Both the position numbers and the translations under genes were made by a program. A stretch of DNA of 64,000 bases from a virus, in the IMG/VR virus record IMGVR_UViG_3300023174_000050, positions 124,001 through 188,000 of that record; one strand, 5' to 3'. Of this stretch, positions 1-64,000 are shown one piece after another. Within the stretch, counting starts at the first letter, position 1, and the number at the start of each line of letters is the position of its first letter. The notes below the pieces were generated by a model. That model was given only the letters and a program-made list of their open reading frames with translations, made no database searches and was not told the DNA's origin.

Positions 1-795
1 CTTCATACACATAAACTCGAGGAAGTACAAGCAGCAATACAAGCCCTTACCGTTCAACTTAATGATACCGAAACTAGACTTAATGAGATTGCTGATATCG
101 AATCGAAAATCTCTGAACATCAGGGCAATATCATACAACTCAATTCAAGAATCATTGCCGGGCAAAGTTACATTCATAAACTCCAGAGCGAATTGGCAAG
201 AGACACTACAGATACAACAAACCTGGAAGATGAAAAGAGGAAGCTCAAAACTCTGGCAAAAGAAGTCGTCGCGCATGCAGATGATAAAACGAAGCTTAAT
301 GAAGATAAACATTACCTCGATATCGCATCCGTACTTCTTAAGGACACCGGCATTAAGACTAAGATCATCCGTCAGTATCTGCCCGTAATTAATAAACTTG
401 TAAACAAGTATTTACAGGCAATGGATTTCTTTTGTCACTTTGAATTGGATGAAACATTTAATGAATCAATTAAATCTAGACATCGAGATGAATTCTCATA
501 CGCATCATTTAGTGAGGGTGAGAAACAACGTATTGATTTAGCATTGTTATTTACATGGAGAACAATTGCCAAGATGAAGAATTGTGCTAGCACAAATCTC
601 TTGTTACTTGATGAGGTTTTTGATTCTTCTTTAGATGCTAACGGTACAGATTACGTGATGAACTTAATAAATACGTTAGGCGAAGAGACTAATGTATTTG
701 TTATTAGTCACAAGGGAGATCTTCTTTTTGATAAATTTAGAAGTATTATAAAATTTGAGAAGTATCAAAACTTTTCTAGAATACAAGGAAATTGA
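1..795 (+). CDS. 46: Recombination endonuclease subunit gp46 (SbcC/Rad50-like), C-terminal part
   Basis: The frame is open from the first base, so only the C-terminal 264 residues are present. They begin in charged coiled-coil-like sequence and end in the C-terminal half of an SMC/Rad50-type ATPase. The ABC signature (SFSEGEKQRIDL, near residue 170) is followed by a Walker B strand (LLLLDEVFDSSLD, near 200-213) and a late His switch (VISHKGD). In T4, gp46 with gp47 resects DNA ends for recombination-dependent replication. gp47 would be expected upstream, outside the window. Identification is secure; only the start is missing. Confidence 0.92.
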   Translation, partial: LHTHKLEEVQAAIQALTVQLNDTETRLNEIADIESKISEHQGNIIQLNSRIIAGQSYIHKLQSELARDTTDTTNLEDEKRKLKTLAKEVVAHADDKTKLNEDKHYLDIASVLLKDTGIKTKIIRQYLPVINKLVNKYLQAMDFFCHFELDETFNESIKSRHRDEFSYASFSEGEKQRIDLALLFTWRTIAKMKNCASTNLLLLDEVFDSSLDANGTDYVMNLINTLGEETNVFVISHKGDLLFDKFRSIIKFEKYQNFSRIQGN

Positions 796-796
796 A

Positions 797-1390
797 ATGG
801 CAAATGAATGGCAATTACAGACGCACCAAGTTAACGCATATTGTTATTACTCGGGCATATTTGACGATGATATGATTAATAGCATTGTAGAACTTGGGGA
901 CAAACTGGAAAAAGGGCCTGCTCTTGTTGGCGGGGATTTTGAGAAAGCTGGCGGTACAAATGAAAAAATTCGAAAAACAGAAATTGGCTGGATTCCTACC
1001 ACCGAAGAAAACGCTTGGCTATTTAGAAAATTGACAGACGTTATTCTTCAAGCAAATACGCAATGGTTTGGATTTGATCTTAATCATATAGAAAATTTGC
1101 AATACTCAGTATATAACAAGGGCGACTTCTATGAAAAGCATGTTGACCATCACTTTCAAGGTGCAGGTCAATATCCTAGAAAATTAAGTTTTACCTTACA
1201 ATTAACAGATCCTGCAGAATATAAGGGCGGGGAAACAATGCTAATTACTGCACAGGACCCTTTTGCTATTCCTAAAGAAAAGGGAACTTTAACATTCTTT
1301 CCATCTTATACTTTACACGAAGTTAAACCTATTACAAAAGGAACTCGTAAAGCATTAGTAGGATGGATACATGGACCAAGGTGGAAATAA
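797..1390 (+). CDS. 2OG-Fe(II) oxygenase, PKHD hydroxylase-like
   Basis: This 197-residue protein has the complete iron and 2-oxoglutarate site of the double-stranded beta-helix oxygenases: His115-x-Asp117, His174 (TLHEVKP) and Arg184 (GTRKALVGW). Such enzymes hydroxylate protein side chains, nucleic acids or small molecules; PKHD-type members are common in large T4-like phages, with unknown substrates. The start at 797 lies 2 bases after the gp46 stop and follows an AAGGA; an upstream in-frame extension would overlap gp46. The substrate cannot be told from the sequence. Candidates within the phage are tail proteins, including the collagen-like fibre far downstream, but that is speculation. 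Confidence 0.85.
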   Translation: MANEWQLQTHQVNAYCYYSGIFDDDMINSIVELGDKLEKGPALVGGDFEKAGGTNEKIRKTEIGWIPTTEENAWLFRKLTDVILQANTQWFGFDLNHIENLQYSVYNKGDFYEKHVDHHFQGAGQYPRKLSFTLQLTDPAEYKGGETMLITAQDPFAIPKEKGTLTFFPSYTLHEVKPITKGTRKALVGWIHGPRWK

Positions 1391-1391
1391 A

Positions 1392-1667
1392 ATGGCAACC
1401 AAAATACCATTAGAGTATTTGGACTTAAGTAATGATTTTGGATTTACAGCAGTACATGAAAATGATGTTTTAGATCCTGTCATTACTGAAGTTTCAGCAA
1501 AAGCAGATACCGAAATCAAACAGAAATTATCTTCTATTGAAAAATTGGTTTTGCCTCTTTTGGTTAACTTAATGAAGAACCCGGAAAAAGACTACATACA
1601 TTGGCCAAATAGAGTTCCGTTGATTGAAAAACAAATTGAAAAGATACTTGCAATCACCCGTAGTTAA
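1392..1667 (+). CDS. Conserved phage protein of unknown function
   Basis: A 91-residue acidic protein. The start at 1392 is chosen because AAGGTGG lies about 8 bases upstream, at the end of the oxygenase gene; an ATG seven codons earlier would place the ribosome-binding site inside the coding sequence. It has no membrane segment and no recognised motif. It is probably co-transcribed with the oxygenase. It is followed by a strong promoter for the next gene, so the upstream operon ends here. Confidence 0.7.
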   Translation: MATKIPLEYLDLSNDFGFTAVHENDVLDPVITEVSAKADTEIKQKLSSIEKLVLPLLVNLMKNPEKDYIHWPNRVPLIEKQIEKILAITRS

Positions 1668-1682
1668 TGGCTAAACTGGGGC

Positions 1683-1711
1683 TTGACTTCTGATCCTAAA
1701 GGTGTTATAAT
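1683..1711 (+). promoter_or_regulatory. sigma70-type promoter
   Basis: TTGACT and TATAAT are separated by 17 bp, within the local consensus GCTTGAC...GGTGTTATAAT that recurs in this window. It precedes the VWA protein gene, whose AAGGAGA ribosome-binding site lies about 12 bases downstream of the -10 box. Confidence 0.8.
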
Positions 1712-1734
1712 AATGAAAACCGAAGGAGAAAAGA

Positions 1735-3864
1735 ATGTTAGCTCAATCCAAATCTATTCTAGCAAAGCTTCTCGCAACTGAGAACATCACAGTCGAGCAT
1801 CGCAAGATCTCGACTGCGTACTTTGATACTGCGAATCGAGTTATGGCACTTCCTATTTGGAAGGATATGTCATCCGAATTATATGACCTTCTACTAGGTC
1901 ATGAAACAGGGCATGCGCTGTTCACACCAAATGAAGGCTGGCATGACAACCTTAAAGACAAAACACAAAAAGGCTTCAAAACATTTTTGAACGTAATTGA
2001 AGACGTTCGAATTGAAAAACGTATACAAGAAAAATATCCCGGATTAAAAATTAGTTTTAAAAAGGGCTATTCTGAACTAATGGCCAAAGACTTCTTTGGT
2101 GTTGTAAAGCACGAACTTGCGATTCCAACGCTTCCTTTAATTGATAGAATCAATCTTCACTATAAAGTTGGATCATATCTAAATATTCAGTTTAATTGTG
2201 AAGAACAATATTATATTGATCAAATTGATGCAATCAAAACTTGGGAAGATGTTGTTCATATTTCCAAAGAATTATATCAATATGCAAAAGATGACGCAAG
2301 CAAATTAGCAGATATGGGCGATCTAATGGTGCGTACTGGATCTTCGGATGGACATAACGATGAAGACTTCGATGACTTCGATGACTTTGAAGAAATAGAT
2401 GTTGAAGATCCTGAATCTATCACTGATAGAAACTTTAGAGAGCGTGAACATGAATTAGTAGATGATTCTGTTAAACCGTACATATATGTAAATTGCCCTA
2501 CTCCTAATTTGAGTAAGATAATTGTACCATATAAGAACATTAAAAAGTTTTACAACCAATTCAATCAACGTCATTTCACTGAAATGACACATGACGAATT
2601 TGATGCAGTAGTGCTGGAATCCAAAACAAAACTATTTAATAAATTTAATAATACGAATAAAAAATATATTTCTTATTTGATTAAAGAATTTGAAATGCGT
2701 CGTAATGCAAGGCAATTTGCAAGAACATCTGTATCTAAAACTGGCGAATTAGATATGAAGAAAATTCATCAGTATAAATTAAATGATGATTTGTTCAAAC
2801 GTATGGCGGTTGTGCCTAAAGGTAAATCGCATGGTTTAGTTATGTTCATAGATTATTCCGGATCAATGACAGACAATATTAAAGCAACAATTGAACAGAC
2901 TTTGGTTCTTGCAACATTCTGCAGAAAGGTAAATGTTCCTTTTAGGGTATATGCTTTTACTAATTCATCTTTATCCATTGAAGATGAGATTAAGGAATTT
3001 GGTCACATAGTAAGAAAAGACTTTACTAATTTCGAGGATTATACTCAATCCTTTAAGTTTTCCCAAAATAATAATGAACTAAGTTTTAGGGGAAATAGTT
3101 TTAGATTGCGAGAATATTTGTCTAGTGAAATGTCGAGTTTGGATTTTAAAGAAGCAACAAAATATTGGTTGCTTGTAGGCGAACTTTTTAGCGGCAAATC
3201 CTGGAGAAATAATACTACTAGCGATATACATCCCGAAATCCTAGTTTCGGGATTTGAGGATTTGTCTGGTACACCCCTAAATGAAGCAATTATTTCATCT
3301 ATGGAAATTGTCAAAGAATTTAGAAAACAATATAAATTAGATGTTGTTAATACTGTATTCTTAACAGATGGCGATAGTGACGAAAATAGATATGTGAATG
3401 GGGGAACAAATATTCCAAATCCTAAGTATCAATCGTTTAATTTGATTATTCGAGATACTAAGACAATGAATGAAGGTAAAGCGTTACCGGGAACTGAGAT
3501 GACGGTTGCCTTATTAGAATTGCTAAGAGCAAACACTGGCGTAAATGTACTTGGATTTTTTATTAGCGCAGGTAACCATAAAAGAAACATTCTAGCTCGG
3601 TTAAATAAAACTGGAAAAGTAATTAGTAATATAGATGAAAGTTTGAAAAACTTTAGAAAAGAAAAATTCTTTATGATAAACGATGTTGGATATGATGATT
3701 TTTATATTATACCTGGCGGAGAAGACTTATCCATTGAGGATGAAGAAATGAAGGTGGAATCTGGAGCATCAACTGCGAATTTGAAAAAGGCCTTTATGAA
3801 TATGCAAAAAGGCAAGAGTGTGAATCGAGTTCTTTTGAACAGATTTGTAGGAAAAATTGCTTGA
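1735..3864 (+). CDS. CobT-like VWA-domain protein with HExxH metallopeptidase-like motif
   Basis: This 709-residue protein has an N-terminal region with HETGH (residues 56-60, followed by ALFTP) and a downstream acidic helix (NVIEDVRIEKR), the layout of zincin peptidases. An acidic linker (about residues 200-225, rich in Asp-Asp-Phe) leads to a C-terminal VWA domain with a complete MIDAS: D373-x-S375-x-S377, the Thr of LSGTPL and the Asp of LTDGDSD. Similar proteins in T4-like marine phages are called peptidase or CobT-like. It is paired with the AAA+ ATPase downstream, as CobT pairs with CobS and VWA proteins with MoxR ATPases, which suggests a metal-insertion or remodelling chaperone. Its actual target is unknown. 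Confidence 0.8.
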   Translation: MLAQSKSILAKLLATENITVEHRKISTAYFDTANRVMALPIWKDMSSELYDLLLGHETGHALFTPNEGWHDNLKDKTQKGFKTFLNVIEDVRIEKRIQEKYPGLKISFKKGYSELMAKDFFGVVKHELAIPTLPLIDRINLHYKVGSYLNIQFNCEEQYYIDQIDAIKTWEDVVHISKELYQYAKDDASKLADMGDLMVRTGSSDGHNDEDFDDFDDFEEIDVEDPESITDRNFREREHELVDDSVKPYIYVNCPTPNLSKIIVPYKNIKKFYNQFNQRHFTEMTHDEFDAVVLESKTKLFNKFNNTNKKYISYLIKEFEMRRNARQFARTSVSKTGELDMKKIHQYKLNDDLFKRMAVVPKGKSHGLVMFIDYSGSMTDNIKATIEQTLVLATFCRKVNVPFRVYAFTNSSLSIEDEIKEFGHIVRKDFTNFEDYTQSFKFSQNNNELSFRGNSFRLREYLSSEMSSLDFKEATKYWLLVGELFSGKSWRNNTTSDIHPEILVSGFEDLSGTPLNEAIISSMEIVKEFRKQYKLDVVNTVFLTDGDSDENRYVNGGTNIPNPKYQSFNLIIRDTKTMNEGKALPGTEMTVALLELLRANTGVNVLGFFISAGNHKRNILARLNKTGKVISNIDESLKNFRKEKFFMINDVGYDDFYIIPGGEDLSIEDEEMKVESGASTANLKKAFMNMQKGKSVNRVLLNRFVGKIA

Positions 3865-3889
3865 CAGGAATTCAAAAAGGTGTTATAAT
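3861..3889 (+). promoter_or_regulatory. sigma70-type promoter
   Basis: TTGACA and TATAAT are separated by 17 bp. The -35 box overlaps the stop codon of the VWA gene, so the ATPase gene can be expressed separately from its partner. Transcription would start near 3896. Confidence 0.82.
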
Positions 3890-3919
3890 TAATTATGAAT
3901 TTTGAACAGGAGTTATATT

Positions 3920-5101
3920 ATGTCTAAGTCTCATTTTACCCCAGAACAACGAAAAGAATTAATTGTAAAATTAATTTCTAAGTTTGGTTCTAATGTAACC
4001 AAGGAACAGATTGTTTCTTATTGCGAAGGCAACGGATTGCCTAACCCACATTTTCTTATCTCACGTCGAGACATTAAATCTGGGAAAAATTATATGTTGA
4101 ATTTATTTGATAATGAAAGCGAGAATGTTGTGATGTCTAACGATGAGGAAATGGCTCCTGCTCTTCAAGCACAGGTAATTCCTTTTAAGCAAAAACGAAT
4201 GACTGTGGATATTGATAGTGTTGTCCCAGACAAAGATAATACTTATGTTCCTTTTGGATTTTTCAAGCAATTGGAAATGATTCTAAAATCTAAAACATTC
4301 TATCCTGTGTTTATTACCGGATTGTCTGGTAATGGCAAAACTACTATGGTAGAACAAGTTGCTTCCAAATTAAAACGCGAATGTATTCGTGTTAACATTT
4401 CTGTGGAAACAGATGAAGAAGATTTGATTGGTGGCAATACCCTGCAAGATGGCAATGTTATCTATCGTGAAGGTCCTGTACTAACAGCAATGCGTCGAGG
4501 CGCTATTCTTTTGATTGACGAAATTGATCGTGGTTCTAATAAATTGATGTGTTTACAAAGTGTGTTGGAAGGCAAGGCGTACTTTAATAAAAAGACAGGT
4601 GAAGTTATTCGACCAGCGTCAGGTTTCAATGTTATCGCAACTGCTAACACTAAAGGTCGAGGTACGGAAGACGGTCGTTTTATTGCAGCGCAAATTTTGG
4701 ATGAGGCTTTTCTAGAACGATTTCCTATTACAGTAGAACAAGAATATCCTAGCACAACTGTAGAGAAAAAAATTATTGCTAATAAAATGGAATTCTATAA
4801 TTGTGTTGATAAAGAATACGCAGAGAAATTAGTTAATTGGGCAGACATTATTCGCAAAACCTTTAAAGAAGGTGGTATTGATGAGATCATTAGTACACGT
4901 CGTTTGGTAAATATTGTTCAAGCATATTCTATCTTTAATGATAAGACTGAGGCAATTAATTATTGTATCAATCGGTTTGATGATGACACAAAGACTGCAT
5001 TCATGGATTTGTATACTAAAATGAATGCTCCTGTAGAAACAGTTAAAGAAAATGAATCAATGAAAGAAGTGACGGCAATTGATGATGAAATTCCATTTTA
5101 A
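3920..5101 (+). CDS. AAA+ ATPase, CobS/MoxR-like
   Basis: A 393-residue ATPase with Walker A (GLSGNGKTT, residues 134-142), Walker B (ILLIDEIDR, about 196-204), a sensor Asn (VIATANT) and the MoxR-type insertion. The start at 3920 has AGGAG upstream; a TTG six codons earlier has none and would begin next to the predicted transcription start. The roughly 110 N-terminal residues include a helix-turn-helix-like stretch (TKEQIVSYCEGNGLPNPHF) of unknown role. MoxR and CobS ATPases work with VWA proteins, and the upstream gene encodes one, so the two probably form one complex. The C-terminus is acidic. Confidence 0.85.
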   Translation: MSKSHFTPEQRKELIVKLISKFGSNVTKEQIVSYCEGNGLPNPHFLISRRDIKSGKNYMLNLFDNESENVVMSNDEEMAPALQAQVIPFKQKRMTVDIDSVVPDKDNTYVPFGFFKQLEMILKSKTFYPVFITGLSGNGKTTMVEQVASKLKRECIRVNISVETDEEDLIGGNTLQDGNVIYREGPVLTAMRRGAILLIDEIDRGSNKLMCLQSVLEGKAYFNKKTGEVIRPASGFNVIATANTKGRGTEDGRFIAAQILDEAFLERFPITVEQEYPSTTVEKKIIANKMEFYNCVDKEYAEKLVNWADIIRKTFKEGGIDEIISTRRLVNIVQAYSIFNDKTEAINYCINRFDDDTKTAFMDLYTKMNAPVETVKENESMKEVTAIDDEIPF

Positions 5102-5117
5102 TTTAAATTAAACTAAT

Positions 5118-5137
5118 TAGGGCACTTCGGTGCCCTA
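5118..5137 (+). terminator. Hairpin with UUCG loop, probable terminator
   Basis: TAGGGCAC and GTGCCCTA form a perfect 8-bp stem around a TTCG tetraloop, 16 bases after the ATPase stop. There is no T-run after it, so termination may be partial or the hairpin may protect the 3' end. Confidence 0.6.
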
Positions 5138-5148
5138 AACCTACCTAT

Positions 5149-5985
5149 ATGCACACTAACGAAATATTACACGATACCTTTATCCCAAGATGGTATGGAA
5201 GATTGGGAAACAATATACAGCAAATTTCTAATGCTATTTATTTCTGTAGAGAAAATGGAATACATTTTACATCTCCAGATCATCCCATGATTAAAGCAAT
5301 AGATATTCCTTTTGGAACAATAGAATACAAAATACCAGAAACAAGCAATAACTGGTTTTATCACTTCGAAAAAGAATATAGCGATTTTGATGTAGACATA
5401 GATAGATTAAATTTGCTACGAAAAAATATTTGTGAGGATTATATTTTACCTAATCTAAAAGTAGATCATGAAAAATTAAAAGAACCATTACCGTATGATA
5501 CTTTAGTTGTACATATACGAAGTGGAGATATTTATACTAATTTTCCAAATACTCATCCACAAAATCCTTTGATGTACTATATAGAATTATATAGAAGATT
5601 CAATGAAAAGGTTATTTTTGTGGCAGAAGATGATAAGAATCCGATTGTACAATATTTTCAAAGTATCAAGGCGGATATTAGAATATGGTGGGTTGAAGAT
5701 ACGTATACATTATTATTACGAGCACAAAACCTAGCGACTTCTGGCGCAGGATCTTTTGCAATATCATCTGCATTTTGTTCTACAAATCTTAGGAATTTTT
5801 ATTGTACAGATTTATATATAGACCATAGTTTAAATCCGACTATGTTAAAAGAACAACTTAATGTTTTTATAGCGGATGTCTCAGGCAATAAATATTTTAG
5901 AGTGGGTGAGTGGAGCTCAGCTAAAAATAACATCAATAAAATTCTTGACTATCAAGAAAATATAATATTTAGGAGACTTACATAA
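5149..5985 (+). CDS. Glycosyltransferase, GT11-like (alpha-1,2-fucosyltransferase-type)
   Basis: A 278-residue protein with the two hallmarks of GT11 enzymes: an N-terminal [13 protein letters not shown] (GxxGNxxxQ-type nucleotide-sugar site, about residues 17-29) and a central [10 protein letters not shown] corresponding to the HxRRGDY motif. One Arg of that motif is Ser here. A late [11 protein letters not shown] segment fits the donor-binding region. Known members transfer L-fucose from GDP-fucose. It is the first gene of the sugar island and overlaps gmd by one base, consistent with use of a GDP-deoxysugar made by the neighbouring genes. Confidence 0.72.
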
Positions 5986-6998
5986 TGACAAACAAAGTAG
6001 CCCTTATTACGGGCATTACCGGACAAGACGGTTCTTATCTTGCAGAACTTCTTTTATCAAAAGGTTACGAAGTGCATGGCATTGTTCGTCGTAGCTCTTC
6101 TATGAATACTGGTCGCATCGACCACATCTATTCAAATCCAAATTTACATCTTCATTACGGTGACGTAACAGATTCACTCTCTATTATGAGCGTACTTAAA
6201 AAGTATAATCCTAGTGAGATCTATAATCTTGCGGCGCAAAGTCATGTTAAGGTTTCTTTTGAAACTCCTGAGTATACAGCAATGGTAGATGGTTTAGGTA
6301 CTCTTAAAATTCTAGAATCTGTTAGATTAATGGGGATGGAAAAGACTACTAAAATTTATCAGGCATCAACATCTGAACTATATGGATTAGTTCAAGAAAT
6401 CCCACAAAAAGAAACAACACCATTCTATCCAAGATCGCCGTACGGTGTAGCTAAGTTATATGCATATTGGATTGTTAAGAACTATCGAGAATCATATAAT
6501 ATGTTTGCGTGTTCTGGTATTTTATTTAATCACGAATCTCCTAGACGAGGTTTCAATTTTGTGACTAAAAAGATTGTTAATGGATTAGAAGCAGTTAGCG
6601 CTGGTCGCCAAGAGTGTTTGACATTGGGCAATTTAACAGCACTTAGGGATTGGGGTCACGCTAAAGATTATGTTGAGGCAATGTGGTTAATGCTACAACA
6701 AGATACGCCAGACGATTTTGTTATCTCAACAGGTGAGCAGTATACAGTTAAACAATTTGTAGAACATTGTGCCCCATACTTTGCTTTAAAGATTCGCTGG
6801 GAAGGCGAAGGATTGAACGAAGTAGGTATTGATACTAACACGAATAAAGTAGTTATCAGAGTTGATCCTAAATACTTCCGTCCCGCCGAAGTTCAAACTT
6901 TATTAGGCGATTCGTCAAAGGCAAGGAGTGTGCTCGGTTGGTCACCTAAACATTCTTTTGATGACCTAGTCGAAGATATGTGTTTAAACTTTGCATAA
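5985..6998 (+). CDS. gmd: GDP-mannose 4,6-dehydratase
   Basis: This 337-residue protein matches Gmd along its length. It has the NADP-binding [12 protein letters not shown] at the N-terminus, a long [12 protein letters not shown] segment, the catalytic Tyr153-x3-Lys157 (YGVAK), and a C-terminal [15 protein letters not shown]. It converts GDP-D-mannose to GDP-4-keto-6-deoxy-D-mannose, the precursor of GDP-fucose, GDP-perosamine and GDP-colitose. Two downstream genes (7637 and 8569) encode enzymes that could act on this product. Confidence 0.95.
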
Positions 6999-6999
6999 T

Positions 7000-7635
7000 A
7001 TGTTTCCTCCTTCATACAAAGATACAAATAGAGCAGTTACAGAAAAATATTTAAACTATGATAATGGTTTTTATATTGAAGTAGGTGGCGCCGATGGTAT
7101 TACTCAAAGTAATACTTGGCACCTTGAAATGTATAAAAAATGGACCGGTATATTGGTTGAACCAAATCCTAACGCTGCAAAACAGTGCAGAAACAATAGA
7201 CCAAATTCTACAGTATTCAATTATGCTTTGGTCGGTGACAATTTTGAAAACGATACTATAAAAATGTTGTATCGTACAGTATACGGAGACGACCCAGGAT
7301 TAATGACTTCTACTATAGATTCTCCTATTAGACAAAATTTAGAATGGATGGCACCTGCAACTGATACTGATAAAACTGAGGAATTTGAAATTCAAGTAGC
7401 TACATTGAATGATATTTTAGAATCACAAAATGTAACAAAAATAGATTTCTTTTCGTTGGATGTTGAAGGATATGAATTAGAAGTATTGAAAGGATTAGAT
7501 TTGAAAAGATTTACTCCAAAAGTTATTTTAGTTGAATGGCATTTGGATTTTGAAGATATTAAACAGTTGTTAGATGCGACACACGTATACGCAGAACAAT
7601 TAACTAAACATGATTATGTTTTTTTAGCGAGGTAA
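7000..7635 (+). CDS. FkbM-family methyltransferase
   Basis: A 211-residue SAM-dependent methyltransferase of the FkbM type. It shows a glycine-rich motif I (FYIEVGGADGITQSNT), an acidic post-I residue (GILVEPNPN), and the DVEGYELEVLKGL motif typical of the family. ATG 7000 is chosen; a TTG nine bases upstream would overlap gmd. FkbM enzymes O-methylate sugars and small molecules, and the position inside the sugar island suggests glycan O-methylation. Confidence 0.85.
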   Translation: MFPPSYKDTNRAVTEKYLNYDNGFYIEVGGADGITQSNTWHLEMYKKWTGILVEPNPNAAKQCRNNRPNSTVFNYALVGDNFENDTIKMLYRTVYGDDPGLMTSTIDSPIRQNLEWMAPATDTDKTEEFEIQVATLNDILESQNVTKIDFFSLDVEGYELEVLKGLDLKRFTPKVILVEWHLDFEDIKQLLDATHVYAEQLTKHDYVFLAR

Positions 7636-7636
7636 T

Positions 7637-8572
7637 ATGGAAAAAAATAGTAAAATATTTGTAGCAGGGCATAATGGCTTAGTCGGCTCAGCAATAATTA
7701 GAAAATTAAAAGAAGAAGGTTACACAAATCTTATTCTTAGATCAAAGGCCGAATTAGATCTTAGAGATCAACGAGCTGTCAGGAATTTCTTTAGTACTGA
7801 AATTCCTGAATACGTATTCTTATGTGCTGCCAAGGTTGGCGGTATCAATTGGAACTGGACAAATCCAGGTGAATTTATTTACGACAATTTGATGATTCAA
7901 TCGAATGTTATAGATGCAGCATATCGCAATAATACTAAGAAGTTATTGTTCTTAGGTTCTGCCTGCATCTATCCAAAGGTTACCCCTCAACCTATCAAGG
8001 AAGAATATCTTCTTACTGCTCCACTTGAGCCTACGAATGAGGGGTATGCATTAGCAAAAATTACTGGCTTACGTATGTGCGAATACTACAGACGTCAGTA
8101 TGGATTCAATGCTATTAGTTGTATGCCTGCAAATTTATATGGTCCTAATGATAATTTCATTCCTGAACATGGTCATGTTATCCCAGGTATTATTACTAAG
8201 ATGCACAATGCTATGAAAGCAGGTGAAAAAAGTATTGAATGCTGGGGTGATGGTTCGCCTACTCGAGAATTTTTATATGTTGATGATTTGGCAGATGCTT
8301 GTTTTTGGTTAATGCAAAACTATAATGAAGCAGAATTTGTTAATGTAGGCAGCGATGAAGAATTAACAATTAAAGAATTAGTAAATAAACTTACAAAAGA
8401 ATTTGGATTTAAAGGTAAGGTTGTTTGGAATAAAAATAAACCAAATGGCACCCCAAGACGTAAGATGGATAATAGTAAATTGAAAGCACTGGGTTGGTCT
8501 TCTAAAGTAACCTTTGATGATGGTTTAAAGCGTACTATAGATTGGTATAAAAAAGAAAAGGGATTATCATGA
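7637..8572 (+). CDS. fcl: GDP-L-fucose synthase-type epimerase/reductase
   Basis: A 311-residue short-chain dehydrogenase of the WcaG/Fcl type. It has GHNGLVGSAI for NADP, the LGSACIYPK segment carrying a catalytic Ser, Tyr137-x3-Lys141 (YALAK), and a substrate-binding NDNFIPEHGHVIP. Fcl turns GDP-4-keto-6-deoxymannose into GDP-L-fucose. The homologous ColC does the same double step on the 3-deoxy intermediate to give GDP-L-colitose. Because a ColD-like enzyme is encoded next door, the real product could be either. Confidence 0.92.
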   Translation: MEKNSKIFVAGHNGLVGSAIIRKLKEEGYTNLILRSKAELDLRDQRAVRNFFSTEIPEYVFLCAAKVGGINWNWTNPGEFIYDNLMIQSNVIDAAYRNNTKKLLFLGSACIYPKVTPQPIKEEYLLTAPLEPTNEGYALAKITGLRMCEYYRRQYGFNAISCMPANLYGPNDNFIPEHGHVIPGIITKMHNAMKAGEKSIECWGDGSPTREFLYVDDLADACFWLMQNYNEAEFVNVGSDEELTIKELVNKLTKEFGFKGKVVWNKNKPNGTPRRKMDNSKLKALGWSSKVTFDDGLKRTIDWYKKEKGLS

Positions 8573-9738
8573 GATGGCCTTTGATGGGTGAGACAATCAC
8601 CTTTACTGATAGATTAAAGATGGCACACTTTGCTTTGACGGCAAAGAAATTTACCTTCGGCGAAAAAGTAGAACAATTTGAGCATGAGTGGAGCACCTGG
8701 CTAGGAGCTAAACATTCTTTATTTGTATCTTCGGGTAGCACAGCCAATTTTTTACTTATTGCAGCCGTTAAAGAATTATATGGATTAAAGAATGGAGATA
8801 AGGTTTTATTGCCAGCATGCACTTGGATGACGAATGTTGCTCCTATTATGCAACTTGGTCTTGAACCAGTATTTTGCGATATCAATTTATACAATTTTAG
8901 TTTTGATTTAGCTGAAGCTAAAAACATTGCAACAAAACATGATATTAAATTAGTATTCATTACTCACCTATTAGGATTTTCTGCAGATAATGAAAGCTTA
9001 AAGAAAATATTTCCAAAAGCTTTATTTTTAGATGACGTATGTGAATCGCACGGTTGTACTAATCTATTAGGCGAAAAAAGGGGTTCGGATAGCTTAGGTG
9101 CATCATTTAGTTTTTATTTCGGTCATCATATGTCTACAGTAGAAGGTGGTATGGTATCAACTAATAATACTGATCTTTATGATTTGATGCTAATGAAACG
9201 TAGTCATGGCATGGCAAGAGTTTCTACAAGATTTGATGATTATGCAGAAGCATATCCTAACATAGATAAAAAATTCTTATTTGTGACCGATGGCTATAAT
9301 TTTAGAAATCATGAAATATGTGCGGTGTTAGGTTCATCGCAACTTAGTCGTTTGGATAAAATGATAAAAATTCGTAAAAGAAATCACGAATTATTTACAG
9401 AAATTATTGACTCTTGTCCTACTTTATTTTATAATATAAAGAATCCTGCAACAAATAGTAGTTTTTGTTTGCCATTCATTTGTAAGTCGCCAGAAATAAT
9501 GAAGGCAATGAAAAAAGTATTTAACAAACATGGTATAGAATATAGACCAGTTGTTGCGGGGAATTTATTGACACAGCCTTTTCTTAAAGACTATACGATT
9601 GATACTAAAAGAACAGTTACAAATGCAGACATAATAAACAATCAAGGGGTTTATATTGGTAACAACCATTTTGTAACTGAAAAAGATATGGCATATTTAA
9701 AACAAGTTGTAGGAGAAATCGTTGACAAATTTAGGTGA
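8569..9738 (+). CDS. PLP-fold sugar enzyme with His in place of the Schiff-base Lys (ColD/RfbH-like 3-dehydratase)
   Basis: A 389-residue DegT/DnrJ/EryC1/StrS-fold protein: PLP-phosphate site (SSGSTANFL), DDVCESHG for the PLP ring, and SFYFGHHMSTVEGGM where aminotransferases have the PLP-binding Lys. Here residues 186-187 are His-His. This Lys-to-His change is the known signature of the sugar 3-dehydratases ColD (GDP-4-keto-6-deoxymannose) and RfbH. It overlaps fcl by 4 bases, next to gmd, so a GDP-4-keto-3,6-dideoxymannose product is plausible. A substrate other than GDP-linked sugar cannot be excluded. Confidence 0.8.
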   Translation: MRWPLMGETITFTDRLKMAHFALTAKKFTFGEKVEQFEHEWSTWLGAKHSLFVSSGSTANFLLIAAVKELYGLKNGDKVLLPACTWMTNVAPIMQLGLEPVFCDINLYNFSFDLAEAKNIATKHDIKLVFITHLLGFSADNESLKKIFPKALFLDDVCESHGCTNLLGEKRGSDSLGASFSFYFGHHMSTVEGGMVSTNNTDLYDLMLMKRSHGMARVSTRFDDYAEAYPNIDKKFLFVTDGYNFRNHEICAVLGSSQLSRLDKMIKIRKRNHELFTEIIDSCPTLFYNIKNPATNSSFCLPFICKSPEIMKAMKKVFNKHGIEYRPVVAGNLLTQPFLKDYTIDTKRTVTNADIINNQGVYIGNNHFVTEKDMAYLKQVVGEIVDKFR

Positions 9739-10072
9739 GAGCATAGAATTAATTATTAAGGAAACAGTAGATCGAGTATTGATAGAAACTGGTCTACCTG
9801 ATTCTGAATATGTAGCAACAGATAACTTAGGTGAGGTTATTGAAAAACTAGCTATTATTCATATTAGAATGTGGATGCTTGAAGACGCAATTCAAGCAGC
9901 AACATCTGCAGAAGAAATTGCTGAACTAAAACGCAAATGCGATATTTGTTTTAAAGTTAAGCGTCCCCGGTATGTCCAAGCAATTAATTTAATTGTAGAC
10001 GATGCCATCAAACACAATAAATCTTTGAGAGAAGATTCCGTTAAACTTTATAAGGGTGTAGACAATGCCTAA
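9722..10072 (+). CDS. Small helical protein, DUF4254-like
   Basis: A 116-residue, mostly helical protein starting at TTG with AGGAG five bases upstream, overlapping the previous gene by 17 bases. The segment HIRMWMLEDAI followed by EIAELKRKCDICFKVKRPRY resembles DUF4254 proteins, which sit in glycan loci beside glycosyltransferases and have no proven activity. That match is from memory of the pattern and is uncertain. No membrane segment. Confidence 0.6.
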   Translation: MTNLGESIELIIKETVDRVLIETGLPDSEYVATDNLGEVIEKLAIIHIRMWMLEDAIQAATSAEEIAELKRKCDICFKVKRPRYVQAINLIVDDAIKHNKSLREDSVKLYKGVDNA

Positions 10073-11036
10073 GATAGTATTTTTTAATCATTATCACCGA
10101 GGTGATCTATTGACGCATAAAGAATTTATTCGCCATATACAAAGCGAATTGGATGTCCAATATGAGTATATGCATTTTAATCATCCAAAATTAACTAGAG
10201 ATCTAGATATTCCGTTGGTGGGTGATCCTACTAATTTAGATCCTAAGACTCCTTTTTATCAAGAAGATGACTCTTTGTTTATTAATACTTGGATAGGTTG
10301 CCATTGGGATATATTCTGCCAACATGGCGGTATTAATATGGAATCCTTGCGAGGACAATGGTATAGAATTTTTGAAATGATTAATCAATGCTTTGGAACT
10401 TCGTTAGTTATTAATCCTATTAAAGAATTTTATTTGCCAAGAATAGATTTTACAAGATTTGATGTATCTAATATTGATGCATACTTACAGGAAAGTAAAA
10501 ATAAGAAAATTTTAATTTGTAATGGTGCTCCTAAATCTGGCCAATCATTTGCCTCAAATATGAAAGAGTTTTTAGAACCCCTTGCTGAAGAAAATGATAG
10601 TGTAGATTTTATTTGTACAGAAAAATTTGATACTACATTTAGTAATATTAAATTTACTGATGACATTATTGGTGATACTGAAACAGTAGATAAAAGAGCT
10701 CCGTGGGAGGATCGATTAACTAATACATGTGACGTACAAGAAATTTCTTATTTGAGTGAGAATTGTGATGCTATTGTAGGTAAGAATTCTGGTCCATTTG
10801 TTTTTTGTGAAACATGGAATAACTATAAAAATCCGAATAAGAAATTTCTTTCATTCAATGTTAGTTGGGGCATTGGAAAAGAAACAACAGAAACAATGTC
10901 TCATGGTTTAGAAAAATTATGCGAATATAATATTATACCTGTTGAAGGCCCTGCAAAGGGAGATCTTAATAATCTAACTAGCGATGATATTGCTAATATT
11001 AACACAGCATTAGATACATTAGTGAGAAGCCTATGA
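10065..11036 (+). CDS. Putative GT-B glycosyltransferase-like protein
   Basis: A 323-residue protein overlapping both neighbours by a few bases. It begins with a hydrophobic strand (PKIVFFNHYHRGD) and has a second Rossmann-like half starting at KILICNGAPKSGQSF. Near the C-terminus, ISYLSENCDAIVGKNSGP resembles the nucleotide-binding end of GT-B enzymes such as GT9. Family membership is not certain; the call rests on fold-like features and position between sugar genes. Confidence 0.5.
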   Translation: MPKIVFFNHYHRGDLLTHKEFIRHIQSELDVQYEYMHFNHPKLTRDLDIPLVGDPTNLDPKTPFYQEDDSLFINTWIGCHWDIFCQHGGINMESLRGQWYRIFEMINQCFGTSLVINPIKEFYLPRIDFTRFDVSNIDAYLQESKNKKILICNGAPKSGQSFASNMKEFLEPLAEENDSVDFICTEKFDTTFSNIKFTDDIIGDTETVDKRAPWEDRLTNTCDVQEISYLSENCDAIVGKNSGPFVFCETWNNYKNPNKKFLSFNVSWGIGKETTETMSHGLEKLCEYNIIPVEGPAKGDLNNLTSDDIANINTALDTLVRSL

Positions 11037-11920
11037 GGAAATTGAAACTAGGGTTTACAGATACCCACGATCATTTACTGCAATTCTTTTATAATTTATT
11101 AGCTAATAGATTTGATATTGAAATTATAGATGTAGAAAAGGAAACTCCCGATTATTTAATTTTTGGTGATGCTAATTTTGGTACTAACAATAAAAAGTTT
11201 TCTAAAAAGGACTGTATAAAGATTTTTTATACTGGAGAAAATCAGAGACCTGAAGATTACGATTGTCATTATGCAATTAGTTTTGACCACAATTTTAATA
11301 ATTGGCATTATCGTTTGCCGCTATTTGTTATCTATATGTGGTCATTAGATATGATCCACAATACTAAATATGGTTATTATCATATTTTAGGGGAACATAA
11401 TCCTATTCTAAAAACAGATTTTGCCTCTTTTGTGGTTGCAAATCCTAAATGTAATGAACGCAACGAATTTTTTAAAAAGCTAAATGCTATTAAAAAAGTA
11501 GATAGCGGCGGCCCTTTATATAATAATACCGGAACAAATCTTGAAGGCGAAGTTGCTAAAATTGATTTTTTGGCTAAGCGTAAATTTAATATTTGCTTTG
11601 AGTCTGGTTCTTATCCCGGGTACACTACAGAAAAAATTCTACATGCATTTTACGCAAGAACTATTCCTATTTACTGGGGAAGTCCTACAGTAACATCTGA
11701 TTTTAATATTCAATCTTTTATTAATGTACATGATTTCAATAATACAGATGAAGTTATTGAATACGTTATGAGATTAGATTCGGATGAAGATTTATATAAT
11801 AGAGTTATTTCTGCACCTCCTTTAGCTTCCGGAATACCTAGAGATTATATGATATTGAATAATTTCCTAAATTGGTTTGATTCAGTTGTTTATAACAAAA
11901 TAGATATGAGAGAAGAATGA
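11033..11920 (+). CDS. GT10 family glycosyltransferase (alpha-1,3-fucosyltransferase-like)
   Basis: A 295-residue protein with the GT10 signature in its C-terminal half: FNICFESGSYPGYTTEKI followed by HAFYARTIPIYWGSP, and a loop ending FINVHDF. GT10 enzymes transfer L-fucose from GDP-fucose to glycans. Together with the GT11-like gene and the gmd/fcl pair this makes two probable users of the GDP-deoxysugar. GDP-colitose is also accepted by some fucosyltransferases. Confidence 0.85.
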   Translation: MRKLKLGFTDTHDHLLQFFYNLLANRFDIEIIDVEKETPDYLIFGDANFGTNNKKFSKKDCIKIFYTGENQRPEDYDCHYAISFDHNFNNWHYRLPLFVIYMWSLDMIHNTKYGYYHILGEHNPILKTDFASFVVANPKCNERNEFFKKLNAIKKVDSGGPLYNNTGTNLEGEVAKIDFLAKRKFNICFESGSYPGYTTEKILHAFYARTIPIYWGSPTVTSDFNIQSFINVHDFNNTDEVIEYVMRLDSDEDLYNRVISAPPLASGIPRDYMILNNFLNWFDSVVYNKIDMREE

Positions 11921-12636
11921 ATATACAAACTTTTATTTTTAATTGGCGCGGACAATACGAAAAGACAATAGAAAAAGAAATACAACTTTTGTCTATAGGT
12001 AAACATCCTATCGTAATTAATAGTGATGATGAAAAAACAAAAGAGGGTTGGTATAACATAGGTGAAGCTAGTTATTTTACAGATCAATTTCTAAAAGCAA
12101 TTGAGTTATTTGATGGTGATGTATTATTCCATATTCAGGGCGACGCGTCATATGATGATTGGGAAAAATTATATGCAGATGCTGAGAAATATTTTGAAGA
12201 AACAGAATGGGGAATCTATGCCCCAAATGTAGATTATACTTGGTATGATGCCTCAAGAACAGATATTGAATCCATTGGCTTTCCTTTGGATAAATTAAAA
12301 ATTGTAGCAAACACAGATTGTACTTGTTGGTTTATTCACAAAGATGTAATTAATTGGTACAAGGAACGTAAATTAGATTTTTCTAAGTACAAAATGGGGT
12401 GGTGCTGGGATATTATTTTTCCTGCATTATGTTTTATAAATCAAAGACCAGTTATCCGAGACTATGCTCATACTATTGACCATCCTAGAGGAACCAATTA
12501 TAATACAGATCAGGCTGAAAAAGAGATGTGGCAACTATTTGAAACATTACCCAAAGATCTAAAAGAAGCGTTTAGTTATATTAAAGGCGAAAGAGAAAAC
12601 CTATCTAAATACTATGCAGAAAATCATATCGTTTAG
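11917..12636 (+). CDS. Putative GT-A type glycosyltransferase
   Basis: A 239-residue protein with a GT-A-like order of elements: an N-terminal strand (IQTFIFNWRGQYE), a region resembling a nucleotide-sugar loop (ELFDGDVLFHIQGDASYDDW), and a C-terminal KMGWCWDIIFPALCF acceptor-like segment. The DASYDDW and WCWD acidic clusters could bind metal. It overlaps the genes on both sides, which indicates translational coupling. No family can be assigned by eye. Confidence 0.5.
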   Translation: MNIQTFIFNWRGQYEKTIEKEIQLLSIGKHPIVINSDDEKTKEGWYNIGEASYFTDQFLKAIELFDGDVLFHIQGDASYDDWEKLYADAEKYFEETEWGIYAPNVDYTWYDASRTDIESIGFPLDKLKIVANTDCTCWFIHKDVINWYKERKLDFSKYKMGWCWDIIFPALCFINQRPVIRDYAHTIDHPRGTNYNTDQAEKEMWQLFETLPKDLKEAFSYIKGERENLSKYYAENHIV

Positions 12637-13252
12637 TCTATGGGGCAATGACCCTAAGTATTGTGTTGGCGCAATACGCAATGCTCAATTAGCGCAAAAA
12701 TATTTTCCCGACTGGATATGTAGATTTTATTGTAGCAGAGATGTTCCGGGAATTTATATATCCGCATTAAATGCTTTTGATAATACTAGAGTTTGGATAC
12801 GGCCAAAAGAAGATAACACCTTTGGAGCATTTTGGAGATTTGACGCAATGGAATCTAACACCATTGTATTATCTAGAGATTGCGATTCAAGATTATCTGA
12901 AAGAGAAAAACAAATTGTGGATGAATGGGTATCTTCTGATTCTAAATTATCTGTTATACGAGACCATGCCAATCATTATGAGTTTCCAATCCTTGCAGGG
13001 ATGTGGGGAATAAAAGATGGATTGAGTAAAGATATGGTATTAGGGCAATCTAAGTATAATACTCATCACACTTATCTAATGGATCAATTATGGTTAAGAG
13101 ATCTTGTTTGGCCTAGCCTACAGAACAATGCCATGATACATGGCATTAAAGAAACAATGTGGATGAGAAATTCTTATACTAAAATAGGTAAAGATTTTAT
13201 AGGACAAACTTATGATAGCAATGACAACCCAGTATACGATGGAAAATTATAA
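12614..13252 (+). CDS. Putative glycosyltransferase
   Basis: A 212-residue protein starting inside the previous gene. It shows FSLWGNDPKYCVGAIRNAQLA near the N-terminus and a likely metal-binding LSRDCDSRLS near residue 95, similar to DxD motifs in GT-A enzymes that modify lipid-linked or surface glycans. A downstream FPILAGMWGIK segment resembles acceptor loops of this group. The donor sugar is unknown. Confidence 0.55.
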   Translation: MQKIISFSLWGNDPKYCVGAIRNAQLAQKYFPDWICRFYCSRDVPGIYISALNAFDNTRVWIRPKEDNTFGAFWRFDAMESNTIVLSRDCDSRLSEREKQIVDEWVSSDSKLSVIRDHANHYEFPILAGMWGIKDGLSKDMVLGQSKYNTHHTYLMDQLWLRDLVWPSLQNNAMIHGIKETMWMRNSYTKIGKDFIGQTYDSNDNPVYDGKL

Positions 13253-13980
13253 TGAGTAAAAAAGTAACAATCATCACACCAACAACAGGTTCACTTTATC
13301 TTAAAGAAAATTTGTTATCTGTTGCAGAGCAAACTTATGACAACATTGAACATCTTGTGGTAATTGATGGAACAAAATTTACCCCGAAGGTATCTTCAAA
13401 TTGGACGGTTAAATCTAAAGCCACATTTATGCAATTACCACATAATACGGGACACAGTCAATATAATGGTCATAGAATTTATGGAGCAATACCATTTCTA
13501 ATTGATTCAGACTATGTGCTGTTTTTGGATGAGGATAATTATATTAAACCCGATCATGTGGAGTCTTTAGTAAAAGTATGTGAAACAAATGACTGGGCAT
13601 TTTCATTAAGAACTATTGTAGATCATGCAAGTAACTATGTATGCCTTGATGATTGTGAAAATTTAGGTAAGTGGCCTACTTGCTTAAGTGAACAAGAATA
13701 TTTTGTAGATGTTGGAGCATACTTTTTACCCGTGCCGATAGCTGTTCAAATATCTCCTTTATGGTATCGCAGAGCAAGACATCCCGATGAACAACCAGAA
13801 GTAGATAGAATCATAATGCAAGTTCTTTTAGAACAAGGGTATTCTTATGATACTAATGGTAAATATACGTTACAATATAGAGTGGGTAATAGAGAAGATT
13901 CTGTTAAAGCCGATTTCTTTTTATGGGGTAACGCGCAAATGGAAGCAAAGTATAAGAATGGATTCCCATGGAGAAAATAA
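13252..13980 (+). CDS. GT2-family glycosyltransferase
   Basis: A 242-residue GT-A enzyme of family 2. The first strand is VTIITPTTGS, followed by SVAEQTYDNIEHLVVIDG and a metal-binding FLDEDNYIKPDH near residue 96. It is inverting by family. It has no membrane segment, so it would act in the cytoplasm. The ATG lies on the last base of the preceding stop, again pointing to a single operon. Confidence 0.82.
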   Translation: MSKKVTIITPTTGSLYLKENLLSVAEQTYDNIEHLVVIDGTKFTPKVSSNWTVKSKATFMQLPHNTGHSQYNGHRIYGAIPFLIDSDYVLFLDEDNYIKPDHVESLVKVCETNDWAFSLRTIVDHASNYVCLDDCENLGKWPTCLSEQEYFVDVGAYFLPVPIAVQISPLWYRRARHPDEQPEVDRIIMQVLLEQGYSYDTNGKYTLQYRVGNREDSVKADFFLWGNAQMEAKYKNGFPWRK

Positions 13981-14714
13981 AACAAACAATACTACATACA
14001 CATTCTGGGTTAGGTGATACTTTATGTCTATATGGCATGGTAAAATATTTACTAGATACTAAGTATGAAAATATCTATTTAGTATGTAAAGATACCTATC
14101 TAGATTCCATCGCACATCTTTATAAAGATGATGATAATGTACATATTATTTCTATGCCTAATCCGGGTAACGATATGGCACAAGAAATGGCATACGCAGC
14201 CCATTTTTCTGAGACAGAAAATATACCTATTATACGAATAGGATTTGAGAACTTACAGCAACCTTTTCATTATTCTCAATTTTTTAATCAACTGTCGGTA
14301 CCATACGAAACCAGTTGGAATAATTTTCCGCACTTTGATTCTACGGATGAATCAAAAGAATTATATAAATCTTTAGATTTGGATGGAAAAGAATATGCGC
14401 TTTTAATTAATGAAAATTCATATGGTAAAAGCGATTTAAAAGTAACAACAGATTTACACACAGTATTACTACATAAAACTGAATTGGGTACAGGAGTATT
14501 TGATTGGTTGGATGTAATTAGAAATGCTTCTGTAATACATAGTGTAGGTACAGGACCCTTTCATCTTGTGGATCGCCTAGATAATTTAAAGGCAGTTGAT
14601 AACTTATATTTTCACAATGTCAGAGATGACTTTAAAACAATTAGCACGCGTTTAGAATGGAATTTAATTGAATATGAACAAACATCACTTGGTTATTGGC
14701 GATCTGATACTTGA
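13968..14714 (+). CDS. Putative GT-B (GT9-like) glycosyltransferase
   Basis: A 248-residue protein with an N-terminal glycine loop (HTHSGLGDTLCLYGMVKYL) typical of GT-B enzymes, as in heptosyltransferases, and a C-terminal ASVIHSVGTGPFHLVDRL that matches the nucleotide-sugar end of GT9. It is shorter than usual GT9 members (about 320-350), so the middle is reduced. A heptose-kinase-like gene follows, which would fit heptose chemistry, but the donor is not proven. Confidence 0.6.
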   Translation: MEKIKQTILHTHSGLGDTLCLYGMVKYLLDTKYENIYLVCKDTYLDSIAHLYKDDDNVHIISMPNPGNDMAQEMAYAAHFSETENIPIIRIGFENLQQPFHYSQFFNQLSVPYETSWNNFPHFDSTDESKELYKSLDLDGKEYALLINENSYGKSDLKVTTDLHTVLLHKTELGTGVFDWLDVIRNASVIHSVGTGPFHLVDRLDNLKAVDNLYFHNVRDDFKTISTRLEWNLIEYEQTSLGYWRSDT

Positions 14715-15606
14715 TAGATTTATCTATGGCAATGCCAATAGAATATCTGCAGAAGCACCTTCATTAGTTTTAGATGTAGAAGAAGAAATAGATATGCTCG
14801 GTGGAGCATATAATGTTGCGGCTCATATAAGTTCTTTAGGTCATACTTGTAGTTTTGTAACTGTTACTGGTACAGATTTTGAATACAAGTATGAAAATTT
14901 TAAAGACAAATTTCATACAAAATGTAATCCTCTTATTTTAGGAGAGGAAAATCGTAGAACTTCCGTAAAAACTAGATTAATTTCTAAATATAAAAATACT
15001 CATTTATTAAGATATGATGATGAAACAATACGGGATATTGATGAACAGAATAGATTAAACATACTTTCCTATATAGATAGTAAAAAAAATGAGATTGATG
15101 ATATCATTATTATTGATTATAAAAAGGGAGTTGTTACAAAAGATCTTGCTGGAGTAATTATTAGATTTGCCAATCAAAATAACATACCTGTATATGTTGA
15201 TACTAAGAAAGATGACTTAGGATGCTTTGAGGGATGCAATATTATTAAACCTAACAAGTATGAGTTTGAGAAAATTAAATTAAGATATGCCCCAGATTGT
15301 GAAATAGAAGAAGCTTGTAAAATAATTTGCGATAAGTTAAATATAAAAAGAATTGTTGTTACTGCAGGGAATGAAGGTATATATGCGTATGATATAAATG
15401 AAGGACTTATTCATTCTGAGGCAATAAAGGTTGAAGTAAAGGAATTAAGCGGTGCAGGTGATTCTGTTCTTGCAGTATTAAGTTATTGTTTTTCTGAAGG
15501 TTACTCGTTTGCCAGTAGCGTGGATTATGCAAATAAACTGGCAGCAAAATTTGTTTCTTCAGGGATACAGTATAGAGCAAAAAAAGAAGATTTATTTGGA
15601 AGATAA
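14674..15606 (+). CDS. PfkB-type sugar kinase, HldE/RfaE kinase-domain-like
   Basis: A 310-residue carbohydrate kinase. It starts with LVIGDLILDRFIYGNANRIS and contains MLGGAYNVAAHIS, both very like the N-terminal kinase domain of HldE, which phosphorylates D-glycero-D-manno-heptose 7-phosphate. The ATP and anion-hole motif SGAGDSVLAVL is near the C-terminus with the catalytic Asp. The adenylyltransferase domain of HldE is missing. ATG 14674 is preferred over a TTG two codons upstream. The gene overlaps its predecessor by 41 bases. Confidence 0.8.
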   Translation: MNKHHLVIGDLILDRFIYGNANRISAEAPSLVLDVEEEIDMLGGAYNVAAHISSLGHTCSFVTVTGTDFEYKYENFKDKFHTKCNPLILGEENRRTSVKTRLISKYKNTHLLRYDDETIRDIDEQNRLNILSYIDSKKNEIDDIIIIDYKKGVVTKDLAGVIIRFANQNNIPVYVDTKKDDLGCFEGCNIIKPNKYEFEKIKLRYAPDCEIEEACKIICDKLNIKRIVVTAGNEGIYAYDINEGLIHSEAIKVEVKELSGAGDSVLAVLSYCFSEGYSFASSVDYANKLAAKFVSSGIQYRAKKEDLFGR

Positions 15607-15607
15607 T

Positions 15608-16615
15608 ATGAAACAATTTACAGCAGCAGTATTAAGGGAACATTATAAACCTTTAACCATAGAAACATTTAATGCAGAACAACCTCGCAAAGGCCAAGTT
15701 CTAGTAAAGATGATTACCTCTGGTTTATGCGGCGCACAAATTAATGAGATAGATGCAGTAAAGGGACAGGACAAATACCTACCTCATTTTATGGGACACG
15801 AAGGATTTGGACAAGTTATTGCTTTCGGCGAAGATGTTACTACAGTAAAAAAAGATGACTATGTTGTCCTACACTGGAAAATAGGAAGCGGTTGCGATTG
15901 TTTTGGTGGGAAGTATTTTAGCAAATTAGGTATAGTAGGTTCGGGTCCTGTGACTACTTTTGCAGAACAAACAATCGTTGCTGAAAATAGAGTAACACGA
16001 GTTGAGTTTGATACTGCATTAACCAATCTGTATCCTTTAATGGGATGTGCATTATCCACCGCATATGGAATTGTAAAATCAGATATTAAACCCGACTCAT
16101 CTGTTTTGATTACCGGGGCAGGCGGATTGGGATTAACTATTGCATTCTGGCTAAAAGTGTTATATAATACTAATGTAGTTGTGATGGACAAGTATGAATC
16201 TAAAGAAAAATATGTTAAAGAATTTGGTGCTACATTTGTTACCCCCGAAAAATTAAATGCGGATAAGTATGACTATGTGGTTGACACCACCGGGAATGTA
16301 GACGTTATTTCCATAGGATTTTCTTTAATTAAAAAGAAAGGTTCTTTGATACTTGTAGGCCAACCTAGAGTTGGAACAGATTTAGTTTTAAAGAATGCAT
16401 TATCTATATTTGACGGAATAAAAATATTTAGTTCAGATGGTGGAAATTTTGTTCCAGATGCAGATCTTCCGAACATTATTAAACACGTAAAGAATAATTT
16501 AAGTATGGCTAATAAATTAATTACCCATACTATAAAACTAGAAGATATTAACGAAGGCTTTGCCAAAATGAGGGGCGGCGAAGCAGGAAGAATTATTATT
16601 AATTTTAAGGAGTAA
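15608..16615 (+). CDS. Zinc-type medium-chain dehydrogenase (MDR)
   Basis: A 335-residue alcohol-dehydrogenase-like protein. Catalytic zinc ligands are visible in SGLCGAQ and MGHEGFGQV, and the NAD(P) Rossmann loop in VLITGAGGLGLT. The four-Cys structural zinc lobe is absent or changed (a single DCFGG remains). It lies between a sugar kinase and a TPP enzyme, so a sugar alcohol or keto-sugar is a likely substrate. ATG 15608 is chosen because it follows the previous stop by one base. Confidence 0.8.
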   Translation: MKQFTAAVLREHYKPLTIETFNAEQPRKGQVLVKMITSGLCGAQINEIDAVKGQDKYLPHFMGHEGFGQVIAFGEDVTTVKKDDYVVLHWKIGSGCDCFGGKYFSKLGIVGSGPVTTFAEQTIVAENRVTRVEFDTALTNLYPLMGCALSTAYGIVKSDIKPDSSVLITGAGGLGLTIAFWLKVLYNTNVVVMDKYESKEKYVKEFGATFVTPEKLNADKYDYVVDTTGNVDVISIGFSLIKKKGSLILVGQPRVGTDLVLKNALSIFDGIKIFSSDGGNFVPDADLPNIIKHVKNNLSMANKLITHTIKLEDINEGFAKMRGGEAGRIIINFKE

Positions 16616-16617
16616 GA

Positions 16618-17820
16618 ATGAGAAAAACATGGACAGAACAAGAGCTTATTGCTTTTGAAGATAGGATCGGCGAATTATATTTAGATAATAAATTGCCATT
16701 TTTGTTTCATTTATCTGGTGGCAATGAAAAAGAATTAATTGATATTTTTAAAGATATCAAAGAAGGCGATTATGTTATTTCTAATCATAGAAGCCACTAT
16801 CATGCATTGCTCCATGGCATTCCCCCCGAAGTGGTTGAGGATAGAATTTTAAATGGTCGTAGTATGTTTATCTATGATCGTGAAAGAAACTTTTTCTGTT
16901 CTGCTATTATTGGTGGCACTCCCGCAATTGCTGCAGGTATTGCCTGGGCATTGAAACGTAAAGGATCCGATAAAAAGGTATGGTGTTTTATTGGCGATGG
17001 CACAGAAGATAATGGTCACACATATGAAGCAATTCGGTATGTAGATGGTTGGGATTTACCGTGTAAATTTGTAATTGAAAATAACAATCGTTCTGTGGAA
17101 GCATCCAACGAAGAGCGTTGGGGCAAGCAAGCAGACTATGTTTGGAACTCACCTTCAGTAATTAAGTATTACTATAACATCACATATCCTCATGCTAGAA
17201 AACCCGGTATGATTGATTTATCTAAAGCTGTTAAGAAAACTGACGATGATTACTTTCCTAAGTTGCCAGAAATATCCTATCCAAACATTACTGGATCTGG
17301 TCTAAGTTATAAAGAAACAGCAACAAAAGTTATGACAGAGTTAGGCAATGAAGGTTTTATCTTTGTTGGTTATAATGTTAACAATGCCCCAGGCGGTAAT
17401 GCTATGGGCACACTTAAAAATGTTCCAGACAATCAAAAATTAGAAACGCCTGTTGCTGAAAATTTAATGGCTGGACTTTGTATCGGTATGAGTTTTGAAG
17501 GATATAAACCTGTACTATATATTGAACGACATGATTTTATTCTAGTTGCAATGGATGCTATTGTAAACCATATTGATAAGATTGAGCGTATATCTCATGG
17601 CGAGTATAAAGTCCCAGTTATTATTAGAGCAGTTACTGCCGATGCTGGTCCTTTCTATTCAGGCATTACCCATACACAAGACTTTACTAATATGTTTAAG
17701 GCAGCTGTTAGTATTCCAGTTTATGATCCTGTAACAGGAAATGATTTAGAAGAAGCATATGCTAAAGCAAAATATAGTGGCAGACCTGCTATCATTGTTG
17801 AAAGAAAGTCTAGATATTGA
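16618..17820 (+). CDS. TPP-dependent enzyme, E1 alpha/beta-like single chain
   Basis: A 400-residue thiamine diphosphate enzyme. The TPP motif starts at GDG (126-128, GDGTEDNGH) and ends at NNNRS (about 155-159). It is laid out like a 2-oxoacid dehydrogenase E1: an alpha-like PP domain (about 1-200) and a beta-like Pyr domain (ETPVAENLMAGLCIGMSFEG, with the Glu that activates TPP) on one chain, but it lacks the C-terminal domain. No E2 or E3 is nearby, so it probably acts alone on a sugar or keto-acid, for example adding or removing a two-carbon unit. Confidence 0.72.
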   Translation: MRKTWTEQELIAFEDRIGELYLDNKLPFLFHLSGGNEKELIDIFKDIKEGDYVISNHRSHYHALLHGIPPEVVEDRILNGRSMFIYDRERNFFCSAIIGGTPAIAAGIAWALKRKGSDKKVWCFIGDGTEDNGHTYEAIRYVDGWDLPCKFVIENNNRSVEASNEERWGKQADYVWNSPSVIKYYYNITYPHARKPGMIDLSKAVKKTDDDYFPKLPEISYPNITGSGLSYKETATKVMTELGNEGFIFVGYNVNNAPGGNAMGTLKNVPDNQKLETPVAENLMAGLCIGMSFEGYKPVLYIERHDFILVAMDAIVNHIDKIERISHGEYKVPVIIRAVTADAGPFYSGITHTQDFTNMFKAAVSIPVYDPVTGNDLEEAYAKAKYSGRPAIIVERKSRY

Positions 17821-18653
17821 TGGAAAAATATTATGTCGAGGATAGCGAATTTAATTATATTCGTTATAATAGTTTACCGATTCTTGCAGACCATATATTA
17901 GATCATCCTGTAGAATACTATAAAGGATGGGGTGTTACTGTTGCACATAATAAACCTATAGGATTAGGTGAAGTAGAACAGTATCATTCTGTTTTTGTTA
18001 ATGCGGATTTAATAGAACAGTATATAGATACACTTACTAGTATTACGGTACCATATCATTTAATAACCGGCAATGCCGATAGAATAATACCAGATGAGAC
18101 AATACAAAGAGTATTGCAAACTAAAATTGTAACTTGGACTGCTCATAACTGTAAAAAGATTGATGAAAGATTTTTACAAATACCAATGGGCTTTACAGAA
18201 ATGGGGTCTCAAAGGCCTAACAGTTTTACTGAGTATATGGAATGCCCAAAAGAAAAATTAATTCCAGTTATAGTAACTCCGTTTGGTGCTACTCATGGTA
18301 GTAGATCTGATCTTAATAATTTATATGGAGATGGAATTTTAAATTTAAAAGGCAGAATAGATTATGAGCAGTTTTTAACATTGCTTTCAATATCTAAATA
18401 TTCTTGCTGCCCTCGAGGCAATGCTTTGGATTCTCATAGATTTGTAGAATCCATATTATGCAATAGTATACCTATAGTAATGACTTCTGATTTAGATCCT
18501 GTGTATAAAGAAATGGGCGCAATTATAGTAAATGATTGGAACGAATGTAAAGATATTGAAAATTTGCCGACACCTATTTTAAATCGCGATGTAATAACAA
18601 TGCAATATTGGCAAGATAAAATTACAGAACATCAACAAAAATATGAAAGATAA
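17820..18653 (+). CDS. Exostosin-like glycosyltransferase
   Basis: A 277-residue protein whose C-terminal half carries the exostosin (GT47-like) pattern: SKYSCCPRGNALDSHRFVE followed by CNSIPIVMTSDLDPVY. This segment binds the nucleotide sugar in GT-B enzymes of the group. ATG 17820 overlaps the stop of the TPP gene by one base. The donor and acceptor are unknown. Confidence 0.7.
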   Translation: MEKYYVEDSEFNYIRYNSLPILADHILDHPVEYYKGWGVTVAHNKPIGLGEVEQYHSVFVNADLIEQYIDTLTSITVPYHLITGNADRIIPDETIQRVLQTKIVTWTAHNCKKIDERFLQIPMGFTEMGSQRPNSFTEYMECPKEKLIPVIVTPFGATHGSRSDLNNLYGDGILNLKGRIDYEQFLTLLSISKYSCCPRGNALDSHRFVESILCNSIPIVMTSDLDPVYKEMGAIIVNDWNECKDIENLPTPILNRDVITMQYWQDKITEHQQKYER

Positions 18654-18655
18654 TA

Positions 18656-19477
18656 ATGTACAATACAAATCCTGAATATCTTACACTTAAAAAATTAACT
18701 AATATCTTAGGAATTCAAGGTGGCTTGATATTAGATATAGGTGCTCATGATGGTATATCTGGTTCTTGTGCATATCCATTTTGGAAAGATGAAACCGATA
18801 AATGGAAAGGCATAGCTGTAGAAATAGATCCTACAAGATGTGAAATCATGAAAAGTTCTTATGCTGGATTAACTGTTGCCGTAGAAAATATGAAGGTTAC
18901 TCCTGAAAATATTGTAGAACTTTTAGATGGTTATGACATAGACGAAGGAATAACTATTATGAATATTGACATTGACTCATATGATTTAGAAGTTGCTGAT
19001 ACAATGTTAACTGCAGGATATAGACCTGGAATTATAACTATTGAAGTTAATCCTATTATACCTCCTCCTATATATTTTGAAGTTTTATATCATCCTGAGC
19101 AGCATCATAGAGCAAACAATTTCTTTGGTTGTTCAATAACTGCAGCAATAGAAAAAGTTATACCACATGGTTATGTTCTATATTCTTATGAAATAGGAAA
19201 TGCTTTCTTTATACGAGAAGATTATGCTAGAAATAAAATAAAAAATATTAGTGCAGATGAAGCATATGATATGGGATATAGAAAAATGTCAGATTGGAAA
19301 GATCACTTTTGGTACCACGAACCATTGAGGGAATGGTTAGATATGGATCCCAAAGTTGTTATAGAAGAACTAAGAAAACATTTTACAGATATTATCAATG
19401 GCGAAGGTCCTCACGTCAATCCTAGTTGGACTGGCAAATATTGGTGGGAACCTAAATATATTTTAGAAATGAGGTAA
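18656..19477 (+). CDS. FkbM-like methyltransferase
   Basis: A 273-residue protein with SAM motif I (LILDIGAHDGISGS), an acidic AVEIDPTRCE, and MNIDIDSYDLEVADTML in place of the usual DVEGxE motif. It closes the sugar island. It is less canonical than the other FkbM copies (7000 and 46604). An extended C-terminus of about 100 residues rich in Trp and Tyr is unusual. Confidence 0.72.
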   Translation: MYNTNPEYLTLKKLTNILGIQGGLILDIGAHDGISGSCAYPFWKDETDKWKGIAVEIDPTRCEIMKSSYAGLTVAVENMKVTPENIVELLDGYDIDEGITIMNIDIDSYDLEVADTMLTAGYRPGIITIEVNPIIPPPIYFEVLYHPEQHHRANNFFGCSITAAIEKVIPHGYVLYSYEIGNAFFIREDYARNKIKNISADEAYDMGYRKMSDWKDHFWYHEPLREWLDMDPKVVIEELRKHFTDIINGEGPHVNPSWTGKYWWEPKYILEMR

Positions 19478-19479
19478 TA

Positions 19480-19770
19480 ATGATTAATTACAAATATAAT
19501 GAAGATGCTCTTTTAATAGAACTAAAAGAATATATTGATGCAACATATGGTCAGCATTATTCTCAAAATAAATTTCAAACAACTGAATTTATAATTGACA
19601 GCGGCCACGGTGTAGGGTTTACCGTTGGTAACATAATGAAGTATACCCAAAGATATGGAAAGAAAGCCGGAAGGAATAGACAAGACATACAAAAGGTGTT
19701 ACACTATGCTTTAATGCTGTTATATACGCATGACATTGAAACCAAGGAGCTATACAATGCAAATAAGTAA
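19480..19770 (+). CDS. DUF3310-like small phage protein
   Basis: A 96-residue protein containing GFTVGNIMKYTQRYGKKAG and DIQKVLHYALMLL, the core pattern of DUF3310 proteins that occur beside nucleotide-metabolism and replication genes of phages. GAGG lies about 5 bases before the ATG. It overlaps the sliding clamp gene by 14 bases and so is probably translated with it. Confidence 0.72.
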   Translation: MINYKYNEDALLIELKEYIDATYGQHYSQNKFQTTEFIIDSGHGVGFTVGNIMKYTQRYGKKAGRNRQDIQKVLHYALMLLYTHDIETKELYNANK

Positions 19771-20413
19771 TGAGACGATTCAAATTTTAAAGAACTTTGC
19801 TACAATCAATAGTAACATATTGATTCGAAAAGGCAAGGTATTATCAACAATTAGTACAGCAAAAAATATTTTTGCTCGTGCAGAAGTAACCGAGGACTTC
19901 CCTGAGGAGGTTGCGGTATATGATTTAAATTCTTTGTTGGCATTGCTGACATTAATGGAAAATCAAAATGTAGAATTTGGCGATAAGAGCTTAACCATTT
20001 CTAAAGACAATGGTAAGTTCGAATATTTTTATTCGGCACCAAATGTAATCGTAGCAGCCCCTGCTAAAGAAATTGAAATTGATACACACTATGAATTTAA
20101 ATTGACTGCAGAAGATGTTAATATGATTATGAAGGCATCTGCTATTACGGGTGCTCCAACAATTACAATTTCAAGTAAGGGTGAAAATGTAACCTTGACC
20201 GTTGGTGATAAAAAGAACGATACTGCAAATACCTATAAGAAAATTATTGGCACTAGTGAACATTCTTTTGATTGTCATATGGCAGTTGAAAACTTTAAGA
20301 TTGTTCCTGATGCATATAATGTTACAATCTCAAAGAAAAAGGCATTTCAGTTTAAACATGCGACAAAGCCACTGGGATATTTTATAGCAATGGAACCTGA
20401 TTCGGTGGTATAA
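19757..20413 (+). CDS. 45: Sliding clamp (DNA polymerase processivity factor)
   Basis: A 218-residue protein matching T4 gp45 in length and in segments such as INSNILIRKGKVLSTIS and the C-terminal KPLGYFIAMEPD. As a trimer it encircles DNA and tethers gp43; in T4 it also activates late transcription, so it may link replication to the TATAAATA promoters seen here. ATG 19757 has AAGGAG seven bases upstream. Clamp loader genes follow, interrupted by one exported protein. Confidence 0.92.
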   Translation: MQISNETIQILKNFATINSNILIRKGKVLSTISTAKNIFARAEVTEDFPEEVAVYDLNSLLALLTLMENQNVEFGDKSLTISKDNGKFEYFYSAPNVIVAAPAKEIEIDTHYEFKLTAEDVNMIMKASAITGAPTITISSKGENVTLTVGDKKNDTANTYKKIIGTSEHSFDCHMAVENFKIVPDAYNVTISKKKAFQFKHATKPLGYFIAMEPDSVV

Positions 20414-20823
20414 TGAATGGACGTCGTTCTTTTGTTAAAGGCATCAGTTTGTTTGGTGCTTTGGGTGCTGGCTATGCTACAGCTCTTCTACAAGATAGAG
20501 TCACCCAAATGGCTAGCACCAGTGTACCTGATGCTGATAGTAATCCTGTTGTTGAGGACATAAGTCACCTAGCTCCGCTAGGATCTACAACACTTATTCT
20601 TTCAGCAAACAATGAACCGCCACCGCCGCCGCCACCGATAACATCTAGTGATGGAACTATATTCACAACAACCGGCGGGTATTATAGCATGGTATCTTCT
20701 ACATTACACATTAACAGTTCAGGTAATCCTGAACAAAATAATGTAAAAATGTCTGTGGGCAAAGATGATAGGTTGTGGATTGAAGTTGGTGGTAAGTGGC
20801 GCCGAGTTGCGCTTGACGCTTAA
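20413..20823 (+). CDS. Small exported protein with Tat-type signal peptide
   Basis: A 136-residue protein. The N-terminus GRRSFVKGISLFGALGAGYA has a twin-arginine motif (RRSFVK) followed by a hydrophobic stretch. A polyproline linker (about residues 72-79) leads to a small C-terminal domain ending KWRRVALDA. It lies between gp45 and gp44, starting on the last base of the gp45 stop. A structural role with an exposed or exported domain is as likely as an enzymatic one. Its function is not recognised. Confidence 0.72.
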   Translation: MNGRRSFVKGISLFGALGAGYATALLQDRVTQMASTSVPDADSNPVVEDISHLAPLGSTTLILSANNEPPPPPPPITSSDGTIFTTTGGYYSMVSSTLHINSSGNPEQNNVKMSVGKDDRLWIEVGGKWRRVALDA

Positions 20824-20840
20824 AATATTATGAGGTTATT

Positions 20841-21782
20841 ATGGATTATCGTGAAAATGAATTTTTGTGGGTTGAAAAGTATCGACCACGCAAATTAGAA
20901 GATTGTATTTTACCTGCAGATCAAAAGAACATCTTTCATGAGATGTTGGCTAAGGGTGAAATACAGAATATGCTTTTATGCGGCGGCGCAGGTATGGGCA
21001 AGACCACAGTTGCCCGAGCATTATGTGAAGAGTTAGAAACAGATTATATCATCATTAACGGTTCGGAAGAATCTGGTATTGATGTTCTTCGTACTAAAAT
21101 TAAACAGTTTGCATCTACTGTATCGTTCAGTGGTAAGCCAAAGGTTGTTATTTTAGACGAGGCAGACTATCTAAACCCTAATTCTACACAACCTGCATTG
21201 AGAGCATTTATAGAAGAGTTCTCAGCAAATTGTAGATTTATTTTAACCTGCAACTTTAAGAATAGAATTATTCCTCCACTTCATTCTAGAACTGCGGTTA
21301 TTGAATTTAAACTTCCGAAGTCTGAAAAGCCAAAGATTGCCGCAGCATTCTTTAAACGTGTTACGGAAATCATGGGCATTGAAAAGATTGATGCCGATGG
21401 TAAAGTAATTGCAAAAGTTATTGAGAAACACTTTCCCGATTATCGGCGAGTCTTGAATGAGCTACAACGATATTCAGCTTCGGGTAAAATTGACGAGGGC
21501 ATCTTTGTTAATCTAGGTGAGTCCAATATGCAAGAACTAATCTCATCTTTAAAAGATGGTGATTGGAAGAAAATGCGTACTTGGGTTGTTAATAATATTG
21601 ACAATGATCCCGGAACTATTTTTAGAAAACTATATGATACATTAACGGATCAGGTTAAACAGGTTCCGCAACTTATTCTTCTGCTTGCTGATTATCAGTA
21701 TAAAGCAGCATTCTGCGCAGATCAAGAAATTAATCTAGTAGCCTGCTTGACTGAGATTATGGCTGCGGTAGAATTTAAATGA
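20841..21782 (+). CDS. 44: Clamp loader large subunit
   Basis: A 313-residue AAA+ protein with Walker A (GGAGMGKTT, residues 48-56), Walker B (VVILDEADYL), sensor 1 (ILTCNFKNRI) and a central RVLNELQRYS helix, matching T4 gp44. With gp62 it loads gp45 onto DNA. GAGG precedes the ATG. It overlaps the next gene by 4 bases. Confidence 0.95.
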   Translation: MDYRENEFLWVEKYRPRKLEDCILPADQKNIFHEMLAKGEIQNMLLCGGAGMGKTTVARALCEELETDYIIINGSEESGIDVLRTKIKQFASTVSFSGKPKVVILDEADYLNPNSTQPALRAFIEEFSANCRFILTCNFKNRIIPPLHSRTAVIEFKLPKSEKPKIAAAFFKRVTEIMGIEKIDADGKVIAKVIEKHFPDYRRVLNELQRYSASGKIDEGIFVNLGESNMQELISSLKDGDWKKMRTWVVNNIDNDPGTIFRKLYDTLTDQVKQVPQLILLLADYQYKAAFCADQEINLVACLTEIMAAVEFK

Positions 21783-22063
21783 TTGATTTATTTAGACCTA
21801 CTTTTGAATGGATTCGTAATGATTATCGTACTAATCGCTTTCGTTTTGCTGTTGAGCTCCTGGCTTGGTCTATTAGTGTTGGCTGCTCAATTACCATGGC
21901 ACTCACAGTACCAACCCCTCCTCTTCTTTACATGTATCCTGTTTGGATCAGTGGTTGTGCCATGTATGCTTGGGCTGCATATACTAGGAAATCATTTGGC
22001 ATGCTTGCCAATTATGTACTCTTAACAACTATTGATACTATTGGTTTGGTGAGAATGCTATGA
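21779..22063 (+). CDS. Small membrane protein between clamp loader genes
   Basis: A 94-residue protein with two or three membrane segments (about residues 25-45, 48-68, 73-92) after a basic N-terminal part (DYRTNRFRF). It overlaps gp44 and gp62 by 4 bases each, so it is part of the replication operon. A membrane protein in this position might tether replication to the membrane, but nothing proves that. Confidence 0.7.
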   Translation: MIDLFRPTFEWIRNDYRTNRFRFAVELLAWSISVGCSITMALTVPTPPLLYMYPVWISGCAMYAWAAYTRKSFGMLANYVLLTTIDTIGLVRML

Positions 22064-22503
22064 GTTTATTTGGAGAACCTGTAGTAAAACCTGTAGCAGA
22101 ACCATATAAAGCGCCTGCTATATCTCCCTTTGATTTTATCAATGCAATTCATCATGGCAAAGATAATCTTATTGTGGACGATTGGTCTGAGAAACAATAT
22201 AACCCCTATATCATTAATAAAGGATTATCATACGGTCACGATACAGTAATTCCTGCCAACGAGATGAATTCTCGCCCCCATTTGGACAAGATCCTACAAT
22301 TTCATTTTCTTATAAATATTGTTAGGCCTCGGAAAAGATACAACAAATGGATCAAGGCCGAGAAGATCGATGATTTGGAAGTTGTCAAAGAATATCATGG
22401 CTACAGCACAGAAAAGGCCAAACAAGTTTTACCACTTCTAAACTCTTCGATTATTGAAGATATGAAAAGAAAAATAACAAAAGGTGGTAGGAATGAGTAC
22501 TAA
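22060..22503 (+). CDS. 62: Clamp loader small subunit
   Basis: A 147-residue protein, somewhat shorter than T4 gp62 (187). The motif SPFDFINAIHHGKDNLI, the EKQYNPYIINKGLSY segment and PANEMNSRPHLDK identify gp62. It forms the clamp loader with gp44. It overlaps regA by 11 bases. Confidence 0.88.
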   Translation: MSLFGEPVVKPVAEPYKAPAISPFDFINAIHHGKDNLIVDDWSEKQYNPYIINKGLSYGHDTVIPANEMNSRPHLDKILQFHFLINIVRPRKRYNKWIKAEKIDDLEVVKEYHGYSTEKAKQVLPLLNSSIIEDMKRKITKGGRNEY

Positions 22504-22927
22504 TATGATCAATATTAATTTCTCTGGGTATAAGCCCTTAGAAGTTACACTAACAGAACCCGACGATTTTTTAAAGGTAAGAGAAACCTTGACTAGAATA
22601 GGTGTGGCATCTAGAAAAGACAAAACACTATTTCAATCTTGCCACATTCTACATAAACAAGGCCATTATTTTATAGTTCATTTTAAAGAGCTCTTTGCTC
22701 TAGATGGAAAGACTGCTGATCTATCAGACAATGACCTGCAACGAAGAAACACTATTGCTAAATTATTAGTAGATTGGGGATTAGTTAAAATTAACGATCC
22801 TGATTTATTTAAAGATTATGCTCCGTTATCTCAAATTAAAGTTATTTCCCATAAAGAAAAAGATGACTGGAAATTGGAAACAAAGTATAATATTGGTAAG
22901 AAAAAATTAGGCAACGACAATAAATAA
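22493..22927 (+). CDS. regA: RegA translational repressor
   Basis: A 144-residue protein with the RegA pattern: a PDDFLKVRETLTRIGVASR helix, the SCHILHKQGHYFIVHFKEL core and an RRNTIAKLLVDWGL segment. RegA binds ribosome-binding sites of early mRNAs and represses translation. Met 22493 is preferred because AAGGTGG lies about 6 bases upstream; Met 22505 is nearer to the T4 start and is also possible. The gene order 45, 44, 62, regA follows T4. Confidence 0.92.
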   Translation: MSTNMININFSGYKPLEVTLTEPDDFLKVRETLTRIGVASRKDKTLFQSCHILHKQGHYFIVHFKELFALDGKTADLSDNDLQRRNTIAKLLVDWGLVKINDPDLFKDYAPLSQIKVISHKEKDDWKLETKYNIGKKKLGNDNK

Positions 22928-22930
22928 TTT

Positions 22931-23032
22931 TATTCCCGGGATGGGAAAGGGTTGACGGATCCCAATAAAACCGTCACTTAACGCTACGCCGCAAGGGTAG
23001 TATTTTTAACTCGCTTATTTAAGGAGAGCACT
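22931..23032 (+). promoter_or_regulatory. ROSE-like RNA thermometer leader of the Hsp20 gene
   Basis: The leader holds several hairpins (TTCCC/GGGAA at 22933-22947, TGACGG/CCGTCA at 22953-22976, and CTAC/GTAG at 22984-23000 with a GCAA loop and a following T-run). The last element pairs CTCGCTT (23010-23016) with the ribosome-binding site AAGGAG (23021-23026), with one bulged G. The UCGCU piece fits the UYGCU consensus of ROSE elements, in which a bulged G faces the Shine-Dalgarno of small heat-shock genes. The third hairpin could also act as a terminator for regA. Confidence 0.55.
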
Positions 23033-23551
23033 ATGACACATTTGTCAGTATTTGGTCCAGGCTTTAAGGACTTCGATAAATTCTTTGTTGGGTTTGACGA
23101 TCAATTCAATCGCATTGCAAAAATGCATGATGATCTAACAAAAAACATTCCCAACTATCCTCCATACAACATCAAGAAAACAGGCGATAACACCTATGTT
23201 ATTGAATTAGCTGTTGCTGGTTTTGCTAAACAGGATATTGAGATTGAGCTTGCTGATGGCAAAATGCTAATTAAAGGTAATACGCAGAGCCAAGAAGAAG
23301 AAGAAAATTTCTTGTTCAAAGGTATTGCAGGAAGAAACTTCATTAGAACATTCGCATTGGATGATCAAATTGAAGTTAAAGATGCAGCTATGTTGAATGG
23401 CATGCTAAAGATTTTCTTAGAACGTATTATTCCCGAACATAAGAAACCTAAAAAAATTGAGGTTAAAGATGTAGAAGAAGGTACAACTAAAACATCTAAA
23501 GCAAGCAAAAAACAATTGCTTACAGAAGATCCTGAATCTAGGGTACTATAA
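23033..23551 (+). CDS. hsp20: Small heat-shock protein Hsp20
   Basis: A 172-residue alpha-crystallin-domain chaperone. The core starts at YNIKKTGDNTYVIELAVAGF and includes ELADGKMLIKG, FIRTFALDD and MLNGMLKIFLER (the conserved GxLxI-type motif). It binds unfolding proteins without ATP. A disordered Lys-rich tail follows the domain. The leader contains a ROSE-like element. Hsp20 genes are common in large marine T4-like phages. Confidence 0.92.
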   Translation: MTHLSVFGPGFKDFDKFFVGFDDQFNRIAKMHDDLTKNIPNYPPYNIKKTGDNTYVIELAVAGFAKQDIEIELADGKMLIKGNTQSQEEEENFLFKGIAGRNFIRTFALDDQIEVKDAAMLNGMLKIFLERIIPEHKKPKKIEVKDVEEGTTKTSKASKKQLLTEDPESRVL

Positions 23552-23554
23552 TCC

Positions 23555-23572
23555 ATGGGGCTTCGGCCCCAT
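23555..23572 (+). terminator. UUCG hairpin terminator
   Basis: ATGGGGC and GCCCCAT form a 7-bp stem around TTCG right after the Hsp20 stop. Only TT follows, so it may be a weak terminator or a 3'-end stabiliser. Confidence 0.6.
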
Positions 23573-23591
23573 TTAACACAAAGGAAATAAA

Positions 23592-23870
23592 ATGCTAGAT
23601 CCAGTAAATCTAACTATAGACGCAATACAAAATGGCAAGAAACAATTCATTGAACAGTACATTAAAAATGCTAATCTCAAAAAATCTTGGACAAAGTATG
23701 TAGACACACAAGGTGCATTTTTGCATAGTGCATTAGAAACACAATTAGAAATGACATCCGAATTAACTAAAACATTTATGGATACTAAATTGGAAAAATT
23801 ATATAATCCATTTGGTATAGATTGGTTTCAGGCCGGTTGGGATGCCTACCAACAAAACAATAGGAAATGA
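23592..23870 (+). CDS. Conserved phage protein of unknown function
   Basis: A 92-residue protein, mostly helical, with AAAGGAAAT before the ATG. It contains QFIEQYIKNANLKKSWTKYV and ends in PFGIDWFQAGWDAYQQNN; the amphipathic helices resemble phasin-like proteins only loosely. It is followed by a Sm-fold-like protein gene overlapping its end. Confidence 0.65.
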   Translation: MLDPVNLTIDAIQNGKKQFIEQYIKNANLKKSWTKYVDTQGAFLHSALETQLEMTSELTKTFMDTKLEKLYNPFGIDWFQAGWDAYQQNNRK

Positions 23871-23872
23871 TA

Positions 23873-24202
23873 ATGATTAAAATACTTAAACTTGTTACAG
23901 GCGAAGAAATTATTGGGCAATTGACATATGGCGATACGCACATTGAGGCGGTTCGTCCATGTGCAGTTATGTTGGTTGCTTCAAAATCAACACCAGACCA
24001 ACATTCTATGGCATTAATTCCGTATGCAGGATATGCTAAAGATCATACTATTACAATTGATAAAACGGCAGTAATTTGGGAAGCAGACTTAGAAGATTCT
24101 GTTTATAATCAGTATCAATCTATTTTCGGATCGGGCATTGAGATATTCACACAAGATGCGGCAAGCCCAAATAACGCATCATTAAATATTGTTAGAAGTT
24201 AA
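23873..24202 (+). CDS. Small beta-rich phage protein, possibly Sm-like
   Basis: A 109-residue protein. The start IKILKLVTGEEIIGQL resembles the first strands of Sm-like barrels found in many T4-like phages, followed by VRPCAVMLV and an acidic segment. ATG 23873 is chosen because AGGA sits seven bases upstream; an earlier ATG at 23867 would leave only one base. It converges with the reverse-strand cassette, overlapping by 4 bases. Confidence 0.65.
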   Translation: MIKILKLVTGEEIIGQLTYGDTHIEAVRPCAVMLVASKSTPDQHSMALIPYAGYAKDHTITIDKTAVIWEADLEDSVYNQYQSIFGSGIEIFTQDAASPNNASLNIVRS

Positions 24203-24495
24203 TCTTTTTTATTGATTCTTTCTGTCACTATGTCGGGACAAGTTTTTGATGCATTATAGTAAGTTCTATATATTGAAACCTTGTCCTCACCTCTACATTG
24301 ATATTCGCATACTAAAAATTTATTATCAGTAACAGTCTTGCTTTTTATATCGCAGACCGCTTCCGCTGTCCTATAAGTTTTTTCTTTTTTGCCGGATTGT
24401 TCCATTGTAATATTTAGATTTACAGTTTTTGGAATCAAAGGTGCGACTATTGCTGCTACCGTAGCAATACTTACAAGTGTTTTTTTACTTAACAT
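24199..24495 (-). CDS. Exported small protein of reverse cassette
   Basis: A 98-residue protein with a signal-peptide-like N-terminus (KKTLVSIATVAAIVAPLIP) and a mature part with four Cys residues (VCDIKS, VCEYQC, KTCPD), so disulphides in the periplasm are likely. It is the last gene of the five-gene reverse-strand cassette. No strong ribosome-binding site is visible. Not recognised. Confidence 0.6.
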   Translation of the reverse strand: MLSKKTLVSIATVAAIVAPLIPKTVNLNITMEQSGKKEKTYRTAEAVCDIKSKTVTDNKFLVCEYQCRGEDKVSIYRTYYNASKTCPDIVTERINKKD

Positions 24496-24498
24496 TGT

Positions 24499-24648
24499 TT
24501 AGTAACGTGTAGGATCAGTTACAAACCAAACTATTGTCAATGCTGTTACTACTGCCACCACGGCAATTAGTGAAGATACCATTATAAACTTTAATGTATT
24601 TATTTTCTCAAGCCACATCCATAATTTTGATGCGCTTTCTGTTGGCAT
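24499..24648 (-). CDS. Single-pass membrane microprotein
   Basis: A 49-residue protein: MPTESASKLWMWLEKINTLK, then a membrane helix (about residues 22-43: IMVSSLIAVVAVVTALTIVW) and a short tail. An AAGAAGGGC lies about 4 bases before the ATG, and the gene fits without overlap between its two neighbours on the same strand. This supports it as real, though it is short. Function unknown. Confidence 0.6.
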   Translation of the reverse strand: MPTESASKLWMWLEKINTLKFIMVSSLIAVVAVVTALTIVWFVTDPTRY

Positions 24649-24665
24649 AATGCCCTTCTTTAAAA

Positions 24666-25010
24666 TTAAGTTTTACTGTTGAATATACTATGTTTTTCAA
24701 TCCAGTGTTCTAATTCTTTTAAATTAATGTCTCCGTCAAAGTGTTTTTTGAATGCGTGATATCTTTCAAGCAATTGTTTATTACCATGAAACCTGTGTAG
24801 CATTTGTTCTTCTTCTATTTCATGTTTTCTAATTACTGGTAATAAATCGTGATATGCATAATAACTAACCAAAGCAAAGCATGCAATAGTTGCAGACGCA
24901 AAAATTATTGCACTTATATAATTATGTAATAATATTAAAATTCCAGGTACTAAGAATATTGCGAATAACAAACTCAAAACAATTAAAAATGTTTTAGTTG
25001 TTGGTTTCAT
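24666..25010 (-). CDS. Small membrane protein
   Basis: A 114-residue protein with two membrane helices (about residues 5-29 and 32-54) and a cytoplasmic-looking charged C-terminus (HEIEEEQMLHRFHGNKQLLE). The start overlaps the end of the next gene upstream by 17 bases. It belongs to the reverse-strand cassette. Function unknown. Confidence 0.68.
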   Translation of the reverse strand: MKPTTKTFLIVLSLLFAIFLVPGILILLHNYISAIIFASATIACFALVSYYAYHDLLPVIRKHEIEEEQMLHRFHGNKQLLERYHAFKKHFDGDINLKELEHWIEKHSIFNSKT

Positions 25011-25815
25011 TTTCCTTTTGAGAATTTTTTAAGTATAGATAATCCTCATATTCTTGTAGTTTGCGCTTATGGTCGTACCATTCTTGTCTTCTAACTGCTT
25101 CTAATCTTTTTTGATATGGTTTATCATCTAGATCTCCCCATCGTTGTTTTGCGTCATGGGCAATATACATAAACAACATCATTGTAAAAAAGAAAAATAT
25201 TATGCCAGCTATAGCTATTGCAATCTCAAAATAATATATTGATCTTCTTTGACGACGTTGTCTATCTTTTTCAATTTGTTTTGTAATAAGAATTTTTTGT
25301 TGAGCCCCTAACACTTTAGTCATAGACTCAACTTCAGTATATAATGCTCCTAACTCAGGAGGGCTTTGATATATCATTAACTCTCGTAATTCTTTTCCCA
25401 TTTGTTCTAATTGTTTTTGCATTAGAACTCTTTTTAGGGCACGCTTTGCTAGACTGTCGCCGCCAGTATATACCTCAGTAGAACTTCTTTTTTCTTCATC
25501 CTCAAGAACAGCGACACATTTAAAATAGTTGTCATAATATTGGCCTAGATAATCACCTATTTCAACATAAAGATCAGAAGTTTCTTCACTACGTTTGTTT
25601 AATTCTGTAACACGAGCTTTTTCCTCCGCTAATTGTTTTTTAGCTTCAGGGGGTGCGGCTTTCCCCTCGTACTTTTTATGGAACTGATCATCAAGATCTT
25701 TAAGTACGCCTTTTACATCACCAGCGGCACTTTTGATGTCTTTATATAATTGACAACCTTTTTTTACTGCAGCCACCGCACCATTGCAAAGAGCAAATAG
25801 TGTTAAAGGATCCAT
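24994..25815 (-). CDS. Coiled-coil membrane protein
   Basis: A 273-residue protein. A long, highly charged helical region (about 25-190, with EEKARVTELNKRSEET) precedes one membrane helix (about 195-220: YFEIAIAIAGIIFFFFTMML), and a basic tail follows. The N-terminus DPLTLFALCNGAVAAVKKGC is a short amphipathic or weakly hydrophobic helix. It is the largest gene of the reverse cassette. The layout (coiled coil plus one helix) would suit a membrane-anchored scaffold; no function is known to me. Confidence 0.68.
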   Translation of the reverse strand: MDPLTLFALCNGAVAAVKKGCQLYKDIKSAAGDVKGVLKDLDDQFHKKYEGKAAPPEAKKQLAEEKARVTELNKRSEETSDLYVEIGDYLGQYYDNYFKCVAVLEDEEKRSSTEVYTGGDSLAKRALKRVLMQKQLEQMGKELRELMIYQSPPELGALYTEVESMTKVLGAQQKILITKQIEKDRQRRQRRSIYYFEIAIAIAGIIFFFFTMMLFMYIAHDAKQRWGDLDDKPYQKRLEAVRRQEWYDHKRKLQEYEDYLYLKNSQKENETNN

Positions 25816-26364
25816 TTACAACATTAAGGGAATCCATAACCAAATAGCCTGGCTCATCAATAACATAGCAAAAATGCCTACTCCTAGACTTGCCCAGTAT
25901 AATCTATTGTTAACTGCTAGTATACTTGCTGTCAATAGAACAATCGCAATTTGAAATAATGAGCCTGCATAAGTATACCAAGGCCCGCGACTTTTTGCTA
26001 TAGCACGATCTGCTTCTAACATGCGAGCCTTTAAAGATAATTCTTTTTTACCCTCATTTGTAACAGGATCAGATTCATATCTTTCTATTTTAGCTTTCAA
26101 TGATTCCATTTTCTTTTTATCGTGTGCTCTTTCAGCATCATCATACGCCATTTCTGCAAGTGTACCTTTAATACTTTTTGCCTGATAAAAAGCCCAGGTG
26201 TTATTTGCTTCTATAGTGTTGTTTAAAACTTTGCCCGAATTACTTCCGCCCATTAAAGTATTGATTGCCAGTAATGCTGCAAGTACCGTAATTACCCAAC
26301 CCGCTTTATCCTTTATTAGAGCTTCTTTTTCGCTTCTGGATAAAGGTTTGATTGTTTCAGCCAT
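25816..26364 (-). CDS. DUF4337-like membrane protein
   Basis: A 182-residue protein with one membrane helix near the N-terminus (GWVITVLAALLAINTL) and two near the C-terminus (about 130-180). Between them is NNTWAFYQAKSIKGTLAEM, which matches the DUF4337 pattern, followed by a charged helix. ATG 26364 has AAGGAG about 8 bases upstream; the longer frame upstream lacks one. It leads the reverse cassette and is divergent from the DNA polymerase gene. Confidence 0.72.
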   Translation of the reverse strand: MAETIKPLSRSEKEALIKDKAGWVITVLAALLAINTLMGGSNSGKVLNNTIEANNTWAFYQAKSIKGTLAEMAYDDAERAHDKKKMESLKAKIERYESDPVTNEGKKELSLKARMLEADRAIAKSRGPWYTYAGSLFQIAIVLLTASILAVNNRLYWASLGVGIFAMLLMSQAIWLWIPLML

Positions 26365-26382
26365 TTTATTCTCCTTATTATA

Positions 26383-26411
26383 TTGACACAACTTTGTTTT
26401 TATAATATAAT
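26383..26411 (+). promoter_or_regulatory. sigma70-type promoter for DNA polymerase
   Basis: TTGACA and TATAAT separated by 17 bp, in the 80-bp divergent gap between the reverse cassette and gene 43. A start near 26418 would give a leader of about 27 bases. No equally good promoter is seen for the reverse strand here. Confidence 0.72.
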
Positions 26412-26444
26412 GTTACTTAATATTTATGATCTAAAGGTTTTCTA

Positions 26445-28934
26445 ATGAAGTTTTATACTAGCGTAAATCAGTATGGCAACAATATCCTTGTCCGTGGGAT
26501 AAATAACGGGCACAAAGTACAGGATAGGATTCCCTTTAAACCTACTCTGTATGTAAATTCTCAAAAAGAATCAAAATTTAAATCAATATATGGTCAGAAT
26601 CTTGCTCCTATAGAATTTAGCAGTATTAATGATGCAAAAGAATATGTCCAACAATATAAAGAAGTTGAGAATTTTTCAGTATTTGGTAATACAAATTTCG
26701 CATACCAATACATATCGTCAGCATTTAAAGATGATGTAGAATTTGATATTTCTCAAATGAAGATATGGTCATTGGATATTGAGACTACTGCAGACTTAGG
26801 ATTCCCCGATGTAGTGAACACTAATGAAAAAGTATTGTTGATTACCACACAAGATTACGAAACAAAACAAATTGTTACCTTTGGTTTACACCCCGCAAAA
26901 CCTGTTAGTGAAAAACATACTTATGTTCATTGTTCTGACGAAATAAGTTTACTAAAAGAATTTTTAGATTATATTTCTGAGGATCATCCTCATATTATTA
27001 CAGGATGGAATGTGGAATTTTTTGATATCCCATATCTATGTAATCGTATTACTAAAATTCTTGGCGAGGATGCTTTAAAGAAATTATCTCCTTGGAAAAT
27101 AGTAAATGAGAAACGTATTCTAAAATTAAAAAAAGAAAATGTTTCTTTCGAGGTAATGGGTGTAGCCATTCTAGACTATCTGGACTTGTATAAAAAGTTT
27201 ACATATAATGCACAAGAATCTTATAAGTTAGATCATATTGCTAAGGTTGAATTGGGTAGCGAAAAATTATCATATGATGAATATGATTCTTTTACTGCAT
27301 TTTATAAAGGCAACTGGCAAAAGTTTGTAGAGTATAATATTCGAGATGTAGAAATTGTTGACCAACTTGAAGATAAGATGAAATTGATTGAACTTATTCT
27401 TACAATGGCATATGATGCCAAGTGTAATTATATTGACATTTTCTCTGCAGTAAGAACTTGGGATTGTATTTTATATAATCAACTACTAAAGAAAAATATT
27501 ATTGTCCATCAAAGAGAGGATAAGCCCGGTAGACAAATTGCAGGAGCATATGTTCAAGAACCTAAACCGGGAAAATATAATTGGGTGGTTTCATTTGATG
27601 CAACAAGTCTGTATCCTAGTATTATTATGCAATATAATATGTCTCCAGAAACACTTGTTAATAATCCAAAACACTTTGATATACAAATTAAAGATCTTCT
27701 AAAAGGCGATGATTTATCTGATCTAACAGTTAAAGATTATTGTATGGCATCTAATGGTAGATGTTTTACAAGAGATAAACAAGGCATCTTTCCTGAGATT
27801 GTTCAAAAGTTATTTGACGATAGAAAGCAATACAAGAACTTGATGTTGGATGCACAAGCCGAATATGAGAAAACAAAGAATCCAATTTGGCAAAAAGAGA
27901 TATCAAAATATAACAATTTTCAGATGGCTAGAAAGATTCAAATGAATTCTTTATTTGGTGCCTTAGCCAATGAATATTTCAGATTCTATGATTCTAACAT
28001 TGCGGAAGGTATCACTTTAACCGGCCAATATATTATTCAGAAAGTCGGTAGAGATTTAGATACATACTTGAATAAAGTTTGCGGAACAAAAGATCATAGC
28101 TATTCTTTTTATTCTGATACTGATTCTTGTTATGTTACCTTCGCACCTCTTGTAGAAAAATTCTATAAAGGAAAAGATCCAGAAAAGATTGTAGACATTC
28201 TTGATGAAATCTGCGAGGGAAAGATTCAAGAAATTCTAAATAAGAGTTGTAATGAAATTGCAGAGTATACTAATGCGTTTGATAAGAAGATTTATTTTAA
28301 ACGAGAAGCAATCGCAGAAACAGGAGTATGGGTTGCGAAGAAACGATATGCTTTAAATGTTTATAATAATGAAGGGGTTAAATACTCAGAGCCCAAGCTA
28401 AAGGTTATGGGATTGGAGATTGTAAGATCTTCTACCCCTGAACCTATTAGAGATGGTTTGCGAAAAGCAGTTAAATTGGCTTTGACTTCTGATGAACAGA
28501 CTCTTCAAGATTATATTCGAGGATTTGAGACAGAATATAGAAAAATGAAACCTGAATTGATATCTTTTCCTAGAAGTGTTAACGGATTGGATAAATATAC
28601 AGATAGAGCCAATATATATAAACAGGCTACCCCGATGCATGTCAGAGGGGCACTATTATATAATTTTTATCTTGACAAATATGATCTAGGTAAAAGATAT
28701 GAAAAGATTAAAGAAGGCGATAAAATTAAGTTTATTTATTTAAAAGAACCAAATATTATCGGTGAAAATTGTATAGCATTCAATACTATTATACCCCCTG
28801 AATTAGATCTGATTAAGTACGCAGATTATGATACTATGTTCGAGAAATCATTTCTGGAACCTATGAATACAATATTAGATGGAATAGGTTGGTCTGCTAA
28901 ACCTCAAGCAACATTAGAAGGATTATTCGGATGA
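26445..28934 (+). CDS. 43: Family B DNA polymerase gp43
   Basis: An 829-residue replicative polymerase with 3'-5' exonuclease. Exo I is intact (LDIETT, with D111 and E113). Polymerase motif A is DATSLYPS (D385), motif B is MARKIQMNSLFGALANEY, and motif C is YSDTDS (D558 and D560). T4 gp43 has 898 residues; the shorter length is usual in marine T4-like phages. It works with gp45, gp44/62 and gp41, all encoded in this window. It overlaps the nuclease gene downstream by 4 bases. Confidence 0.97.
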   Translation: MKFYTSVNQYGNNILVRGINNGHKVQDRIPFKPTLYVNSQKESKFKSIYGQNLAPIEFSSINDAKEYVQQYKEVENFSVFGNTNFAYQYISSAFKDDVEFDISQMKIWSLDIETTADLGFPDVVNTNEKVLLITTQDYETKQIVTFGLHPAKPVSEKHTYVHCSDEISLLKEFLDYISEDHPHIITGWNVEFFDIPYLCNRITKILGEDALKKLSPWKIVNEKRILKLKKENVSFEVMGVAILDYLDLYKKFTYNAQESYKLDHIAKVELGSEKLSYDEYDSFTAFYKGNWQKFVEYNIRDVEIVDQLEDKMKLIELILTMAYDAKCNYIDIFSAVRTWDCILYNQLLKKNIIVHQREDKPGRQIAGAYVQEPKPGKYNWVVSFDATSLYPSIIMQYNMSPETLVNNPKHFDIQIKDLLKGDDLSDLTVKDYCMASNGRCFTRDKQGIFPEIVQKLFDDRKQYKNLMLDAQAEYEKTKNPIWQKEISKYNNFQMARKIQMNSLFGALANEYFRFYDSNIAEGITLTGQYIIQKVGRDLDTYLNKVCGTKDHSYSFYSDTDSCYVTFAPLVEKFYKGKDPEKIVDILDEICEGKIQEILNKSCNEIAEYTNAFDKKIYFKREAIAETGVWVAKKRYALNVYNNEGVKYSEPKLKVMGLEIVRSSTPEPIRDGLRKAVKLALTSDEQTLQDYIRGFETEYRKMKPELISFPRSVNGLDKYTDRANIYKQATPMHVRGALLYNFYLDKYDLGKRYEKIKEGDKIKFIYLKEPNIIGENCIAFNTIIPPELDLIKYADYDTMFEKSFLEPMNTILDGIGWSAKPQATLEGLFG

Positions 28935-29776
28935 AAAAATTATTAAAACAAACAATATGGGCAACACTTGCTATAGCAGGTTTATTATTTCCCGCATGGA
29001 ATAACCATGCATTTGCCTGGGATCAACGACAACCATTGCCGACAGAGCAATGTAAAATACATAGCCCATTCGGATTTGCTGATAGCGCTAAAAAATATTC
29101 GCCTATTTGTCGACAAGCATATTTTGTGGCATATGATGCACCTGCAAAAATTCCCGCATATGTGGCATATACATTGGAGCCAAAGAATGCTCTTGGGTGT
29201 GTTGCAAGAACAAATGCTTTTGCAACAGATCAATCTGTTAAAGGTGGCGCTGTTCCTGCAGACTATGCAGGAACAGGATATGACAAAGGTCACGTATCAC
29301 CCGATGGGGATTTATCCTGGGATACTCAGGTTGAATTTGAAAGTTTCTTGATGACAAATATGTTACCTCAAGCGGGATCTTTGAATCGTGGAATTTGGAA
29401 ATTGTTAGAAACATCTGTACGCGGATGGGCAGTCCAATTAGATTCGCCATTTACTATTTACGGCGGTGGTATCTATAATGATACTAATAAAAAAATTGGT
29501 AGCGGAGTAGTTGTCCCGCACGCGTATTATAAAATTGTTATTAATAGAAAAACAAATGAATATGCTGCATGGATGTTTCCTCATACTGCACCATATCCAA
29601 ATTTAGGAAATGATTTAACAAAATATAGAACACAAGTTTCTGCTATTGTAAAAGAAGCAAAGATCGGATTTCTTGTGCCACCAAATGGTAAAGAATTGCA
29701 GCCAGGAAAAGAATGGCCTGTTGATTTTGGCAAATTGACTAATGCTAAAAGGACAAAGTGCGGCAAAGATGAATAG
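28931..29776 (+). CDS. Exported DNA/RNA non-specific endonuclease (DRGH family)
   Basis: A 281-residue protein with a clear signal peptide (KKLLKQTIWATLAIAGLLF, cleavage probably after HAFA) and the NucA-type catalytic motif DKGH (residues 118-121, Lys in place of Arg in DRGH), followed by a NMLPQAGSLNRGIW segment with the metal-binding Asn. Six Cys are present in the mature part. The family hydrolyses DNA and RNA with Mg2+. Its start overlaps the polymerase stop by 4 bases. A role in the periplasm, such as destroying incoming or released DNA, is inferred. Confidence 0.88.
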   Translation: MKKLLKQTIWATLAIAGLLFPAWNNHAFAWDQRQPLPTEQCKIHSPFGFADSAKKYSPICRQAYFVAYDAPAKIPAYVAYTLEPKNALGCVARTNAFATDQSVKGGAVPADYAGTGYDKGHVSPDGDLSWDTQVEFESFLMTNMLPQAGSLNRGIWKLLETSVRGWAVQLDSPFTIYGGGIYNDTNKKIGSGVVVPHAYYKIVINRKTNEYAAWMFPHTAPYPNLGNDLTKYRTQVSAIVKEAKIGFLVPPNGKELQPGKEWPVDFGKLTNAKRTKCGKDE

Positions 29777-29802
29777 ACAAAAAATACATTATGCTATATA
29801 AT
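29774..29802 (+). promoter_or_regulatory. sigma70-type promoter for uvsX
   Basis: TAGACA and TATAAT with 17 bp between them, immediately after the nuclease gene and 26 bases before the uvsX start, with an AAGGAG ribosome-binding site between. Confidence 0.65.
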
Positions 29803-29827
29803 ATTGAAACATACTTAAGGAGTTATT

Positions 29828-30907
29828 ATGTCTTTACTTGACAAATTGAAGAAAAATTCGACGATCAAGGAAACAGAGGTTTTAAATAAATCAAAATTCT
29901 TTCAAAAGAAAGATATGATTCAAACATCTGTTCCTATGATCAATGTGGCGCTGTCGGGAAGTTTAGAAGGTGGACTAACACCTGGTTTAACAGTTTTTGC
30001 TGGACCTTCCAAACATTTTAAGACAGCTTTTTCATTATTACTTGCGAAAGCTTATTTGGAAAAATATGAAGATGCTATTTTATTGTTTTATGATTCTGAG
30101 TTTGGTAGTCCTCAGTCTTATTTCGATAGTTTCGGAATTGATACGAACAGGGTATTACATACTCCTATAACAGATATTGAACAACTAAAGTTTGATATTA
30201 TGAGTCAAATTAATAATATTGAGCGAGGCGATCATGTTCTTATTTGTATTGATTCAGTAGGCAATCTTGCTTCTAAGAAAGAAGTTGATGATGCACTTGA
30301 AGGTAAATCTGTTGCAGATATGACCCGTGCTAAACAAATGAAATCTTTATTTAGAATGGTTACGCCGCATTTGACTATTAAAGATATTCCAATGGTCGTC
30401 GTTAATCATACTTATTCCGAAATTGGTCTGTTCCCTAAACAGATTGTATCCGGAGGAACAGGCATTTATTATTCCGCGGACAACATCTTTATTATTGGTC
30501 GCCAGCAAGAAAAAGATGGCACGGAGGTGGTGGGATACAACTTTATTGTGAATGTAGAAAAATCTAGATTTGTAAGAGAAAAATCTAAGATTCCTGTCGA
30601 GGTAACATTTGAGGGTGGTATTAGTACTTGGTCTGGTCTATTGGATGTAGCAATTGAAGGTAAGTTTGTTATTAAACCATCAAATGGTTGGTACTCAAAA
30701 GTAGATACAAAGACGGGCGAAACAGAAGAAAAAAAGTATCGTATCAAAGACACATACACAAAAGAATTCTGGATGCCTATTCTTCAATCAAAAGCATTCC
30801 GAGATTATATTGAAGGCCGCTATAAAGTAGCATCTATTGATATGGTTGGAACAGAAATGACAAACATAGATATAAGCGAGGAGTTCGAACATGCAAGTGA
30901 ATTATGA
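29828..30907 (+). CDS. uvsX: UvsX recombinase (RecA-like)
   Basis: A 359-residue recombinase. The Walker A motif is GPSKHFKT (residues 59-66), the T4-type variant, and Walker B is VLICIDSVGNL. The segment PMVVVNHTYSEIG follows in the DNA-binding loop region. UvsX forms filaments on single-stranded DNA and drives strand exchange and recombination-dependent replication with gp46/47. It overlaps the next gene by 17 bases. Confidence 0.94.
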   Translation: MSLLDKLKKNSTIKETEVLNKSKFFQKKDMIQTSVPMINVALSGSLEGGLTPGLTVFAGPSKHFKTAFSLLLAKAYLEKYEDAILLFYDSEFGSPQSYFDSFGIDTNRVLHTPITDIEQLKFDIMSQINNIERGDHVLICIDSVGNLASKKEVDDALEGKSVADMTRAKQMKSLFRMVTPHLTIKDIPMVVVNHTYSEIGLFPKQIVSGGTGIYYSADNIFIIGRQQEKDGTEVVGYNFIVNVEKSRFVREKSKIPVEVTFEGGISTWSGLLDVAIEGKFVIKPSNGWYSKVDTKTGETEEKKYRIKDTYTKEFWMPILQSKAFRDYIEGRYKVASIDMVGTEMTNIDISEEFEHASEL

Positions 30908-31193
30908 ACCTTGGGTAATCAGAAAAGATGACGAGGAAATATGGGGCGTTAAATTATTGGATGGGGAATTTGCAGGTACTGCATTATCCATTAATGAATT
31001 AGATGAAAAAGATGGGTCAAAAGAATTGATCCTAGATTATACCGTGGTACAGCCACCCGACGGTATGACGGTTGAACAAGTTGCAGGAAGTAATTTTGAT
31101 GCAATTCTAAATTTTATTATTAGTGATATATTACAAAAGGCTGTCGATGAATACGAAAATAGAAAAGGTAATACTTCAGAATCTAGCGAATGA
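30891..31193 (+). CDS. Conserved T4-like protein of unknown function
   Basis: A 100-residue acidic protein starting inside uvsX and ending inside gp41, so it is translationally coupled to both. It has a small beta-rich start (EEIWGVKLLDGEFAGTAL) and a helical end (NFIISDILQKAVDEYE). Similar-sized proteins occur between uvsX and gp41 in marine T4-like phages. I recognise no domain. Confidence 0.68.
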   Translation: MQVNYEPWVIRKDDEEIWGVKLLDGEFAGTALSINELDEKDGSKELILDYTVVQPPDGMTVEQVAGSNFDAILNFIISDILQKAVDEYENRKGNTSESSE

Positions 31194-32559
31194 TGATGTG
31201 TTTATGAGAAAAGTAATCCCGTTTCTACAACGCGATTACTTTATAGAAAACACAGAAAAAATTGTTTATGAAAAGATAAAGAGTTTTATTGATGAGTATA
31301 ATGTAATCCCTACAAAGGATGCATTGGTAATTGCTGCACAAAATGATAAAACTTTAAATGAAGATCAGTATAAGGAAGTTGTGGAGCTTATACATGAACT
31401 AGAACCCACAGAACATAATAAAGATTGGCTTTATAAAGAAACAGAAAAATTCTGTAAAGATAAGGCAATCTATAATGCTATTCTACAATCTATTTCTATT
31501 ATAGATGGAAGAGATAAAGCAAGGTCCGAAGATGGTATTCCTCAATTATTGCAGGATGCACTCGGTGTTTGCTTTGACAATAATGTGGGACATGACTATA
31601 TTGAAAGCGCAGATAAACGATATGAATTCTATCACCGCGTAGAATCCAGAGTTCCTTTTGACTTAGATTACTTTAATAAAATTACCAATGGCGGAATGCC
31701 TAACAAGACTTTGAATGTCTGCCTAGCTGGTACCGGTGTTGGTAAATCTTTATTCATGTGCCATGTTGCTGCATCAGTACTCGCACAGAACAAAAATGTA
31801 TTATATATTACTTTAGAGATGGCAGAAGAAAGAATTGCAGAACGTATTGATGCAAATTTAATGAACATCACTATGGATCAGCTTAAAGATCTTCCTAAAT
31901 CTATTTTCGATAATCGTATTGAAAAGATTAAAGCAAAGACAGAAGGTACTTTAATCATTAAAGAATATCCTACAACTGGCGCACATACCGGACACTTTAA
32001 AGCATTGTTGAATGAGCTACAACTAAAGAGACAATTCAAACCTGATCTAATTGTTATTGATTACTTGAATATTTGCGCATCATCTAGATTTAAAGGTGGG
32101 GCAAATATTAATTCGTATACTTTAATTAAATCTATTGCTGAAGAACTTAGGGGGTTGGCAGTAGAAGAGAATGTTCCTATTCTATCTGCTACACAAACTA
32201 CAAGGGGTGGTTATGGTAATACGGATGTAGAATTAACAGATACTTCTGAATCTTTTGGTTTGCCTGCGACAGTAGATTTTATGTTTGCTTTGATATCCAC
32301 TGAGGATATGGAAAAGATGAATCAGTTAATGGTCAAACAACTTAAGAATAGATATAATGACCCTACACTTAATAAGAGATTTGTAATAGGTGTAGATAGA
32401 GCAAAAATGAAACTATATGATTTAGAACAATCTGCACAAAAAGGTTTGAGTGATTCTGGAATTGTTCACGAACGTCCTTCACATAAACCTGCAGTTGATC
32501 CGGCATTTGATGGAATTTTTAATAGTCCAAGACGAGACTTCTCAAAGATAAAGGTCTAA
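31147..32559 (+). CDS. 41: Replicative DNA helicase gp41 (DnaB-like)
   Basis: A 470-residue helicase. An N-terminal primase-interaction domain (about 1-140) precedes a RecA-like ATPase with Walker A (AGTGVGKS, residues 194-201), Walker B (LIVIDYLN) and a late DnaB-type SATQTTRGG. It unwinds DNA at the fork and loads a primase. ATG 31147 is used; the upstream TTG lies deep in the preceding gene. No gp61 primase gene is in the window. Confidence 0.93.
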   Translation: MNTKIEKVILQNLANDDVFMRKVIPFLQRDYFIENTEKIVYEKIKSFIDEYNVIPTKDALVIAAQNDKTLNEDQYKEVVELIHELEPTEHNKDWLYKETEKFCKDKAIYNAILQSISIIDGRDKARSEDGIPQLLQDALGVCFDNNVGHDYIESADKRYEFYHRVESRVPFDLDYFNKITNGGMPNKTLNVCLAGTGVGKSLFMCHVAASVLAQNKNVLYITLEMAEERIAERIDANLMNITMDQLKDLPKSIFDNRIEKIKAKTEGTLIIKEYPTTGAHTGHFKALLNELQLKRQFKPDLIVIDYLNICASSRFKGGANINSYTLIKSIAEELRGLAVEENVPILSATQTTRGGYGNTDVELTDTSESFGLPATVDFMFALISTEDMEKMNQLMVKQLKNRYNDPTLNKRFVIGVDRAKMKLYDLEQSAQKGLSDSGIVHERPSHKPAVDPAFDGIFNSPRRDFSKIKV

Positions 32560-32560
32560 T

Positions 32561-32755
32561 ATGCAGAAATTAAGTAGCACTAGATTAACAACCAGTAATT
32601 TAAAATTAAAAGCAAATGTAAATAACACGATACAGGAAGTGGATACTCCAATCCCAATGAACATTTCAGATTTTAAGTCGAGCCAAAAATTAGAATCCAC
32701 TCAAAAGATTGAAGGCGTAGATTTAACTTATATTAAACATATAAATAAAATGTAA
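32561..32755 (+). CDS. Small basic phage protein, unknown
   Basis: A 64-residue protein beginning one base after the gp41 stop. It is polar, without membrane or zinc motif, and rich in Lys, Ser, Asn and Thr. No clear ribosome-binding site, so it would depend on coupling to gp41. It could be a real early gene but support is modest. Confidence 0.5.
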   Translation: MQKLSSTRLTTSNLKLKANVNNTIQEVDTPIPMNISDFKSSQKLESTQKIEGVDLTYIKHINKM

Positions 32756-32771
32756 CCAACAAGGAGGCGAT

Positions 32772-33284
32772 ATGCTAATTACTGTTAGTGGAGCGAAAGA
32801 TATGCATCTTACAAAACTACTAAAATTAGCAGCACGATCATTCGCAGACAAACTCCTGTCCTCTCAATTAGAAAAAAATATTTCAATTAAAATTAACATC
32901 AAAGAAAAACTTGATGCTGGCGGATATTGTGATTTTATAGAAGAAGGGTTACCTTGCCCTAGAAGGTTTGTAATAGACATTCAAAGAACAAAAAAGAAAA
33001 TACATATGTTTTCTGTACTTGCTCATGAAATGGTTCATCTTAAACAAATGGCTACGGGCGAGATGAAAGATAGATATAAAAAGACAAAATATGTAACAGT
33101 GTGGAGGGGAGAAACTTACGAAGACGATGTTCATTACTGGGATCAGCCTTGGGAGATTGAGGCATACGGTTTGGAAAATAGTCTTGTTGCAAAGTTTTTG
33201 ATAGAACACAACCAATTTAAAAATCTTAGACAGCGGCAAAAAGATTGGTTTGTGTATGAAGAAGATAATGTTTTGGATGATTGA
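32772..33284 (+). CDS. SprT-like zinc metalloprotease
   Basis: A 170-residue protein with a zincin helix LAHEMVHLKQ (HExxH), followed by a downstream Glu in WEIEAYGLE that can serve as the third ligand, as in SprT-like proteins. AAGGAGG lies before the ATG. Related proteins process DNA-protein cross-links or structural proteins. Function here is inferred. Confidence 0.75.
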   Translation: MLITVSGAKDMHLTKLLKLAARSFADKLLSSQLEKNISIKINIKEKLDAGGYCDFIEEGLPCPRRFVIDIQRTKKKIHMFSVLAHEMVHLKQMATGEMKDRYKKTKYVTVWRGETYEDDVHYWDQPWEIEAYGLENSLVAKFLIEHNQFKNLRQRQKDWFVYEEDNVLDD

Positions 33285-33328
33285 TAGGAGTATATCATGT
33301 AATTCAAACTTAATTATAAGGAGAAGTA

Positions 33329-33508
33329 ATGGAACATTTTACATTTACATTTTATGATATAGTGCAAATCATTTTATTATTAGCAGCATGCTGGGCTTGT
33401 AAAATTAATGGATACCATCAGGGCATAACTGACACTGTTGGTTTTTTTGAAGATAAAGGTATTATAGAAATAACCGAAGACGCAGAAGTCCGAAAAACCA
33501 AAGATTAA
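33329..33508 (+). CDS. Small membrane protein, unknown
   Basis: A 59-residue protein preceded by AAGGAGAAG. A hydrophobic helix (about residues 10-25, DIVQIILLLAACWACK) is followed by an acidic tail. It is followed directly by a strong terminator. The ribosome-binding site and terminator support it as a real gene. No family recognised. Confidence 0.6.
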   Translation: MEHFTFTFYDIVQIILLLAACWACKINGYHQGITDTVGFFEDKGIIEITEDAEVRKTKD

Positions 33509-33520
33509 TAATAAATTATT

Positions 33521-33548
33521 ACCCCAGTAAGGACTGGGGTATTTTTTT
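33521..33548 (+). terminator. Rho-independent terminator
   Basis: ACCCCAGT and ACTGGGGT form an 8-bp stem around AAGG, followed by A and seven Ts. It is one of the best terminators in the window and closes the gp41 operon. Confidence 0.88.
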
Positions 33549-33560
33549 GGCAGAAAATGC

Positions 33561-33589
33561 TTGACTTCTGATCCAAAAGGTATTATAAT
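33561..33589 (+). promoter_or_regulatory. sigma70-type promoter
   Basis: TTGACT and TATAAT separated by 17 bp; the -35 region GCTTGACTTCTGATCC is almost identical to the promoter at 1683. It drives the SWIM-domain gene. Confidence 0.8.
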
Positions 33590-33613
33590 TATGGTTCGAA
33601 TGAGGAAAAGGTT

Positions 33614-33982
33614 ATGAATTTTTCAATTGGTGCGGATATAGAATTGACAACAAAATGGAGATCTAATCTCTTAGGTCAGGAGTTCGATATCAAGTCCTTT
33701 AAGGGCAAAGTAGTTCCTAATCCAAAATGGTTGGACGGGGATTACATATCTCTTCGTACAGGCAATCCAGAATATCCCATATCCTATATTCATAAGAAGT
33801 TTATAGTCGGGCATACTTTTACAGAAACAAGAAGCATAGCGCGCATATTTGTAGTCAAATCAAAATCGTCGGGCAAGACCTATAACGTCATGTCCGAAGA
33901 TGGCGAAGTTACTTGTGATTGTGTTGGTTTCCAATTCCGTAGAATGTGCAAACATTCTGCTAAAGTTAAGTCGGTGTTGTGA
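33614..33982 (+). CDS. SWIM zinc-finger protein
   Basis: A 122-residue protein ending in a SWIM-type zinc finger: CDC, then CKH eleven residues later (EVTCDCVGFQFRRMCKHS). SWIM fingers bind DNA or proteins. The N-terminal part has no recognised domain. It has its own promoter upstream and another promoter after it, so it is a single-gene unit. An early regulatory role is possible. Confidence 0.7.
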   Translation: MNFSIGADIELTTKWRSNLLGQEFDIKSFKGKVVPNPKWLDGDYISLRTGNPEYPISYIHKKFIVGHTFTETRSIARIFVVKSKSSGKTYNVMSEDGEVTCDCVGFQFRRMCKHSAKVKSVL

Positions 33983-34008
33983 AAGAACAACACTGCCAAA
34001 CTTTATGC

Positions 34009-34037
34009 TTGACACAGGATCGAATCGGTGTTATAAT
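34009..34037 (+). promoter_or_regulatory. sigma70-type promoter
   Basis: TTGACA and TATAAT separated by 17 bp. The leader to the next gene is about 55 bases and contains a run of ten Ts (from 34069), which might attenuate transcription. Confidence 0.8.
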
Positions 34038-34098
34038 AGAGTTTGAGAGCAGATGCTTTCGGTGAAGTTTGTTTTTTTTTATTATTAAGGAGTATTTT

Positions 34099-34521
34099 AT
34101 GTTTTCAGTTGCCGGTGTTTCTACACAAAATGGTATCACAAAAGTTCGTTTCGCAAACGATATCGTATCCCGCACTAAGGTCTTGGCCAAGGGCGGACAT
34201 TCTCCCTTGGAACTCATTGAGTTGCCCAATCTAATGACTAAGTATGATGCTTGTCAGTATCTCTTAGATCGCGGTGGCGTATTTGCACAATGGTCTGGTC
34301 TTATCATCGAGACAATGTCCAAGAAAGATGACAAGGCCCCTGCTAAGCCCGTTAAGGCTCCTGCAAAGGCACCTGCTAAAAAGACAGCACCAGCGCCTAC
34401 TAAGACCCCTGCCCCAGCAAAGCAACCCAAAATTACTAAGCCTGCAAAAGCAGAAGACGATCTAGAAATTAAAGAGATCAAAACTCTTGCAGAAGTAATG
34501 GCAGAACCAGCATTAGTTTAA
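34099..34521 (+). CDS. Protein with Lys/Ala/Pro-rich C-terminal tail
   Basis: A 140-residue protein. The first ~75 residues form a compact domain (FSVAGVSTQNGITKVRFAND). The C-terminal part repeats Pro-Ala-Lys units (KAPAKAPAKK and similar), like a histone-H1-type or linker tail that could bind nucleic acid. AAGGAG lies before the ATG. An upstream TTG frame extension starts inside the T-run and is unlikely. Confidence 0.65.
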   Translation: MFSVAGVSTQNGITKVRFANDIVSRTKVLAKGGHSPLELIELPNLMTKYDACQYLLDRGGVFAQWSGLIIETMSKKDDKAPAKPVKAPAKAPAKKTAPAPTKTPAPAKQPKITKPAKAEDDLEIKEIKTLAEVMAEPALV

Positions 34522-34534
34522 TTAGGAGAACAGC

Positions 34535-35098
34535 ATGCCCAATTGGTGCCAAAACGTATTGACTCTTACACATGAGAATCCAGAGGTTATCAAAAGGGCA
34601 GAATCTGCTTTTGTTAATGGTAAATTTTTAGAAGAATTTATTCCAACTCCCGAGGAGTTGAAATCGGATGATTCTACTACCCGAGGTGGACCTAATTCTG
34701 AGAAATATGATAAGTTGCGTGAACAACTATTAGACAAATATGGTTATGATAGTTGGTACCATTTTCGTATTAATGAATGGGGTACCAAATGGGATGTGGG
34801 CGATGCACACGGAATCAACGAAGTGTCCGAAAATTCGTTATGCGTTTATTTTGATTCTGCTTGGTCTCCTCCGATTGCAGCATATGAAAAACTAAGTGAC
34901 CTAATTGGGTTTAAAGTTGAAGCATATTACTGTGAAGAAGGTGTAGGATTCTGCGGTAAGTGGACCACTGAAGGTGGGGATGAGGAATATGAAATTCCTA
35001 GTTCTCTTGAAGAAATTAAAGAAAAAATTCCTGCAGAATTAGATGATATGTTTTGTATATCTGAAAATAAAGCAGAATTTGATGAAACTATAGATTGA
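34535..35098 (+). CDS. Api92/YubB-like DUF1281 protein
   Basis: A 187-residue protein starting MPNWCQNVLTLTHEN, the hallmark of the DUF1281/Api92 ferredoxin-like family found in phages and plasmids. The INEWGTKWDVGD and YFDSAWSPP segments are also typical. Function is unknown, probably early. It follows the previous gene by 13 bases with AGGAGA. Confidence 0.8.
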   Translation: MPNWCQNVLTLTHENPEVIKRAESAFVNGKFLEEFIPTPEELKSDDSTTRGGPNSEKYDKLREQLLDKYGYDSWYHFRINEWGTKWDVGDAHGINEVSENSLCVYFDSAWSPPIAAYEKLSDLIGFKVEAYYCEEGVGFCGKWTTEGGDEEYEIPSSLEEIKEKIPAELDDMFCISENKAEFDETID

Positions 35099-35115
35099 CC
35101 TAAATTTCTAATTGG

Positions 35116-35123
35116 TATAAATA
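35116..35123 (+). promoter_or_regulatory. T4-type late promoter
   Basis: TATAAATA, the T4 late promoter core, lies 24 bases before the first glycine-rich tail gene, with TTAGGA between. It marks the switch from early to late genes. Confidence 0.75.
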
Positions 35124-35147
35124 TACAGTATATCAATTAGGAATAAT

Positions 35148-36155
35148 ATGGAAATTGGTCAAGGTATAACAATATCTGGTGGTACTGCAATAAGTACCAC
35201 CAAACCTTCGTTTGGTCAGAATATTAATTTTTTATTAGTTGCAGGTGGCGGGGGAGGTGGTGGTTTGGCCTTTGGCGGTGGCGGTGGAGGCGGGGGATTT
35301 GTATCATCCACTACTACTATAAATGTTGGCACAAACTATAATGTAATAGTAGGTGCCGGCGGCGGTGTTGTTCAAAATTGGCCGAGTTATCCTAATTATG
35401 GGTATTGTGGTGATAACGGTGCAAATACCACGTTTAACGAAATAACAGCTGTCGGTGGTGGCGGTGGCGGAAATTATATTAGTCCTTTTGTAGGAACTCC
35501 TACATCTGGAAACCATGGCGGAAGCGGCGGTGGCGGCACTGCAGGTTCTAACCCAAACGGGTCTGGTGAAACTGCAGGTGGAGCTGGATATGATTATCCG
35601 TCACCTACTCAACAAGGTTATCCAGGGGGATATGGGAGGATGGGCCCATCGGGTGGCGGCTCAGGTGGCGGCGGTGGCGCTGGCGGATCAGGTGGGGTAA
35701 ATCCCGGGAGGTATAATGTTTCAGGCGGAGGCAATGGTGGCATTGGGCGACAGTGGTGGGATGGTAACTACTATGCTGGCGGTGGAGCTGGTGCTTCCAA
35801 TTTTTCAGCTCCAGGACAAAATTTAGGCGGCCTCGGAGGAGGCGGCAACAGCGGGGTATTCGACAACTCCTACGGTGCAAATAATAACGGTGCCAATGCA
35901 GCAATAAACACTGGCGGTGGAGGTGGTGGCGCAGCATGGTATAATTCTTCGGGGGTTCCTCCGGGATCACCAATCAATTCAATTGCAGGACAGGGCGGTT
36001 CTGGTATAGCAATATTTTCTCACCCGACAAAAATACCTGTAGCAAATACCACAGGCTCACCTAATGTAACATATGTTTCAGGTAATATAATTTATAAATT
36101 TAATCAATCTGGCACAATACGTTGGGACTTTTCTAATTCTTTAGATTTCATATAG
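35148..36155 (+). CDS. Glycine-rich tail or adhesin protein
   Basis: A 335-residue protein dominated by glycine. It begins with ITISGGTAISTTK, then FLLVAGGGGGGG, the entry to the glycine-rich domain of phage tail proteins, and repeats Gly-rich loops with conserved GANTTFN. The end (NIIYKFNQSGTIRW) matches the end of the next gene, so the two are paralogues. A host-contact role is likely, as in adhesins of other large phages. Late promoter upstream. Confidence 0.72.
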   Translation: MEIGQGITISGGTAISTTKPSFGQNINFLLVAGGGGGGGLAFGGGGGGGGFVSSTTTINVGTNYNVIVGAGGGVVQNWPSYPNYGYCGDNGANTTFNEITAVGGGGGGNYISPFVGTPTSGNHGGSGGGGTAGSNPNGSGETAGGAGYDYPSPTQQGYPGGYGRMGPSGGGSGGGGGAGGSGGVNPGRYNVSGGGNGGIGRQWWDGNYYAGGGAGASNFSAPGQNLGGLGGGGNSGVFDNSYGANNNGANAAINTGGGGGGAAWYNSSGVPPGSPINSIAGQGGSGIAIFSHPTKIPVANTTGSPNVTYVSGNIIYKFNQSGTIRWDFSNSLDFI

Positions 36156-36165
36156 CAGGAATACA

Positions 36166-37896
36166 ATGATAATAACCAATGGAGTAGTAATTAGAGGCGG
36201 TGGTATATTAGACACAAATGCGCCTTCGGGTTCTGCAGATTTTATTACCCCAGGAATTTATACGTGGAAACCTCCAGTAGATGTATCATTTGTAGATGTT
36301 ACAGTTATTGGTGCTGGAGGTGGAGGAATGAGTTATATTTCCTCTGCACCATATGCAGGTTCATATGCCGCAGGCGGCGGCGGCGGACTTGGATTTATGT
36401 CAAATTATCCAGTTAATCAAAACCAAGTTTATTACATAAAGGTTGGGCAAGGTGGCTCTGCTGGTTTTTATAACATGCCTGCCGGTCCAGGTACAAGTGG
36501 CGGTACGGGCGAAGACACTGCTTTTAATACAGATAATTCATTCCCAGCAGGCAGTAGTTTAGTTTACATATATGGCGCAGGTGGAGGTCAATTTCCTCCT
36601 TTTGTTACTAACGGTGGCACAAATAACGGCGGCACTCAAGCCGGCGGCAAATTAAATTGTAATGGTTATTTATATGCTGGGGGAACGGGACAACCCGGTA
36701 GTCCATCTGACACATCTGGAAAACAGGGCGGCGGTGCAGCAACCCACACCGGAGTAGGAACTCCTGGTTCTACAAATATAAGTGAACTTGGAATTGGTTC
36801 TCCCTTATATGGTCCTAGTGTCACTCCTTCTTTTCCTACTAAGGCAACGGCTTTGTATGGTGGAGGTGGTGGCGGCTCAGGTACAAATCCAACAAGACGC
36901 ACAGCCATAGATGGTAGCCCAGGCGCAGTTCGTATTTCATGGGGTTCTGAAAATTCGAGACTATATCCTCGTCCAACCGAAATTATTTTATTAGATTTCA
37001 TTGTTGTTGCGGGTGGGGGTGGAGGCGGAGGTGCCAATTTTGGTGGTGGCGGTGGCGCAGGTGGATACATACAAAATTCTGCAAGACTTCAGGGGCCTGG
37101 TCCGGCAGGAGTGGGAAGTAGTTATACTGTGATTGTGGGTGCAGGTGGCACCGAATCAGCGACAGCTGCTTCCTCCCCTGGCACAAATTCTTCTTGGTTC
37201 TCAAACGTTGCTATCGGTGGCGGCAGAGGCGGTACTGGTCTTGGCACTGTAGGTGATACTGGGGGGTCAGCTGGTGGTGCTGGAGGGTACCAATTGTCCC
37301 AACCAACACCAACTAGAGGCGTATCGCGCACAGGTCCTAGCAATCCTACTCAAGGATTTGCTGGAGGCGGTGGAGAATTTGATCAAAATATGGGACCAGC
37401 TCCATTCTTTGGTACGATGTCCGGCGGCGGCGGCGGCGCTGGCGGCGCAGGCACATACAATATTTCTAGCCCATATCCATACGGTCCTGGCGGCAGTTCT
37501 CCCCCAAGCGGCACTGCAAGAGGAGGCGCTGGCGGTATTGGAAGACAATCTTCTATAACAGGTTTATCTGTATACTATGCCGGGGGCGGTGGTGGTTCAG
37601 GTGCAATTTCTGGATCAGCTGGTCTAGGCGGAGGTGGTGCTGGCGGAATAATATCTACTCCTGGCACAGGTACACATGGAGCTAATGCAACAGTAAACAC
37701 CGGCGGTGGCGGTGGCGGTGGGGCATTTAATACCTCTACCGGGCCTTCGCGAGGTGGCGCTGGAGGTTCAGGTGTAGTTATTATTAGTCAATATGCTGCA
37801 AATGTTTTACCAACAGTTACAGGTTCGCCGAATGTAATATACAATGGAGATAAAATAGTTTATAAATTTTGGCAATCTGGAACAATACAATGGTAA
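36166..37896 (+). CDS. Glycine-rich tail or adhesin protein, two-domain
   Basis: A 576-residue protein with two glycine-rich domains in tandem: the first near residues 20-250, the second from about 270 (ILLDFIVVAGGGGGGG) to 540. The end, KIVYKFWQSGTIQW, mirrors the upstream paralogue. It probably arose by domain duplication. Glycine-rich repeats like these form polyglycine-II-type host-binding tips in T4-like tail adhesins, which vary quickly between phages. Confidence 0.7.
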   Translation: MIITNGVVIRGGGILDTNAPSGSADFITPGIYTWKPPVDVSFVDVTVIGAGGGGMSYISSAPYAGSYAAGGGGGLGFMSNYPVNQNQVYYIKVGQGGSAGFYNMPAGPGTSGGTGEDTAFNTDNSFPAGSSLVYIYGAGGGQFPPFVTNGGTNNGGTQAGGKLNCNGYLYAGGTGQPGSPSDTSGKQGGGAATHTGVGTPGSTNISELGIGSPLYGPSVTPSFPTKATALYGGGGGGSGTNPTRRTAIDGSPGAVRISWGSENSRLYPRPTEIILLDFIVVAGGGGGGGANFGGGGGAGGYIQNSARLQGPGPAGVGSSYTVIVGAGGTESATAASSPGTNSSWFSNVAIGGGRGGTGLGTVGDTGGSAGGAGGYQLSQPTPTRGVSRTGPSNPTQGFAGGGGEFDQNMGPAPFFGTMSGGGGGAGGAGTYNISSPYPYGPGGSSPPSGTARGGAGGIGRQSSITGLSVYYAGGGGGSGAISGSAGLGGGGAGGIISTPGTGTHGANATVNTGGGGGGGAFNTSTGPSRGGAGGSGVVIISQYAANVLPTVTGSPNVIYNGDKIVYKFWQSGTIQW

Positions 37897-37903
37897 TAAG
37901 ATG

Positions 37904-37911
37904 TATAAATA
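37904..37911 (+). promoter_or_regulatory. T4-type late promoter core
   Basis: TATAAATA located 6 bases before the ATG of a 39-residue frame. A T4-like start at about 37917 would fall on the ATG, so a leaderless message would result if the promoter is real. Confidence 0.5.
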
Positions 37912-37916
37912 AATAT

Positions 37917-38036
37917 ATGAATAAAGAAACCAACATGCTCAAATCCTCCCAACCCATTATATGTAAAGATACGTATGGCAGACAGCCACACGCCTTTGCA
38001 CGTAAGGAATCAAATTGGAGTCTGTATCGAGGTTGA
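37917..38036 (+). CDS. Possible 39-residue protein
   Basis: The frame starts MNKETNMLKSSQPIICKDTY and ends with SNWSLYRG. There is no ribosome-binding site, but a late promoter core and a following terminator bracket it. It is not recognised, and it may be non-coding sequence. Confidence 0.35.
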   Translation: MNKETNMLKSSQPIICKDTYGRQPHAFARKESNWSLYRG

Positions 38037-38058
38037 CGTAAGTATTTTCATATTCTAC

Positions 38059-38089
38059 AAAACCTCGGTACCCTAAAGTCCGAGGTTTT
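38059..38089 (+). terminator. Hairpin terminator
   Basis: AAAACCTCGG and CCGAGGTTTT form a 10-bp stem around an 11-base loop, ending in a T-run. It separates the tail genes from the tRNA region. Confidence 0.75.
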
Positions 38090-38124
38090 CCTTTCTTAAA
38101 ACCTTTTTATTAATACCCTTATGC

Positions 38125-38153
38125 TTGACAAGGTTACTAAAAGGTGTTATAAT
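38125..38153 (+). promoter_or_regulatory. sigma70-type promoter, tRNA array
   Basis: TTGACA and TATAAT with 17 bp; GCTTGACAAGG...AAGGTGTTATAATAG follows the local consensus. Confidence 0.8.
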
Positions 38154-38222
38154 AGAGACATAGAACAAAGAAACCGCAAAGTTCAAGTACCAAAGCAAGC
38201 TAAAGGGTTATTCTTTTTAGAT

Positions 38223-38250
38223 TTGACAAAAGTACTAAAGGTGTTATAAT
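38223..38250 (+). promoter_or_regulatory. sigma70-type promoter, tRNA array
   Basis: TTGACA and TATAAT with 16 bp, 58 bases before tRNA-Ile. Two promoters in a row point to high tRNA expression. Confidence 0.8.
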
Positions 38251-38307
38251 AGTGTTTTCGGTTGATCGTGATCGAGACAAAGTTCTTTTAAAATTTGCAT
38301 TCCATTT

Positions 38308-38381
38308 CCTCTTGTAGCTCAAAGGTAGAGCACTCGCTTGATAAGCGATAGACGTTGGATCGTTACCATCCAAGAGGACCA
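38308..38381 (+). tRNA. tRNA-Ile (GAT)
   Basis: A 7-bp acceptor stem (CCTCTTG/CAAGAGG), discriminator A, encoded CCA and anticodon loop TTGATAA. The T-loop is ATCGTTA instead of TTCGANT, with one mismatch in the T-stem. Confidence 0.9.
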
Positions 38382-38384
38382 TAT

Positions 38385-38460
38385 ATCCCGTTCATCTAGA
38401 GGCCTAGGATACCGCCCTTTCACGGCGAACACACCGGTTCGAATCCGGTACGGGATGCCA
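38385..38460 (+). tRNA. tRNA-Glu (TTC)
   Basis: Acceptor ATCCCGT/ACGGGAT, discriminator G, encoded CCA. Anticodon loop CTTTCAC, normal T-loop (TTCGAAT). Confidence 0.93.
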
Positions 38461-38495
38461 TTATTTTGTGTACAGGCTACAAAATAATGGTTTAT

Positions 38496-38573
38496 GCCTA
38501 GGTGGCAGAGAGGTCAAATGCAACGGATTGCAAATCCGTAAAATCGTCAGTTCGAATCTGACCCTAGGTTCCA
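38496..38573 (+). tRNA. tRNA-Cys (GCA)
   Basis: Acceptor GCCTAGG/CCTAGGT, discriminator T as expected for Cys, encoded CCA, anticodon loop TTGCAAA. Normal T-loop. Confidence 0.92.
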
Positions 38574-38583
38574 AAATTAATGC

Positions 38584-38611
38584 TTGACAAATATTGTAAT
38601 GATGTTATAAT
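38584..38611 (+). promoter_or_regulatory. sigma70-type promoter within tRNA array
   Basis: TTGACA and TATAAT with 16 bp. It drives the possible structured RNA and the following tRNA-Asp. Confidence 0.8.
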
Positions 38612-38819
38612 AGAAACAAGTAAAAAGATCCCGTTACTATTTTCGTTAAAATAGCGTTTGATTAGCGATAGAGATCCGGTGGCAGAAAACCGTTAGCGAG
38701 GTTCCCTCAGACTCTGATAGGCAGAATCCTAACTGCACACAGACGTTAGAATAAACAGGATGGACAGAGTAACTGCTCAATTAAGGGCTGGCCTGGAAAC
38801 CAGTAGCTTATCCTAATAT
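38612..38819 (+). ncRNA. Unassigned structured RNA candidate
   Basis: About 200 bases after a promoter and before tRNA-Asp, with no gene. Pairing is visible: CTATTTT/AAAATAG with a CGTT loop, CGGT/ACCG, a TAGG/CCTA and GCAG/CTGC pair in crossing order (an H-type pseudoknot), and near the end a tRNA-like set (AGGATGG/TTATCCT, GAG/CTC, CTGG/CCAG) that lacks a T-arm and a CCA. TTAGCGA occurs twice. I do not recognise an RNA family. It may be a leader or processing spacer. Confidence 0.4.
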
Positions 38820-38895
38820 GGTCTTAAAGTGTTCATGGACGCACGACGGCTTGTCACGCCGTAAGAGTGGGGATCGTTACCCCCTAAGACCGCCA
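38820..38895 (+). tRNA. tRNA-Asp (GTC)
   Basis: Acceptor GGTCTTA/TAAGACC, discriminator G, encoded CCA, anticodon loop TTGTCAC. Like tRNA-Ile it has T-loop ATCGTTA and one T-stem mismatch. Confidence 0.9.
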
Positions 38896-38901
38896 GTATT
38901 T

Positions 38902-38978
38902 GCCCCGGTGACGGAATTGGTATACGTGTTGGTCTTAGAAGCCAAATTTTGCGAGTTCGAGTCTCGCCTGGGGCACCA
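38902..38978 (+). tRNA. tRNA-Leu (TAG) with short variable loop
   Basis: Acceptor GCCCCGG/CTGGGGC, discriminator A, encoded CCA, anticodon loop CTTAGAA. The D-arm (ACGGAATTGGTATACGT) is Leu-like, but the variable region is only 5 bases (ATTTT) where Leu tRNAs have a long arm. Confidence 0.85.
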
Positions 38979-39018
38979 AATAGGAGTACAAGCTCTTTAT
39001 AAATCTTGTCTTTGTGTG

Positions 39019-39056
39019 GAACCGAACAATGCTACTACTTGTATAAGTATCGGTTC
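39019..39056 (+). other. Hairpin in tRNA spacer
   Basis: GAACCGA and TCGGTTC form a 7-bp stem with a 24-base loop, in the 88-base gap between tRNA-Leu and tRNA-Ala. No promoter or terminator is seen, so it may be a processing signal. Confidence 0.4.
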
Positions 39057-39066
39057 AAAGAATTTC

Positions 39067-39141
39067 GGGGGATTGGCGTAATTGGGAACGCAGTAGCTTT
39101 GCAAGCTTCAGTCAGGAGTTCGAATCTCCTATCCTCCACCA
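39067..39141 (+). tRNA. tRNA-Ala (TGC)
   Basis: Acceptor GGGGGAT/ATCCTCC with the G3-T70 pair required for alanine identity, encoded CCA, anticodon loop TTTGCAA, normal T-loop. Confidence 0.93.
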
Positions 39142-39148
39142 AATTTAT

Positions 39149-39225
39149 CCGTGTGTAGCTCAGCCTGGTAGAGCTCCTGGTTTGGGACCAGGTGGTCGCA
39201 TGTTCGAATCGTGTCACACGGACCA
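39149..39225 (+). tRNA. tRNA-Pro (TGG)
   Basis: Acceptor CCGTGTG/CACACGG, discriminator A, encoded CCA, anticodon loop TTTGGGA in a CCTGG/CCAGG stem. Confidence 0.93.
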
Positions 39226-39232
39226 TGTATAT

Positions 39233-39307
39233 TCCCTTGTAGCTCAGTGGTAGAGTAGATGACTGTTAATCATTTGGTCCGTGGTTCGAGCCCACGCAGG
39301 GGAGCCA
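39233..39307 (+). tRNA. tRNA-Asn (GTT)
   Basis: Acceptor TCCCTTG/CAGGGGA, discriminator G, encoded CCA, anticodon loop CTGTTAA. Confidence 0.93.
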
Positions 39308-39311
39308 AATT

Positions 39312-39396
39312 GGAGGTACGGCGCAGTTGGAGAGGCGCGGCAGACTGTAAATCTGTTCTTTCGGGTGAGTTGGTTCGAATCTAACTACCTCCACCA
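39312..39396 (+). tRNA. tRNA-Tyr (GTA)
   Basis: Acceptor GGAGGTA/TACCTCC, discriminator A, encoded CCA, anticodon GTA, and the long variable arm expected for bacterial Tyr. Confidence 0.93.
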
Positions 39397-39400
39397 AATT

Positions 39401-39475
39401 GCCTGGTTAGCTCAGTGGTAGAGCGTCTCGTTTACACCGAGAGGGTCGGCAGTTCGAAACTGTCACCAGGTACCA
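39401..39475 (+). tRNA. tRNA-Val (TAC)
   Basis: Acceptor GCCTGGT/ACCAGGT, discriminator A, encoded CCA, anticodon loop TTTACAC in a TCTCG/CGAGA stem. Confidence 0.93.
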
Positions 39476-39477
39476 AT

Positions 39478-39551
39478 GCCCTATTAGTATAATGGTATTA
39501 CACCTGTTTTGTAATCAGGCTACGGCAGTTCGATTCTGTCATGGGGCACCA
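39478..39551 (+). tRNA. tRNA-Thr (TGT)
   Basis: Acceptor GCCCTAT/ATGGGGC, discriminator A, encoded CCA, anticodon loop TTTGTAA. One T-T mismatch at the bottom of the anticodon stem. Confidence 0.92.
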
Positions 39552-39556
39552 AATTA

Positions 39557-39631
39557 CTGCCGATAGTTCAACGGATAGAACAGTAGCCTTCTAAGCTATT
39601 AATAGAGGTTCGATTCCTCTTCGGCGGACCA
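39557..39631 (+). tRNA. tRNA-Arg (TCT)
   Basis: Acceptor CTGCCGA/TCGGCGG, discriminator A, encoded CCA, anticodon loop CTTCTAA. Confidence 0.92.
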
Positions 39632-39638
39632 AATCAGT

Positions 39639-39712
39639 TGGGGGTTAGTGTAGCGGCAACACTACAGACTTTGACTCTGTCATCACTGGTTCGATCCCAG
39701 TACCCTCTGCCA
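39639..39712 (+). tRNA. tRNA-Gln (TTG)
   Basis: Acceptor TGGGGGT/ACCCTCT with an unpaired T1-T72, encoded CCA, anticodon loop CTTTGAC. A weak 1-72 pair is typical of Gln. Confidence 0.9.
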
Positions 39713-39715
39713 AAT

Positions 39716-39744
39716 TTGACAAAATTTTAAAAAGATGTTATAAT
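39716..39744 (+). promoter_or_regulatory. sigma70-type promoter within tRNA array
   Basis: TTGACA and TATAAT with 17 bp, right after tRNA-Gln. It precedes the 46-residue basic protein and tRNA-Lys. Confidence 0.78.
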
Positions 39745-39763
39745 AGTGTTTTAGGAGATAAAA

Positions 39764-39904
39764 ATGAAGCACAAGATAATCGTCAGGCAACGTAACCCCT
39801 TCGTTGTTTTGGCATTAAAAAGAAAAGCGGGTAGCCATCGTAAGCCTAACAAAGCATTACGAAGAGCAATGAATGCGGGTATAGCTCAGTCGGTAGAGCA
39901 GTAG
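39764..39904 (+). CDS. Small basic protein overlapping tRNA-Lys
   Basis: A 46-residue protein with its own promoter and AGGAG: MKHKIIVRQRNPFVVLALKR, then KAGSHRKPNKALRRAMNAG. It is strongly basic and probably binds RNA. The last ten codons run into tRNA-Lys. I recall similar RNPFV...HRK...ALRR proteins in phages, function unknown to me. Expression from the strong promoter is plausible, and its message would contain the tRNA. Confidence 0.65.
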   Translation: MKHKIIVRQRNPFVVLALKRKAGSHRKPNKALRRAMNAGIAQSVEQ

Positions 39905-39950
39905 ACTTTTAATCTATTGGTCGTGGGTTCGAATCCCCCTGCCCGTACCA
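39875..39950 (+). tRNA. tRNA-Lys (TTT)
   Basis: Acceptor GCGGGTA/TGCCCGT, discriminator A, encoded CCA, anticodon loop CTTTTAA. The first 30 bases are also coding for the upstream small protein. Confidence 0.93.
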
Positions 39951-40026
39951 TATAAAAACATATTTGACTAAACTCGGGTTCATCCGTGATAGCAAATGCT
40001 ACTATATCAAGTGTGTTTCTATATGG
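39948..40026 (+). repeat. Inverted repeat in tRNA spacer
   Basis: CCATATAAAAACA (39948-39960) and TGTTTCTATATGG (40014-40026) pair with one mismatch around 53 bases that include TAGCAAATGCTA. The left arm starts in the CCA end of tRNA-Lys. A processing hairpin is the likely reading. Confidence 0.5.
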
Positions 40027-40037
40027 TAATATATAAT

Positions 40038-40114
40038 CGGTCCTTAACTCAACTGGATAGAGTGTCAGTCTTCGAAACTGGAAGTTGGGAGTTCGAATCT
40101 CTCAGGACCGGCCA
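40038..40114 (+). tRNA. tRNA-Arg (TCG)
   Basis: Acceptor CGGTCCT/AGGACCG, discriminator G, encoded CCA, anticodon loop CTTCGAA. Confidence 0.9.
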
Positions 40115-40119
40115 CATAT

Positions 40120-40196
40120 GGTGCTTGTCGTCAAGCGGTTAAGACCTCGGGTTGTGATTCCGATATGCGTGGGTTCGAATCCCATCAAGCACCCCA
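40120..40196 (+). tRNA. tRNA-His (GTG)
   Basis: Acceptor GTGCTTG/CAAGCAC with the extra G(-1) facing C73 that marks tRNA-His, encoded CCA, anticodon loop TTGTGAT. Confidence 0.93.
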
Positions 40197-40204
40197 ATTA
40201 ATTT

Positions 40205-40280
40205 GGCGACGTAGCTCATCAGGTAGAGCAGCAGACTGAAAATCTGTGTGTGATTGGTTCGAGTCCAATCGTTGCCACCA
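40205..40280 (+). tRNA. tRNA-Phe (GAA)
   Basis: Acceptor GGCGACG/CGTTGCC, discriminator A, encoded CCA, anticodon GAA. Confidence 0.93.
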
Positions 40281-40291
40281 AGAGGAAATAT

Positions 40292-41062
40292 ATGAAAAAA
40301 TTTTTATTTGTATTACTTTTTTGTTTATGTTATAAAGCATTTGCCGATACTAGCGTAATGGTATATGATATTACAGAAGACAACCATCAATACAATAGTA
40401 ACATTAATAAGACCAGACCAATAGCAAGCATAACTAAGTTAATGACTGTTATGGTAAGTTTAAACAATGATCAAAATTTACTTAAAGAAGTTAGATTGGT
40501 TAACAAAATTAAAAGTAGTTTGCCAATGCAATCATACAAAAGATATGATTTAATTAAAGCAGTATTAGTTAAAAGTGATAATGGTGCAGCAGAAACTATA
40601 GCAGAGGATTATCCAGGTGGAAGGAAAGCATTTATTAAAGCAATGAATGATACTGCCAAAAAAATTGGTATGATGAGTACGCATTTTGATGATCCAACAG
40701 GACTTAGTTCTAAGAATACTTCCACTGCAAGTGAGGTTGCTATCATGGCAAGTTATGCTGCAAATTATTTAATCATTAGAGAAATTAGTATACAAAAACA
40801 AATAGCAATTGAAGCAAAGTTTAAAAAGAAGATACGAACAATAATTTTAAATAATACTAACAAACCTATACTATTTGAATTTGATACTATAATAGTTAGT
40901 AAAACAGGCTTTACCAATCCTGCAGGTTGGTGTAATGTTTTGATTGTAGAAAAGAATAAAAAAAGATATGCGATTGTTGTATTAGGTGCGCCTAATAAAC
41001 AGGCAAGAATAAAAACAGTTGAGAATATGATGTACAATCATATCAACGATAACGAAATTTAG
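40292..41062 (+). CDS. D-alanyl-D-alanine carboxypeptidase/endopeptidase, S11 (PBP7-like)
   Basis: A 256-residue penicillin-binding-type peptidase with a signal peptide (KKFLFVLLFCLCYKAFA). All three active-site motifs are present: SITK (S46, K49), SDN (95-97) and KTG (204-206). S11 enzymes trim D-Ala or cleave peptide cross-links of peptidoglycan in the periplasm. It sits alone in the tRNA array, 11 bases after tRNA-Phe, and its stop codon shares a base with tRNA-Ser. A role in lysis or cell-wall remodelling is inferred. No C-terminal membrane anchor. Confidence 0.88.
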   Translation: MKKFLFVLLFCLCYKAFADTSVMVYDITEDNHQYNSNINKTRPIASITKLMTVMVSLNNDQNLLKEVRLVNKIKSSLPMQSYKRYDLIKAVLVKSDNGAAETIAEDYPGGRKAFIKAMNDTAKKIGMMSTHFDDPTGLSSKNTSTASEVAIMASYAANYLIIREISIQKQIAIEAKFKKKIRTIILNNTNKPILFEFDTIIVSKTGFTNPAGWCNVLIVEKNKKRYAIVVLGAPNKQARIKTVENMMYNHINDNEI

Positions 41063-41153
41063 GAAGATGATGCAGCGGGGTTGGTCCTGCGACTGGCCTT
41101 GAAAACCAGGTTCTCTTAACAGGGATGGGGTTCGACTCCTCCGTCTTCCGCCA
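41062..41153 (+). tRNA. tRNA-Ser (TGA)
   Basis: Acceptor GGAAGAT/GTCTTCC, discriminator G, encoded CCA, anticodon TGA, long variable arm. The first base is the last base of the upstream stop codon. Confidence 0.9.
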
Positions 41154-41164
41154 GAGTCAGATAA

Positions 41165-41250
41165 GGAGAGTGGGCCGGATGGTAAGGCAGCAGTTTGCTA
41201 AACTGTAGACCCGCAAGGGTCAATGGGTTCGACTCCCATACTCTCCGCCA
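41165..41250 (+). tRNA. tRNA-Ser (GCT)
   Basis: Acceptor GGAGAGT/ACTCTCC, discriminator G, encoded CCA, anticodon loop TTGCTAA, long variable arm (GACCC/GGGTC). Confidence 0.93.
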
Positions 41251-41257
41251 AAGTTAT

Positions 41258-41349
41258 GCCAGCGAGACTGGGTAGTCAGAGAGGTCTTATACACCTTTTA
41301 GCGCCAGATTAGCGTTCTTGAGAGAGTTCGAGTCTCTCCGCTGGTACCA
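41258..41349 (+). tRNA. tRNA with TAT anticodon and long variable arm
   Basis: Acceptor GCCAGCG/CGCTGGT, discriminator A, encoded CCA, T-arm GAGAG/CTCTC. The anticodon stem GAGGT/ACCTT encloses CTTATAC, giving anticodon TAT (AUA codons, Ile). The variable region of about 22 bases contains AGCGC/GCGTT. The acceptor and CCA end resemble tRNA-Leu (TAA) at 45010. Charging could be by LeuRS or IleRS and is not decidable from sequence. Confidence 0.75.
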
Positions 41350-41352
41350 TAT

Positions 41353-41427
41353 GGTAGTGTAGCATAACGGTAGTGCAACAGCTTCATACGCTGCAAAGTG
41401 TAAGTTCGATTCTTACCATTACCACCA
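41353..41427 (+). tRNA. tRNA with CAT anticodon (Met or Ile2)
   Basis: Acceptor GGTAGTG/CATTACC, discriminator A, encoded CCA, anticodon loop TTCATAC in a CAGC/GCTG stem. Whether it is elongator Met or lysidine-modified Ile2 cannot be read. Confidence 0.88.
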
Positions 41428-41433
41428 GTTTGA

Positions 41434-41507
41434 TGCGGAATAGAGAAATGGTATCTCGTGAGTCTCATAAGCTCAAGTTCTTGGTTCGACTCCAGGTTCC
41501 GCTACCA
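41434..41507 (+). tRNA. tRNA with CAT anticodon, 1-72 mismatch
   Basis: Acceptor TGCGGAA/TTCCGCT with a T1-T72 mismatch, encoded CCA, anticodon loop CTCATAA. The mismatch is initiator-like, but the three GC pairs of initiator anticodon stems are absent. Confidence 0.85.
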
Positions 41508-42090
41508 ATTGTTTTAATTCGTGAGAAATAGCAATACGTTCTATTAGACCATAACTATAGTCTTTAAGTATTTCTATTTCAAGATCACACACTAGAATAC
41601 GACGAGTAAAATCTGCGTGTTCTCGATCACGTTGTTCCAATTGTTTTTGTACGAATTCAAGTAATAAATTTTTCTTATTGTTATTTACATTTAATCTCGC
41701 AATAACTTTATTTAGATTGTCCTTAAACTTATTGCAAATAGAAATATTATTTGTTGTTTCTGCTTTTATATTTAATACTTGATTTCGCATTTCCTGTATT
41801 AGATCACCTGCCTCGGCATCGAAGTTGGGTATAACAGAGTTTAGCATTTGATTAATATGATCTATAGCATTGTTTCTAATTTGCAGATTTGATTCTGCAT
41901 CGCCAGATATGTCGTAAGATTTTCTTCGAATAGGATCAGATAAAATTTCATACGCTTCTTTTATGCGTTTAAATTTTTCCTCATCCCCGCCCTTATCAGG
42001 ATGATGTATGTTTGCCAAGTGTCTGTATTTGAGTTTTATTTCTTCCTCATCTGCATCAATTGGCAATTCTAGTTCTAGATATGGGTCCAT
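41473..42090 (-). CDS. J-domain protein (DnaJ-like)
   Basis: A 205-residue protein with an N-terminal J domain (about 1-65): the HPDKGG motif follows KYRHLANI, then KRIKEAYEILSDP. The rest (about 66-205) is helical without the Gly/Phe or Cys-rich parts of full DnaJ, so it is a J-domain fusion that would recruit host DnaK. The last 12 codons and stop lie antisense to the CAT tRNA at 41434. A TATAAATA core lies 25 bases before the start on the reverse strand. Confidence 0.85.
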   Translation of the reverse strand: MDPYLELELPIDADEEEIKLKYRHLANIHHPDKGGDEEKFKRIKEAYEILSDPIRRKSYDISGDAESNLQIRNNAIDHINQMLNSVIPNFDAEAGDLIQEMRNQVLNIKAETTNNISICNKFKDNLNKVIARLNVNNNKKNLLLEFVQKQLEQRDREHADFTRRILVCDLEIEILKDYSYGLIERIAISHELKQLVAEPGVEPRT

Positions 42091-42114
42091 AGAGAGATAT
42101 ATATTAGTATCAAT

Positions 42115-42122
42115 TATTTATA
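42115..42122 (-). promoter_or_regulatory. T4-type late promoter on the reverse strand
   Basis: TATAAATA reads on the reverse strand 25 bases before the J-domain gene, which is the spacing seen for the forward late genes. Confidence 0.65.
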
Positions 42123-42133
42123 GGAGTGTGCAA

Positions 42134-42316
42134 ATGAGTGGAAAAGGTTCGGCTCCAAGGCCATTTAGTGTCAGCAACGAAGAATACGAAAAAAGATGGG
42201 ATGCAATTTTTCAAAGAGATATCAGAGAAGTTGAGGATGATTTGAATGAAAAAGAAGAATTTGAAAGAATTCTAAAACATAATGAGAGTAAAGAAAAAAA
42301 TTCCGGTGTAGTATAA
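42134..42316 (+). CDS. Small phage protein MSGKG-type
   Basis: A 60-residue protein starting MSGKGSAPRPFSVSNEEYEK, followed by a charged helix. Similar short MSGKG...PRPF...W proteins occur widely in phages, of unknown function. AGGAG lies 8 bases before the ATG. Its last five codons lie inside tRNA-Trp. Confidence 0.7.
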   Translation: MSGKGSAPRPFSVSNEEYEKRWDAIFQRDIREVEDDLNEKEEFERILKHNESKEKNSGVV

Positions 42317-42375
42317 TGGCAGTGCGGCGGTCTCCAAAACCGTTAGTGGGAGTTCGATTCTCTCCACCGGAGCCA
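42302..42375 (+). tRNA. tRNA-Trp (CCA)
   Basis: Acceptor TCCGGTG/CACCGGA, discriminator G, encoded CCA, anticodon loop CTCCAAA. The first 15 bases are also the end of the upstream gene. Confidence 0.92.
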
Positions 42376-42386
42376 AGATGAAAAAT

Positions 42387-42460
42387 GCGGGATTGGTTTA
42401 ATGGTAAAACGAAACCTTGCCAAGGTTTAGTCACCAGTTCGATTCTGGTATCCCGCTCCA
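42387..42460 (+). tRNA. tRNA-Gly (GCC)
   Basis: Acceptor GCGGGAT/ATCCCGC, discriminator T, encoded CCA, anticodon loop TTGCCAA. Confidence 0.93.
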
Positions 42461-42473
42461 ACAAAGGTGCACT

Positions 42474-42956
42474 ATGAAAAAATTAGACATGAATGAAGTT
42501 ACTGCTTTTATCGAAGCGCAAAGTCCAGAGACCAAAATATACATTGGAGCGGATTCCGAACGATATAGAAGAAACGATAAATGGTACGCCGACTATACTC
42601 TTGCTATTGTAGTCCACATCGATGGACGCCATGGTTGTAAAATCTTTGGTGAAGTTCAAACCGAAATTGATTATGATGCAAAAAATAGCAGACCTTCCAT
42701 GCGTCTAATGAATGAAGTATATAAAGTTGCAGAACTATATCACAAACTTATAGATGCAGATGTAATTGGTGAAAAAGAAGTTCAAATTCATCTTGACATT
42801 AATCCCAAAGAATGTTATAATAGCTCTATAGTGATTCAACAAGCAGTTGGTTATATTAAAGGGACCTGTAATGTGGTACCGATGGTTAAGCCAAATGCTT
42901 TTGCAGCTAGTTATGCTGCCGATAGACTGAAAGAGGTCATGGCAATGGCGGCATAA
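42474..42956 (+). CDS. RNase H-fold protein, YkuK/DUF458-like
   Basis: A 160-residue protein with IYIGADSERY and YTLAIVVHIDGRHG, the start of the RNase H-like fold of DUF458 proteins, and a later Asp-rich IHLDINPK and a C-terminal KPNAFAASYAADRL segment. It may act on RNA or DNA. ATG 42474 has AAAGGTG upstream. The end of the gene holds the promoter for the tmRNA. Confidence 0.75.
   Translation: MKKLDMNEVTAFIEAQSPETKIYIGADSERYRRNDKWYADYTLAIVVHIDGRHGCKIFGEVQTEIDYDAKNSRPSMRLMNEVYKVAELYHKLIDADVIGEKEVQIHLDINPKECYNSSIVIQQAVGYIKGTCNVVPMVKPNAFAASYAADRLKEVMAMAA
42793..42821 (+). promoter_or_regulatory. sigma70-type promoter inside the RNase H-fold gene
   Basis: TTGACA and TATAAT with 17 bp, within the coding sequence and about 160 bases before the tmRNA acceptor piece. 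No other promoter lies nearer, so it is the likely driver of the tmRNA. Confidence 0.65.
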
Positions 42957-42979
42957 ATAATTTTATTGTTGTATGAAGC

Positions 42980-43028
42980 GAAGAGAAATGTGTTCTGGAC
43001 GGGGGTGCAAATCCCCCCAGGTCCACCA
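42980..43028 (+). ncRNA. ssrA: tmRNA acceptor piece
   Basis: The T-arm GGGGG/CCCCC with loop TGCAAAT is followed by the acceptor strand CAGGTCC, discriminator A and an encoded CCA at 43026-43028. Upstream is the part that pairs with the coding piece. The 5' end is estimated. Confidence 0.85.
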
Positions 43029-43114
43029 TAAACATACTAGCCTTTGGGTGTAGTCCGTAAGGATCAAGAGATAATTTCAAAGACCCCATATAACCAAGTT
43101 AGTATGTTTTTGAT

Positions 43115-43284
43115 GGGCCTGCATAGTTTCGACAGGGCAAATAGTAACGGAGTGGACAGCACATCAGAGTAGATGTTAAAACTAAAACAACGTAAACGCA
43201 AACGACGAAATGTTCGCATTAGCAGCCTAAACACTGCTTAGGGTTTCGGTAGGTTTCCTCGTAACAGAATAACCTACCTTTTTA
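43115..43284 (+). ncRNA. ssrA: tmRNA coding piece with tag
   Basis: It starts GGGCCTGCATAGTTTCGACA, the conserved D-like end. The resume codon GCA at 43198 opens the tag reading frame (10 codons, stop at 43228-43230). A perfect 8-bp hairpin GGTAGGTT/AACCTACC (43248-43278) and five Ts follow, a likely terminator and 3' boundary. Confidence 0.88.
43248..43283 (+). terminator. Terminator at the tmRNA coding-piece end
   Basis: An 8-bp stem (GGTAGGTT/AACCTACC) with a 15-base loop and TTTTT. It may also be part of the mature RNA. Confidence 0.7.
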
Positions 43285-43302
43285 AATTTAAAAAGGAGTT
43301 TT

Positions 43303-43866
43303 ATGAAAAAAACAGTATTAGCACTTGCGCTTTTGGCAAGTTTAACAGTCTTTGCTAGCGATAATGTAGCAGTAGACTATTCAGTTAAGAAAAAAGTTGA
43401 TTCAACACAACACAATGATGTATATGGATTAACCGTTGGTCATAAATTAGACAACGGCATTACTTCAGAAATTCGTTTTGAAAATGAAACAACTAACACT
43501 GGCAAACAAGAAGGTTTAATGCAAGTTAAAGGCATTTATGATTTGACCGGTGTGGCAGGTGTTACACCATATGTTGCAGCAGCAGTTGGTCATAAAATGA
43601 AAGCAACTGAGAATTTTGAATTCTATGTTGCGGAGGTTGGCGCAAAAACAAATTTAGGTCCTGTAGGATTAAAATTTGCATCTCGTATTCGCTCACCCTT
43701 TGATGAAGGACATATTGGTGCAGGTAGTAAATATCGTACATATGAAAATAGTTTGACTGCAGGTTATAAGTTAAACAAACTTGATACTATCAGTGTCAAA
43801 TATGCAAATGAAAAAGGTGATAGTAACTATCATACAACAGGCGTATCCTTTAGTCACGCATTTTAA
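43303..43866 (+). CDS. Outer-membrane beta-barrel protein
   Basis: A 187-residue protein with a signal peptide (KKTVLALALLASLTVFAS) and eight or so alternating amphipathic strands (for example GLTVGHKLDNGITSEIRFE), ending in a terminal Phe (GVSFSHAF), as required for insertion by the BAM machinery. It resembles small porin- or OmpA-type barrels. A phage-encoded barrel could alter the host surface, as in lambda Lom-type proteins. AAGGAG precedes the ATG, 20 bases after the tmRNA terminator. Confidence 0.78.
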   Translation: MKKTVLALALLASLTVFASDNVAVDYSVKKKVDSTQHNDVYGLTVGHKLDNGITSEIRFENETTNTGKQEGLMQVKGIYDLTGVAGVTPYVAAAVGHKMKATENFEFYVAEVGAKTNLGPVGLKFASRIRSPFDEGHIGAGSKYRTYENSLTAGYKLNKLDTISVKYANEKGDSNYHTTGVSFSHAF

Positions 43867-43871
43867 TTAAC

Positions 43872-43945
43872 GCGAGTTTAGTTTAATGGTAGAATTAGAG
43901 CCTTCCAAGCTCAAGGCACGGGTTCGATTCCCGTAGCTCGCTCCA
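43872..43945 (+). tRNA. tRNA-Gly (TCC)
   Basis: Acceptor GCGAGTT/AGCTCGC, discriminator T, encoded CCA, anticodon loop CTTCCAA, normal T-arm. Confidence 0.93.
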
Positions 43946-44065
43946 AACTTCCAGACCTGTAAATTGCTTACAAAGCACTCTGGATCCGCTGACGCGAAAA
44001 CAGGATGGGCTGCGCTCACGGGGTTTACTGGTTTCCTGACACAAAAATAACCAGTCCTACCCTGC
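43946..44065 (+). other. Spacer with hairpin
   Basis: A 120-base gap with a 7-bp hairpin ACTGGTT/AACCAGT (44027-44033 and 44049-44055) but no T-run, followed at once by a promoter. I see no gene in it. Confidence 0.4.
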
Positions 44066-44094
44066 TTGACAGGGTTTCTTTTTGGTGTTATAAT
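44066..44094 (+). promoter_or_regulatory. sigma70-type promoter
   Basis: TTGACA and TATAAT with 17 bp, in the GCTTGACAGGG...TTGGTGTTATAATA context of this phage. It precedes the phosphoesterase gene. Confidence 0.8.
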
Positions 44095-44114
44095 ATAGGC
44101 ATAGGAGAGATCAA

Positions 44115-44702
44115 ATGCCAGCAGTATTTTTAGTTAGTGATACACATTTCGGTCATGCAGGGGTGTGTCGTTTCATGCGTAACGACGGTATTACTAAACT
44201 TCGTCCATGGGATAATCCAGAAGAAATGGATGAAGAAATGGTCAAGCGCTGGAATGAAATTGTCAGACCAAATGACAAAGTTTATCATCTTGGTGATGTT
44301 GTTATTAACCGCAAGGCTTTAAAAACACTTGAGCGTTTGAACGGTGATAAGGTATTGATTCGTGGTAACCATGATATCTTTCGAGATGATGAATATAGAC
44401 AATACTTCCGAGAGCTTCGTGCATATCATGTGATGAACGGAATGATTCTGTCGCATATTCCTATTCATTCAGAATCTCTAGCTAGATTTGGTACCAACAT
44501 TCATGGACATCTTCATGCCAATCGAGTAATGATCCGAGACTTTTTTAGCGACGCACTAGAGATTGATACTAGATACCATTGCGTATGTGTTGAACAAACC
44601 GACTTTAGGCCTATTCTTTTTGAGGATGTTATCAAACGAATTACAGAAGAAGGTGGTACTGTAGGTTTTAAAAATGGCAACGGTTCACAATGCGCAGATT
44701 AG
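44115..44702 (+). CDS. Calcineurin-like metallophosphoesterase
   Basis: A 195-residue enzyme with the metal-binding motifs in order: SDTHFGH (near residue 8), HLGDVV, IRGNHD, a later LSHIPIH and GHLH. This is the usual set for small phosphoesterases acting on nucleotides or nucleic acids. Its substrate is unknown. It overlaps the next gene by 13 bases. Confidence 0.88.
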   Translation: MPAVFLVSDTHFGHAGVCRFMRNDGITKLRPWDNPEEMDEEMVKRWNEIVRPNDKVYHLGDVVINRKALKTLERLNGDKVLIRGNHDIFRDDEYRQYFRELRAYHVMNGMILSHIPIHSESLARFGTNIHGHLHANRVMIRDFFSDALEIDTRYHCVCVEQTDFRPILFEDVIKRITEEGGTVGFKNGNGSQCAD

Positions 44703-44968
44703 AAAATGAATCCTATAATGCATGGGTAGAGCGTGTTCGTTTATTTGAACATGGATACGCTCTACAACGTGTTGCCAAGGGCGAAGATTCGGAAACAATA
44801 ATTGAAGAAATGAGTATTCGCATGATAGATAAACTTATGAATCCTGTTTACAAAATCATACGTGATACTGGTCGCAAAACTTTTAATGTTGAAAAATCAA
44901 GAAAAGATTACTATGATAAATATCTTAGCAAGCATAAAACAAAACCAGATCATGTTTTGGATGACTAA
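44690..44968 (+). CDS. Conserved phage protein, unknown
   Basis: A 92-residue, mostly helical protein starting inside the phosphoesterase gene: ESYNAWVERVRLFEHGYALQ. It has no membrane or zinc motif. The overlap suggests coupled translation. I recall similar proteins beside phosphoesterase genes but cannot name a function. Confidence 0.65.
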   Translation: MRRLENESYNAWVERVRLFEHGYALQRVAKGEDSETIIEEMSIRMIDKLMNPVYKIIRDTGRKTFNVEKSRKDYYDKYLSKHKTKPDHVLDD

Positions 44969-44970
44969 AG

Positions 44971-44999
44971 GTTGACAGAATATTGAAAAGATTATATAA
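44971..44999 (+). promoter_or_regulatory. sigma70-type promoter for tRNA-Leu
   Basis: TTGACA and TATAAT with 17 bp, 11 bases before tRNA-Leu (TAA), so the transcript begins almost at the tRNA. Confidence 0.78.
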
Positions 45000-45009
45000 T
45001 ATTATTTGA

Positions 45010-45095
45010 GCCAGAGTGGTGGAATGGTATACACAGCAGACTTAAAATCTGCCGCTCGCAAGGGCATACGGGTTCGAGTCCCGTCTCTGGTACCA
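45010..45095 (+). tRNA. tRNA-Leu (TAA)
   Basis: Acceptor GCCAGAG/CTCTGGT, discriminator A, encoded CCA, anticodon loop CTTAAAA, long variable arm. This is a normal class II Leu tRNA, unlike the TAG one. Confidence 0.93.
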
Positions 45096-45113
45096 AGATA
45101 ACTAAGGAACAAA

Positions 45114-45359
45114 ATGATTGATTATGTTATAACATTTTTTGCAGTATTTGTTACAGACATCCTATATACTTTTTATTTAAAATCAGTACAACATAATAGC
45201 CCTTTAAAAGCTAGTTTTTGGGCTACTGTAGTTACAGCGACCGCAAGTATTGCAGTAATTAATTATACAGAAAATCATTTGATGTTGATCCCAGCTTTGA
45301 TAGGTGCCTTTGCTGGGACATGGTTTGGAATGAAATTTAAAAAGAAGGAGTTGGAATGA
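45114..45359 (+). CDS. Small multi-pass membrane protein
   Basis: An 81-residue protein with two or three membrane helices (about residues 4-22, 31-50, 55-75), ending in a Lys-rich tail (KFKKKELE). It overlaps the rubrerythrin gene by 4 bases, which may mean a shared function. No family recognised. Confidence 0.65.
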   Translation: MIDYVITFFAVFVTDILYTFYLKSVQHNSPLKASFWATVVTATASIAVINYTENHLMLIPALIGAFAGTWFGMKFKKKELE

Positions 45360-45805
45360 GTATTACAATAAAAAATTTAGAAGATGCGCTGGCAGGCGAG
45401 AGCCAAGCACATATCAAATATCGTTATTTCGCAAAGATTGCCCGTGAAGAAGGTCATGAAGAAGTTGCACAACACTTCGAACATACTGCAGATCAAGAGT
45501 TGCTTCATGCCTGGGGTCATCTAGAATTGCTAATCGGCAAGCCTAGTACAAAAGAATGTCTACAAAAAGCTATTGATGGCGAGACATATGAGTTTACACA
45601 AATGTATCCTACAATGAAAAGGCAAGCTGAATTAGAAAATAATCAAGAAGCAGTTCGTGAAGCAGCCCATCAAATTGCAGAATCACAAACTCACGCTGAA
45701 GAATTTCGTGCAGTTCTTGCTAAAGCAGAAAAGCGTTTCTCGGCTTTAACTAAAATCGAAAAGCGTCACGCCGCAGCTTATCAACAAGTATTGGAGACAT
45801 TATAA
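45356..45805 (+). CDS. Rubrerythrin (ferritin-like diiron domain)
   Basis: A 149-residue ferritin-like protein with the two ExxH motifs of the diiron site: LAGESQAHIKYRYFA, then HTADQELLHAWGHLE, followed later by AESQTHAEEFRAVL. It lacks the C-terminal rubredoxin domain of full rubrerythrin. A separate rubredoxin gene starts on the last base of its stop, so the pair probably forms the complete peroxide reductase. It can protect phage or host from oxidative stress. Confidence 0.9.
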   Translation: MSITIKNLEDALAGESQAHIKYRYFAKIAREEGHEEVAQHFEHTADQELLHAWGHLELLIGKPSTKECLQKAIDGETYEFTQMYPTMKRQAELENNQEAVREAAHQIAESQTHAEEFRAVLAKAEKRFSALTKIEKRHAAAYQQVLETL

Positions 45806-45933
45806 TGGAACACGTATGCGTAGTTTGTGGCCATGTCCACGATGAAGAAATAGAAGGCAAATGGGAATCTCTTCCAGAAGATTTTCTATGCCCCGAATGC
45901 GGTTGCGGAAAAGAAGATTACGAAGCAATATAA
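45805..45933 (+). CDS. Rubredoxin-like protein
   Basis: A 42-residue protein: CVVC near the start, then SLPEDFLCPECGCGK. The two Cys pairs (CxxC and CPxC) and the PEDFLCPECG pattern match rubredoxin, with a shortened middle. The ATG uses the last base of the rubrerythrin stop. It would pass electrons to rubrerythrin. Confidence 0.85.
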   Translation: MEHVCVVCGHVHDEEIEGKWESLPEDFLCPECGCGKEDYEAI

Positions 45934-45940
45934 CTAACAC

Positions 45941-45980
45941 GCGCTTGTAGCTCAGTTGGTTAGAGCAGTGGACTCCTTAA
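45941..45980 (+). pseudogene. Truncated tRNA, 5' half with CCT anticodon
   Basis: A tRNA 5' part: acceptor GCGCTTG, TAGCTCAGTTGGTTAGAGC D-arm, and the anticodon stem GTGGA with CTCCT. The sequence then changes to an A/T-rich region and the homing endonuclease gene. No matching 3' half was found downstream. It probably was a tRNA-Arg (CCT). Confidence 0.75.
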
Positions 45981-46010
45981 AATTTATTTTTTATAAATAT
46001 AAAAAGGAGT
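45972..46010 (+). promoter_or_regulatory. RBS-masking hairpin with late promoter in the loop
   Basis: ACTCCTT of the tRNA remnant (45972-45978) is complementary to AAGGAGT (46004-46010), the ribosome-binding site of the homing endonuclease. TATAAATA (45992-45999) lies in the loop. In long upstream transcripts the site would be masked; transcripts from the late promoter would lack the left arm. This copies the known logic of T4 I-TevI, but whether the short late RNA keeps the whole ribosome-binding site depends on its exact start. Confidence 0.55.
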
Positions 46011-46014
46011 AAAT

Positions 46015-46530
46015 ATGCCTAACCAATGGACTAAAGCTAAAGAAACAGGAATACCCTACATTATTAAGGATTCTACTAGAAAAAAACTTAGCAATGCTGC
46101 AACAGAAAAAAATCTAAAATATTTTTCATCTAAAGAAAATAGAGATAAGCATTCTGATGCTATGAAATTAGCAGTAGAAAAATTTCCAAATTCGTATACA
46201 TCTTCTAACAGAGGAAGAACCAAGCAAATAGTATATGATGGTATAAAATTTCAAGGTAGGTGGGAATTAGATTTTTATAAATGGTGCATTTCTGAGAATA
46301 TACAAATTAAAAGATGTGAAGAATTTTTTGAATATAAATGGAATGGTATAAGAAAATATTTTCCAGATTTCTTTTTGCCTGAGCAAAATTTGTATGTAGA
46401 AATAAAAGGGTATGAAACTGAAAGAGATCAAGCTAAATGGTCTCAGTTTCCAAAAAAATTATTTGTGGTTAAACGAAAAGAAATATTACAAATAAAAAAA
46501 GGTAATTTTAATAAAGCGACTCTAGCATAG
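46015..46530 (+). CDS. PD-(D/E)XK-type homing endonuclease with NUMOD-like N-terminus
   Basis: A 171-residue protein. The C-terminal half has the nuclease motif P117-D118, E129-x-K131 (FPDFFLPEQ, then VEIKGY), as in PD-(D/E)XK homing enzymes found in tRNA genes. The N-terminal half (TRKKLSNAATEKNLKYFSS) resembles NUMOD DNA-binding modules. It follows a truncated tRNA and ends inside tRNA-Met, so it is a free-standing mobile gene inserted in the array. Target choice is unknown. Confidence 0.75.
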   Translation: MPNQWTKAKETGIPYIIKDSTRKKLSNAATEKNLKYFSSKENRDKHSDAMKLAVEKFPNSYTSSNRGRTKQIVYDGIKFQGRWELDFYKWCISENIQIKRCEEFFEYKWNGIRKYFPDFFLPEQNLYVEIKGYETERDQAKWSQFPKKLFVVKRKEILQIKKGNFNKATLA

Positions 46531-46590
46531 CGGTAGTGCCGAGAACTCATAATTCTTACGGGACTGGTTCGAATCCAGTGGGTCGCACCA
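46516..46590 (+). tRNA. tRNA with CAT anticodon (Met or Ile2)
   Basis: Acceptor GCGACTC/GGGTCGC, discriminator A, encoded CCA, anticodon loop CTCATAA in a GAGAA/TTCTT stem. The first 15 bases are the end of the homing endonuclease gene. Confidence 0.9.
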
Positions 46591-46603
46591 TTTAAGAAAA
46601 CAT

Positions 46604-47197
46604 ATGAAACATTTTTTCGACATAGGCGGTAATCACGGACAAACTTTTGATTACCTTGCCACATTAGATCGTAGTTATAAAGATCACAAATTTTGGGTTT
46701 TTGAACCTTCCCCTAGGCATTTTGCTGTTTTGTTGGACAAGTGTAAAAGTATGTCTGCACAATATGACATTACAGTATGTCCGTTTGGTATAGGCGGCAA
46801 AACTGAGGTTAGGCACTTCCTAGAAAAAGATGATTACATGGGGGATTCATTTCAAACATGGCATGCATCTGATCATGAGGTGTTTAATTTAGACAATGGA
46901 TATTCTGTATTTTCATCTATTATTAGTTTGCCAGAGTTCATTATGAAATATACTAATTCAGATGATACTATTGTTTTGGATATTGATACTGAGGGAAGCG
47001 AGTATGAAATTATGCGCGCATTGCTAGACCATCCTCAAGCATTATCTAGGGTAACAGAGGTTATGGTTGAATGGCATCATGTAAAAGAAGATGTGGCTAC
47101 AGTATCTCCTGAGGAAGTTTCATCGGTGTGTGATCAACTTGGCATTTCGCTAGTACATAGAGGTGATAGTAAACTATTTGAAGGGATGGCGGTATGA
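46604..47197 (+). CDS. FkbM-family methyltransferase
   Basis: A 197-residue SAM-dependent methyltransferase: FFDIGGNHGQTFDYL (motif I), WVFEPSPRH and DIDTEGSEYEIMRALL (the FkbM Asp-x-Glu-Gly-x-Glu motif). It is outside the sugar island and is the third FkbM copy in the window. It overlaps the next gene by 4 bases. Confidence 0.82.
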   Translation: MKHFFDIGGNHGQTFDYLATLDRSYKDHKFWVFEPSPRHFAVLLDKCKSMSAQYDITVCPFGIGGKTEVRHFLEKDDYMGDSFQTWHASDHEVFNLDNGYSVFSSIISLPEFIMKYTNSDDTIVLDIDTEGSEYEIMRALLDHPQALSRVTEVMVEWHHVKEDVATVSPEEVSSVCDQLGISLVHRGDSKLFEGMAV

Positions 47198-47436
47198 AAG
47201 ATTTAGATAGAGGCAGATATACATCAGAGGATGCTGCCAATAAAATTGGCAATCGATATGATTTGGTTTTAGTTGCAACTGCAAGAGCACGAGAAATTAA
47301 AAAAGAAAAACATGGTTCTGCACGAAGTAGCATTTTGACTGCACTTGAAGAAATTGAAGATGGTAAGATTGGTCGCGAATACTTAAAGCATTATGCCAAA
47401 GGAAACCGTTTGAGCAGACATCATCGAAATGGATAA
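47194..47436 (+). CDS. rpoZ: RNA polymerase omega subunit homologue
   Basis: An 80-residue protein with the omega pattern: a helix NRYDLVLVATARAREIKK, then a second part SILTALEEIEDGKIG. Host omega helps assemble RNA polymerase and binds ppGpp. A phage copy could replace host omega to modify polymerase, for example for late promoters. The N-terminal Met-x-Asp pattern differs from the usual host start. Identification rests on the helix pattern and size. Confidence 0.78.
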   Translation: MKDLDRGRYTSEDAANKIGNRYDLVLVATARAREIKKEKHGSARSSILTALEEIEDGKIGREYLKHYAKGNRLSRHHRNG

Positions 47437-47444
47437 CTTAGTGC

Positions 47445-47473
47445 TTGACAAGATTCGCATTATATATTATAAT
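47445..47473 (+). promoter_or_regulatory. sigma70-type promoter
   Basis: TTGACA and TATAAT with 17 bp, in the GCTTGACAAG...TATAATAGTG context. It precedes the winged-helix gene with a 70-base leader. Confidence 0.78.
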
Positions 47474-47546
47474 AGTGTTATAGTAATGAAAGATCGCCGT
47501 TACTGTAATTTTTTCTGAGCGATTATATTTTAATGGAGTTGACACA

Positions 47547-47798
47547 ATGTTGAAACAACGTGTTTTGAAAGTACTAGAGTCTGGTCGTCAGTTTACCCCA
47601 GCTCAATTGGCAGGTCTTACAGGTAGCTCTGAAGACAGCATTCGTCCCCGTATCAGCGAACTTCGCGCAGAAGGTTATGCTGTTTACACTAACCAAACTA
47701 AGAATGGTAAAACCGCTTACCGTCTAGGCACACCAAGCCGTAAAATGGTAGCCGCTGCTTACGCAATGTTCGGCGGAGACGCATTTAGCCGCGCTTAA
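47547..47798 (+). CDS. Winged-helix DNA-binding protein
   Basis: An 83-residue protein with a winged-helix fold: LKVLESGRQFTPAQLAGLTG, then the recognition helix SIRPRISELRAEG and a beta wing YAVYTNQTKNGKTAYRLG. The size suits a small regulator of early genes. Its own promoter lies upstream. No direct target sites were seen. Confidence 0.75.
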   Translation: MLKQRVLKVLESGRQFTPAQLAGLTGSSEDSIRPRISELRAEGYAVYTNQTKNGKTAYRLGTPSRKMVAAAYAMFGGDAFSRA

Positions 47799-47850
47799 TG
47801 CAAACATACGAGCACTCCCCCTACCTTTTATCGCAACGATAAAAAAGTGC

Positions 47851-47878
47851 TTCCGTAAGGCGTAAGCGGAATCTTTTT
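47851..47878 (+). terminator. Terminator
   Basis: TTCCG and CGGAA form a short stem followed by TCTTTTT. An earlier hairpin, TTTTATCG/CGATAAAA, lies just upstream. Both end the winged-helix transcript. Confidence 0.65.
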
Positions 47879-47900
47879 ATAATTTGACTTTGAACACATC

Positions 47901-48464
47901 ATGACACACAATTTTGAAGACCCAGTAATTCGTAAAGAAGCAAAGCGTTTACATTTAATTCGTCGTATTGATGCAAGACCATTAACTGAAGAAGAAGATG
48001 CCATGGCAACTGCCTTTGGTAAATGGGACTATCAAAAGAAGAAAGATAATTTGACTCCCTCACAAAAAGAAGCTATTCGTAAAAAAGTACGAGAAGTTGC
48101 GAGAGCAAAAAAAGCATTACCTGAGAACTTTGGTAAGCTTGAATTTACTGCTCTAAAGAATCGAGTTAAAGCAAAGGCCAAGGATGGTCGAGTAATGGGT
48201 TTCAACCTTACTCCTGAGTATATTCAAAAGGTTTTTGATGAGTGCAAAGGCAAGTGCACACTAACAGGTATTGATTACAGTATGGAATTAGGTACCAAAA
48301 AGAAACGTAATCCGTTTCGCCCTAGTGTGGATCGTATCAGTTCCAGCAAAGGATATGTCAAGGGTAACATTCAAATTGTTTTAGCAATTGTGAACACTAT
48401 GAAAATGGACTACACCGACGATATTTTACATCCGGTAATTAAGGCATGGGCTGCCAAAATTTAA
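47901..48464 (+). CDS. HNH-like endonuclease
   Basis: A 187-residue protein. The C-terminal half has a Cys pair (DECKGKCTLTGIDYS) and PSVDRISSSKGYVKGNIQIV, the HNH-like zinc-type nuclease pattern of phages (...VDRI...GYxxxN...). The N-terminal half is helical and basic. It may be a homing or packaging nuclease. A strong terminator follows. Confidence 0.65.
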   Translation: MTHNFEDPVIRKEAKRLHLIRRIDARPLTEEEDAMATAFGKWDYQKKKDNLTPSQKEAIRKKVREVARAKKALPENFGKLEFTALKNRVKAKAKDGRVMGFNLTPEYIQKVFDECKGKCTLTGIDYSMELGTKKKRNPFRPSVDRISSSKGYVKGNIQIVLAIVNTMKMDYTDDILHPVIKAWAAKI

Positions 48465-48480
48465 AGTTAAAAACCCCTTT

Positions 48481-48505
48481 AGGGCGCTTCGGCGCCCTTT
48501 TTTTT
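48481..48505 (+). terminator. Rho-independent terminator
   Basis: GGGCGC and GCGCCC around TTCG, then eight Ts. It separates the early-type genes from the late operon at 48565. Confidence 0.9.
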
Positions 48506-48531
48506 GCTTAGTTTACACTAATGTCTGTAGG

Positions 48532-48539
48532 TATAAATA
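48532..48539 (+). promoter_or_regulatory. T4-type late promoter
   Basis: TATAAATA, 25 bases before the first gene of the operon with capsid-targeting-like N-termini. Confidence 0.78.
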
Positions 48540-48564
48540 TTATGTACTTATATAAGGGCGTATC

Positions 48565-48798
48565 ATGGAATCATTCAAAAGTTATGTAGAAAAACATACA
48601 CCAAAGCTAGTCCAAAAACTACACCATCCCGATAAAACCAATTATAATTTATACGCGAAGGGCAATGGATCACATCATATTAAAGATATCCACGGTGAAG
48701 TATTACACACATTCAAAGGAATGTCTGCAAAAGAAATAGTAACTTCATTAAAAGGATTGGGATTTAAGGAAGGGCACCATGCTAAATTCCATAAGTGA
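48565..48798 (+). CDS. Small late protein, capsid-targeting-like N-terminus
   Basis: A 77-residue protein starting MESFKSYVEKHTP, similar to the T4 capsid-targeting sequence (MKTYQEFIAE-type). It is basic and rich in His and Lys. It overlaps the next gene by 20 bases. A possible internal head protein. Confidence 0.6.
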   Translation: MESFKSYVEKHTPKLVQKLHHPDKTNYNLYAKGNGSHHIKDIHGEVLHTFKGMSAKEIVTSLKGLGFKEGHHAKFHK

Positions 48799-49771
48799 AA
48801 GAGCATTGCAATCTGACGCAGCAGGTGCTAACCAGACAAGAGGTGCTTATAATGAGCATATGTTTGCCTATCATTTAAATGGTATGAAATGGACAGACTC
48901 TGATCATAAGAATCAGGCAATGAAGTTAAAGAAAAGTTTAGATTCTATAGGCCCCCAAGAAGCAAGAATACAAGATGACAGAGCGAAAGAACAAGCGTCT
49001 GCATTTTTAGATCATGCAAAAAGTTTAGGATATTCTGGAGTAGATGAAATACACAATACTGCGAAGGCGGGTGGTATAGAAGCTGCTACAGGAATAAAAT
49101 TAAGCCAGCAGGAAAATCCATCAGATATAATTGTAAAATTTAAAAAGAAACCGGCAAAAGCAACTCATGGATTTTTTGGCGCATCATTAAAATCTTCAAC
49201 CGCAGCAAAAATTGGTTTTCACAATGGCGGCGCTGGTACTATGGATAAAGAACTTGGTACAAACATTGAGGCTATTGCAAAAGAACGACACGAAAATTTT
49301 AGAAAGAAAAATAACTTATCTACAGCAGTAGGTGAGAGAGCCAAACAAATTAAAGGCGAAGGTGACCAAAAAAGAAATAATTCTTTATATGATGCTGCAT
49401 CCGAGGCGGCAAATAATACTCATGAGGATATTAGAAATCATTTAAATGATCACTATTCTGGTATGAAACAAAAAGATTTAAAGAGTCATTTACTTAATAC
49501 ATTTTTAAAAGCAGATTCTAGTAAAGAAAATATTCCTTATGTTAAAGCACACGGAAGAGGCGGCGGCGATAAAGATGCATCTGCACATATAGAAGCACCT
49601 CACGACAATCCTGTATATCATGCAATTAAAAATGCTAATAACATAACAATGGAAAAATCTGGTAAATCATATTTGCGAGTAATGGCAGATGGAAAGAAAG
49701 CATTTTCTATTCAAGTGAAACATAATAATGAGCCAATGGCATCGTCAATTAAAATATTAGGACAACCATGA
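48779..49771 (+). CDS. Late protein, nuclease-like features
   Basis: A 330-residue protein. NEHMFAYHLNG, then PSDIIVKF and GASLKSS, resembles the E...D...xLK set of PD-(D/E)XK-type nucleases, which would put it among packaged or late DNA-processing enzymes. The identification is a pattern-level guess. It has no capsid-targeting-like start itself. It overlaps both neighbours. Confidence 0.5.
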   Translation: MLNSISERALQSDAAGANQTRGAYNEHMFAYHLNGMKWTDSDHKNQAMKLKKSLDSIGPQEARIQDDRAKEQASAFLDHAKSLGYSGVDEIHNTAKAGGIEAATGIKLSQQENPSDIIVKFKKKPAKATHGFFGASLKSSTAAKIGFHNGGAGTMDKELGTNIEAIAKERHENFRKKNNLSTAVGERAKQIKGEGDQKRNNSLYDAASEAANNTHEDIRNHLNDHYSGMKQKDLKSHLLNTFLKADSSKENIPYVKAHGRGGGDKDASAHIEAPHDNPVYHAIKNANNITMEKSGKSYLRVMADGKKAFSIQVKHNNEPMASSIKILGQP

Positions 49772-50931
49772 TATCTTTCTTTCAATATTTAACTGAAGCT
49801 AAAAGTAAAGCCATACCTCACCTATCACACTTAGGTGGCGAGGAACACTTGTATGGTAAAGATAGAGCCAATGATGAGATGTCTCGTATGGAAGACATGT
49901 CTAAGTATTTTAAAGGCGAAAAATCTAATGTAGATACTGTAGGAATTAAGGCAGACGGTTCGCCATCGTTTGAAATGGGGCACGTAGTAAATCCGCATAC
50001 AGATAAAAGAGAATTTGGAGTAGCATATAAAGGTGCAGCCAAAGGTTATGCATTCTCTCAATCAGACGTTAATAGAATGTTTGGTCACAATGAGCATCTA
50101 AAATCTAAGATGTCGCAACTATTAGAACATGGACATAAGATAGTAGGACCTATACATGGTGTCATTCAGGGCGACTTTATGGGGAGCAAAAAAGATGGCA
50201 CCATAAAAAAAGAAGGTAACGAAGTAACACATAAAGAAAATTTAATTAAATATCATTATCCTGCAAATTCGGATGAGGGCAAAGAATTACAAAAAGCAAA
50301 AATAAGTGTATCCCTGCATACAAGAATAGATAAAGAAAATCCAGAGTATAATATTGATACTAAAAAATTACACGAACACCCAGACGTACACGTATTCAAT
50401 AATAAATTAAATAAAGAAAATGTACACTATACACCTGAGGATGATAAAGAATACCAATCCAATATGGACAAGGCAAAAAAGAGTTTAGGTAAAATAAAAA
50501 ATCACGATGAGCTTGTCGAAGGACACTCTGAGCATCTACAAACATACATCAATAAAACCGTTAGAGAAGGAACTGCCCCATCCGCATCCGGTTACAAGAA
50601 ACATCTACACGAAAAACTAATGAAGGAAGTAGATAAGGTTTCTAGAGAAGATACTAAGAAACGCAAAAAAGAACACGCCGAATCAATGGCAGAAGATGTG
50701 GAAAATAATAAGGAAGACTTTACTCATCTTTTTACTGCGCATAAACATTTAGACAAAGCAAAGAATGTATTCTTAAGAACACTTGAGAATAGTGGACAGA
50801 ATCAAAAACACACTATTAATGGTGTGTCAACTAAGCCAGAGGGATTTGTAGTATCCTATAAAGATGGTAACCCTCGCAAGATTGTTAACCGAAGCAAAGA
50901 AGGCTTCTCCGGACAGAACTTAAACAAATGA
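49768..50931 (+). CDS. Ligase-like nucleotidyltransferase candidate, capsid-targeting-like N-terminus
   Basis: A 387-residue protein. It starts MISFFQYLTEAK, like the T4 capsid-targeting signal. Then KADG (K61-G64, in IKADGSPSFEMG) matches the nucleotidylated motif I of DNA/RNA ligases and capping enzymes. Near the C-terminus, EGFVVSYK (from E358) and RKIVNRS (K371) resemble motifs IV and V. It may resemble DUF6267 proteins of T4-like phages. The distance between motifs is larger than in minimal ligases, so the assignment is tentative. Confidence 0.5.
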   Translation: MISFFQYLTEAKSKAIPHLSHLGGEEHLYGKDRANDEMSRMEDMSKYFKGEKSNVDTVGIKADGSPSFEMGHVVNPHTDKREFGVAYKGAAKGYAFSQSDVNRMFGHNEHLKSKMSQLLEHGHKIVGPIHGVIQGDFMGSKKDGTIKKEGNEVTHKENLIKYHYPANSDEGKELQKAKISVSLHTRIDKENPEYNIDTKKLHEHPDVHVFNNKLNKENVHYTPEDDKEYQSNMDKAKKSLGKIKNHDELVEGHSEHLQTYINKTVREGTAPSASGYKKHLHEKLMKEVDKVSREDTKKRKKEHAESMAEDVENNKEDFTHLFTAHKHLDKAKNVFLRTLENSGQNQKHTINGVSTKPEGFVVSYKDGNPRKIVNRSKEGFSGQNLNK

Positions 50932-51362
50932 TAAATTTTAAATCTTACATCAAAGAAGAAACAATTTTAGATGAGTTGTTTGATATAGTAGAAGACTATA
51001 TAGAAACTTTATCCGCGGAACAGGGAATAGACTCCGAAGTCCTTTGGGAACATTATGAGGATACAGATGATGATACTCTATTTGGTTTAGCCGAAGATTG
51101 GCAAGACTCCAAATACAAGAATCCAGAAGGCGGTTTGACCAAATCTGGGGTAATGGCTTATAGAAGAGAACATCCCGGAAGCAAACTACAAACTGCTGTT
51201 ACTACTAAACCATCTAAACTAAAGCCCGGAAGTAAAGCAGCAAATCGTCGTAAATCCTTTTGTGCTCGTATGGGCGGAATGAAGAAGCGCTTAACATCTG
51301 CAAAGACTGCTAGAGATCCTGATTCAAGAATCAATAAAGCTCTGCGTAAGTGGAATTGTTAA
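50928..51362 (+). CDS. Late protein with DUF6321-like C-terminus, capsid-targeting-like N-terminus
   Basis: A 144-residue protein starting MINFKSYIKEETILDE. The C-terminal part, GGLTKSGVMAYRREHPGSKL, then RRKSFCARMGGMKKR and ALRKWNC, is a pattern I know from cyanophages (DUF6321-like). An acidic middle (VEDYIETLS, YEDTDDDT) separates them. A basic Cys-containing end suits a DNA-binding head protein. Confidence 0.65.
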   Translation: MINFKSYIKEETILDELFDIVEDYIETLSAEQGIDSEVLWEHYEDTDDDTLFGLAEDWQDSKYKNPEGGLTKSGVMAYRREHPGSKLQTAVTTKPSKLKPGSKAANRRKSFCARMGGMKKRLTSAKTARDPDSRINKALRKWNC

Positions 51363-51447
51363 TGCTAGAATCAACCGGGGTACATAGACAATGATAACAT
51401 CGAGTCAATAGAAAGTCAATATATTTTGAATAACTTTGGAGTAGTAT

Positions 51448-51612
51448 ATGAGTTGGTATAATAGAAAACCTAGATTAAAGGAACCTAAGAAATTGATTTC
51501 TCCTAAACACATTAGTCCTGCAACGGAGAAGATACTAAAAGATACTAAAAAAAGGGTATCAGCTAAAGAAATTGTCGATGAGAATCCAGTACACAAACAT
51601 ATACAGAATTAA
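51448..51612 (+). CDS. Small basic protein, MSWYNRKPR-type
   Basis: A 54-residue protein: MSWYNRKPRLKEPKKLISPK, HISPATEKILKDTKKR. It is basic, follows GGAG, and has a close relative in memory in other T4-like phages (MSWFKRKPK-type). Function unknown. Confidence 0.6.
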   Translation: MSWYNRKPRLKEPKKLISPKHISPATEKILKDTKKRVSAKEIVDENPVHKHIQN

Positions 51613-51628
51613 CCAAACAATCAAAACA

Positions 51629-51636
51629 TATAAATA
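51629..51636 (+). promoter_or_regulatory. T4-type late promoter
   Basis: TATAAATA, 30 bases before the adenylyltransferase-like gene. Confidence 0.7.
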
Positions 51637-51666
51637 AGTAGATACAACTAAATTCTAATAGATTTC

Positions 51667-53502
51667 ATGAACTTTAAAGACTATATCAAAGAAGCCGCAG
51701 CAAAGGCTAAAAAGCCTGAGAAACCGGAGGAAACCACGGCGGTAATGGCTTTTGGCAGAATGAATCCTCCCACAGTTGGGCATGAAAAACTTATCAATAA
51801 ACTACATGATGTTGCATCTGATCACAAAGGTGAGGCTCATTTATTTACATCTCATAGCCAGGGTACTGCAAAAGACCCTTTAGATCAAAAAACAAAAATT
51901 GGTTACCTTCATAGTATTGTTCCGGGCGGTATGCAGGTACATGGTTCGACAAAAGAAAAGCCTACCTTCTTGCACGCCGCAGCAAAGTTATATGCACAAG
52001 GTCATAAACATTTGGTGATGGTTGCTGGCTCTGATAGAGTGGATGAATACAGAAACATATTGGAAAAATATAATGACGGAAAAGAACATGCACATGGCAA
52101 GTATAAATTTAAATCTATAAAGGTTGTTTCCGCTGGACAAAGAGATCCTGATGCAGAAGGCATCGAAGGTATGTCTGGAACAAAGATGCGAGATTATGCC
52201 AGGGGTAATCGTATAGATAAATTTAAGACTGGGTTGCCTGACGTATTAAAAGCTCATGCACAAGAAATTGCTAATCACATTCGTGCAGTAAAAGTCAAAG
52301 GTGTGGATATAAAAGAGGATTATGAAAATCCTTATCGCTTTGATGATGCCACTCCTCAAGGCACGGAGTATATGAAAAAGATGACTCCGGGACAAAAAAT
52401 AGAATGCGTTACTGGCGTATGGAGTGAAAAATTAGGTACCTGTGTATCTGTTAGAGAAGCTTATATACAAAACGAAATATTTAAACTTAATGATATAGTT
52501 GAAGCAATGAATGGCGACAAAGGCCCTATAGTATTCAGAGGTTCGGCGTATGTTACTATACAATTGAAAGAAGGTAAGTCTGTGAAGCATTGGTTAAAAG
52601 ATATACAAGAGTCCAGTACAAAAGAAACTATTGCTCTTACTAAACCTGCAAGAAAAGTTATAGAAAATAAAACACCTGCATTATTCATGTCTAAAAAGCA
52701 ATTGGAGGAAATGAATAATAATAGAATGGAACTGGAATATAATGGATATCAAACAGACCATTTACATATGTGCCCGGGTGCTTCTGCACAATTAAAAGAA
52801 TTAATAAAAAGAACTGATTTAAATCCAACATATATACTACAAGCAGTTCAAGCATCAGATCAATATTTAGGTATTGAAGAAGAAGCGAAGAAAAAAGGAT
52901 TTGCAGACGATCAAATGGTTCACGACTTTAATATGAAACTTGCGATTGCTCATGACACACTTAATATGCTAGGTTATCCTGATAAAGATTTAATGTATAT
53001 GTCTAAGCATATACAAGATATGGCAAAATTATCTATGCACAAAGATGGTTCATTTGCCAACGAAACAGAAAATACAGTACCAACTTTCGGTTCAGGGGAT
53101 GCGTCCGAAAGTTATATTCCTAATGTTAAGGAGACGATAACAATGTCCAATTTAAGAAAACGAATTGCGGAAATGACAAATAATGTGTCGACTCCTGCGC
53201 CCCAATATACAAACTCAGGCAATTATCCTGAAGATCCCCCTACTGCTCATAGAGATGTAAATTTATCAGGTAGTAAAGAAGTTTATCATGGTATAGATCA
53301 TACTATAGATTTAAAAGGTTTTGATGGTAAACCTCTTGGTTTAGTTTCATTTAAATCTTTTCTTGCATCACCCGAAACCAGTAAAATAGAAAAAGAAAAA
53401 GGCGACGCTATGCAAGATGTACATAGAGCAAAGGCCGAATTAGCAGTACATTCTTCTGCATATAAATTAATGAGAAAATACCAACAATCGAGTTTACCAT
53501 GA
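51667..53502 (+). CDS. Adenylyltransferase-like protein with long C-terminal extension, capsid-targeting-like N-terminus
   Basis: A 611-residue protein. After MNFKDYIKEAAAKAK it has FGRMNPPTVGHEKL (H39 of the TxGH nucleotide-binding motif), a VMVAGSDRVDEYRNIL segment, and EGMSGTKMRDYA, the ISSTxxR-type site of NMNAT and cytidylyltransferases. About 400 residues of unknown sequence follow, with CPGASAQLKELI and repeated helical parts. Substrate could be NMN or a similar nucleotide. It may be capsid-packaged. Confidence 0.65.
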   Translation: MNFKDYIKEAAAKAKKPEKPEETTAVMAFGRMNPPTVGHEKLINKLHDVASDHKGEAHLFTSHSQGTAKDPLDQKTKIGYLHSIVPGGMQVHGSTKEKPTFLHAAAKLYAQGHKHLVMVAGSDRVDEYRNILEKYNDGKEHAHGKYKFKSIKVVSAGQRDPDAEGIEGMSGTKMRDYARGNRIDKFKTGLPDVLKAHAQEIANHIRAVKVKGVDIKEDYENPYRFDDATPQGTEYMKKMTPGQKIECVTGVWSEKLGTCVSVREAYIQNEIFKLNDIVEAMNGDKGPIVFRGSAYVTIQLKEGKSVKHWLKDIQESSTKETIALTKPARKVIENKTPALFMSKKQLEEMNNNRMELEYNGYQTDHLHMCPGASAQLKELIKRTDLNPTYILQAVQASDQYLGIEEEAKKKGFADDQMVHDFNMKLAIAHDTLNMLGYPDKDLMYMSKHIQDMAKLSMHKDGSFANETENTVPTFGSGDASESYIPNVKETITMSNLRKRIAEMTNNVSTPAPQYTNSGNYPEDPPTAHRDVNLSGSKEVYHGIDHTIDLKGFDGKPLGLVSFKSFLASPETSKIEKEKGDAMQDVHRAKAELAVHSSAYKLMRKYQQSSLP

Positions 53503-53936
53503 ACGAAAATTTAATAGATGCCTTACAAAAAGTTTTATCAAATACATTTACAATGTATTATAAAGCACATTCTTCTCATTGGAATGTAGAAGGATCTAAT
53601 TTCCCTCAGTATCATGAATTTTTTGAAAATATTTATACTGAACTATGGGCAGCAGTGGATGATATTGCCGAAAAAATTAGACAACTTGATGGTTATACTC
53701 CATCATCATTGGCAGAATTAATGTCTCATTCTATGGTGTCGGAAAACACTGAGCATTTAACTGCTGCAGAATATATTTCTAAATTAATAGATGCAAATAA
53801 TTTAGTATTAGCATCTTTATTAATGGCGTATAAAGAAGCAGAAGCGGTTACTGAAATTGGTGTGTCTAATTTTATTCAGGATAGAGTAATGGCACAGCAA
53901 AAACATGGCTGGATGTTAAAATCAACAGCAAAATGA
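53499..53936 (+). CDS. dps: Dps-like ferritin
   Basis: A 145-residue protein with the Dps core: YYKAHSSHWNVEG (with the ferroxidase His), YHEFFENIYTEL and AAVDDIAEKIRQL (with Asp and Glu). It lacks the long basic N-terminus that binds DNA in E. coli Dps, and no capsid signal is seen. In T4-like phages such proteins may shield DNA in capsids or protect the host cell. It overlaps both neighbours by 4 bases in the late operon. Confidence 0.85.
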   Translation: MNENLIDALQKVLSNTFTMYYKAHSSHWNVEGSNFPQYHEFFENIYTELWAAVDDIAEKIRQLDGYTPSSLAELMSHSMVSENTEHLTAAEYISKLIDANNLVLASLLMAYKEAEAVTEIGVSNFIQDRVMAQQKHGWMLKSTAK

Positions 53937-54376
53937 TTTCATTCAAAGAATTTATTGAGGTCGAAATAACTGAAGAAGATATTGATGCTTTGATAGAAAG
54001 TCTTGAATGGGAAGATGTAATAGATTTGTTTGATACTGAAGATATGATTTTAGAAGATATTAGTTCTTCGCAAAGATTAAAGATGTCAACAAAGACCAGA
54101 TCAAGAAAACATTTGTTGGCGTTGGCTAGAAATATTAAGTTAAAAAGATCTGCTGCTTTGCCCATATTGAAAAAAAGATCTGTAACAGATGCTCGCAAAT
54201 TACTCATGAGAAAATTTTTAAAGGGCAGAGATAAGAAGCATTTATCTGCAGGCGAAAAGAATAGACTTGAAACACGTGTAGCTGCAGCATTATCCATGAT
54301 GAAAAATTTACCTACAAAATTGTTACCTAAGGTAAGACAATTAGAACGAACAAGATTAGCGAACAAGGGCAAATAA
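53933..54376 (+). CDS. Basic late protein, capsid-targeting-like N-terminus
   Basis: A 147-residue protein. MISFKEFIEVEITEED is followed by an acidic part (IESLEWEDVIDLFDTED) and a strongly basic half (TKTRSRKHLLALARNIKLKR). The switch from acidic to basic is usual for head-associated proteins that bind DNA. It starts inside the Dps gene. No enzyme motif. Confidence 0.65.
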   Translation: MISFKEFIEVEITEEDIDALIESLEWEDVIDLFDTEDMILEDISSSQRLKMSTKTRSRKHLLALARNIKLKRSAALPILKKRSVTDARKLLMRKFLKGRDKKHLSAGEKNRLETRVAAALSMMKNLPTKLLPKVRQLERTRLANKGK

Positions 54377-55449
54377 TGAAAACATTAAGTAGTTTAAGAC
54401 AGGAAGTATCCGAAGCCAAAAAAATGAAGGGTGAAGATCCTTGCTGGACAGGTTATAAGATGCTAGGTACAAAAGACAAGGGCGGCAAACAAGTTCCTAA
54501 TTGTATTCCTGAAGAAATTGAATCCATTGATGAAATATCTACAAAAGGATATTATACTGCTGCTGCCAAGAGTAGACTGAGTAATGCTGTTAAAGTAGCA
54601 TCTAGTATGGGTACAGATAAACAGGCAAAGACAAAACTTGATGCTCGCAATGCCGGAATGAAACGCGTTGAAAAACGAACTCAGGATGATATGAAAAAAG
54701 CAAACTCTGGTCCTCAAAAGCCAAGAGTAGAAAAAGAACCTACCGAAGCCGAACGTCGTGGTTACGGTCAAGGTCGCTACATGGGCGATAGTTATGAACC
54801 AAATGCTTCTACACAAATTTATGAAAAAAATAAAGATGAGAAAGAATATGGTTATGAAGGCGACATGGCTCTAAATCAATTGAAAACATTAGTGCGATGT
54901 GCTGAAATGATTGAAGATATGCTAAAGCCAGATACTGATTTACCAGAATGGGTTCAATCTAAAATTACTCTGGCTACTGACTACATTCAAACTGCAGCCG
55001 ACTATATGTACTCTGAGATGAATGAAGAGAATAATTTAATTGATGAAGCAGACCAAACAGACGAATCCAGAAAATCATACTATATCAATAGCAGAGCAAG
55101 AAAAGATCCTGCAGTTGCGCTTGCAAGAAAACAAAGAAGAAACTTTAGAAATCCTCCAATGGTGAGAGGCAAAAATGTAAACTTAGAAAATGTTTCCGGG
55201 CCACTCGCCGAGGCGTTAAGTGCAAGAGATAGATTGACAATGGCTATGAATAGAGAAAAAGAAAAACGTGAAGCGCACGAAAAGGCAAGTGAAGCAAGAG
55301 AAGCTGCAAAAAAAATGTCTCAGCAACCTACGCAACCCGAACAAAAAATTAAAGAAGGCATTGCAAGTTTAATATCTAATAATATTAAAAAAGTAACTGC
55401 AACCAAACCCACTCCTCAACAAAAGGCCGATATTAGGCTTAATAAATAA
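54376..55449 (+). CDS. Late protein, cyanophage-type, possible capsid-targeting start
   Basis: A 357-residue protein. The start is MKTLSSLRQEVSEAKKMK, which is weaker as a capsid signal. It contains the DPCWTGYKMLGTKDKGGK pattern, known from cyanophages and of unknown function, and a long Lys/Glu-rich part with a coiled-coil-like stretch (NREKEKREAHEKASEAR). It is probably a structural or internal protein. Confidence 0.6.
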   Translation: MKTLSSLRQEVSEAKKMKGEDPCWTGYKMLGTKDKGGKQVPNCIPEEIESIDEISTKGYYTAAAKSRLSNAVKVASSMGTDKQAKTKLDARNAGMKRVEKRTQDDMKKANSGPQKPRVEKEPTEAERRGYGQGRYMGDSYEPNASTQIYEKNKDEKEYGYEGDMALNQLKTLVRCAEMIEDMLKPDTDLPEWVQSKITLATDYIQTAADYMYSEMNEENNLIDEADQTDESRKSYYINSRARKDPAVALARKQRRNFRNPPMVRGKNVNLENVSGPLAEALSARDRLTMAMNREKEKREAHEKASEAREAAKKMSQQPTQPEQKIKEGIASLISNNIKKVTATKPTPQQKADIRLNK

Positions 55450-55473
55450 AAAGAACAATAGAAGGAAACCATT

Positions 55474-56520
55474 ATGAACTTACTAGACCCAACAAACCAC
55501 AGAATCTCTAATAGCCTATTTGATGCTATTAATAAAGTGAGACGCGGAGAACCTCAACAATTGGTTGAGAATGAAGAAACTTCTGTAGAAGAAGGTAGAG
55601 TAGATGGTGCACACTATTGCGCTACTCATGTAGAACATTCTTTATATGGGGAAGGTGAATGCATCTCCGAAGATCACGCTGCACCGGATGAAAATGGAAA
55701 CATTTCCTGGTACAACGTTAAATTTCCTGATGGCAATCGCAGAATTCAAACCGAAGCAATGAAAATTAAAAAAGCTAAAATGCACGAGCATGCTATTAAA
55801 GATGGCGAAACTATTGAAGAAGCAGACACCGTAGAAGAAGGTAATGATGGTAATTTAGCAAATAACTATCCTCCATATGATAAAGTTACAAGAGGCGATG
55901 TAATTGCTGGTCGTTTGGGTAAAGACCAAATGGGTGGTAAGAAAAAAGTTAAATCGGATGCTTCATCTGTAAAAGAATCTAGATCTAAAGGTACTGCATT
56001 TGATATGTCTATGCCAAGCCAAATTCCAAAGGCACCTGGCGAATTGACAGGTCACACTGCTAAGAAAACTAAAACCGGTGTTGAATATACTAAGAATCCA
56101 CCTAAGCAGCCCAAGGATACCGGTGTTCCTCATTCTCCAAAAAAGAAAGCAATGAAGGAAGGCATTTCTCAAACCGTTATCAATTATAATGATTTCGTTT
56201 TAGAAGTAACTGATAATCCTACATACGGCGATTATCTAAAAGCATTGCAATCTATGGTTGGTGAATCCAACGAAGAACTACAAAAAGATATCGTTAGTAT
56301 TGCTACAGAAGCATTTAACGAAAAATACGAAGATGTGATTATTGAATCGCATACTAAACAAATCTTTGAAAATAAATTTAAGCAATTCCGCGAAGCGGGT
56401 TCTAAAGTTGTAAGTGAAAGTTATATGGTAGAATCAGGTGACCCTTATGTCGAGTATGTTTTAGAAAAAAATGGTGAACGCATTCAATACATTCATATCG
56501 GAACAATAGAAAAGAAATAA
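55474..56520 (+). CDS. Late conserved protein with beta-rich and helical halves
   Basis: A 348-residue protein with GAHYCATHVEHSLYGEGECI and ENGNISWYNVKFPDGNRRI early, both known in cyanophage proteins of unknown function, and a middle Thr/Lys-rich region. It closes the group of late genes with capsid-targeting-like starts. A virion role is likely. Confidence 0.6.
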   Translation: MNLLDPTNHRISNSLFDAINKVRRGEPQQLVENEETSVEEGRVDGAHYCATHVEHSLYGEGECISEDHAAPDENGNISWYNVKFPDGNRRIQTEAMKIKKAKMHEHAIKDGETIEEADTVEEGNDGNLANNYPPYDKVTRGDVIAGRLGKDQMGGKKKVKSDASSVKESRSKGTAFDMSMPSQIPKAPGELTGHTAKKTKTGVEYTKNPPKQPKDTGVPHSPKKKAMKEGISQTVINYNDFVLEVTDNPTYGDYLKALQSMVGESNEELQKDIVSIATEAFNEKYEDVIIESHTKQIFENKFKQFREAGSKVVSESYMVESGDPYVEYVLEKNGERIQYIHIGTIEKK

Positions 56521-56578
56521 ATTATAATCGACAGTACAAGGTCGTTAGCTTGTTCGAAAAGACATAAAGGAGAAAATA

Positions 56579-57481
56579 ATGTCTCAATGGGGTAAATTAG
56601 ATAGACAGGTAATCCCTGGCTCAGTAATAGCAAATTTAAGTAGCACAACAGTTGTTACTTCACAAGATCAACTTGCAAACATTAAAATTGGGTATGCATT
56701 AGTTTTAGGTAATGTGGAATATGTGGTTGCAAACGTTGTAAATGCAACCACATATACATTAGATGTGGCATATGAATCAGCAAACACTCAAGGAGCACAA
56801 TCCTTTATAGCTGTTCAACAATCGCCAAAAAATTTAAGAACATATGGTTGGGGCGGACACGGTGCAGCAAACTTATTATATGGTGCGAATACTGTAAATT
56901 CACGAAACGTATATGGCGTAGACATATACGAGGCAATGAGTGCTCAAAATAAAGCAAAAGGTATTTCGCATTCTGGTTGGGTGCATTATCAAACTTGGGT
57001 TAATACTCAAGGTACAACAAGAAATAGAGCTGAAGTATTGGTAGCAATGTCTAAGAACTTTAACCGTTCTAATGTAGACTTTAATATTGGTTTAGATGCA
57101 AACGAAGACGCAATCTTGGCAGACTTATCATTATTCTTCGTAAGAGTACCTGCAGTCAATGGTCGTATTGCTAATGCGCAAACATTTAGTGCAAGCTATA
57201 GCTTTGAGGCAAATTCTACATTAGGTACACAATACTCAGGCGCAGTACTAAGTTACAAGTGGCAAAAATCTCCAAACGCTACAGTTTGGACAGACATTAT
57301 TGACGCACCATACTCAGGAAATGCTCAGTTCAGTGGCAACACTACAGCGAACTTAGTTATCTCTAACGTATTTGCAACTACTGGCACTGTAGGTATATAT
57401 CTAAGAGCTATTGTTACAGCAAATGCTGCAGCAAATCTAATATCTGATCCAATACAAGTATTAGTATCGCAAGCACAATAA
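56579..57481 (+). CDS. Virion structural protein with Ig-like C-terminus
   Basis: A 300-residue protein starting MSQWGKLDRQVIPGSVIA, rich in beta structure, with a C-terminal Ig-like domain (SYKWQKSPNATVWTDIID, VISNVFATTGTVGIYL). Ig-like folds decorate many T4-like tails and capsids. A fresh AAGGAG precedes the ATG, at the start of the fibre-rich block. Confidence 0.65.
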   Translation: MSQWGKLDRQVIPGSVIANLSSTTVVTSQDQLANIKIGYALVLGNVEYVVANVVNATTYTLDVAYESANTQGAQSFIAVQQSPKNLRTYGWGGHGAANLLYGANTVNSRNVYGVDIYEAMSAQNKAKGISHSGWVHYQTWVNTQGTTRNRAEVLVAMSKNFNRSNVDFNIGLDANEDAILADLSLFFVRVPAVNGRIANAQTFSASYSFEANSTLGTQYSGAVLSYKWQKSPNATVWTDIIDAPYSGNAQFSGNTTANLVISNVFATTGTVGIYLRAIVTANAAANLISDPIQVLVSQAQ

Positions 57482-57514
57482 TTGAATCTATAACTACAAA
57501 CTAGAAAATACAGA

Positions 57515-60433
57515 ATGGCAGATTTAAAATTATCTGATTTAGCTGCGGCTTATAACGTTACTGATGACACGTATTTTTATACGATTCAGGGCGGAATAAG
57601 CCGCAAGTTGGGTTCCAATATCTTAGCTCAAAATTTAGTTGACCCCATATTAAAAGGTGCAATAGTACTGGACGGGGTCCAATTAATTAATGGCACAGAT
57701 ACTAATCAAACTATTAGCTTAACAAAGTCTAGAACAGAATTTAATATCGGGCCACGATCTGTAAATCCTACACTACCAGATGGCACCAGAGACGGATTAG
57801 TTAAAGTTATTACTCTTGCTAATGTTTCTGGTGGTGCTGTCTATATAACTACAGACAACTCAAATATCTATCCAAATACATGGGTAACATTAGGTAAAAC
57901 TGGAGATACAGTTACCTTAATGTATACATCCAATACATATACCAAAGGATGGGTAATTTTAGGAACTTCTCCTGGAGTAAAAACAAATCAAACATTGGAT
58001 GAGGCAAATGTTTCTTTTGATAGAATACGAAGAGCAATAAGTGCAAAAGATGAAACAATAATATATGATCAGGCTAATGGTAAGATCTCTGTAGGAAATA
58101 TTGCAAATTTAATAGCTCAAGCAAATTTATTAGGGTTAACTACAGATAATTTGAGAGAAGGTAATGTAAATCTCTATTTTACTAATAATAGGGCAGTAAT
58201 TGCTTTAACACCGGATTTAAATCAATTAAGAAAAAGAAATGCAAATATAATATATGTTGCAGTAAATGGTGATGATAGATTAGATGGTTTTACAATGGCA
58301 AATGCTATTGCAAACATTCATGTGGCTTTGGCAAGAGCTAACGCATACATGACAGTGCACGTATTTCCCGGAAGACACACGTTATATAATAACCCAGTAA
58401 CAATACCTAGAAGAGTATCGTTAGTGGGGCACGATTTAAGAACAACTGATGTATACGGCGCTAATCCAACTGCAGATATGTTCTATATGAACACTGGCGC
58501 TTATGTAAATGGATTTACTTTTAGGGGGCATAGAGCAGCTAACCCAAATAATATTAAAGCAGGGCCTGCAGTATTCTCATATAATCCAGATGGTTCTGCT
58601 GGCAATATTACAACCAGCCCATATATTCAAAATTGTTCATCAATTACAACTACAGGTACAGGCGTAAGGGTAGACGGTTCGTATGTTGGTGGATTAAAAT
58701 CCATGGTGTTAGATGCATTTACTCAATTCAATGAGGGCGGTATAGGTATACACTTATTGAATCAAGGATATATGCAATTAGTTTCATTGTTTACTATTTG
58801 CTGCAATTATTCTGTATTAGCTGAAAAAGGCGGTTTTGCTTCTATAACAAATTCCAATACATCATTTGGTACATATGGATTATATGCTGATGGCGTGAGT
58901 CCAGTATTATACAGAGGGAAAGTACTTCGACAGTTATCAAGTAGAACTATTGAGTATGAAGGTACCAAAGTGCCCAATCTAAATGATAGATTGATAATGG
59001 CAAATTATAATAAGGCAAAATGTTTTAGAGATACTGGACTTATTGTAGATGCATTATCATATGATTTAGCATACCAAAGTAATACTCAATCAAGATTTTC
59101 TGGTCTACAGTATTGGGCACAGGGTATAAGTCAAGTATCAGATCAAACGACAGAAGTATTAAATGCTGTTACATATTTTAAGAATTTAGCTACTAATGTA
59201 GTTGTAAACAGTACATCATGGGATGTTGATGCAACAACTCCATATCAGTCAGCTAACGCGCAAGTTATAATTAGCGGAGCACCTGGTTCTTCTGATTCTG
59301 CAAGAGAAGTTGCCAATTTATTTACTACATATATTGATATATTTACAAATGGTACTTTTGGTGTTACTGATAAAATTATACCAAATTTATATAAGCCTGT
59401 AATACCCGCAGGTTACTATAACGCAGCAAACTTATTAATTGCTAATAAGAATTTTATTAGCTCAGAAGTTGCAACATATTTTGCAAATAATTATCCATAT
59501 GCAACATATATTCCTGGTAAAACTATATTCTCAGATGTTGGTAAACTTATAGATTCTATTTCTTTTGATATATTAAATAGTAATAGTACAGTTACATCTA
59601 ATAAACAGACTCTAACTCGTGCAATATTAAATTATAATTATAGTACAGATTTAAGTACAATTCAAAATCAAAGACCTCAGACTGCAGGTGCGTTCTCATT
59701 TATTAAAACATTTGTAGATGAAGTATTGTTTAAACAGGCAATTGCAAATACTTATCAAACTGCATATGTGCAAAATACAACTATAGCAGGCAATGTAACC
59801 GCATCCGAAATAAGTTATGTGCGTGCAAGAATTGATGATATTGTAGATATTATTAATAATGGTCCTACATGGCAAAATGTACAGTATAATATTTTACCAA
59901 TATCACTCACTGCCAATACTAATCCAAATATAGTAGCAGCAACAAATATATTGATAGCAAATAGAGATTTTATTAGAGCAGAAGTACTTGCTTATGTTGA
60001 TCAAAATTGGACAGATATTAGTAATGGTACAAGAAACTTCTACACCGTTAATGAAACAACAAATCTAGTGTCTAATATTTGCATAGTTACATTCGATGAA
60101 AAAATTCTAGCAGTAGATAGACCGCTTGCAAATAGTGTAGTTTCTTTCCATCAAGGAAGTTATATTCAAACAAGTACACATACATTTGAATATGTTGGCT
60201 CAGGTGATACATTGACCACAGCATTGCCATACAATGGCGGAAAACCTATTCAAGATAATGAAGTTGTATCTATAAATGGCGGAGCAGTTTATTATACCAG
60301 TACAGATCACAAGGGTGATTTTAGAATTGGCGATGAACTCTTAATTAGTAGAGCGACAGGTACCATTAATGGAAGAACATTCAATAAGAGTTTATTTGCA
60401 GTAATGACGCCATATATACTCGCATTACAATAA
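57515..60433 (+). CDS. Tail fibre or spike with right-handed beta-helix
   Basis: A 972-residue protein. The N-terminal part (DLKLSDLAAAYNVTDDT) is a baseplate-attachment-like domain. It is followed by a beta-helix region (IYVAVNGDDRLDGFTMANAIANIH-like start near residue 246, then TFRGHRAANP) that resembles pectate-lyase-type tail spikes. Residues in the last third (LLIANKNFI, LIANRDFIRAEV) repeat an IANxxFI pattern. A role in host recognition or polysaccharide binding is likely; no catalytic residues were identified. Confidence 0.72.
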   Translation: MADLKLSDLAAAYNVTDDTYFYTIQGGISRKLGSNILAQNLVDPILKGAIVLDGVQLINGTDTNQTISLTKSRTEFNIGPRSVNPTLPDGTRDGLVKVITLANVSGGAVYITTDNSNIYPNTWVTLGKTGDTVTLMYTSNTYTKGWVILGTSPGVKTNQTLDEANVSFDRIRRAISAKDETIIYDQANGKISVGNIANLIAQANLLGLTTDNLREGNVNLYFTNNRAVIALTPDLNQLRKRNANIIYVAVNGDDRLDGFTMANAIANIHVALARANAYMTVHVFPGRHTLYNNPVTIPRRVSLVGHDLRTTDVYGANPTADMFYMNTGAYVNGFTFRGHRAANPNNIKAGPAVFSYNPDGSAGNITTSPYIQNCSSITTTGTGVRVDGSYVGGLKSMVLDAFTQFNEGGIGIHLLNQGYMQLVSLFTICCNYSVLAEKGGFASITNSNTSFGTYGLYADGVSPVLYRGKVLRQLSSRTIEYEGTKVPNLNDRLIMANYNKAKCFRDTGLIVDALSYDLAYQSNTQSRFSGLQYWAQGISQVSDQTTEVLNAVTYFKNLATNVVVNSTSWDVDATTPYQSANAQVIISGAPGSSDSAREVANLFTTYIDIFTNGTFGVTDKIIPNLYKPVIPAGYYNAANLLIANKNFISSEVATYFANNYPYATYIPGKTIFSDVGKLIDSISFDILNSNSTVTSNKQTLTRAILNYNYSTDLSTIQNQRPQTAGAFSFIKTFVDEVLFKQAIANTYQTAYVQNTTIAGNVTASEISYVRARIDDIVDIINNGPTWQNVQYNILPISLTANTNPNIVAATNILIANRDFIRAEVLAYVDQNWTDISNGTRNFYTVNETTNLVSNICIVTFDEKILAVDRPLANSVVSFHQGSYIQTSTHTFEYVGSGDTLTTALPYNGGKPIQDNEVVSINGGAVYYTSTDHKGDFRIGDELLISRATGTINGRTFNKSLFAVMTPYILALQ

Positions 60434-60442
60434 AGGATAAAA

Positions 60443-60805
60443 ATGGCAACACTAGTTCCCTTAAATACATTTAAAACAATTACGTCTAATTTATATACAA
60501 ATGATACTATTTTGTATACTACGCCGGGTGAAACTGCAACTATTATATTGACTGCTCAAGTTAGTAACATTAGCGATAGGATTGCGAATGTTACCGTAAT
60601 ACATAGATCAAATGTTTTATCTGGAGGATTTAGAGTTATAACAGATACAGAATTGGTAAATAAGTTTGAAATAAATAAAAATGATGCAGCATCGGTTGTT
60701 GTAGGTAAAATTGTTTTAGAAGAAGACCAAGCTATTATTGCAAGGGCGGGTGCAAATGCGCACTTAAAGATACTCTTAAGTTTATTAGAAACATCGTTAC
60801 AATAA
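60443..60805 (+). CDS. Small tail-associated protein
   Basis: A 120-residue beta-rich protein with a [17 protein letters not shown] segment. It lies between two fibre genes and is probably a fibre connector or chaperone. No domain recognised. Confidence 0.55.
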
Positions 60806-60806
60806 A

Positions 60807-62567
<1,761 letters not shown>

Positions 62568-62568
62568 T

Positions 62569-63039
62569 ATGTTGACCTTGCAAGAATTTGATTATATTAT
62601 TCATGATAATATTGTATATGATTTACAATTATTAAATTATATTGATTCCGAAGGGAAAGATCATGTTGTTAAAGATTTAGGAACTCTTCATTCTTTAGTT
62701 GCATCTCAAAATTGTTCAATAAAATTAGAAGGTCTAGATTATTATAATAAAGAATTATATGATTGTTGTTTATCATTTAATCATACTGGTCCGGTGACCT
62801 GCCATGCCTTTCGGGCATTCAAAAATTCAAAAAGTTTTCCAGCACACGAAGATCCATATGACGTAGTACTACGAGTTATGTATGGCACAAAACATATTAT
62901 TATGAATGAACAAGAGATTGTTCTTAAAGAAGGTGACCAGCTATTCATACCAAAAAACACTATGCACGAGGCAATTAATAAAGAAGAATCTTTAATTTTA
63001 AGTTTTGGTTTGGAAAAATTTTTAATAGACAAAATGTAA
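62569..63039 (+). CDS. Cupin-domain protein
   Basis: A 156-residue protein with a cupin motif: AHEDPYDVVLRVMYGTKH and EIVLKEGDQLFIPKNTMHEA. A metal-binding His/Glu set is partly visible (HEDxY, then MHEA). It lies directly after the collagen-like fibre gene and before the radical SAM gene, so a shared role in modifying a peptide or protein is likely but unproven. Confidence 0.75.
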   Translation: MLTLQEFDYIIHDNIVYDLQLLNYIDSEGKDHVVKDLGTLHSLVASQNCSIKLEGLDYYNKELYDCCLSFNHTGPVTCHAFRAFKNSKSFPAHEDPYDVVLRVMYGTKHIIMNEQEIVLKEGDQLFIPKNTMHEAINKEESLILSFGLEKFLIDKM

Positions 63040-63054
63040 AATTTATATTATAAT
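63026..63054 (+). promoter_or_regulatory. sigma70-type promoter for radical SAM gene
   Basis: TAGACA and TATAAT with 17 bp. A start near 63061 would coincide with the ATG, so this may produce a leaderless transcript. Confidence 0.6.
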
Positions 63055-63060
63055 GTATGA

Positions 63061-64000
63061 ATGAATAATATTTTAGTTTATCTTAAAACAACAGAAACTT
63101 GTAATTTAAATTGCAAACACTGTTTTACCAATGGTACAAATGGTGCAAAAATATATTGGGATACCAATTTGGTTATAGATTGGATAACCAGATTATATAG
63201 ACATACGCCAAATTTAGATAGTATACATTTTGAATTTCATGGCGGAGAACCTTTTTTGGTACCTGTTTCGGAAATGCAAAAGGTATATTGTGCCTGTAAT
63301 TCTTTTTGGAAAAATACTACCTGGGGAGCAACGTCAAATCTTACGTTCAAACTACAACAGGATCAAATACAATTTATAAAAAATGAACTTGGAAATAGAA
63401 TAGGTACAAGTTGGGATCCAAAGATCAGATTTGCAAACAACAAACAATCTGATCTTTGGTTAAAAAATGTAAAAACATTGTTATCTGAAGGTGTAACTGT
63501 AAAATTATTCATTAGTGTTACTCAAGATACTATTAACATAGAACCAATACACCTATTGAGTTGGATTAAAATGTTAGGAGTTCAAGAAGTATCCTTTGAG
63601 CGCTTGACGCATAATGGTAGTGCAAATCTACATCCAGAAATATTTCCTACAAACAAAGAACAGGATGCTTGGTTTTTAAGAATGCATGAACAAAGTGAAT
63701 TATATGGTGCTAGAAACTGGTTTGATAATGAATTTTTGGAAACAATCTATTCTAAATTTGAGTCCGGTTTTAATAGAGGAGGCACTTTTTGCAGGGATTG
63801 TGAGGAAAAATTATTTACCATTAATGCAGATGGTAGTATATCCGGATGCCCTAATAGTGCACCCGAGGAGCATTTTGGTAAAATTACGGATAGTATAGAA
63901 AATCTATTATATAATCCAACAAGGATTAATAACATTGCATGTGAAAGAAACATGGATGTGCGATGTTATTCCTGCGAAGTTTTTGAGTATTGTGGCGGAG
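63061..64000 (+). CDS. Radical SAM/SPASM enzyme, partial
   Basis: The frame is open from ATG 63061 to the end of the window (313 residues). The 4Fe-4S motif is C14-x3-C18-x2-C21 (ETCNLNCKHC), followed by an FEFHGGEPFL motif. A SPASM-type C-terminal set of Cys begins at C244 and C247, then C263 (SGCPN), and C302-x2-C305-x5-C311. SPASM enzymes modify peptides or proteins, for instance by linking residues. No ribosome-binding site precedes the start. The enzyme continues beyond the window. Confidence 0.85.
   Translation, partial: MNNILVYLKTTETCNLNCKHCFTNGTNGAKIYWDTNLVIDWITRLYRHTPNLDSIHFEFHGGEPFLVPVSEMQKVYCACNSFWKNTTWGATSNLTFKLQQDQIQFIKNELGNRIGTSWDPKIRFANNKQSDLWLKNVKTLLSEGVTVKLFISVTQDTINIEPIHLLSWIKMLGVQEVSFERLTHNGSANLHPEIFPTNKEQDAWFLRMHEQSELYGARNWFDNEFLETIYSKFESGFNRGGTFCRDCEEKLFTINADGSISGCPNSAPEEHFGKITDSIENLLYNPTRINNIACERNMDVRCYSCEVFEYCGG

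Follow-up and report, generated by a model that had tools for sequence, protein, structure and literature searches.

The 64,000-nt window analysed here (bases 124001-188000 of a 190,131-base virus record) contains a locus that, judged from its sequence, is an intact circularly permuted two-piece tmRNA gene of the betaproteobacterial type. tmRNA rescues stalled ribosomes and tags their incomplete proteins for degradation, and the locus very probably encodes a functional phage version that would be processed and charged by the host and used in rescue and tagging. It adds a well-supported case to the little-studied phage tmRNAs, one in which selection keeps both the structure and the tag.

Anatomy of the permuted gene

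Two Rfam covariance models matched the locus above their cut-offs: RF04321 tmRNA_permuted (42967-43230, 120.1 bits, cut-off 47, E=7.1e-23) and RF01850 beta_tmRNA (42914-43284, 116.3 bits, cut-off 84). ARAGORN independently called a permuted tmRNA with the tag ANDEMFALAA. The acceptor piece reads 5' of the coding piece, and a seven-pair acceptor stem with G3-U70, the T-arm and the CCA position are all present, as are the Ala resume codon, the hydrophobic C-terminus and the stop of the tag frame. The fold energy is modestly below that of shuffled sequence (z=-2.14). The features of the locus are:

42793-42821, + strand: sigma-70-type consensus promoter TTGACA-17-TATAAT, 12/12, inside the upstream gene
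42967-43028, + strand: acceptor piece, from the RF04321 and RF01850 alignments and pair counts in 86 relatives; 5' end predicted
43001-43017, + strand: T-stem (43001-43005/43013-43017) and T-loop UGCAAAU with G55 at 43007, from sequence and pairing in relatives
43018-43028, + strand: 3' acceptor strand CAGGTCC, discriminator A and CCA, from sequence
43029-43114, + strand: intervening segment, 86 nt, from sequence; predicted to be removed from the precursor
43115-43284, + strand: coding piece, with the 5' acceptor strand, D-loop, tag frame, pseudoknot and terminal hairpin; 3' end predicted
43198-43230, + strand: tag reading frame GCA...TAA (ANDEMFALAA, resume codon GCA), from ARAGORN and synonymous variation
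43221-43242, + strand: H-type pseudoknot over the stop codon (AGCAG/CTGCT and CCTA/TAGG), from sequence and pairing in relatives
43248-43278, + strand: terminal 8-bp hairpin of the coding piece, from sequence and pairing in relatives

The acceptor piece is placed as starting at ~42967 because the coding piece contains ACAGCA (43156-43161), the pairing partner of TGTTGT at 42967-42972. Its 3' end is an encoded CCA (43026-43028), and its predicted mature length ~62 nt. Its CAGGTCC strand pairs with GGGCCTG (43115-43121) at 7/7 positions; one of these pairs is G3-U70, the alanyl-tRNA synthetase identity element. A 10-bp inverted repeat (43030-43039/43100-43109, AAACATACTA/TAGTATGTTT) closes the intervening segment. 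A sequence-only reading of this DNA had described a permuted two-piece tmRNA in a phage, with fully paired ends, an 86-base intervening segment bounded by a 10-bp repeat and an intact tag, and had proposed a check against the Rfam permuted-tmRNA families; the two models, the ARAGORN call and the pairing above all agree with that description. Its start at 42980 was set too far 3' and its 49-base acceptor piece was too short, as the piece appears to extend ~13 nt further upstream.

Many of the listed viral relatives carry a near-perfect promoter that begins ~38 nt before the acceptor piece, with the expected transcription start at the 5' end of that piece, and a 12/12 promoter is found in 31 of 114 relatives vs 0/114 shuffled sequences. 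In the window, no promoter abuts the acceptor piece in this way: the best one lies ~145 nt upstream, in a gene, and this element (42793-42821) is likely the promoter of the tmRNA precursor. Exact TTGACA-17-TATAAT promoters occur nine times in the window, all on the + strand (starts 3861, 26383, 34009, 38125, 39716, 42793, 44066, 44972 and 47445), six of them ending GTTATAAT, and matches with at most two mismatches number 39, against 20.7 expected. The nine exact copies are probably phage early promoters.

Viral relatives, selection and the tRNA elbow

Pattern searches of IMG/VR found the permuted acceptor piece in at least 120 stretches and a coding piece matching that of the window in at least 119 viral contigs; the ANDEMFALAA tag sequence was found in 9 viral stretches. 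The same coding-piece pattern was present in 0/84,980 bacterial and archaeal species genomes and the tag in 0/84,980 such genomes of GTDB, zeros which hold for those exact patterns only, as these may overlook diverged copies. Among the plasmid-borne bacterial copies searched, the closest coding piece, ~78% identical, is that of Cupriavidus. The tag had earlier been read as a hint to the host: the tmRNA is indeed betaproteobacterial in type, but the tag, being absent from the GTDB species genomes, does not single out one host.

Phage two-piece tmRNA genes are already known and are common in lake and sea phages. In a published survey of 18,146 phage genomes, 402 had a tmRNA and 53 two-piece structures were counted, 50 of them in marine or aquatic samples (PMC9004378), and the study that defined the RF04321 model lists 79 phage tmRNA sequences (PMC11915505). 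A phage copy is therefore not rare, contrary to the earlier reading, which had called a phage copy with an encoded CCA unusual; CCA is encoded in 161 of 164 viral copies among the matches listed and is the norm in phage two-piece tmRNAs.

Two further observations concern other viral contigs. Xanthomonas tmRNA is one-piece, and Xanthomonas phage X1 (L242, 672-1000) contains a permuted tmRNA that scores 76.6 bits and is without annotation. In six contigs (L056, L058, L073, L035, L025 and L071) ARAGORN gave tags of ~24-31 residues, such as ANADTFDFSAMSFTGNTV...ALAA; these long tags may be genuine or may stem from misread start points.

The listed loci yielded 128 distinct mature sequences, and the 86 of the window's elbow type were used for pair counts. 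The predicted acceptor stem, T-stem, inter-piece helices and stop-codon pseudoknot covary in these 86 viral relatives: the acceptor stem is paired in 602/602 cells, with full swaps (G-C/C-G/A-U/U-A) at two pairs and an invariant G3-U70, and the corresponding counts are 430/430 for the T-stem, 504/516 for P2, 479/515 for the outer inter-piece helix, and 315/336 (S2) and 329/421 (S1) for the pseudoknot. The terminal hairpin is paired in 456/584 cells; conservation is poor in the coding piece's upstream hairpin (163/344). Among the listed relatives, the intervening segment ranges in length from 20 to 415 nt, its closing helix is kept with changing sequence in most, mostly as 8-13 pairs, and TGAT usually ends the segment, before the RNase P site. 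Variation in the tag is mainly synonymous, at third positions, with residues 1-3, 6 and 8-10 nearly fixed. These patterns indicate that the RNA is maintained by selection on structure and tag, and it probably works, because the helices covary, the closing helix persists and the changes in the tag are mainly silent.

In the window, the predicted tRNA elbow has A18-G55 with a shortened D-loop instead of G18-U55 (D-loop 43125-43126, T-loop 43007-43008). The viral matches listed show two combinations: G55 with a 5-base D segment containing AG (117 viral loci), and U55 with a GG-containing D segment that is 5-7 bases long, almost always 6 (43 viral loci); the mixed form A18-U55 does not occur among them. 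Loci fetched irrespective of D-loop comprised 26 AG/G55 and 38 GG/U55, with three SAR11-like exceptions that have TAGG or CAGG. A tree of 129 sequences required at least 12 state changes, on well-supported branches, a count which recombination could inflate and whose reliability is limited by the ~208 columns available.

We considered A18-G55 as a phage-only trait and rejected this, since the Rfam alpha_tmRNA consensus has G55 with AG in the D-loop: the alpha consensus is AG/G55 and the beta consensus GG/U55. Both elbow states are known from bacterial families; what may be new is only that phages switch between them repeatedly. Aquatic phages might harbour a separate, long-lasting lineage of beta-type two-piece tmRNA, in which the elbow switches as a unit between A18-G55 and G18-U55 and whose tags and coding pieces pattern searches did not find in bacterial genomes; we hold this tentatively, at clearly less than even likelihood. 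The many viral sequences in any case offer ready material for studying the tRNA-elbow contact and the processing of two-piece precursors.

Phage context and proposed use of the RNA

The proteins encoded in the window are T4-like, and include UvsX, a DnaB-like helicase, DNA polymerase, a porphyrin-biosynthesis-type ATPase and tail fibres. The record encodes gp23 elsewhere; the closest named gp23 proteins are those of Methylophilales phage Melnitz (64.5%), Pelagibacter phages (63.6%) and Synechococcus phages (61.8%). The gene psbA, sought as a sign of a cyanophage, is absent. From gp23 and the tmRNA type, the likeliest guess at the host is a betaproteobacterium such as a Methylophilales, a guess that falls only a little short of an even chance.

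ARAGORN found 26 tRNA genes at 38308-46590, a set with at least one gene for each of the 20 standard amino acids. The tmRNA lies within this cluster, flanked by genes for an RNase H-like protein (PF04308) and an unnamed secreted-looking protein. The latter (43303-43866, directly 3' of the tmRNA) has 187 aa, a signal-peptide-like start and repeated strand-like segments; it is without a Pfam or PHROG match and looks like an outer-membrane barrel. Within the tRNA cluster, a gene for a DnaJ-domain protein lies on the opposite strand (41473-42090, - strand), and the tRNA at 41258-41349 has a long class II variable arm and the anticodon UAU; ARAGORN calls it tRNA-Ile, and it scores below the cut-off with the Rfam tRNA model.

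Neither SmpB nor SspB is encoded in the 190-kb record, and SmpB was also absent from 18 other large viral records with a permuted tmRNA. Host SmpB, alanyl-tRNA synthetase, RNase P and protease would therefore be needed. The earlier suggestion that the phage supplies its own ribosome rescue and tagging is plausible as a role for this RNA, but does not extend to the whole system.

We envisage that host RNA polymerase transcribes the precursor, probably from the promoter at 42793-42821, and that the acceptor stem and the intervening-segment helix fold as a single long hairpin. RNase P would cleave before G43115, and host nucleases would remove what follows the encoded CCA. The resulting acceptor piece (~42967-43028) and coding piece (43115-~43284) would stay joined by base pairs. 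Host alanyl-tRNA synthetase would charge the RNA via G3-U70 and host SmpB would bring it to ribosomes halted by a broken mRNA. There, ANDEMFALAA would be appended to the unfinished product, which host proteases would degrade. The phage probably gains by keeping tmRNA steadily available throughout the destruction of host RNA, and the likeliest benefit is that ribosomes are kept free during this degradation; maintenance of the hijacked machinery is among the roles proposed for the tmRNA of Melnitz (PMC9004378).

The RNA could instead compete with host tmRNA for SmpB and alter or blunt host quality control, as a decoy or by re-tagging. Without a phage SmpB, that of the host must be competed for; the tag is found in none of the species genomes searched; and in phage DS6A a tRNA-like-only form of tmRNA has been reported as a tmRNA inhibitor (PMC4131195, PMC11915505). 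We nevertheless consider this improbable, as a pure decoy could do without the tag frame, stop codon and pseudoknot, all of which are intact here and under selection. Still harder to credit, to the point of being negligible, is that the gene was picked up from a bacterial host, for instance through imprecise excision or by serving as an integration site, and is carried without function in the phage. The occurrence of the coding-piece motif in viral contigs and in none of the species genomes speaks against such a capture, as do the covariation and tag selection, which imply long maintenance in viruses, and the gene families scanned, which are those of a lytic T4-like phage. It is true that tmRNA genes serve as integration sites, that betaproteobacterial permuted tmRNAs exist and that the coding piece resembles the Cupriavidus copies. 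With a phage tmRNA gene that selection maintains, any benefit to the phage of a tmRNA supply during infection becomes directly testable.

Relation to known permuted tmRNAs

The best DNA match in a named phage is the permuted tmRNA of Synechococcus phage BUCT-ZZ01 (72.5% over 1/3 of the query), which is without annotation in its record and differs in its tag, ANDETFSMALAA, and its GG/UUC elbow. Melnitz and Pelagibacter phage Mosig (PMC9004378) likewise have a permuted ssrA in a T4-like Kyanoviridae phage, and Melnitz has the closest major capsid protein among named phages. Their copies are described as alphaproteobacterial in type, whereas the present gene is of the beta type, and the Melnitz copy as under a glutamine riboswitch (PMC9004378), whereas a riboswitch search of 42400-43950 gave no match at E<=1. 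The betaproteobacterial tmRNAs of RF01850 (Cupriavidus and others; 116 bits) share the gene order, the inter-piece helices and the AND...ALAA form of the tag. Compared with these, the present gene has a longer intervening segment (86 nt), a shortened 3' domain and a D-loop that is one base shorter, with A18-G55 replacing G18-U55.

Follow-up and report, generated by a model that had tools for sequence, protein, structure and literature searches.

In the tRNA gene cluster of a T4-like phage, a tRNA gene stops abruptly within its anticodon loop and is followed by a nuclease gene, an arrangement that raises the question of how this gene came to lie there, what became of the tRNA function and how translation of the nuclease is controlled. 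The reading favored here, to which a probability of roughly 0.7 is assigned, is that the locus is a homing element residing in the anticodon loop of a tRNA-Met gene, that it carries a replacement tRNA, and that the stump of the broken tRNA would form part of a hairpin acting as a lock for late translation. The window, that is, the whole stretch of 64,000 nucleotides analysed, comes from a 190-kb virus record, in which it spans bases 124001-188000. Its T4-like identity is indicated by homologues of gp23 (E = 5e-66) and of the late sigma factor gp55 (E = 4e-21), and its tRNA gene cluster spans 38.3 to 46.6 kb. The window also holds a phage-encoded tmRNA (42936-43321; tag ANDEMFALAA; matching the beta and permuted models of Rfam), present in L016 and L042 as well, and, close to the tRNA cluster, another nuclease gene (ORF 47901-48464) with an endonuclease VII/HNH-type match (phrog_3322, E = 2e-26). 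The features of the locus are the following:

45941..45975, + strand: 5' half (bases 1-34) of a tRNA-Met(CAT), ending with CTC in the anticodon loop; alignment with the intact tRNA-Met of contigs L027-L030 stops at 45975
45972..45978, + strand: 5' arm (ACTCCTT) of a hairpin predicted to block the Shine-Dalgarno (SD) sequence, with ACTC from the tRNA and CTT from the insert; sequence, fold and family-wide co-variation
45992..45999, + strand: T4-type late promoter box TATAAATA between the hairpin arms; family-wide NNTAAATA box, gp23 box and gp55 homologue
46004..46010, + strand: 3' arm of the hairpin (AAGGAGT), including the SD sequence AAGGAG (46004-46009); pairing probability and fold
46015..46530, + strand: PD-(D/E)XK endonuclease gene (171 aa), with its TAG stop codon (46528-46530) inside the downstream tRNA; PHROG 15137 (E = 4e-17), invariant residues and AF2 model
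46516..46590, + strand: complete second tRNA-Met(CAT), likely a replacement; ARAGORN, Rfam (56 bits), 15-nt overlap with the endonuclease gene

A tRNA-Met gene interrupted in its anticodon loop

The initial annotation had described a tRNA cut at its anticodon and followed by a PD-(D/E)XK gene, and had proposed a comparison with a relative carrying an intact tRNA. Both the PHROG 15137 match and such relatives bear this description out: contigs L027-L030, which lack the homing endonuclease gene and have a gene order identical to that of the window, carry tRNA-Met(CAT) unbroken at the same locus. Aligned with the window, they match across the rubrerythrin gene and a short ORF that follows it; the alignment ends at 45975 and picks up again at 47194. 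Given this end point and the continuation of the intact tRNA as CTC/ATAATCCC (the slash marks the break; the empty site reads GGGGACTCATAATCCC), the break in the window must lie after C34 of the anticodon loop, at CTC/ATAA. The stump was also considered as a CCT tRNA, a reading that was rejected, as the empty relatives encode Met(CAT) and the apparent CCT anticodon arises at the joint between the CTC of the tRNA and the insert, whose first base provides the second C. A search for the 3' half of the broken tRNA in the window found none.

Cultivated phages display the same site in its occupied and empty forms. Among Acinetobacter phages, the empty site of Abraxas reads GGACTC/ATAATCC and Apostate harbors the same two halves around an endonuclease gene, with flanks 98-99.6% identical on both sides of the insertion at CTC/ATAA and an exact joint that is ambiguous by 2 bases (AT). 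The same kind of difference between occupied and empty site distinguishes the kutterviruses PhaxI and PLL1 (99.6%); in PhaxI a different intact tRNA-Met comes after the gene, and beyond it stand the final bases of the original tRNA region (CACCACTAAATAAACC). Three independent occupied/empty comparisons between close relatives place the insertion at a fixed site in the tRNA-Met anticodon loop. The structures of the Apostate/Abraxas and PhaxI/PLL1 pairs therefore define two states, a plain split without replacement (Apostate and CkP1, the 3' half being also seen in PX29/AsFcp_2) and a split accompanied by a replacement tRNA (the window, PhaxI, Kuja and most metagenomic contigs). Where the remaining 5' half has been lost, as in L119, L156 and L190, the stump is reduced to the anticodon arm alone. 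In IME341 (L109, 1300-2065), for which BL21(DE3) is the host on record, a relative of the endonuclease lies beside tRNA-Arg(TCT) with a stump ending in AACTTCT, possibly a switch of target tRNA.

The endonuclease and the second tRNA-Met

An alignment-based scan of IMG/VR yielded 197 relatives, of which 80 were kept (59 of them distinct); named phages with family members include Straboviridae and Ackermannviridae, and relatives of the endonuclease were also sought in bacterial genomes, where none was confirmed. The residues of the catalytic pattern (E84, P117-D118 and E129-x-K131) are invariant among 19 relatives. In agreement with the E ... PD ... (D/E)xK arrangement that characterizes the PD-(D/E)XK superfamily, the closest fold matches of the AF2 model (pLDDT 83.8) are nuclease folds, the match between the model and nuclease cores being weak; a search by sequence against solved structures gave no match.

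At this point an intron has to be considered, with the gene RNA removed from the insert and the two tRNA-Met halves then joined again, perhaps by phage RNA repair enzymes. In its favor, the single endonuclease gene of Apostate and of CkP1 has a tRNA half on either side, and these halves pair in 7/7 positions of the acceptor stem and in all (Apostate) or 4/5 (CkP1) positions of the anticodon stem. Against it, there is almost no non-coding room in the insert, and Rfam searches at E <= 1 with the window insert and with L107, L114 and L108 gave no match to a group I intron or other ribozyme, so that a group I intron was rejected and the gene is free-standing at these four loci, outside a self-splicing intron or intein. 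Moreover, the original 3' half is gone from the window, so there is nothing to rejoin there, and the intron reading is extremely improbable. It is likewise very improbable that in Apostate and CkP1 the tRNA is still made, the insert RNA being cut out and the halves joined by phage RNA repair enzymes; if true, a bacterial virus would possess a tRNA intron processed by proteins.

Returning to the homing element, the initial annotation was silent on the intact tRNA-Met at 46516-46590 even though it fell inside its interval. This second tRNA-Met differs in sequence from the broken one, and the overlap of a complete tRNA-Met with the 3' end of the element argues that the tRNA function has been replaced and not simply lost. 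The association recurs in the family: a tRNA-Met is found at the 3' end of the endonuclease gene in 55/66 loci, the stop codon of the gene lies within it in 46/66, and in 32/66 this stop is a TAG located exactly at tRNA bases 8-10. The anticodon stems of stump and replacement are never identical where both are readable. The inserted tRNA-Met often has no encoded CCA and has an acceptor stem 9-15 pairs longer, reaching into the end of the endonuclease gene (L116, L117, L129, L133, L156, L168, L174, L180, L190, L194 and 11 others); the arms of this extension co-vary (own versus swapped partners, p < 5e-5, 14 loci). Two further observations concern this end of the element. L054 (6579-6664), a syntenic locus without the endonuclease gene, has the type of tRNA-Met that follows the endonuclease in the window and no stump, and it is possibly an immune scar after gene loss or the source of the replacement tRNA. 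An FkbM-type methyltransferase gene (46604-47197) separates the inserted tRNA-Met from the conserved ORF that comes next in the window; the methyltransferase gene is missing from L027-L030 and L054, and a search for relatives of this neighbour in IMG/VR found none.

Leader hairpin and late promoter

The complementarity between ACTCCTT and AAGGAGT, and the late promoter in the loop between them, had both been pointed out in the initial annotation and hold up on closer analysis. The window contains the pattern ACTCCTT-N10..40-AAGGAGT a single time, versus 0.01 expected in shuffles, and folding of the 85-nt leader gives -23.9 kcal/mol (z = -3.35), a value that 0/200 shuffles equalled. The further claim that the anti-SD arm is a relic of the host tRNA stands for ACTC, which is tRNA-derived, and fails for CTT, which the comparison with L027-L030 assigns to the insert. 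In T4, late transcripts start about 6 nt after the promoter box. With this spacing the predicted late start is 46005, leaving one base before GGAG, and the computed probability that the SD is paired falls from ~1.0 in read-through RNA to 0.36 in RNA from 46005. A late start downstream of the ribosome-binding site had been named as an outcome that would speak against the lock, and on the predicted 46005 this is a close call.

The same plan, consisting of stump, late promoter, SD-blocking hairpin, endonuclease and tRNA-Met, is shared by ~60 non-redundant phage loci. By pattern, 56/64 leaders contain a stump of the AGCA-N5-CTC/T type (background 16%) and 62/64 a NNTAAATA box (background 8%). When hairpin arms were paired with their own or with swapped partners, the energies were -10.9 versus -7.65 kcal/mol (z = -9.6, p < 5e-5) across 40 loci retained after an 80% similarity filter, which reduces the relatedness among loci and leaves some of it. 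Examples of such arm pairs are ACTCCTACTT with AAGTAGGAGT in L158, GGCTCCTT with AAGGAGCC in L175 and AAAGCACTCGACTTT with AAAGTCGAGTGCTTT in L193. The family is not uniform: the SD is weak or unpaired in L126, L127 and L181, and the hairpin of Apostate forms downstream of CTC and leaves these bases unused.

A chance origin, in which a 7-bp complement would have arisen by accident in an AT-rich leader behind a decayed tRNA, draws on the AT-rich loop and on the fact that ORFs in the window are not infrequently preceded by octamers similar to TATAAATA. Since counts within the window are not distinctive, assignment of the promoter rests on family conservation, on the gp55 homologue encoded by the same phage and on the occurrence of TATAAATA 48 nt upstream of its gp23 start. 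With 0.01 occurrences expected per window and the arrangement recurring in dozens of phages with co-varying arms, chance is already refuted by the family comparison. The D-arm of the stump (UGGUUAG-A-GCA) can additionally pair with the start region of the endonuclease (AUGCCUAACCA; window 45957-46025), covering the start codon, in a duplex of -18.2 kcal/mol that is weaker in L116; across the family this pairing is not general (p = 0.59) and was therefore left out as evidence.

Two other roles for the stump and hairpin have to be weighed. The stump could be kept as a protein-binding operator, so that the endonuclease binds its own half-site by the late promoter and represses transcription, the hairpin being secondary. 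An operator of this kind, similar to the homing site and overlapping the late promoter, is bound by I-TevI (PMC2988022), and eroded stumps retain exactly the half-site next to the box. A binding site, however, predicts a conserved sequence, yet stump and SD arm change together while pairing is kept, which makes an operator unlikely as the main role, although both modes can coexist. Alternatively, the hairpin might be mainly an RNA processing or transcription element separating the tRNA operon from the gene, with no translational lock. Its position within a tRNA operon, a setting of heavy transcript processing, and the best arm pairing of L135 and L193, which excludes GGAG, are in line with this proposal; it is nevertheless improbable given that at most loci the SD bases fall in the paired 3' arm, that the arms in every case enclose the late box, and that an SD is mostly missing where the box directly precedes the ATG. 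Box-to-ATG spacing separates the loci into two groups, mostly 14-26 nt and, in roughly a dozen, ~5 nt. The short spacing, in most cases combined with the lack of an SD, is seen for instance in L124, L134, L136, L144, L147, L161, L169 and L182, and this layout suggests a leaderless late mRNA as a second route to late-only translation; either arrangement would favor late translation.

As to the translational lock, the SD is predicted to be paired in read-through RNA and the late promoter lies between the arms, as in hairpin control of the I-TevI type, and I-TevI-like regulation of the leader appears well supported by comparison, on the basis of the recurring plan, the co-varying arms and the occupied/empty isolate pairs. 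The proposed cycle would begin with cleavage of tRNA-Met genes that lack the element, into which repair would copy it, whereas the replacement tRNA, with its different anticodon stem, would escape cutting and restore tRNA function. Because loop bases C32-U33-C34 come with the site, each landing would regenerate a CUC able to pair with GGAG, and early read-through RNA of the tRNA operon would therefore fold into the blocking hairpin and remain untranslated. Late RNA, beginning inside the loop and devoid of the 5' arm, would be translated. One reason for the proposed early silence may be that translating ribosomes are thereby kept out of the overlapping tRNA-Met, a situation with a parallel in the I-TevI hairpin, which is reportedly needed for proper td splicing (PMC2988022).

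Relation to known homing systems

If this reading is true, a single landing site provides a selfish gene with three gains: a target that owes its conservation to its role as the Met anticodon, the ready-made start of an anti-SD arm that would keep the gene silent early, and a cost made tolerable because the element brings its own replacement tRNA. It would constitute a direct case of homing genes settling into conserved RNA genes, and may explain some of the broken and duplicated tRNA-Met genes of large phages. In the literature, which was covered in part, no description was found of the landing site, of the replacement-tRNA cassette or of a target half-site serving as anti-SD arm, and the novelty of the arrangement is provisional because of that partial coverage. 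A 2010 inventory of homing genes in T4 relatives assigns PX29 only two, which both appear in the seg-like column (PMC2993671), so the endonuclease gene was apparently uncounted there.

The regulatory logic itself is already known. I-TevI, I-TevII, I-TevIII and SegB of T4 and MobE of Aeh1 are hairpin-regulated homing endonucleases (PMC2988022), and a hairpin combined with a late promoter is established for I-TevI and SegB. As in I-TevI, SegB and MobE, where upstream transcripts sequester the SD in a hairpin that late RNA escapes through a late promoter, the same would apply in the window, and like segB the gene lies among tRNA genes. Unlike those GIY-YIG and HNH enzymes, the window nuclease is of the PD-(D/E)XK type, and its 5' arm begins in the half-site of the invaded gene; T4 segB, examined here, lies between intact tRNAs and has its own hairpin with arms that are not tRNA-derived. 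Hef (Sandegren et al. 2005, cited in PMC10448857), compared by description, is likewise a free-standing homing endonuclease of T4-like phages, but it is reported in place of mobE and not in a tRNA. By fold, the closest solved cores among the matches listed are I-Bth0305I (3r3p, probability 0.98), NGO0050 and Bax1. I-Bth0305I is an EDxHD homing endonuclease (PMC3943268) whose match is weak (E 0.04-0.07, 16% identity), and the window enzyme differs from it in its E-PD-ExK active-site pattern.

The natural comparison is with I-Ssp6803I, the PD-(D/E)XK endonuclease of the group I intron in the tRNA-fMet gene of Synechocystis (PMC1995217; Bonocora and Shub 2001, cited in PMC3984707), which is absent from the 50 fold matches listed for the model. 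I-Ssp6803I and, presumably, the window enzyme both target a methionine tRNA gene around its anticodon; unlike I-Ssp6803I, which is housed in a group I intron, the phage element lies outside any such intron and would restore the tRNA by replacement instead of splicing.

Follow-up and report, generated by a model that had tools for sequence, protein, structure and literature searches.

Capsid-targeting-like N-terminal tags on enzymes encoded by a late operon of an uncultivated T4-like aquatic phage

An operon of an uncultivated T4-like aquatic phage (190-kb genome) encodes several proteins that begin with a short sequence resembling the T4 capsid-targeting sequence. We consider it very probable that this is a modular T4-type targeting system that carries enzymes, the products of the operon being head cargo that would be docked, cut and delivered with the DNA. 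To judge from its sequence, the phage probably carries the tagged enzymes inside its particle.

Organization of the operon

The operon lies at positions 48565–55449 of the window, by which we mean the whole stretch of 64,000 nucleotides analysed, and it has the following features and neighbours.

48481..48498, plus strand: intrinsic terminator that ends the gene upstream of the operon
48532..48539, plus strand: T4-type late promoter TATAAATA, 25 nt 5′ of the ATG at 48565, after the terminator
48565..48798, plus strand: 77-aa protein, N-terminus MESFKSYVEKH
48779..49771, plus strand: 330-aa protein, untagged here, that resembles a nuclease at motif level only (NPSDI...GASLK)
49768..50931, plus strand: DUF6267 protein, ligase-like; motifs KADG, K88, QGD, EGFV, K371/R375
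50928..51362, plus strand: 144-aa protein with a DUF6321 domain at its C-terminal end
51448..51612, plus strand: 54-aa basic protein, pI 10.1, untagged
51629..51636, plus strand: second late promoter TATAAATA, 30 nt 5′ of 51667
51667..53502, plus strand: 611-aa cytidylyl/NMN-adenylyltransferase-like protein; GRMNPPTVGH ... MSGTKMR
53499..53936, plus strand: Dps/ferritin-like protein (PF00210, E 3.7e-24)
53933..54376, plus strand: 147-aa basic protein, pI 10.0
54376..55449, plus strand: 357-aa basic protein; N-terminus MKTLSSLRQE, of a second class (MKxFKxLRE in relatives)
55474..56520, plus strand: 348-aa protein; N-terminus (M)xxLxPTNHRISNSLFDAINKVRxGE kept in relatives

An earlier note on this DNA had described these reading frames with their N-termini and had called the operon late. 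The frames and their N-termini were confirmed, and the second description is supported by TATAAATA upstream of both 48565 and 51667 and by a terminator before the first. Because the bare octamer is not in excess in the window (11 seen compared with 12.7 by chance), support for the late promoters comes from its position, ATAAATA standing likewise ahead of capsid genes in this phage. The homologue of the 48565 gene in a related locus (L018) is preceded by the same promoter arrangement. At the sequence level, late expression from T4-type promoters thus appears supported. For the 77-aa tagged protein and the 330-aa protein, the frames of which overlap by 20 nt, fusion by a ribosomal frameshift was considered, but no obvious slippery site turned up.

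N-terminal tags and the T4 register

As a reference we used the N-terminus of T4 IPII/IPIII (MKTYQEFIAEA, taken from NC_000866); according to T4 mutagenesis, residues 4 and 7 serve in targeting, and residues 8 and 10 in processing (PMC9026906). Two N-termini of the operon, MISFFQYLTEA (49768) and MINFKSYIKEE (50928), show the full T4 register, with aromatics at positions 4 and 7, I/L at position 8 and E at position 10, and MNFKDYIKEA (51667) shows the full pattern with one residue fewer in front. The 53933 product, MISFKEFIEVEITEE, has both aromatics in register and its first (I/L)xE displaced (ITE, residues 12–14), comparable to the displaced triplet of T4 IPI (MKTFKEFTSTT...ITEA). The 48565 product (MESFKSYVEKH) has F4 and Y7, also in register, without (I/L)xE, so that by the T4 rule it should be targetable yet not cuttable; likewise, its L018 homologue (MFSFSSFMDK) has the aromatics without the triplet. 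Three of the five tags proposed by the earlier note are thus full matches, whereas that of 53933 has a displaced triplet and that of 48565 lacks the cleavage half. The four predicted cleavable tags are as follows, the slash marking the predicted cut.

49768..49797, plus strand: predicted capsid-targeting sequence MISFFQYLTE / A (T4 register, matrix rank)
50928..50957, plus strand: predicted capsid-targeting sequence MINFKSYIKE / E (T4 register, matrix rank)
51667..51693, plus strand: predicted capsid-targeting sequence MNFKDYIKE / A (T4 register, matrix rank)
53933..53974, plus strand: predicted capsid-targeting sequence MISFKEFIEVEITE / E (with a displaced triplet)

Enzymes of the operon

Three products of the operon had been described as looking like a nuclease, a ligase and an adenylyltransferase; these assignments rest on motifs. 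The 51667 protein has TxGH and SxTxxR-type motifs, matches the PHROG cytidyltransferase family (E 3.8e-53) and shares 30% identity with S-SCSM1 gp91 (E 4.5e-37). The DUF6267 protein appears ligase-like, an assignment that rests on motifs and on a weak match to T4 RNA ligase 1. Motifs I (KxDG), III, IV (EGxV) and V (K) of the ligase superfamily are present, and K, D, G, Q-G-D, E, G, V, K and R are invariant in 16 diverse members. An hhalign comparison with T4 Rnl1 (T4 RNA ligase 1) covered motifs IV/V only (E 0.022), and the nearest named matches outside the family in a BFVD search were RNA ligase 2 (weak, E 0.13–0.36); comparison with the PDB, by profile and by fold, gave nothing usable. The AF2 model has a pLDDT of 91, and the segment below 50 is residues 4–13, the tag region.

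In the 330-aa protein, D116 and S136/K138 (a D...SxK motif) are invariant in eight sequences. We treat its identity as a PD-(D/E)xK nuclease as a motif-level guess, because the AF2 model is of low confidence (pLDDT 61), no PDB fold was matched and profile comparison with the positionally equivalent S-SCSM1/S-CAM4 gene gave no homology; a Pfam match was also lacking. With no such homology, the mass-spectrometric detection of S-SCSM1 gp90 is not credited to this protein. Relatives in its group bear a tag of their own (MITSFKSFLIEEA, MLSNFRSFLIE). Finally, a Dps is indeed encoded in the operon, as the earlier note had it, but the tag is absent from it here and in every relative, and it was dropped as tagged cargo.

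Virion proteomes of related phages

The homologue of the tagged nucleotidyltransferase is present, itself tagged, in the published virion proteomes (mass spectrometry) of three cyanophages: S-SCSM1, S-SZBM1 and S-CREM2. Four of the five tagged ORFs of S-CREM2 were detected in the virion, compared with 47 of 213 others (p 0.011), a SAM hydrolase and a kinase being among those detected. When the virion proteins of S-CREM2 are all taken together, their tag score shows no significant shift (p 0.07), which is expected since most virion proteins are structural. In S-SZBM1 the tagged nucleotidyltransferase was detected, and an untagged DUF6267 protein and its neighbour were not. In S-SCSM1 the tagged NMNAT was detected, and the tagged gp30 (MKTFKQFMSES) is not marked as a virion protein. 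The authors of these studies regarded the enzymes seen by mass spectrometry as possible contaminants and left contamination open; the accessible portions of the cyanophage virion papers do not mention a targeting sequence. A literature search for such a sequence in cyanophages, with subscription papers mostly outside its reach, returned only a T4 review. For the virion-detected enzymes, the tag favours packaging over contamination. The suggestion that proteins are targeted to the head is well supported by the tag comparison and the proteomes of relatives, and is narrowed by the two tags without an in-register triplet and by the untagged Dps and 330-aa proteins.

Proposed mechanism and the prohead core

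A propeptide of about ten N-terminal residues would dock each enzyme onto the prohead core via its two aromatics, after which a gp21-family protease would cut behind (I/L)xE, leaving the mature enzyme in the head, from which it would enter the host together with the DNA. The cargo would comprise the nucleotidyltransferase, the ligase-like NTase and small basic proteins, and its early role may lie in host nucleotide/NAD chemistry or nucleic-acid repair. The same phage does encode a gp21-family (S77) protease (G000:C1:105705-106163, E 4e-36), the N-terminus of which itself holds LVE|A, and its major capsid protein holds LFE|T near residue 52.

We may ask whether the tagged proteins are instead parts of the prohead core that serve assembly and are not delivered, any catalysis being incidental or acting on packaging. 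Beside the protease gene lies a core-type protein (G000:C1:104615-105211) with the N-terminus MKKFKELRE, the C-terminal LYANIHAK module of which is shared with the orthologues of the 54376 protein in relatives, and cores typically hold small basic proteins. However, the catalytic motifs of DUF6267 are invariant in tagged and untagged members alike, many different enzymes bear tags, and these enzymes persist in the mature virions of relatives, whereas T4 core proteins are fragmented and mostly lost. We regard this explanation as unlikely, and retain delivery with the DNA as the preferred reading.

Modularity of the tags and controls

To gather homologues of DUF6267, we used a profile stripped of its N-terminal part. 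Among 62 distinct N-terminal extensions, 59 contain (L/I)xE (20.4 ± 3.2 in shuffles), located 4–13 residues ahead of the conserved domain, and 37 have the aromatic register (1.7 in shuffles). Another 17 homologues have no extension and start directly at the domain, and eight nucleotidyltransferases also lack one. The tag is thus a dispensable module ahead of a complete domain. A nucleotide-level signal at gene starts was ruled out: the codons at the motif positions vary, and selection therefore acts on the protein.

A short amphipathic helix with another role, such as binding to membrane, DNA or a partner, and no head targeting, would suit F..F(I/L) with charged neighbours, the helix that AF2 places, with low confidence, at residues 4–11 of DUF6267 (H4-11), and the tags that lack (I/L)xE. 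It would leave unexplained the triplet just ahead of the domain in nearly all of the extensions, the exact T4 register and the S-CREM2 enrichment among virion-detected proteins, and we find it improbable, more so than a role confined to the core.

A position matrix trained on tags of other phages was used to score about 281 N-termini of the 190-kb genome. Ranks 1–4 went to 49768, 51667, 50928 and 53933, all in this operon, each of which outscores every one of 986 internal methionines. In a set of 124 loci, 154 of the 1203 plus-strand ORFs that are 100 aa or longer begin with the motif, as against five of 6877 internal methionines and none of 1602 minus-strand ORFs; the ORFs that bear it belong to roughly a dozen families with no blast relationship to one another. 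Genes 15 and 16 of a cultured relative, the Methylophilales phage Melnitz, are tagged as well. A single tag is only some ten residues long, yet chance likeness is refuted by the internal-methionine, shuffle and antisense controls and can be dismissed: the tags are real.

Implications

We give about even chances to a broader reading, in which T4-like phages of aquatic bacteria have in common a modular protein-delivery system of a general kind, a cleavable ten-residue tag on many unrelated enzymes that form a pre-made kit. Such a kit might cover nucleotide/NAD chemistry, nucleic-acid repair and counter-defence, and would act before phage gene expression. The enzymes concerned are the ligase-like NTase, the NMNAT-like transferase and adenylate-kinase- and zeta-like P-loop kinases; further ones are a HAD-like phosphatase, a SAM hydrolase, an APH-type kinase and a Cas9-annotated nuclease. 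The tags offer a sequence rule by which genome data would suffice to pick out the phage proteins that are likely to be packed and delivered. They also bear on the question raised by cyanophage proteomics of whether an enzyme is packaged or a contaminant. They predict that in the most abundant aquatic phages many ‘auxiliary metabolic’ or hypothetical enzymes act at DNA entry, and put new targeting tags on offer for loading proteins into T4-like heads.

Comparison with known systems

The closest parallel is with the gp21-cut T4 proteins IPI, IPII, IPIII and Alt, which share the N-terminal register and the (I/L)xE rule; the gp21-family protease and the late promoter add to the likeness. In T4, however, the cargo consists of small basic anti-restriction proteins, whereas here large enzymes are encoded in a conserved multi-gene operon, and several relatives bear tags on kinases, SAM hydrolase and HAD-like proteins. 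The virion NMNAT/cytidylyltransferases of S-SCSM1, S-SZBM1 and S-CREM2 are homologous enzymes with a tagged N-terminus in a similar gene cluster, to which the present phage adds tagged DUF6267, DUF6321 and 147-aa proteins. The ejection proteins of SPN3US/phiKZ are likewise loaded into the head with N-terminal propeptides cut after Glu by a prohead protease, but these propeptides are long (often >100 residues) and the motifs are AxE/SxE. Finally, in DarB of phage P1 a short signal at the N-terminus is likewise enough to bring a reporter into the capsid, although P1 follows another assembly pathway, apparently without a separate scaffold.

Operon layout and candidate late promoters

The window spans bases 124001–188000 of the 190 131-base virus record. 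Between 48565 and 55449, nine genes are arranged head-to-tail on the + strand, behind a terminator:

48481–48498, terminator preceding the operon start
48565–48798, +, first gene, 77-aa protein
from 48779, +, second gene, 330-aa protein
from 49768, +, third gene, DUF6267 protein, 387 aa (PF19782, E = 1.9e-46)
from 50928, +, fourth gene, DUF6321 protein, 144 aa
from 51448, +, fifth gene, 54-aa protein
from 51667, +, sixth gene, 611-aa cytidylyl/NMN-adenylyltransferase-like protein (PHROG, E = 3.8e-53)
from 53499, +, seventh gene, Dps (PF00210, E = 3.7e-24)
from 53933, +, eighth gene, 147-aa protein
54376–55449, +, ninth gene, 357-aa protein

Dps lies within this run, as the earlier note said. 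The octamer TATAAATA lies 25 nt 5′ of the first ATG (48565), 3′ of the terminator, and again 30 nt 5′ of the 611-aa gene; ATAAATA is found at a comparable distance 5′ of the genes for tail sheath, scaffold and major capsid protein in the same genome. Since the octamer occurs in the window at chance level, neither rarer nor commoner, the promoter argument is one of position, and it is consistent with the proposed late expression.

A permuted tmRNA is encoded at 42914–43321 (ARAGORN tag ANDEMFALAA; Rfam tmRNA_permuted 120 bits, beta_tmRNA 116 bits), with 26 tRNA genes clustered around it (38308–46590, + strand). The tmRNA offers a hint that the host is a betaproteobacterium; the related phage Melnitz has a tmRNA in two pieces (PMC9004378).

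N-terminal tags and the T4 rule

In the T4 capsid-targeting sequence (CTS), targeting depends on residues 4 and 7 and processing on residues 8 and 10, where Asp at position 10 stops processing and leaves targeting unaffected (PMC9026906). T4 IPII and IPIII begin with MKTYQEFIAEA, and IPI with MKTFKEFTSTT...ITEA (NC_000866). Of five tagged N-termini proposed earlier, three match this rule fully: MISFFQYLTEA (49768), MINFKSYIKEE (50928) and MNFKDYIKEA (51667). In MISFKEFIEVEITEE (53933) the cleavage triplet is displaced, as in IPI, and MESFKSYVEKH (48565) has the targeting half only, as does its homologue MFSFSSFMDK in a relative. With a matrix trained on other phages' tags, the four top-scoring N-termini of the whole genome are those at 49768, 50928, 51667 and 53933, all outscoring the best of 986 internal methionines; 48565 is not among them.

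In the 77-aa protein (48565–48798) the targeting aromatics are conserved and the cleavage triplet is absent; its gene runs 20 nt into that of the 330-aa protein, which carries no tag. The 77-aa protein could be an uncut adaptor bringing the 330-aa protein in trans. The gene after the operon (55474–56520) and its relatives share a conserved N-terminus, (S/N)LFDAINKVRxGE / SLFEEIQKVT, unlike the CTS motif.

The phage also has an S77 (gp21-family) protease (E = 4e-36), whose own N-terminus holds LVE|A, and its major capsid protein has LFE|T near residue 52. A core-type protein adjoining the protease gene (104615–105211 of the whole record) combines the N-terminus MKKFKELRE with a C-terminal LYANIHAK module, and both recur in relatives' operon proteins. 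N-termini of this second class, M-x(1-3)-[FLY]-xx-[LIV]-R-E, start 23/1838 + ORFs versus 2/7767 internal methionines, and the class may be a core-protein variant. The class (MKxFKxLRE in relatives) is represented at 54376–55449, in the core-type protein and in four relatives' loci (L014, L032, L021 and L012); the C-terminal modules LYANIHAK...RKPGSKGAPT and CWxGYKxxGTKxKGGKxVPNC are common to the protease-adjacent protein and operon proteins.

Tags among relatives

Loci were collected in three scans, the first biased because a tag-containing peptide was among its patterns, the third using a DUF6267 profile with the N-terminus removed. Over all loci, M-x(1-3)-[FYW]-xx-[FYW]-[ILV]-x-E starts 154/1203 + ORFs of at least 100 aa (not independent events, as many are homologous), compared with 5/6877 internal methionines and 0/1602 antisense ORFs. 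Behind the tag, the ORF bodies form roughly a dozen groups, and blast matches none of these to another. F4 and E10 are invariant in one alignment (A6) by construction, many rows having been picked for the tag.

An N-terminal extension is present in 66 DUF6267 members and absent from 17. (L/I)xE occurs in 59 of 62 distinct extensions; shuffling each extension gives 20.4 ± 3.2, and stretches from the protein interior give 6 ± 2. The end of the triplet lies 4–13 residues ahead of a conserved HLxH, and the two aromatics are in register in 37/62 (1.7 expected). Similarly, 23 of 33 extended nucleotidyltransferases are tagged, and eight members have no extension. Together with the mixed codon choice at motif positions, this pattern marks the tag as a protein-level module that comes and goes ahead of complete domains.

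Virion proteomes of cyanophages

Of the 218 S-CREM2 ORFs analysed, five are tagged under a slightly relaxed motif; four of these five appear in the mass-spectrometry list of that phage (Table 3 of PMC10665884), versus 47/213 others (one-sided Fisher p = 0.011).

Tagged S-CREM2 proteins detected in the virion (PMC10665884)
SAM hydrolase, MKDFDSFLEEF
gp13, MKDLHSFLTEQ
APH-like kinase, (V)KRFDAFLTEE
cytidylyltransferase, MKNFSSFLTEA

The S-CREM2 authors regard the detected enzymes as perhaps packaged, perhaps contaminants (PMC10665884). The S-SZBM1 virion data (PMC9146016) include the tagged cytidylyltransferase (MRFRQFIIEA) among the detected proteins, and neither DUF6267 nor gene 142, which adjoin it and carry no tag. 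In those for S-SCSM1 (PMC9602691), the tagged NMNAT (MKSFLQFLKEA; 30% identity to the 611-aa protein, E = 4.5e-37) is marked as a virion protein, as are several neighbours, and another tagged ORF, gp30, is not. Pooling S-CREM2 and S-SCSM1 gives Fisher p = 0.004. The consulted portions of the three virion studies make no mention of a targeting sequence, and a literature search combining CTS with cyanophage matched solely the T4 review (PMC9026906).

The virion-detected S-CREM2 gp12 (5705–8314 of its locus), a protein with a Cas9-type nuclease annotation, has the CTS-like sequence LRFASFMAEA beginning at residue 17; the gene may actually start at a codon further downstream than annotated.

Nature of the probable cargo

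A nuclease, a ligase and an adenylyltransferase had been proposed. The transferase has the PHROG match given above; for the 330-aa protein, the likeness to a nuclease is confined to a motif. Across 16 diverse DUF6267 members K-x-D-G, a later K, Q-G-D, E-G-x-V and K...R are invariant, and they follow the motif order seen in covalent nucleotidyltransferases (the ligase superfamily). The predicted model (pLDDT 91; below 50 in the tag region) had no match among solved structures; in a BFVD search the first hits beyond the family to bear a ligase name were RNA ligase 2 (E = 0.13–0.36), and hhalign against T4 RNA ligase 1 paired motif IV/V only (EGFVVSYKDGNPRKI with EGYVAVMKDGSHFKI, E = 0.022). On this evidence DUF6267 is likely to be ligase-like. 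Its fusion to the nucleotidyltransferase in some phages (phrog_455; S-PM2, 591 aa) suggests that the two act jointly. Among relatives, further tagged proteins have matches to adenylate kinase, P-loop/zeta-type kinases, HAD phosphatase and DUF6321. A plausible common theme would be repair of nucleotides/NAD and nucleic acids as the DNA enters the host, perhaps directed against NAD-depleting or RNA-cutting defences.

Relation to T4

The idea that the phage may pack enzymes into its head has held up: the tags and head targeting are well supported, and we hold them to be very probable. Cleavage of the tag and injection would be expected by analogy with T4. The tag system appears from sequence to be spread through aquatic T4-like phages, including the cultured Melnitz (gene 15, MQGFKTFLSEA; gene 16, ...NFSKYITED). 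The address label is the same as in the T4 internal proteins, whereas the probable cargo of the window phage is different and larger.
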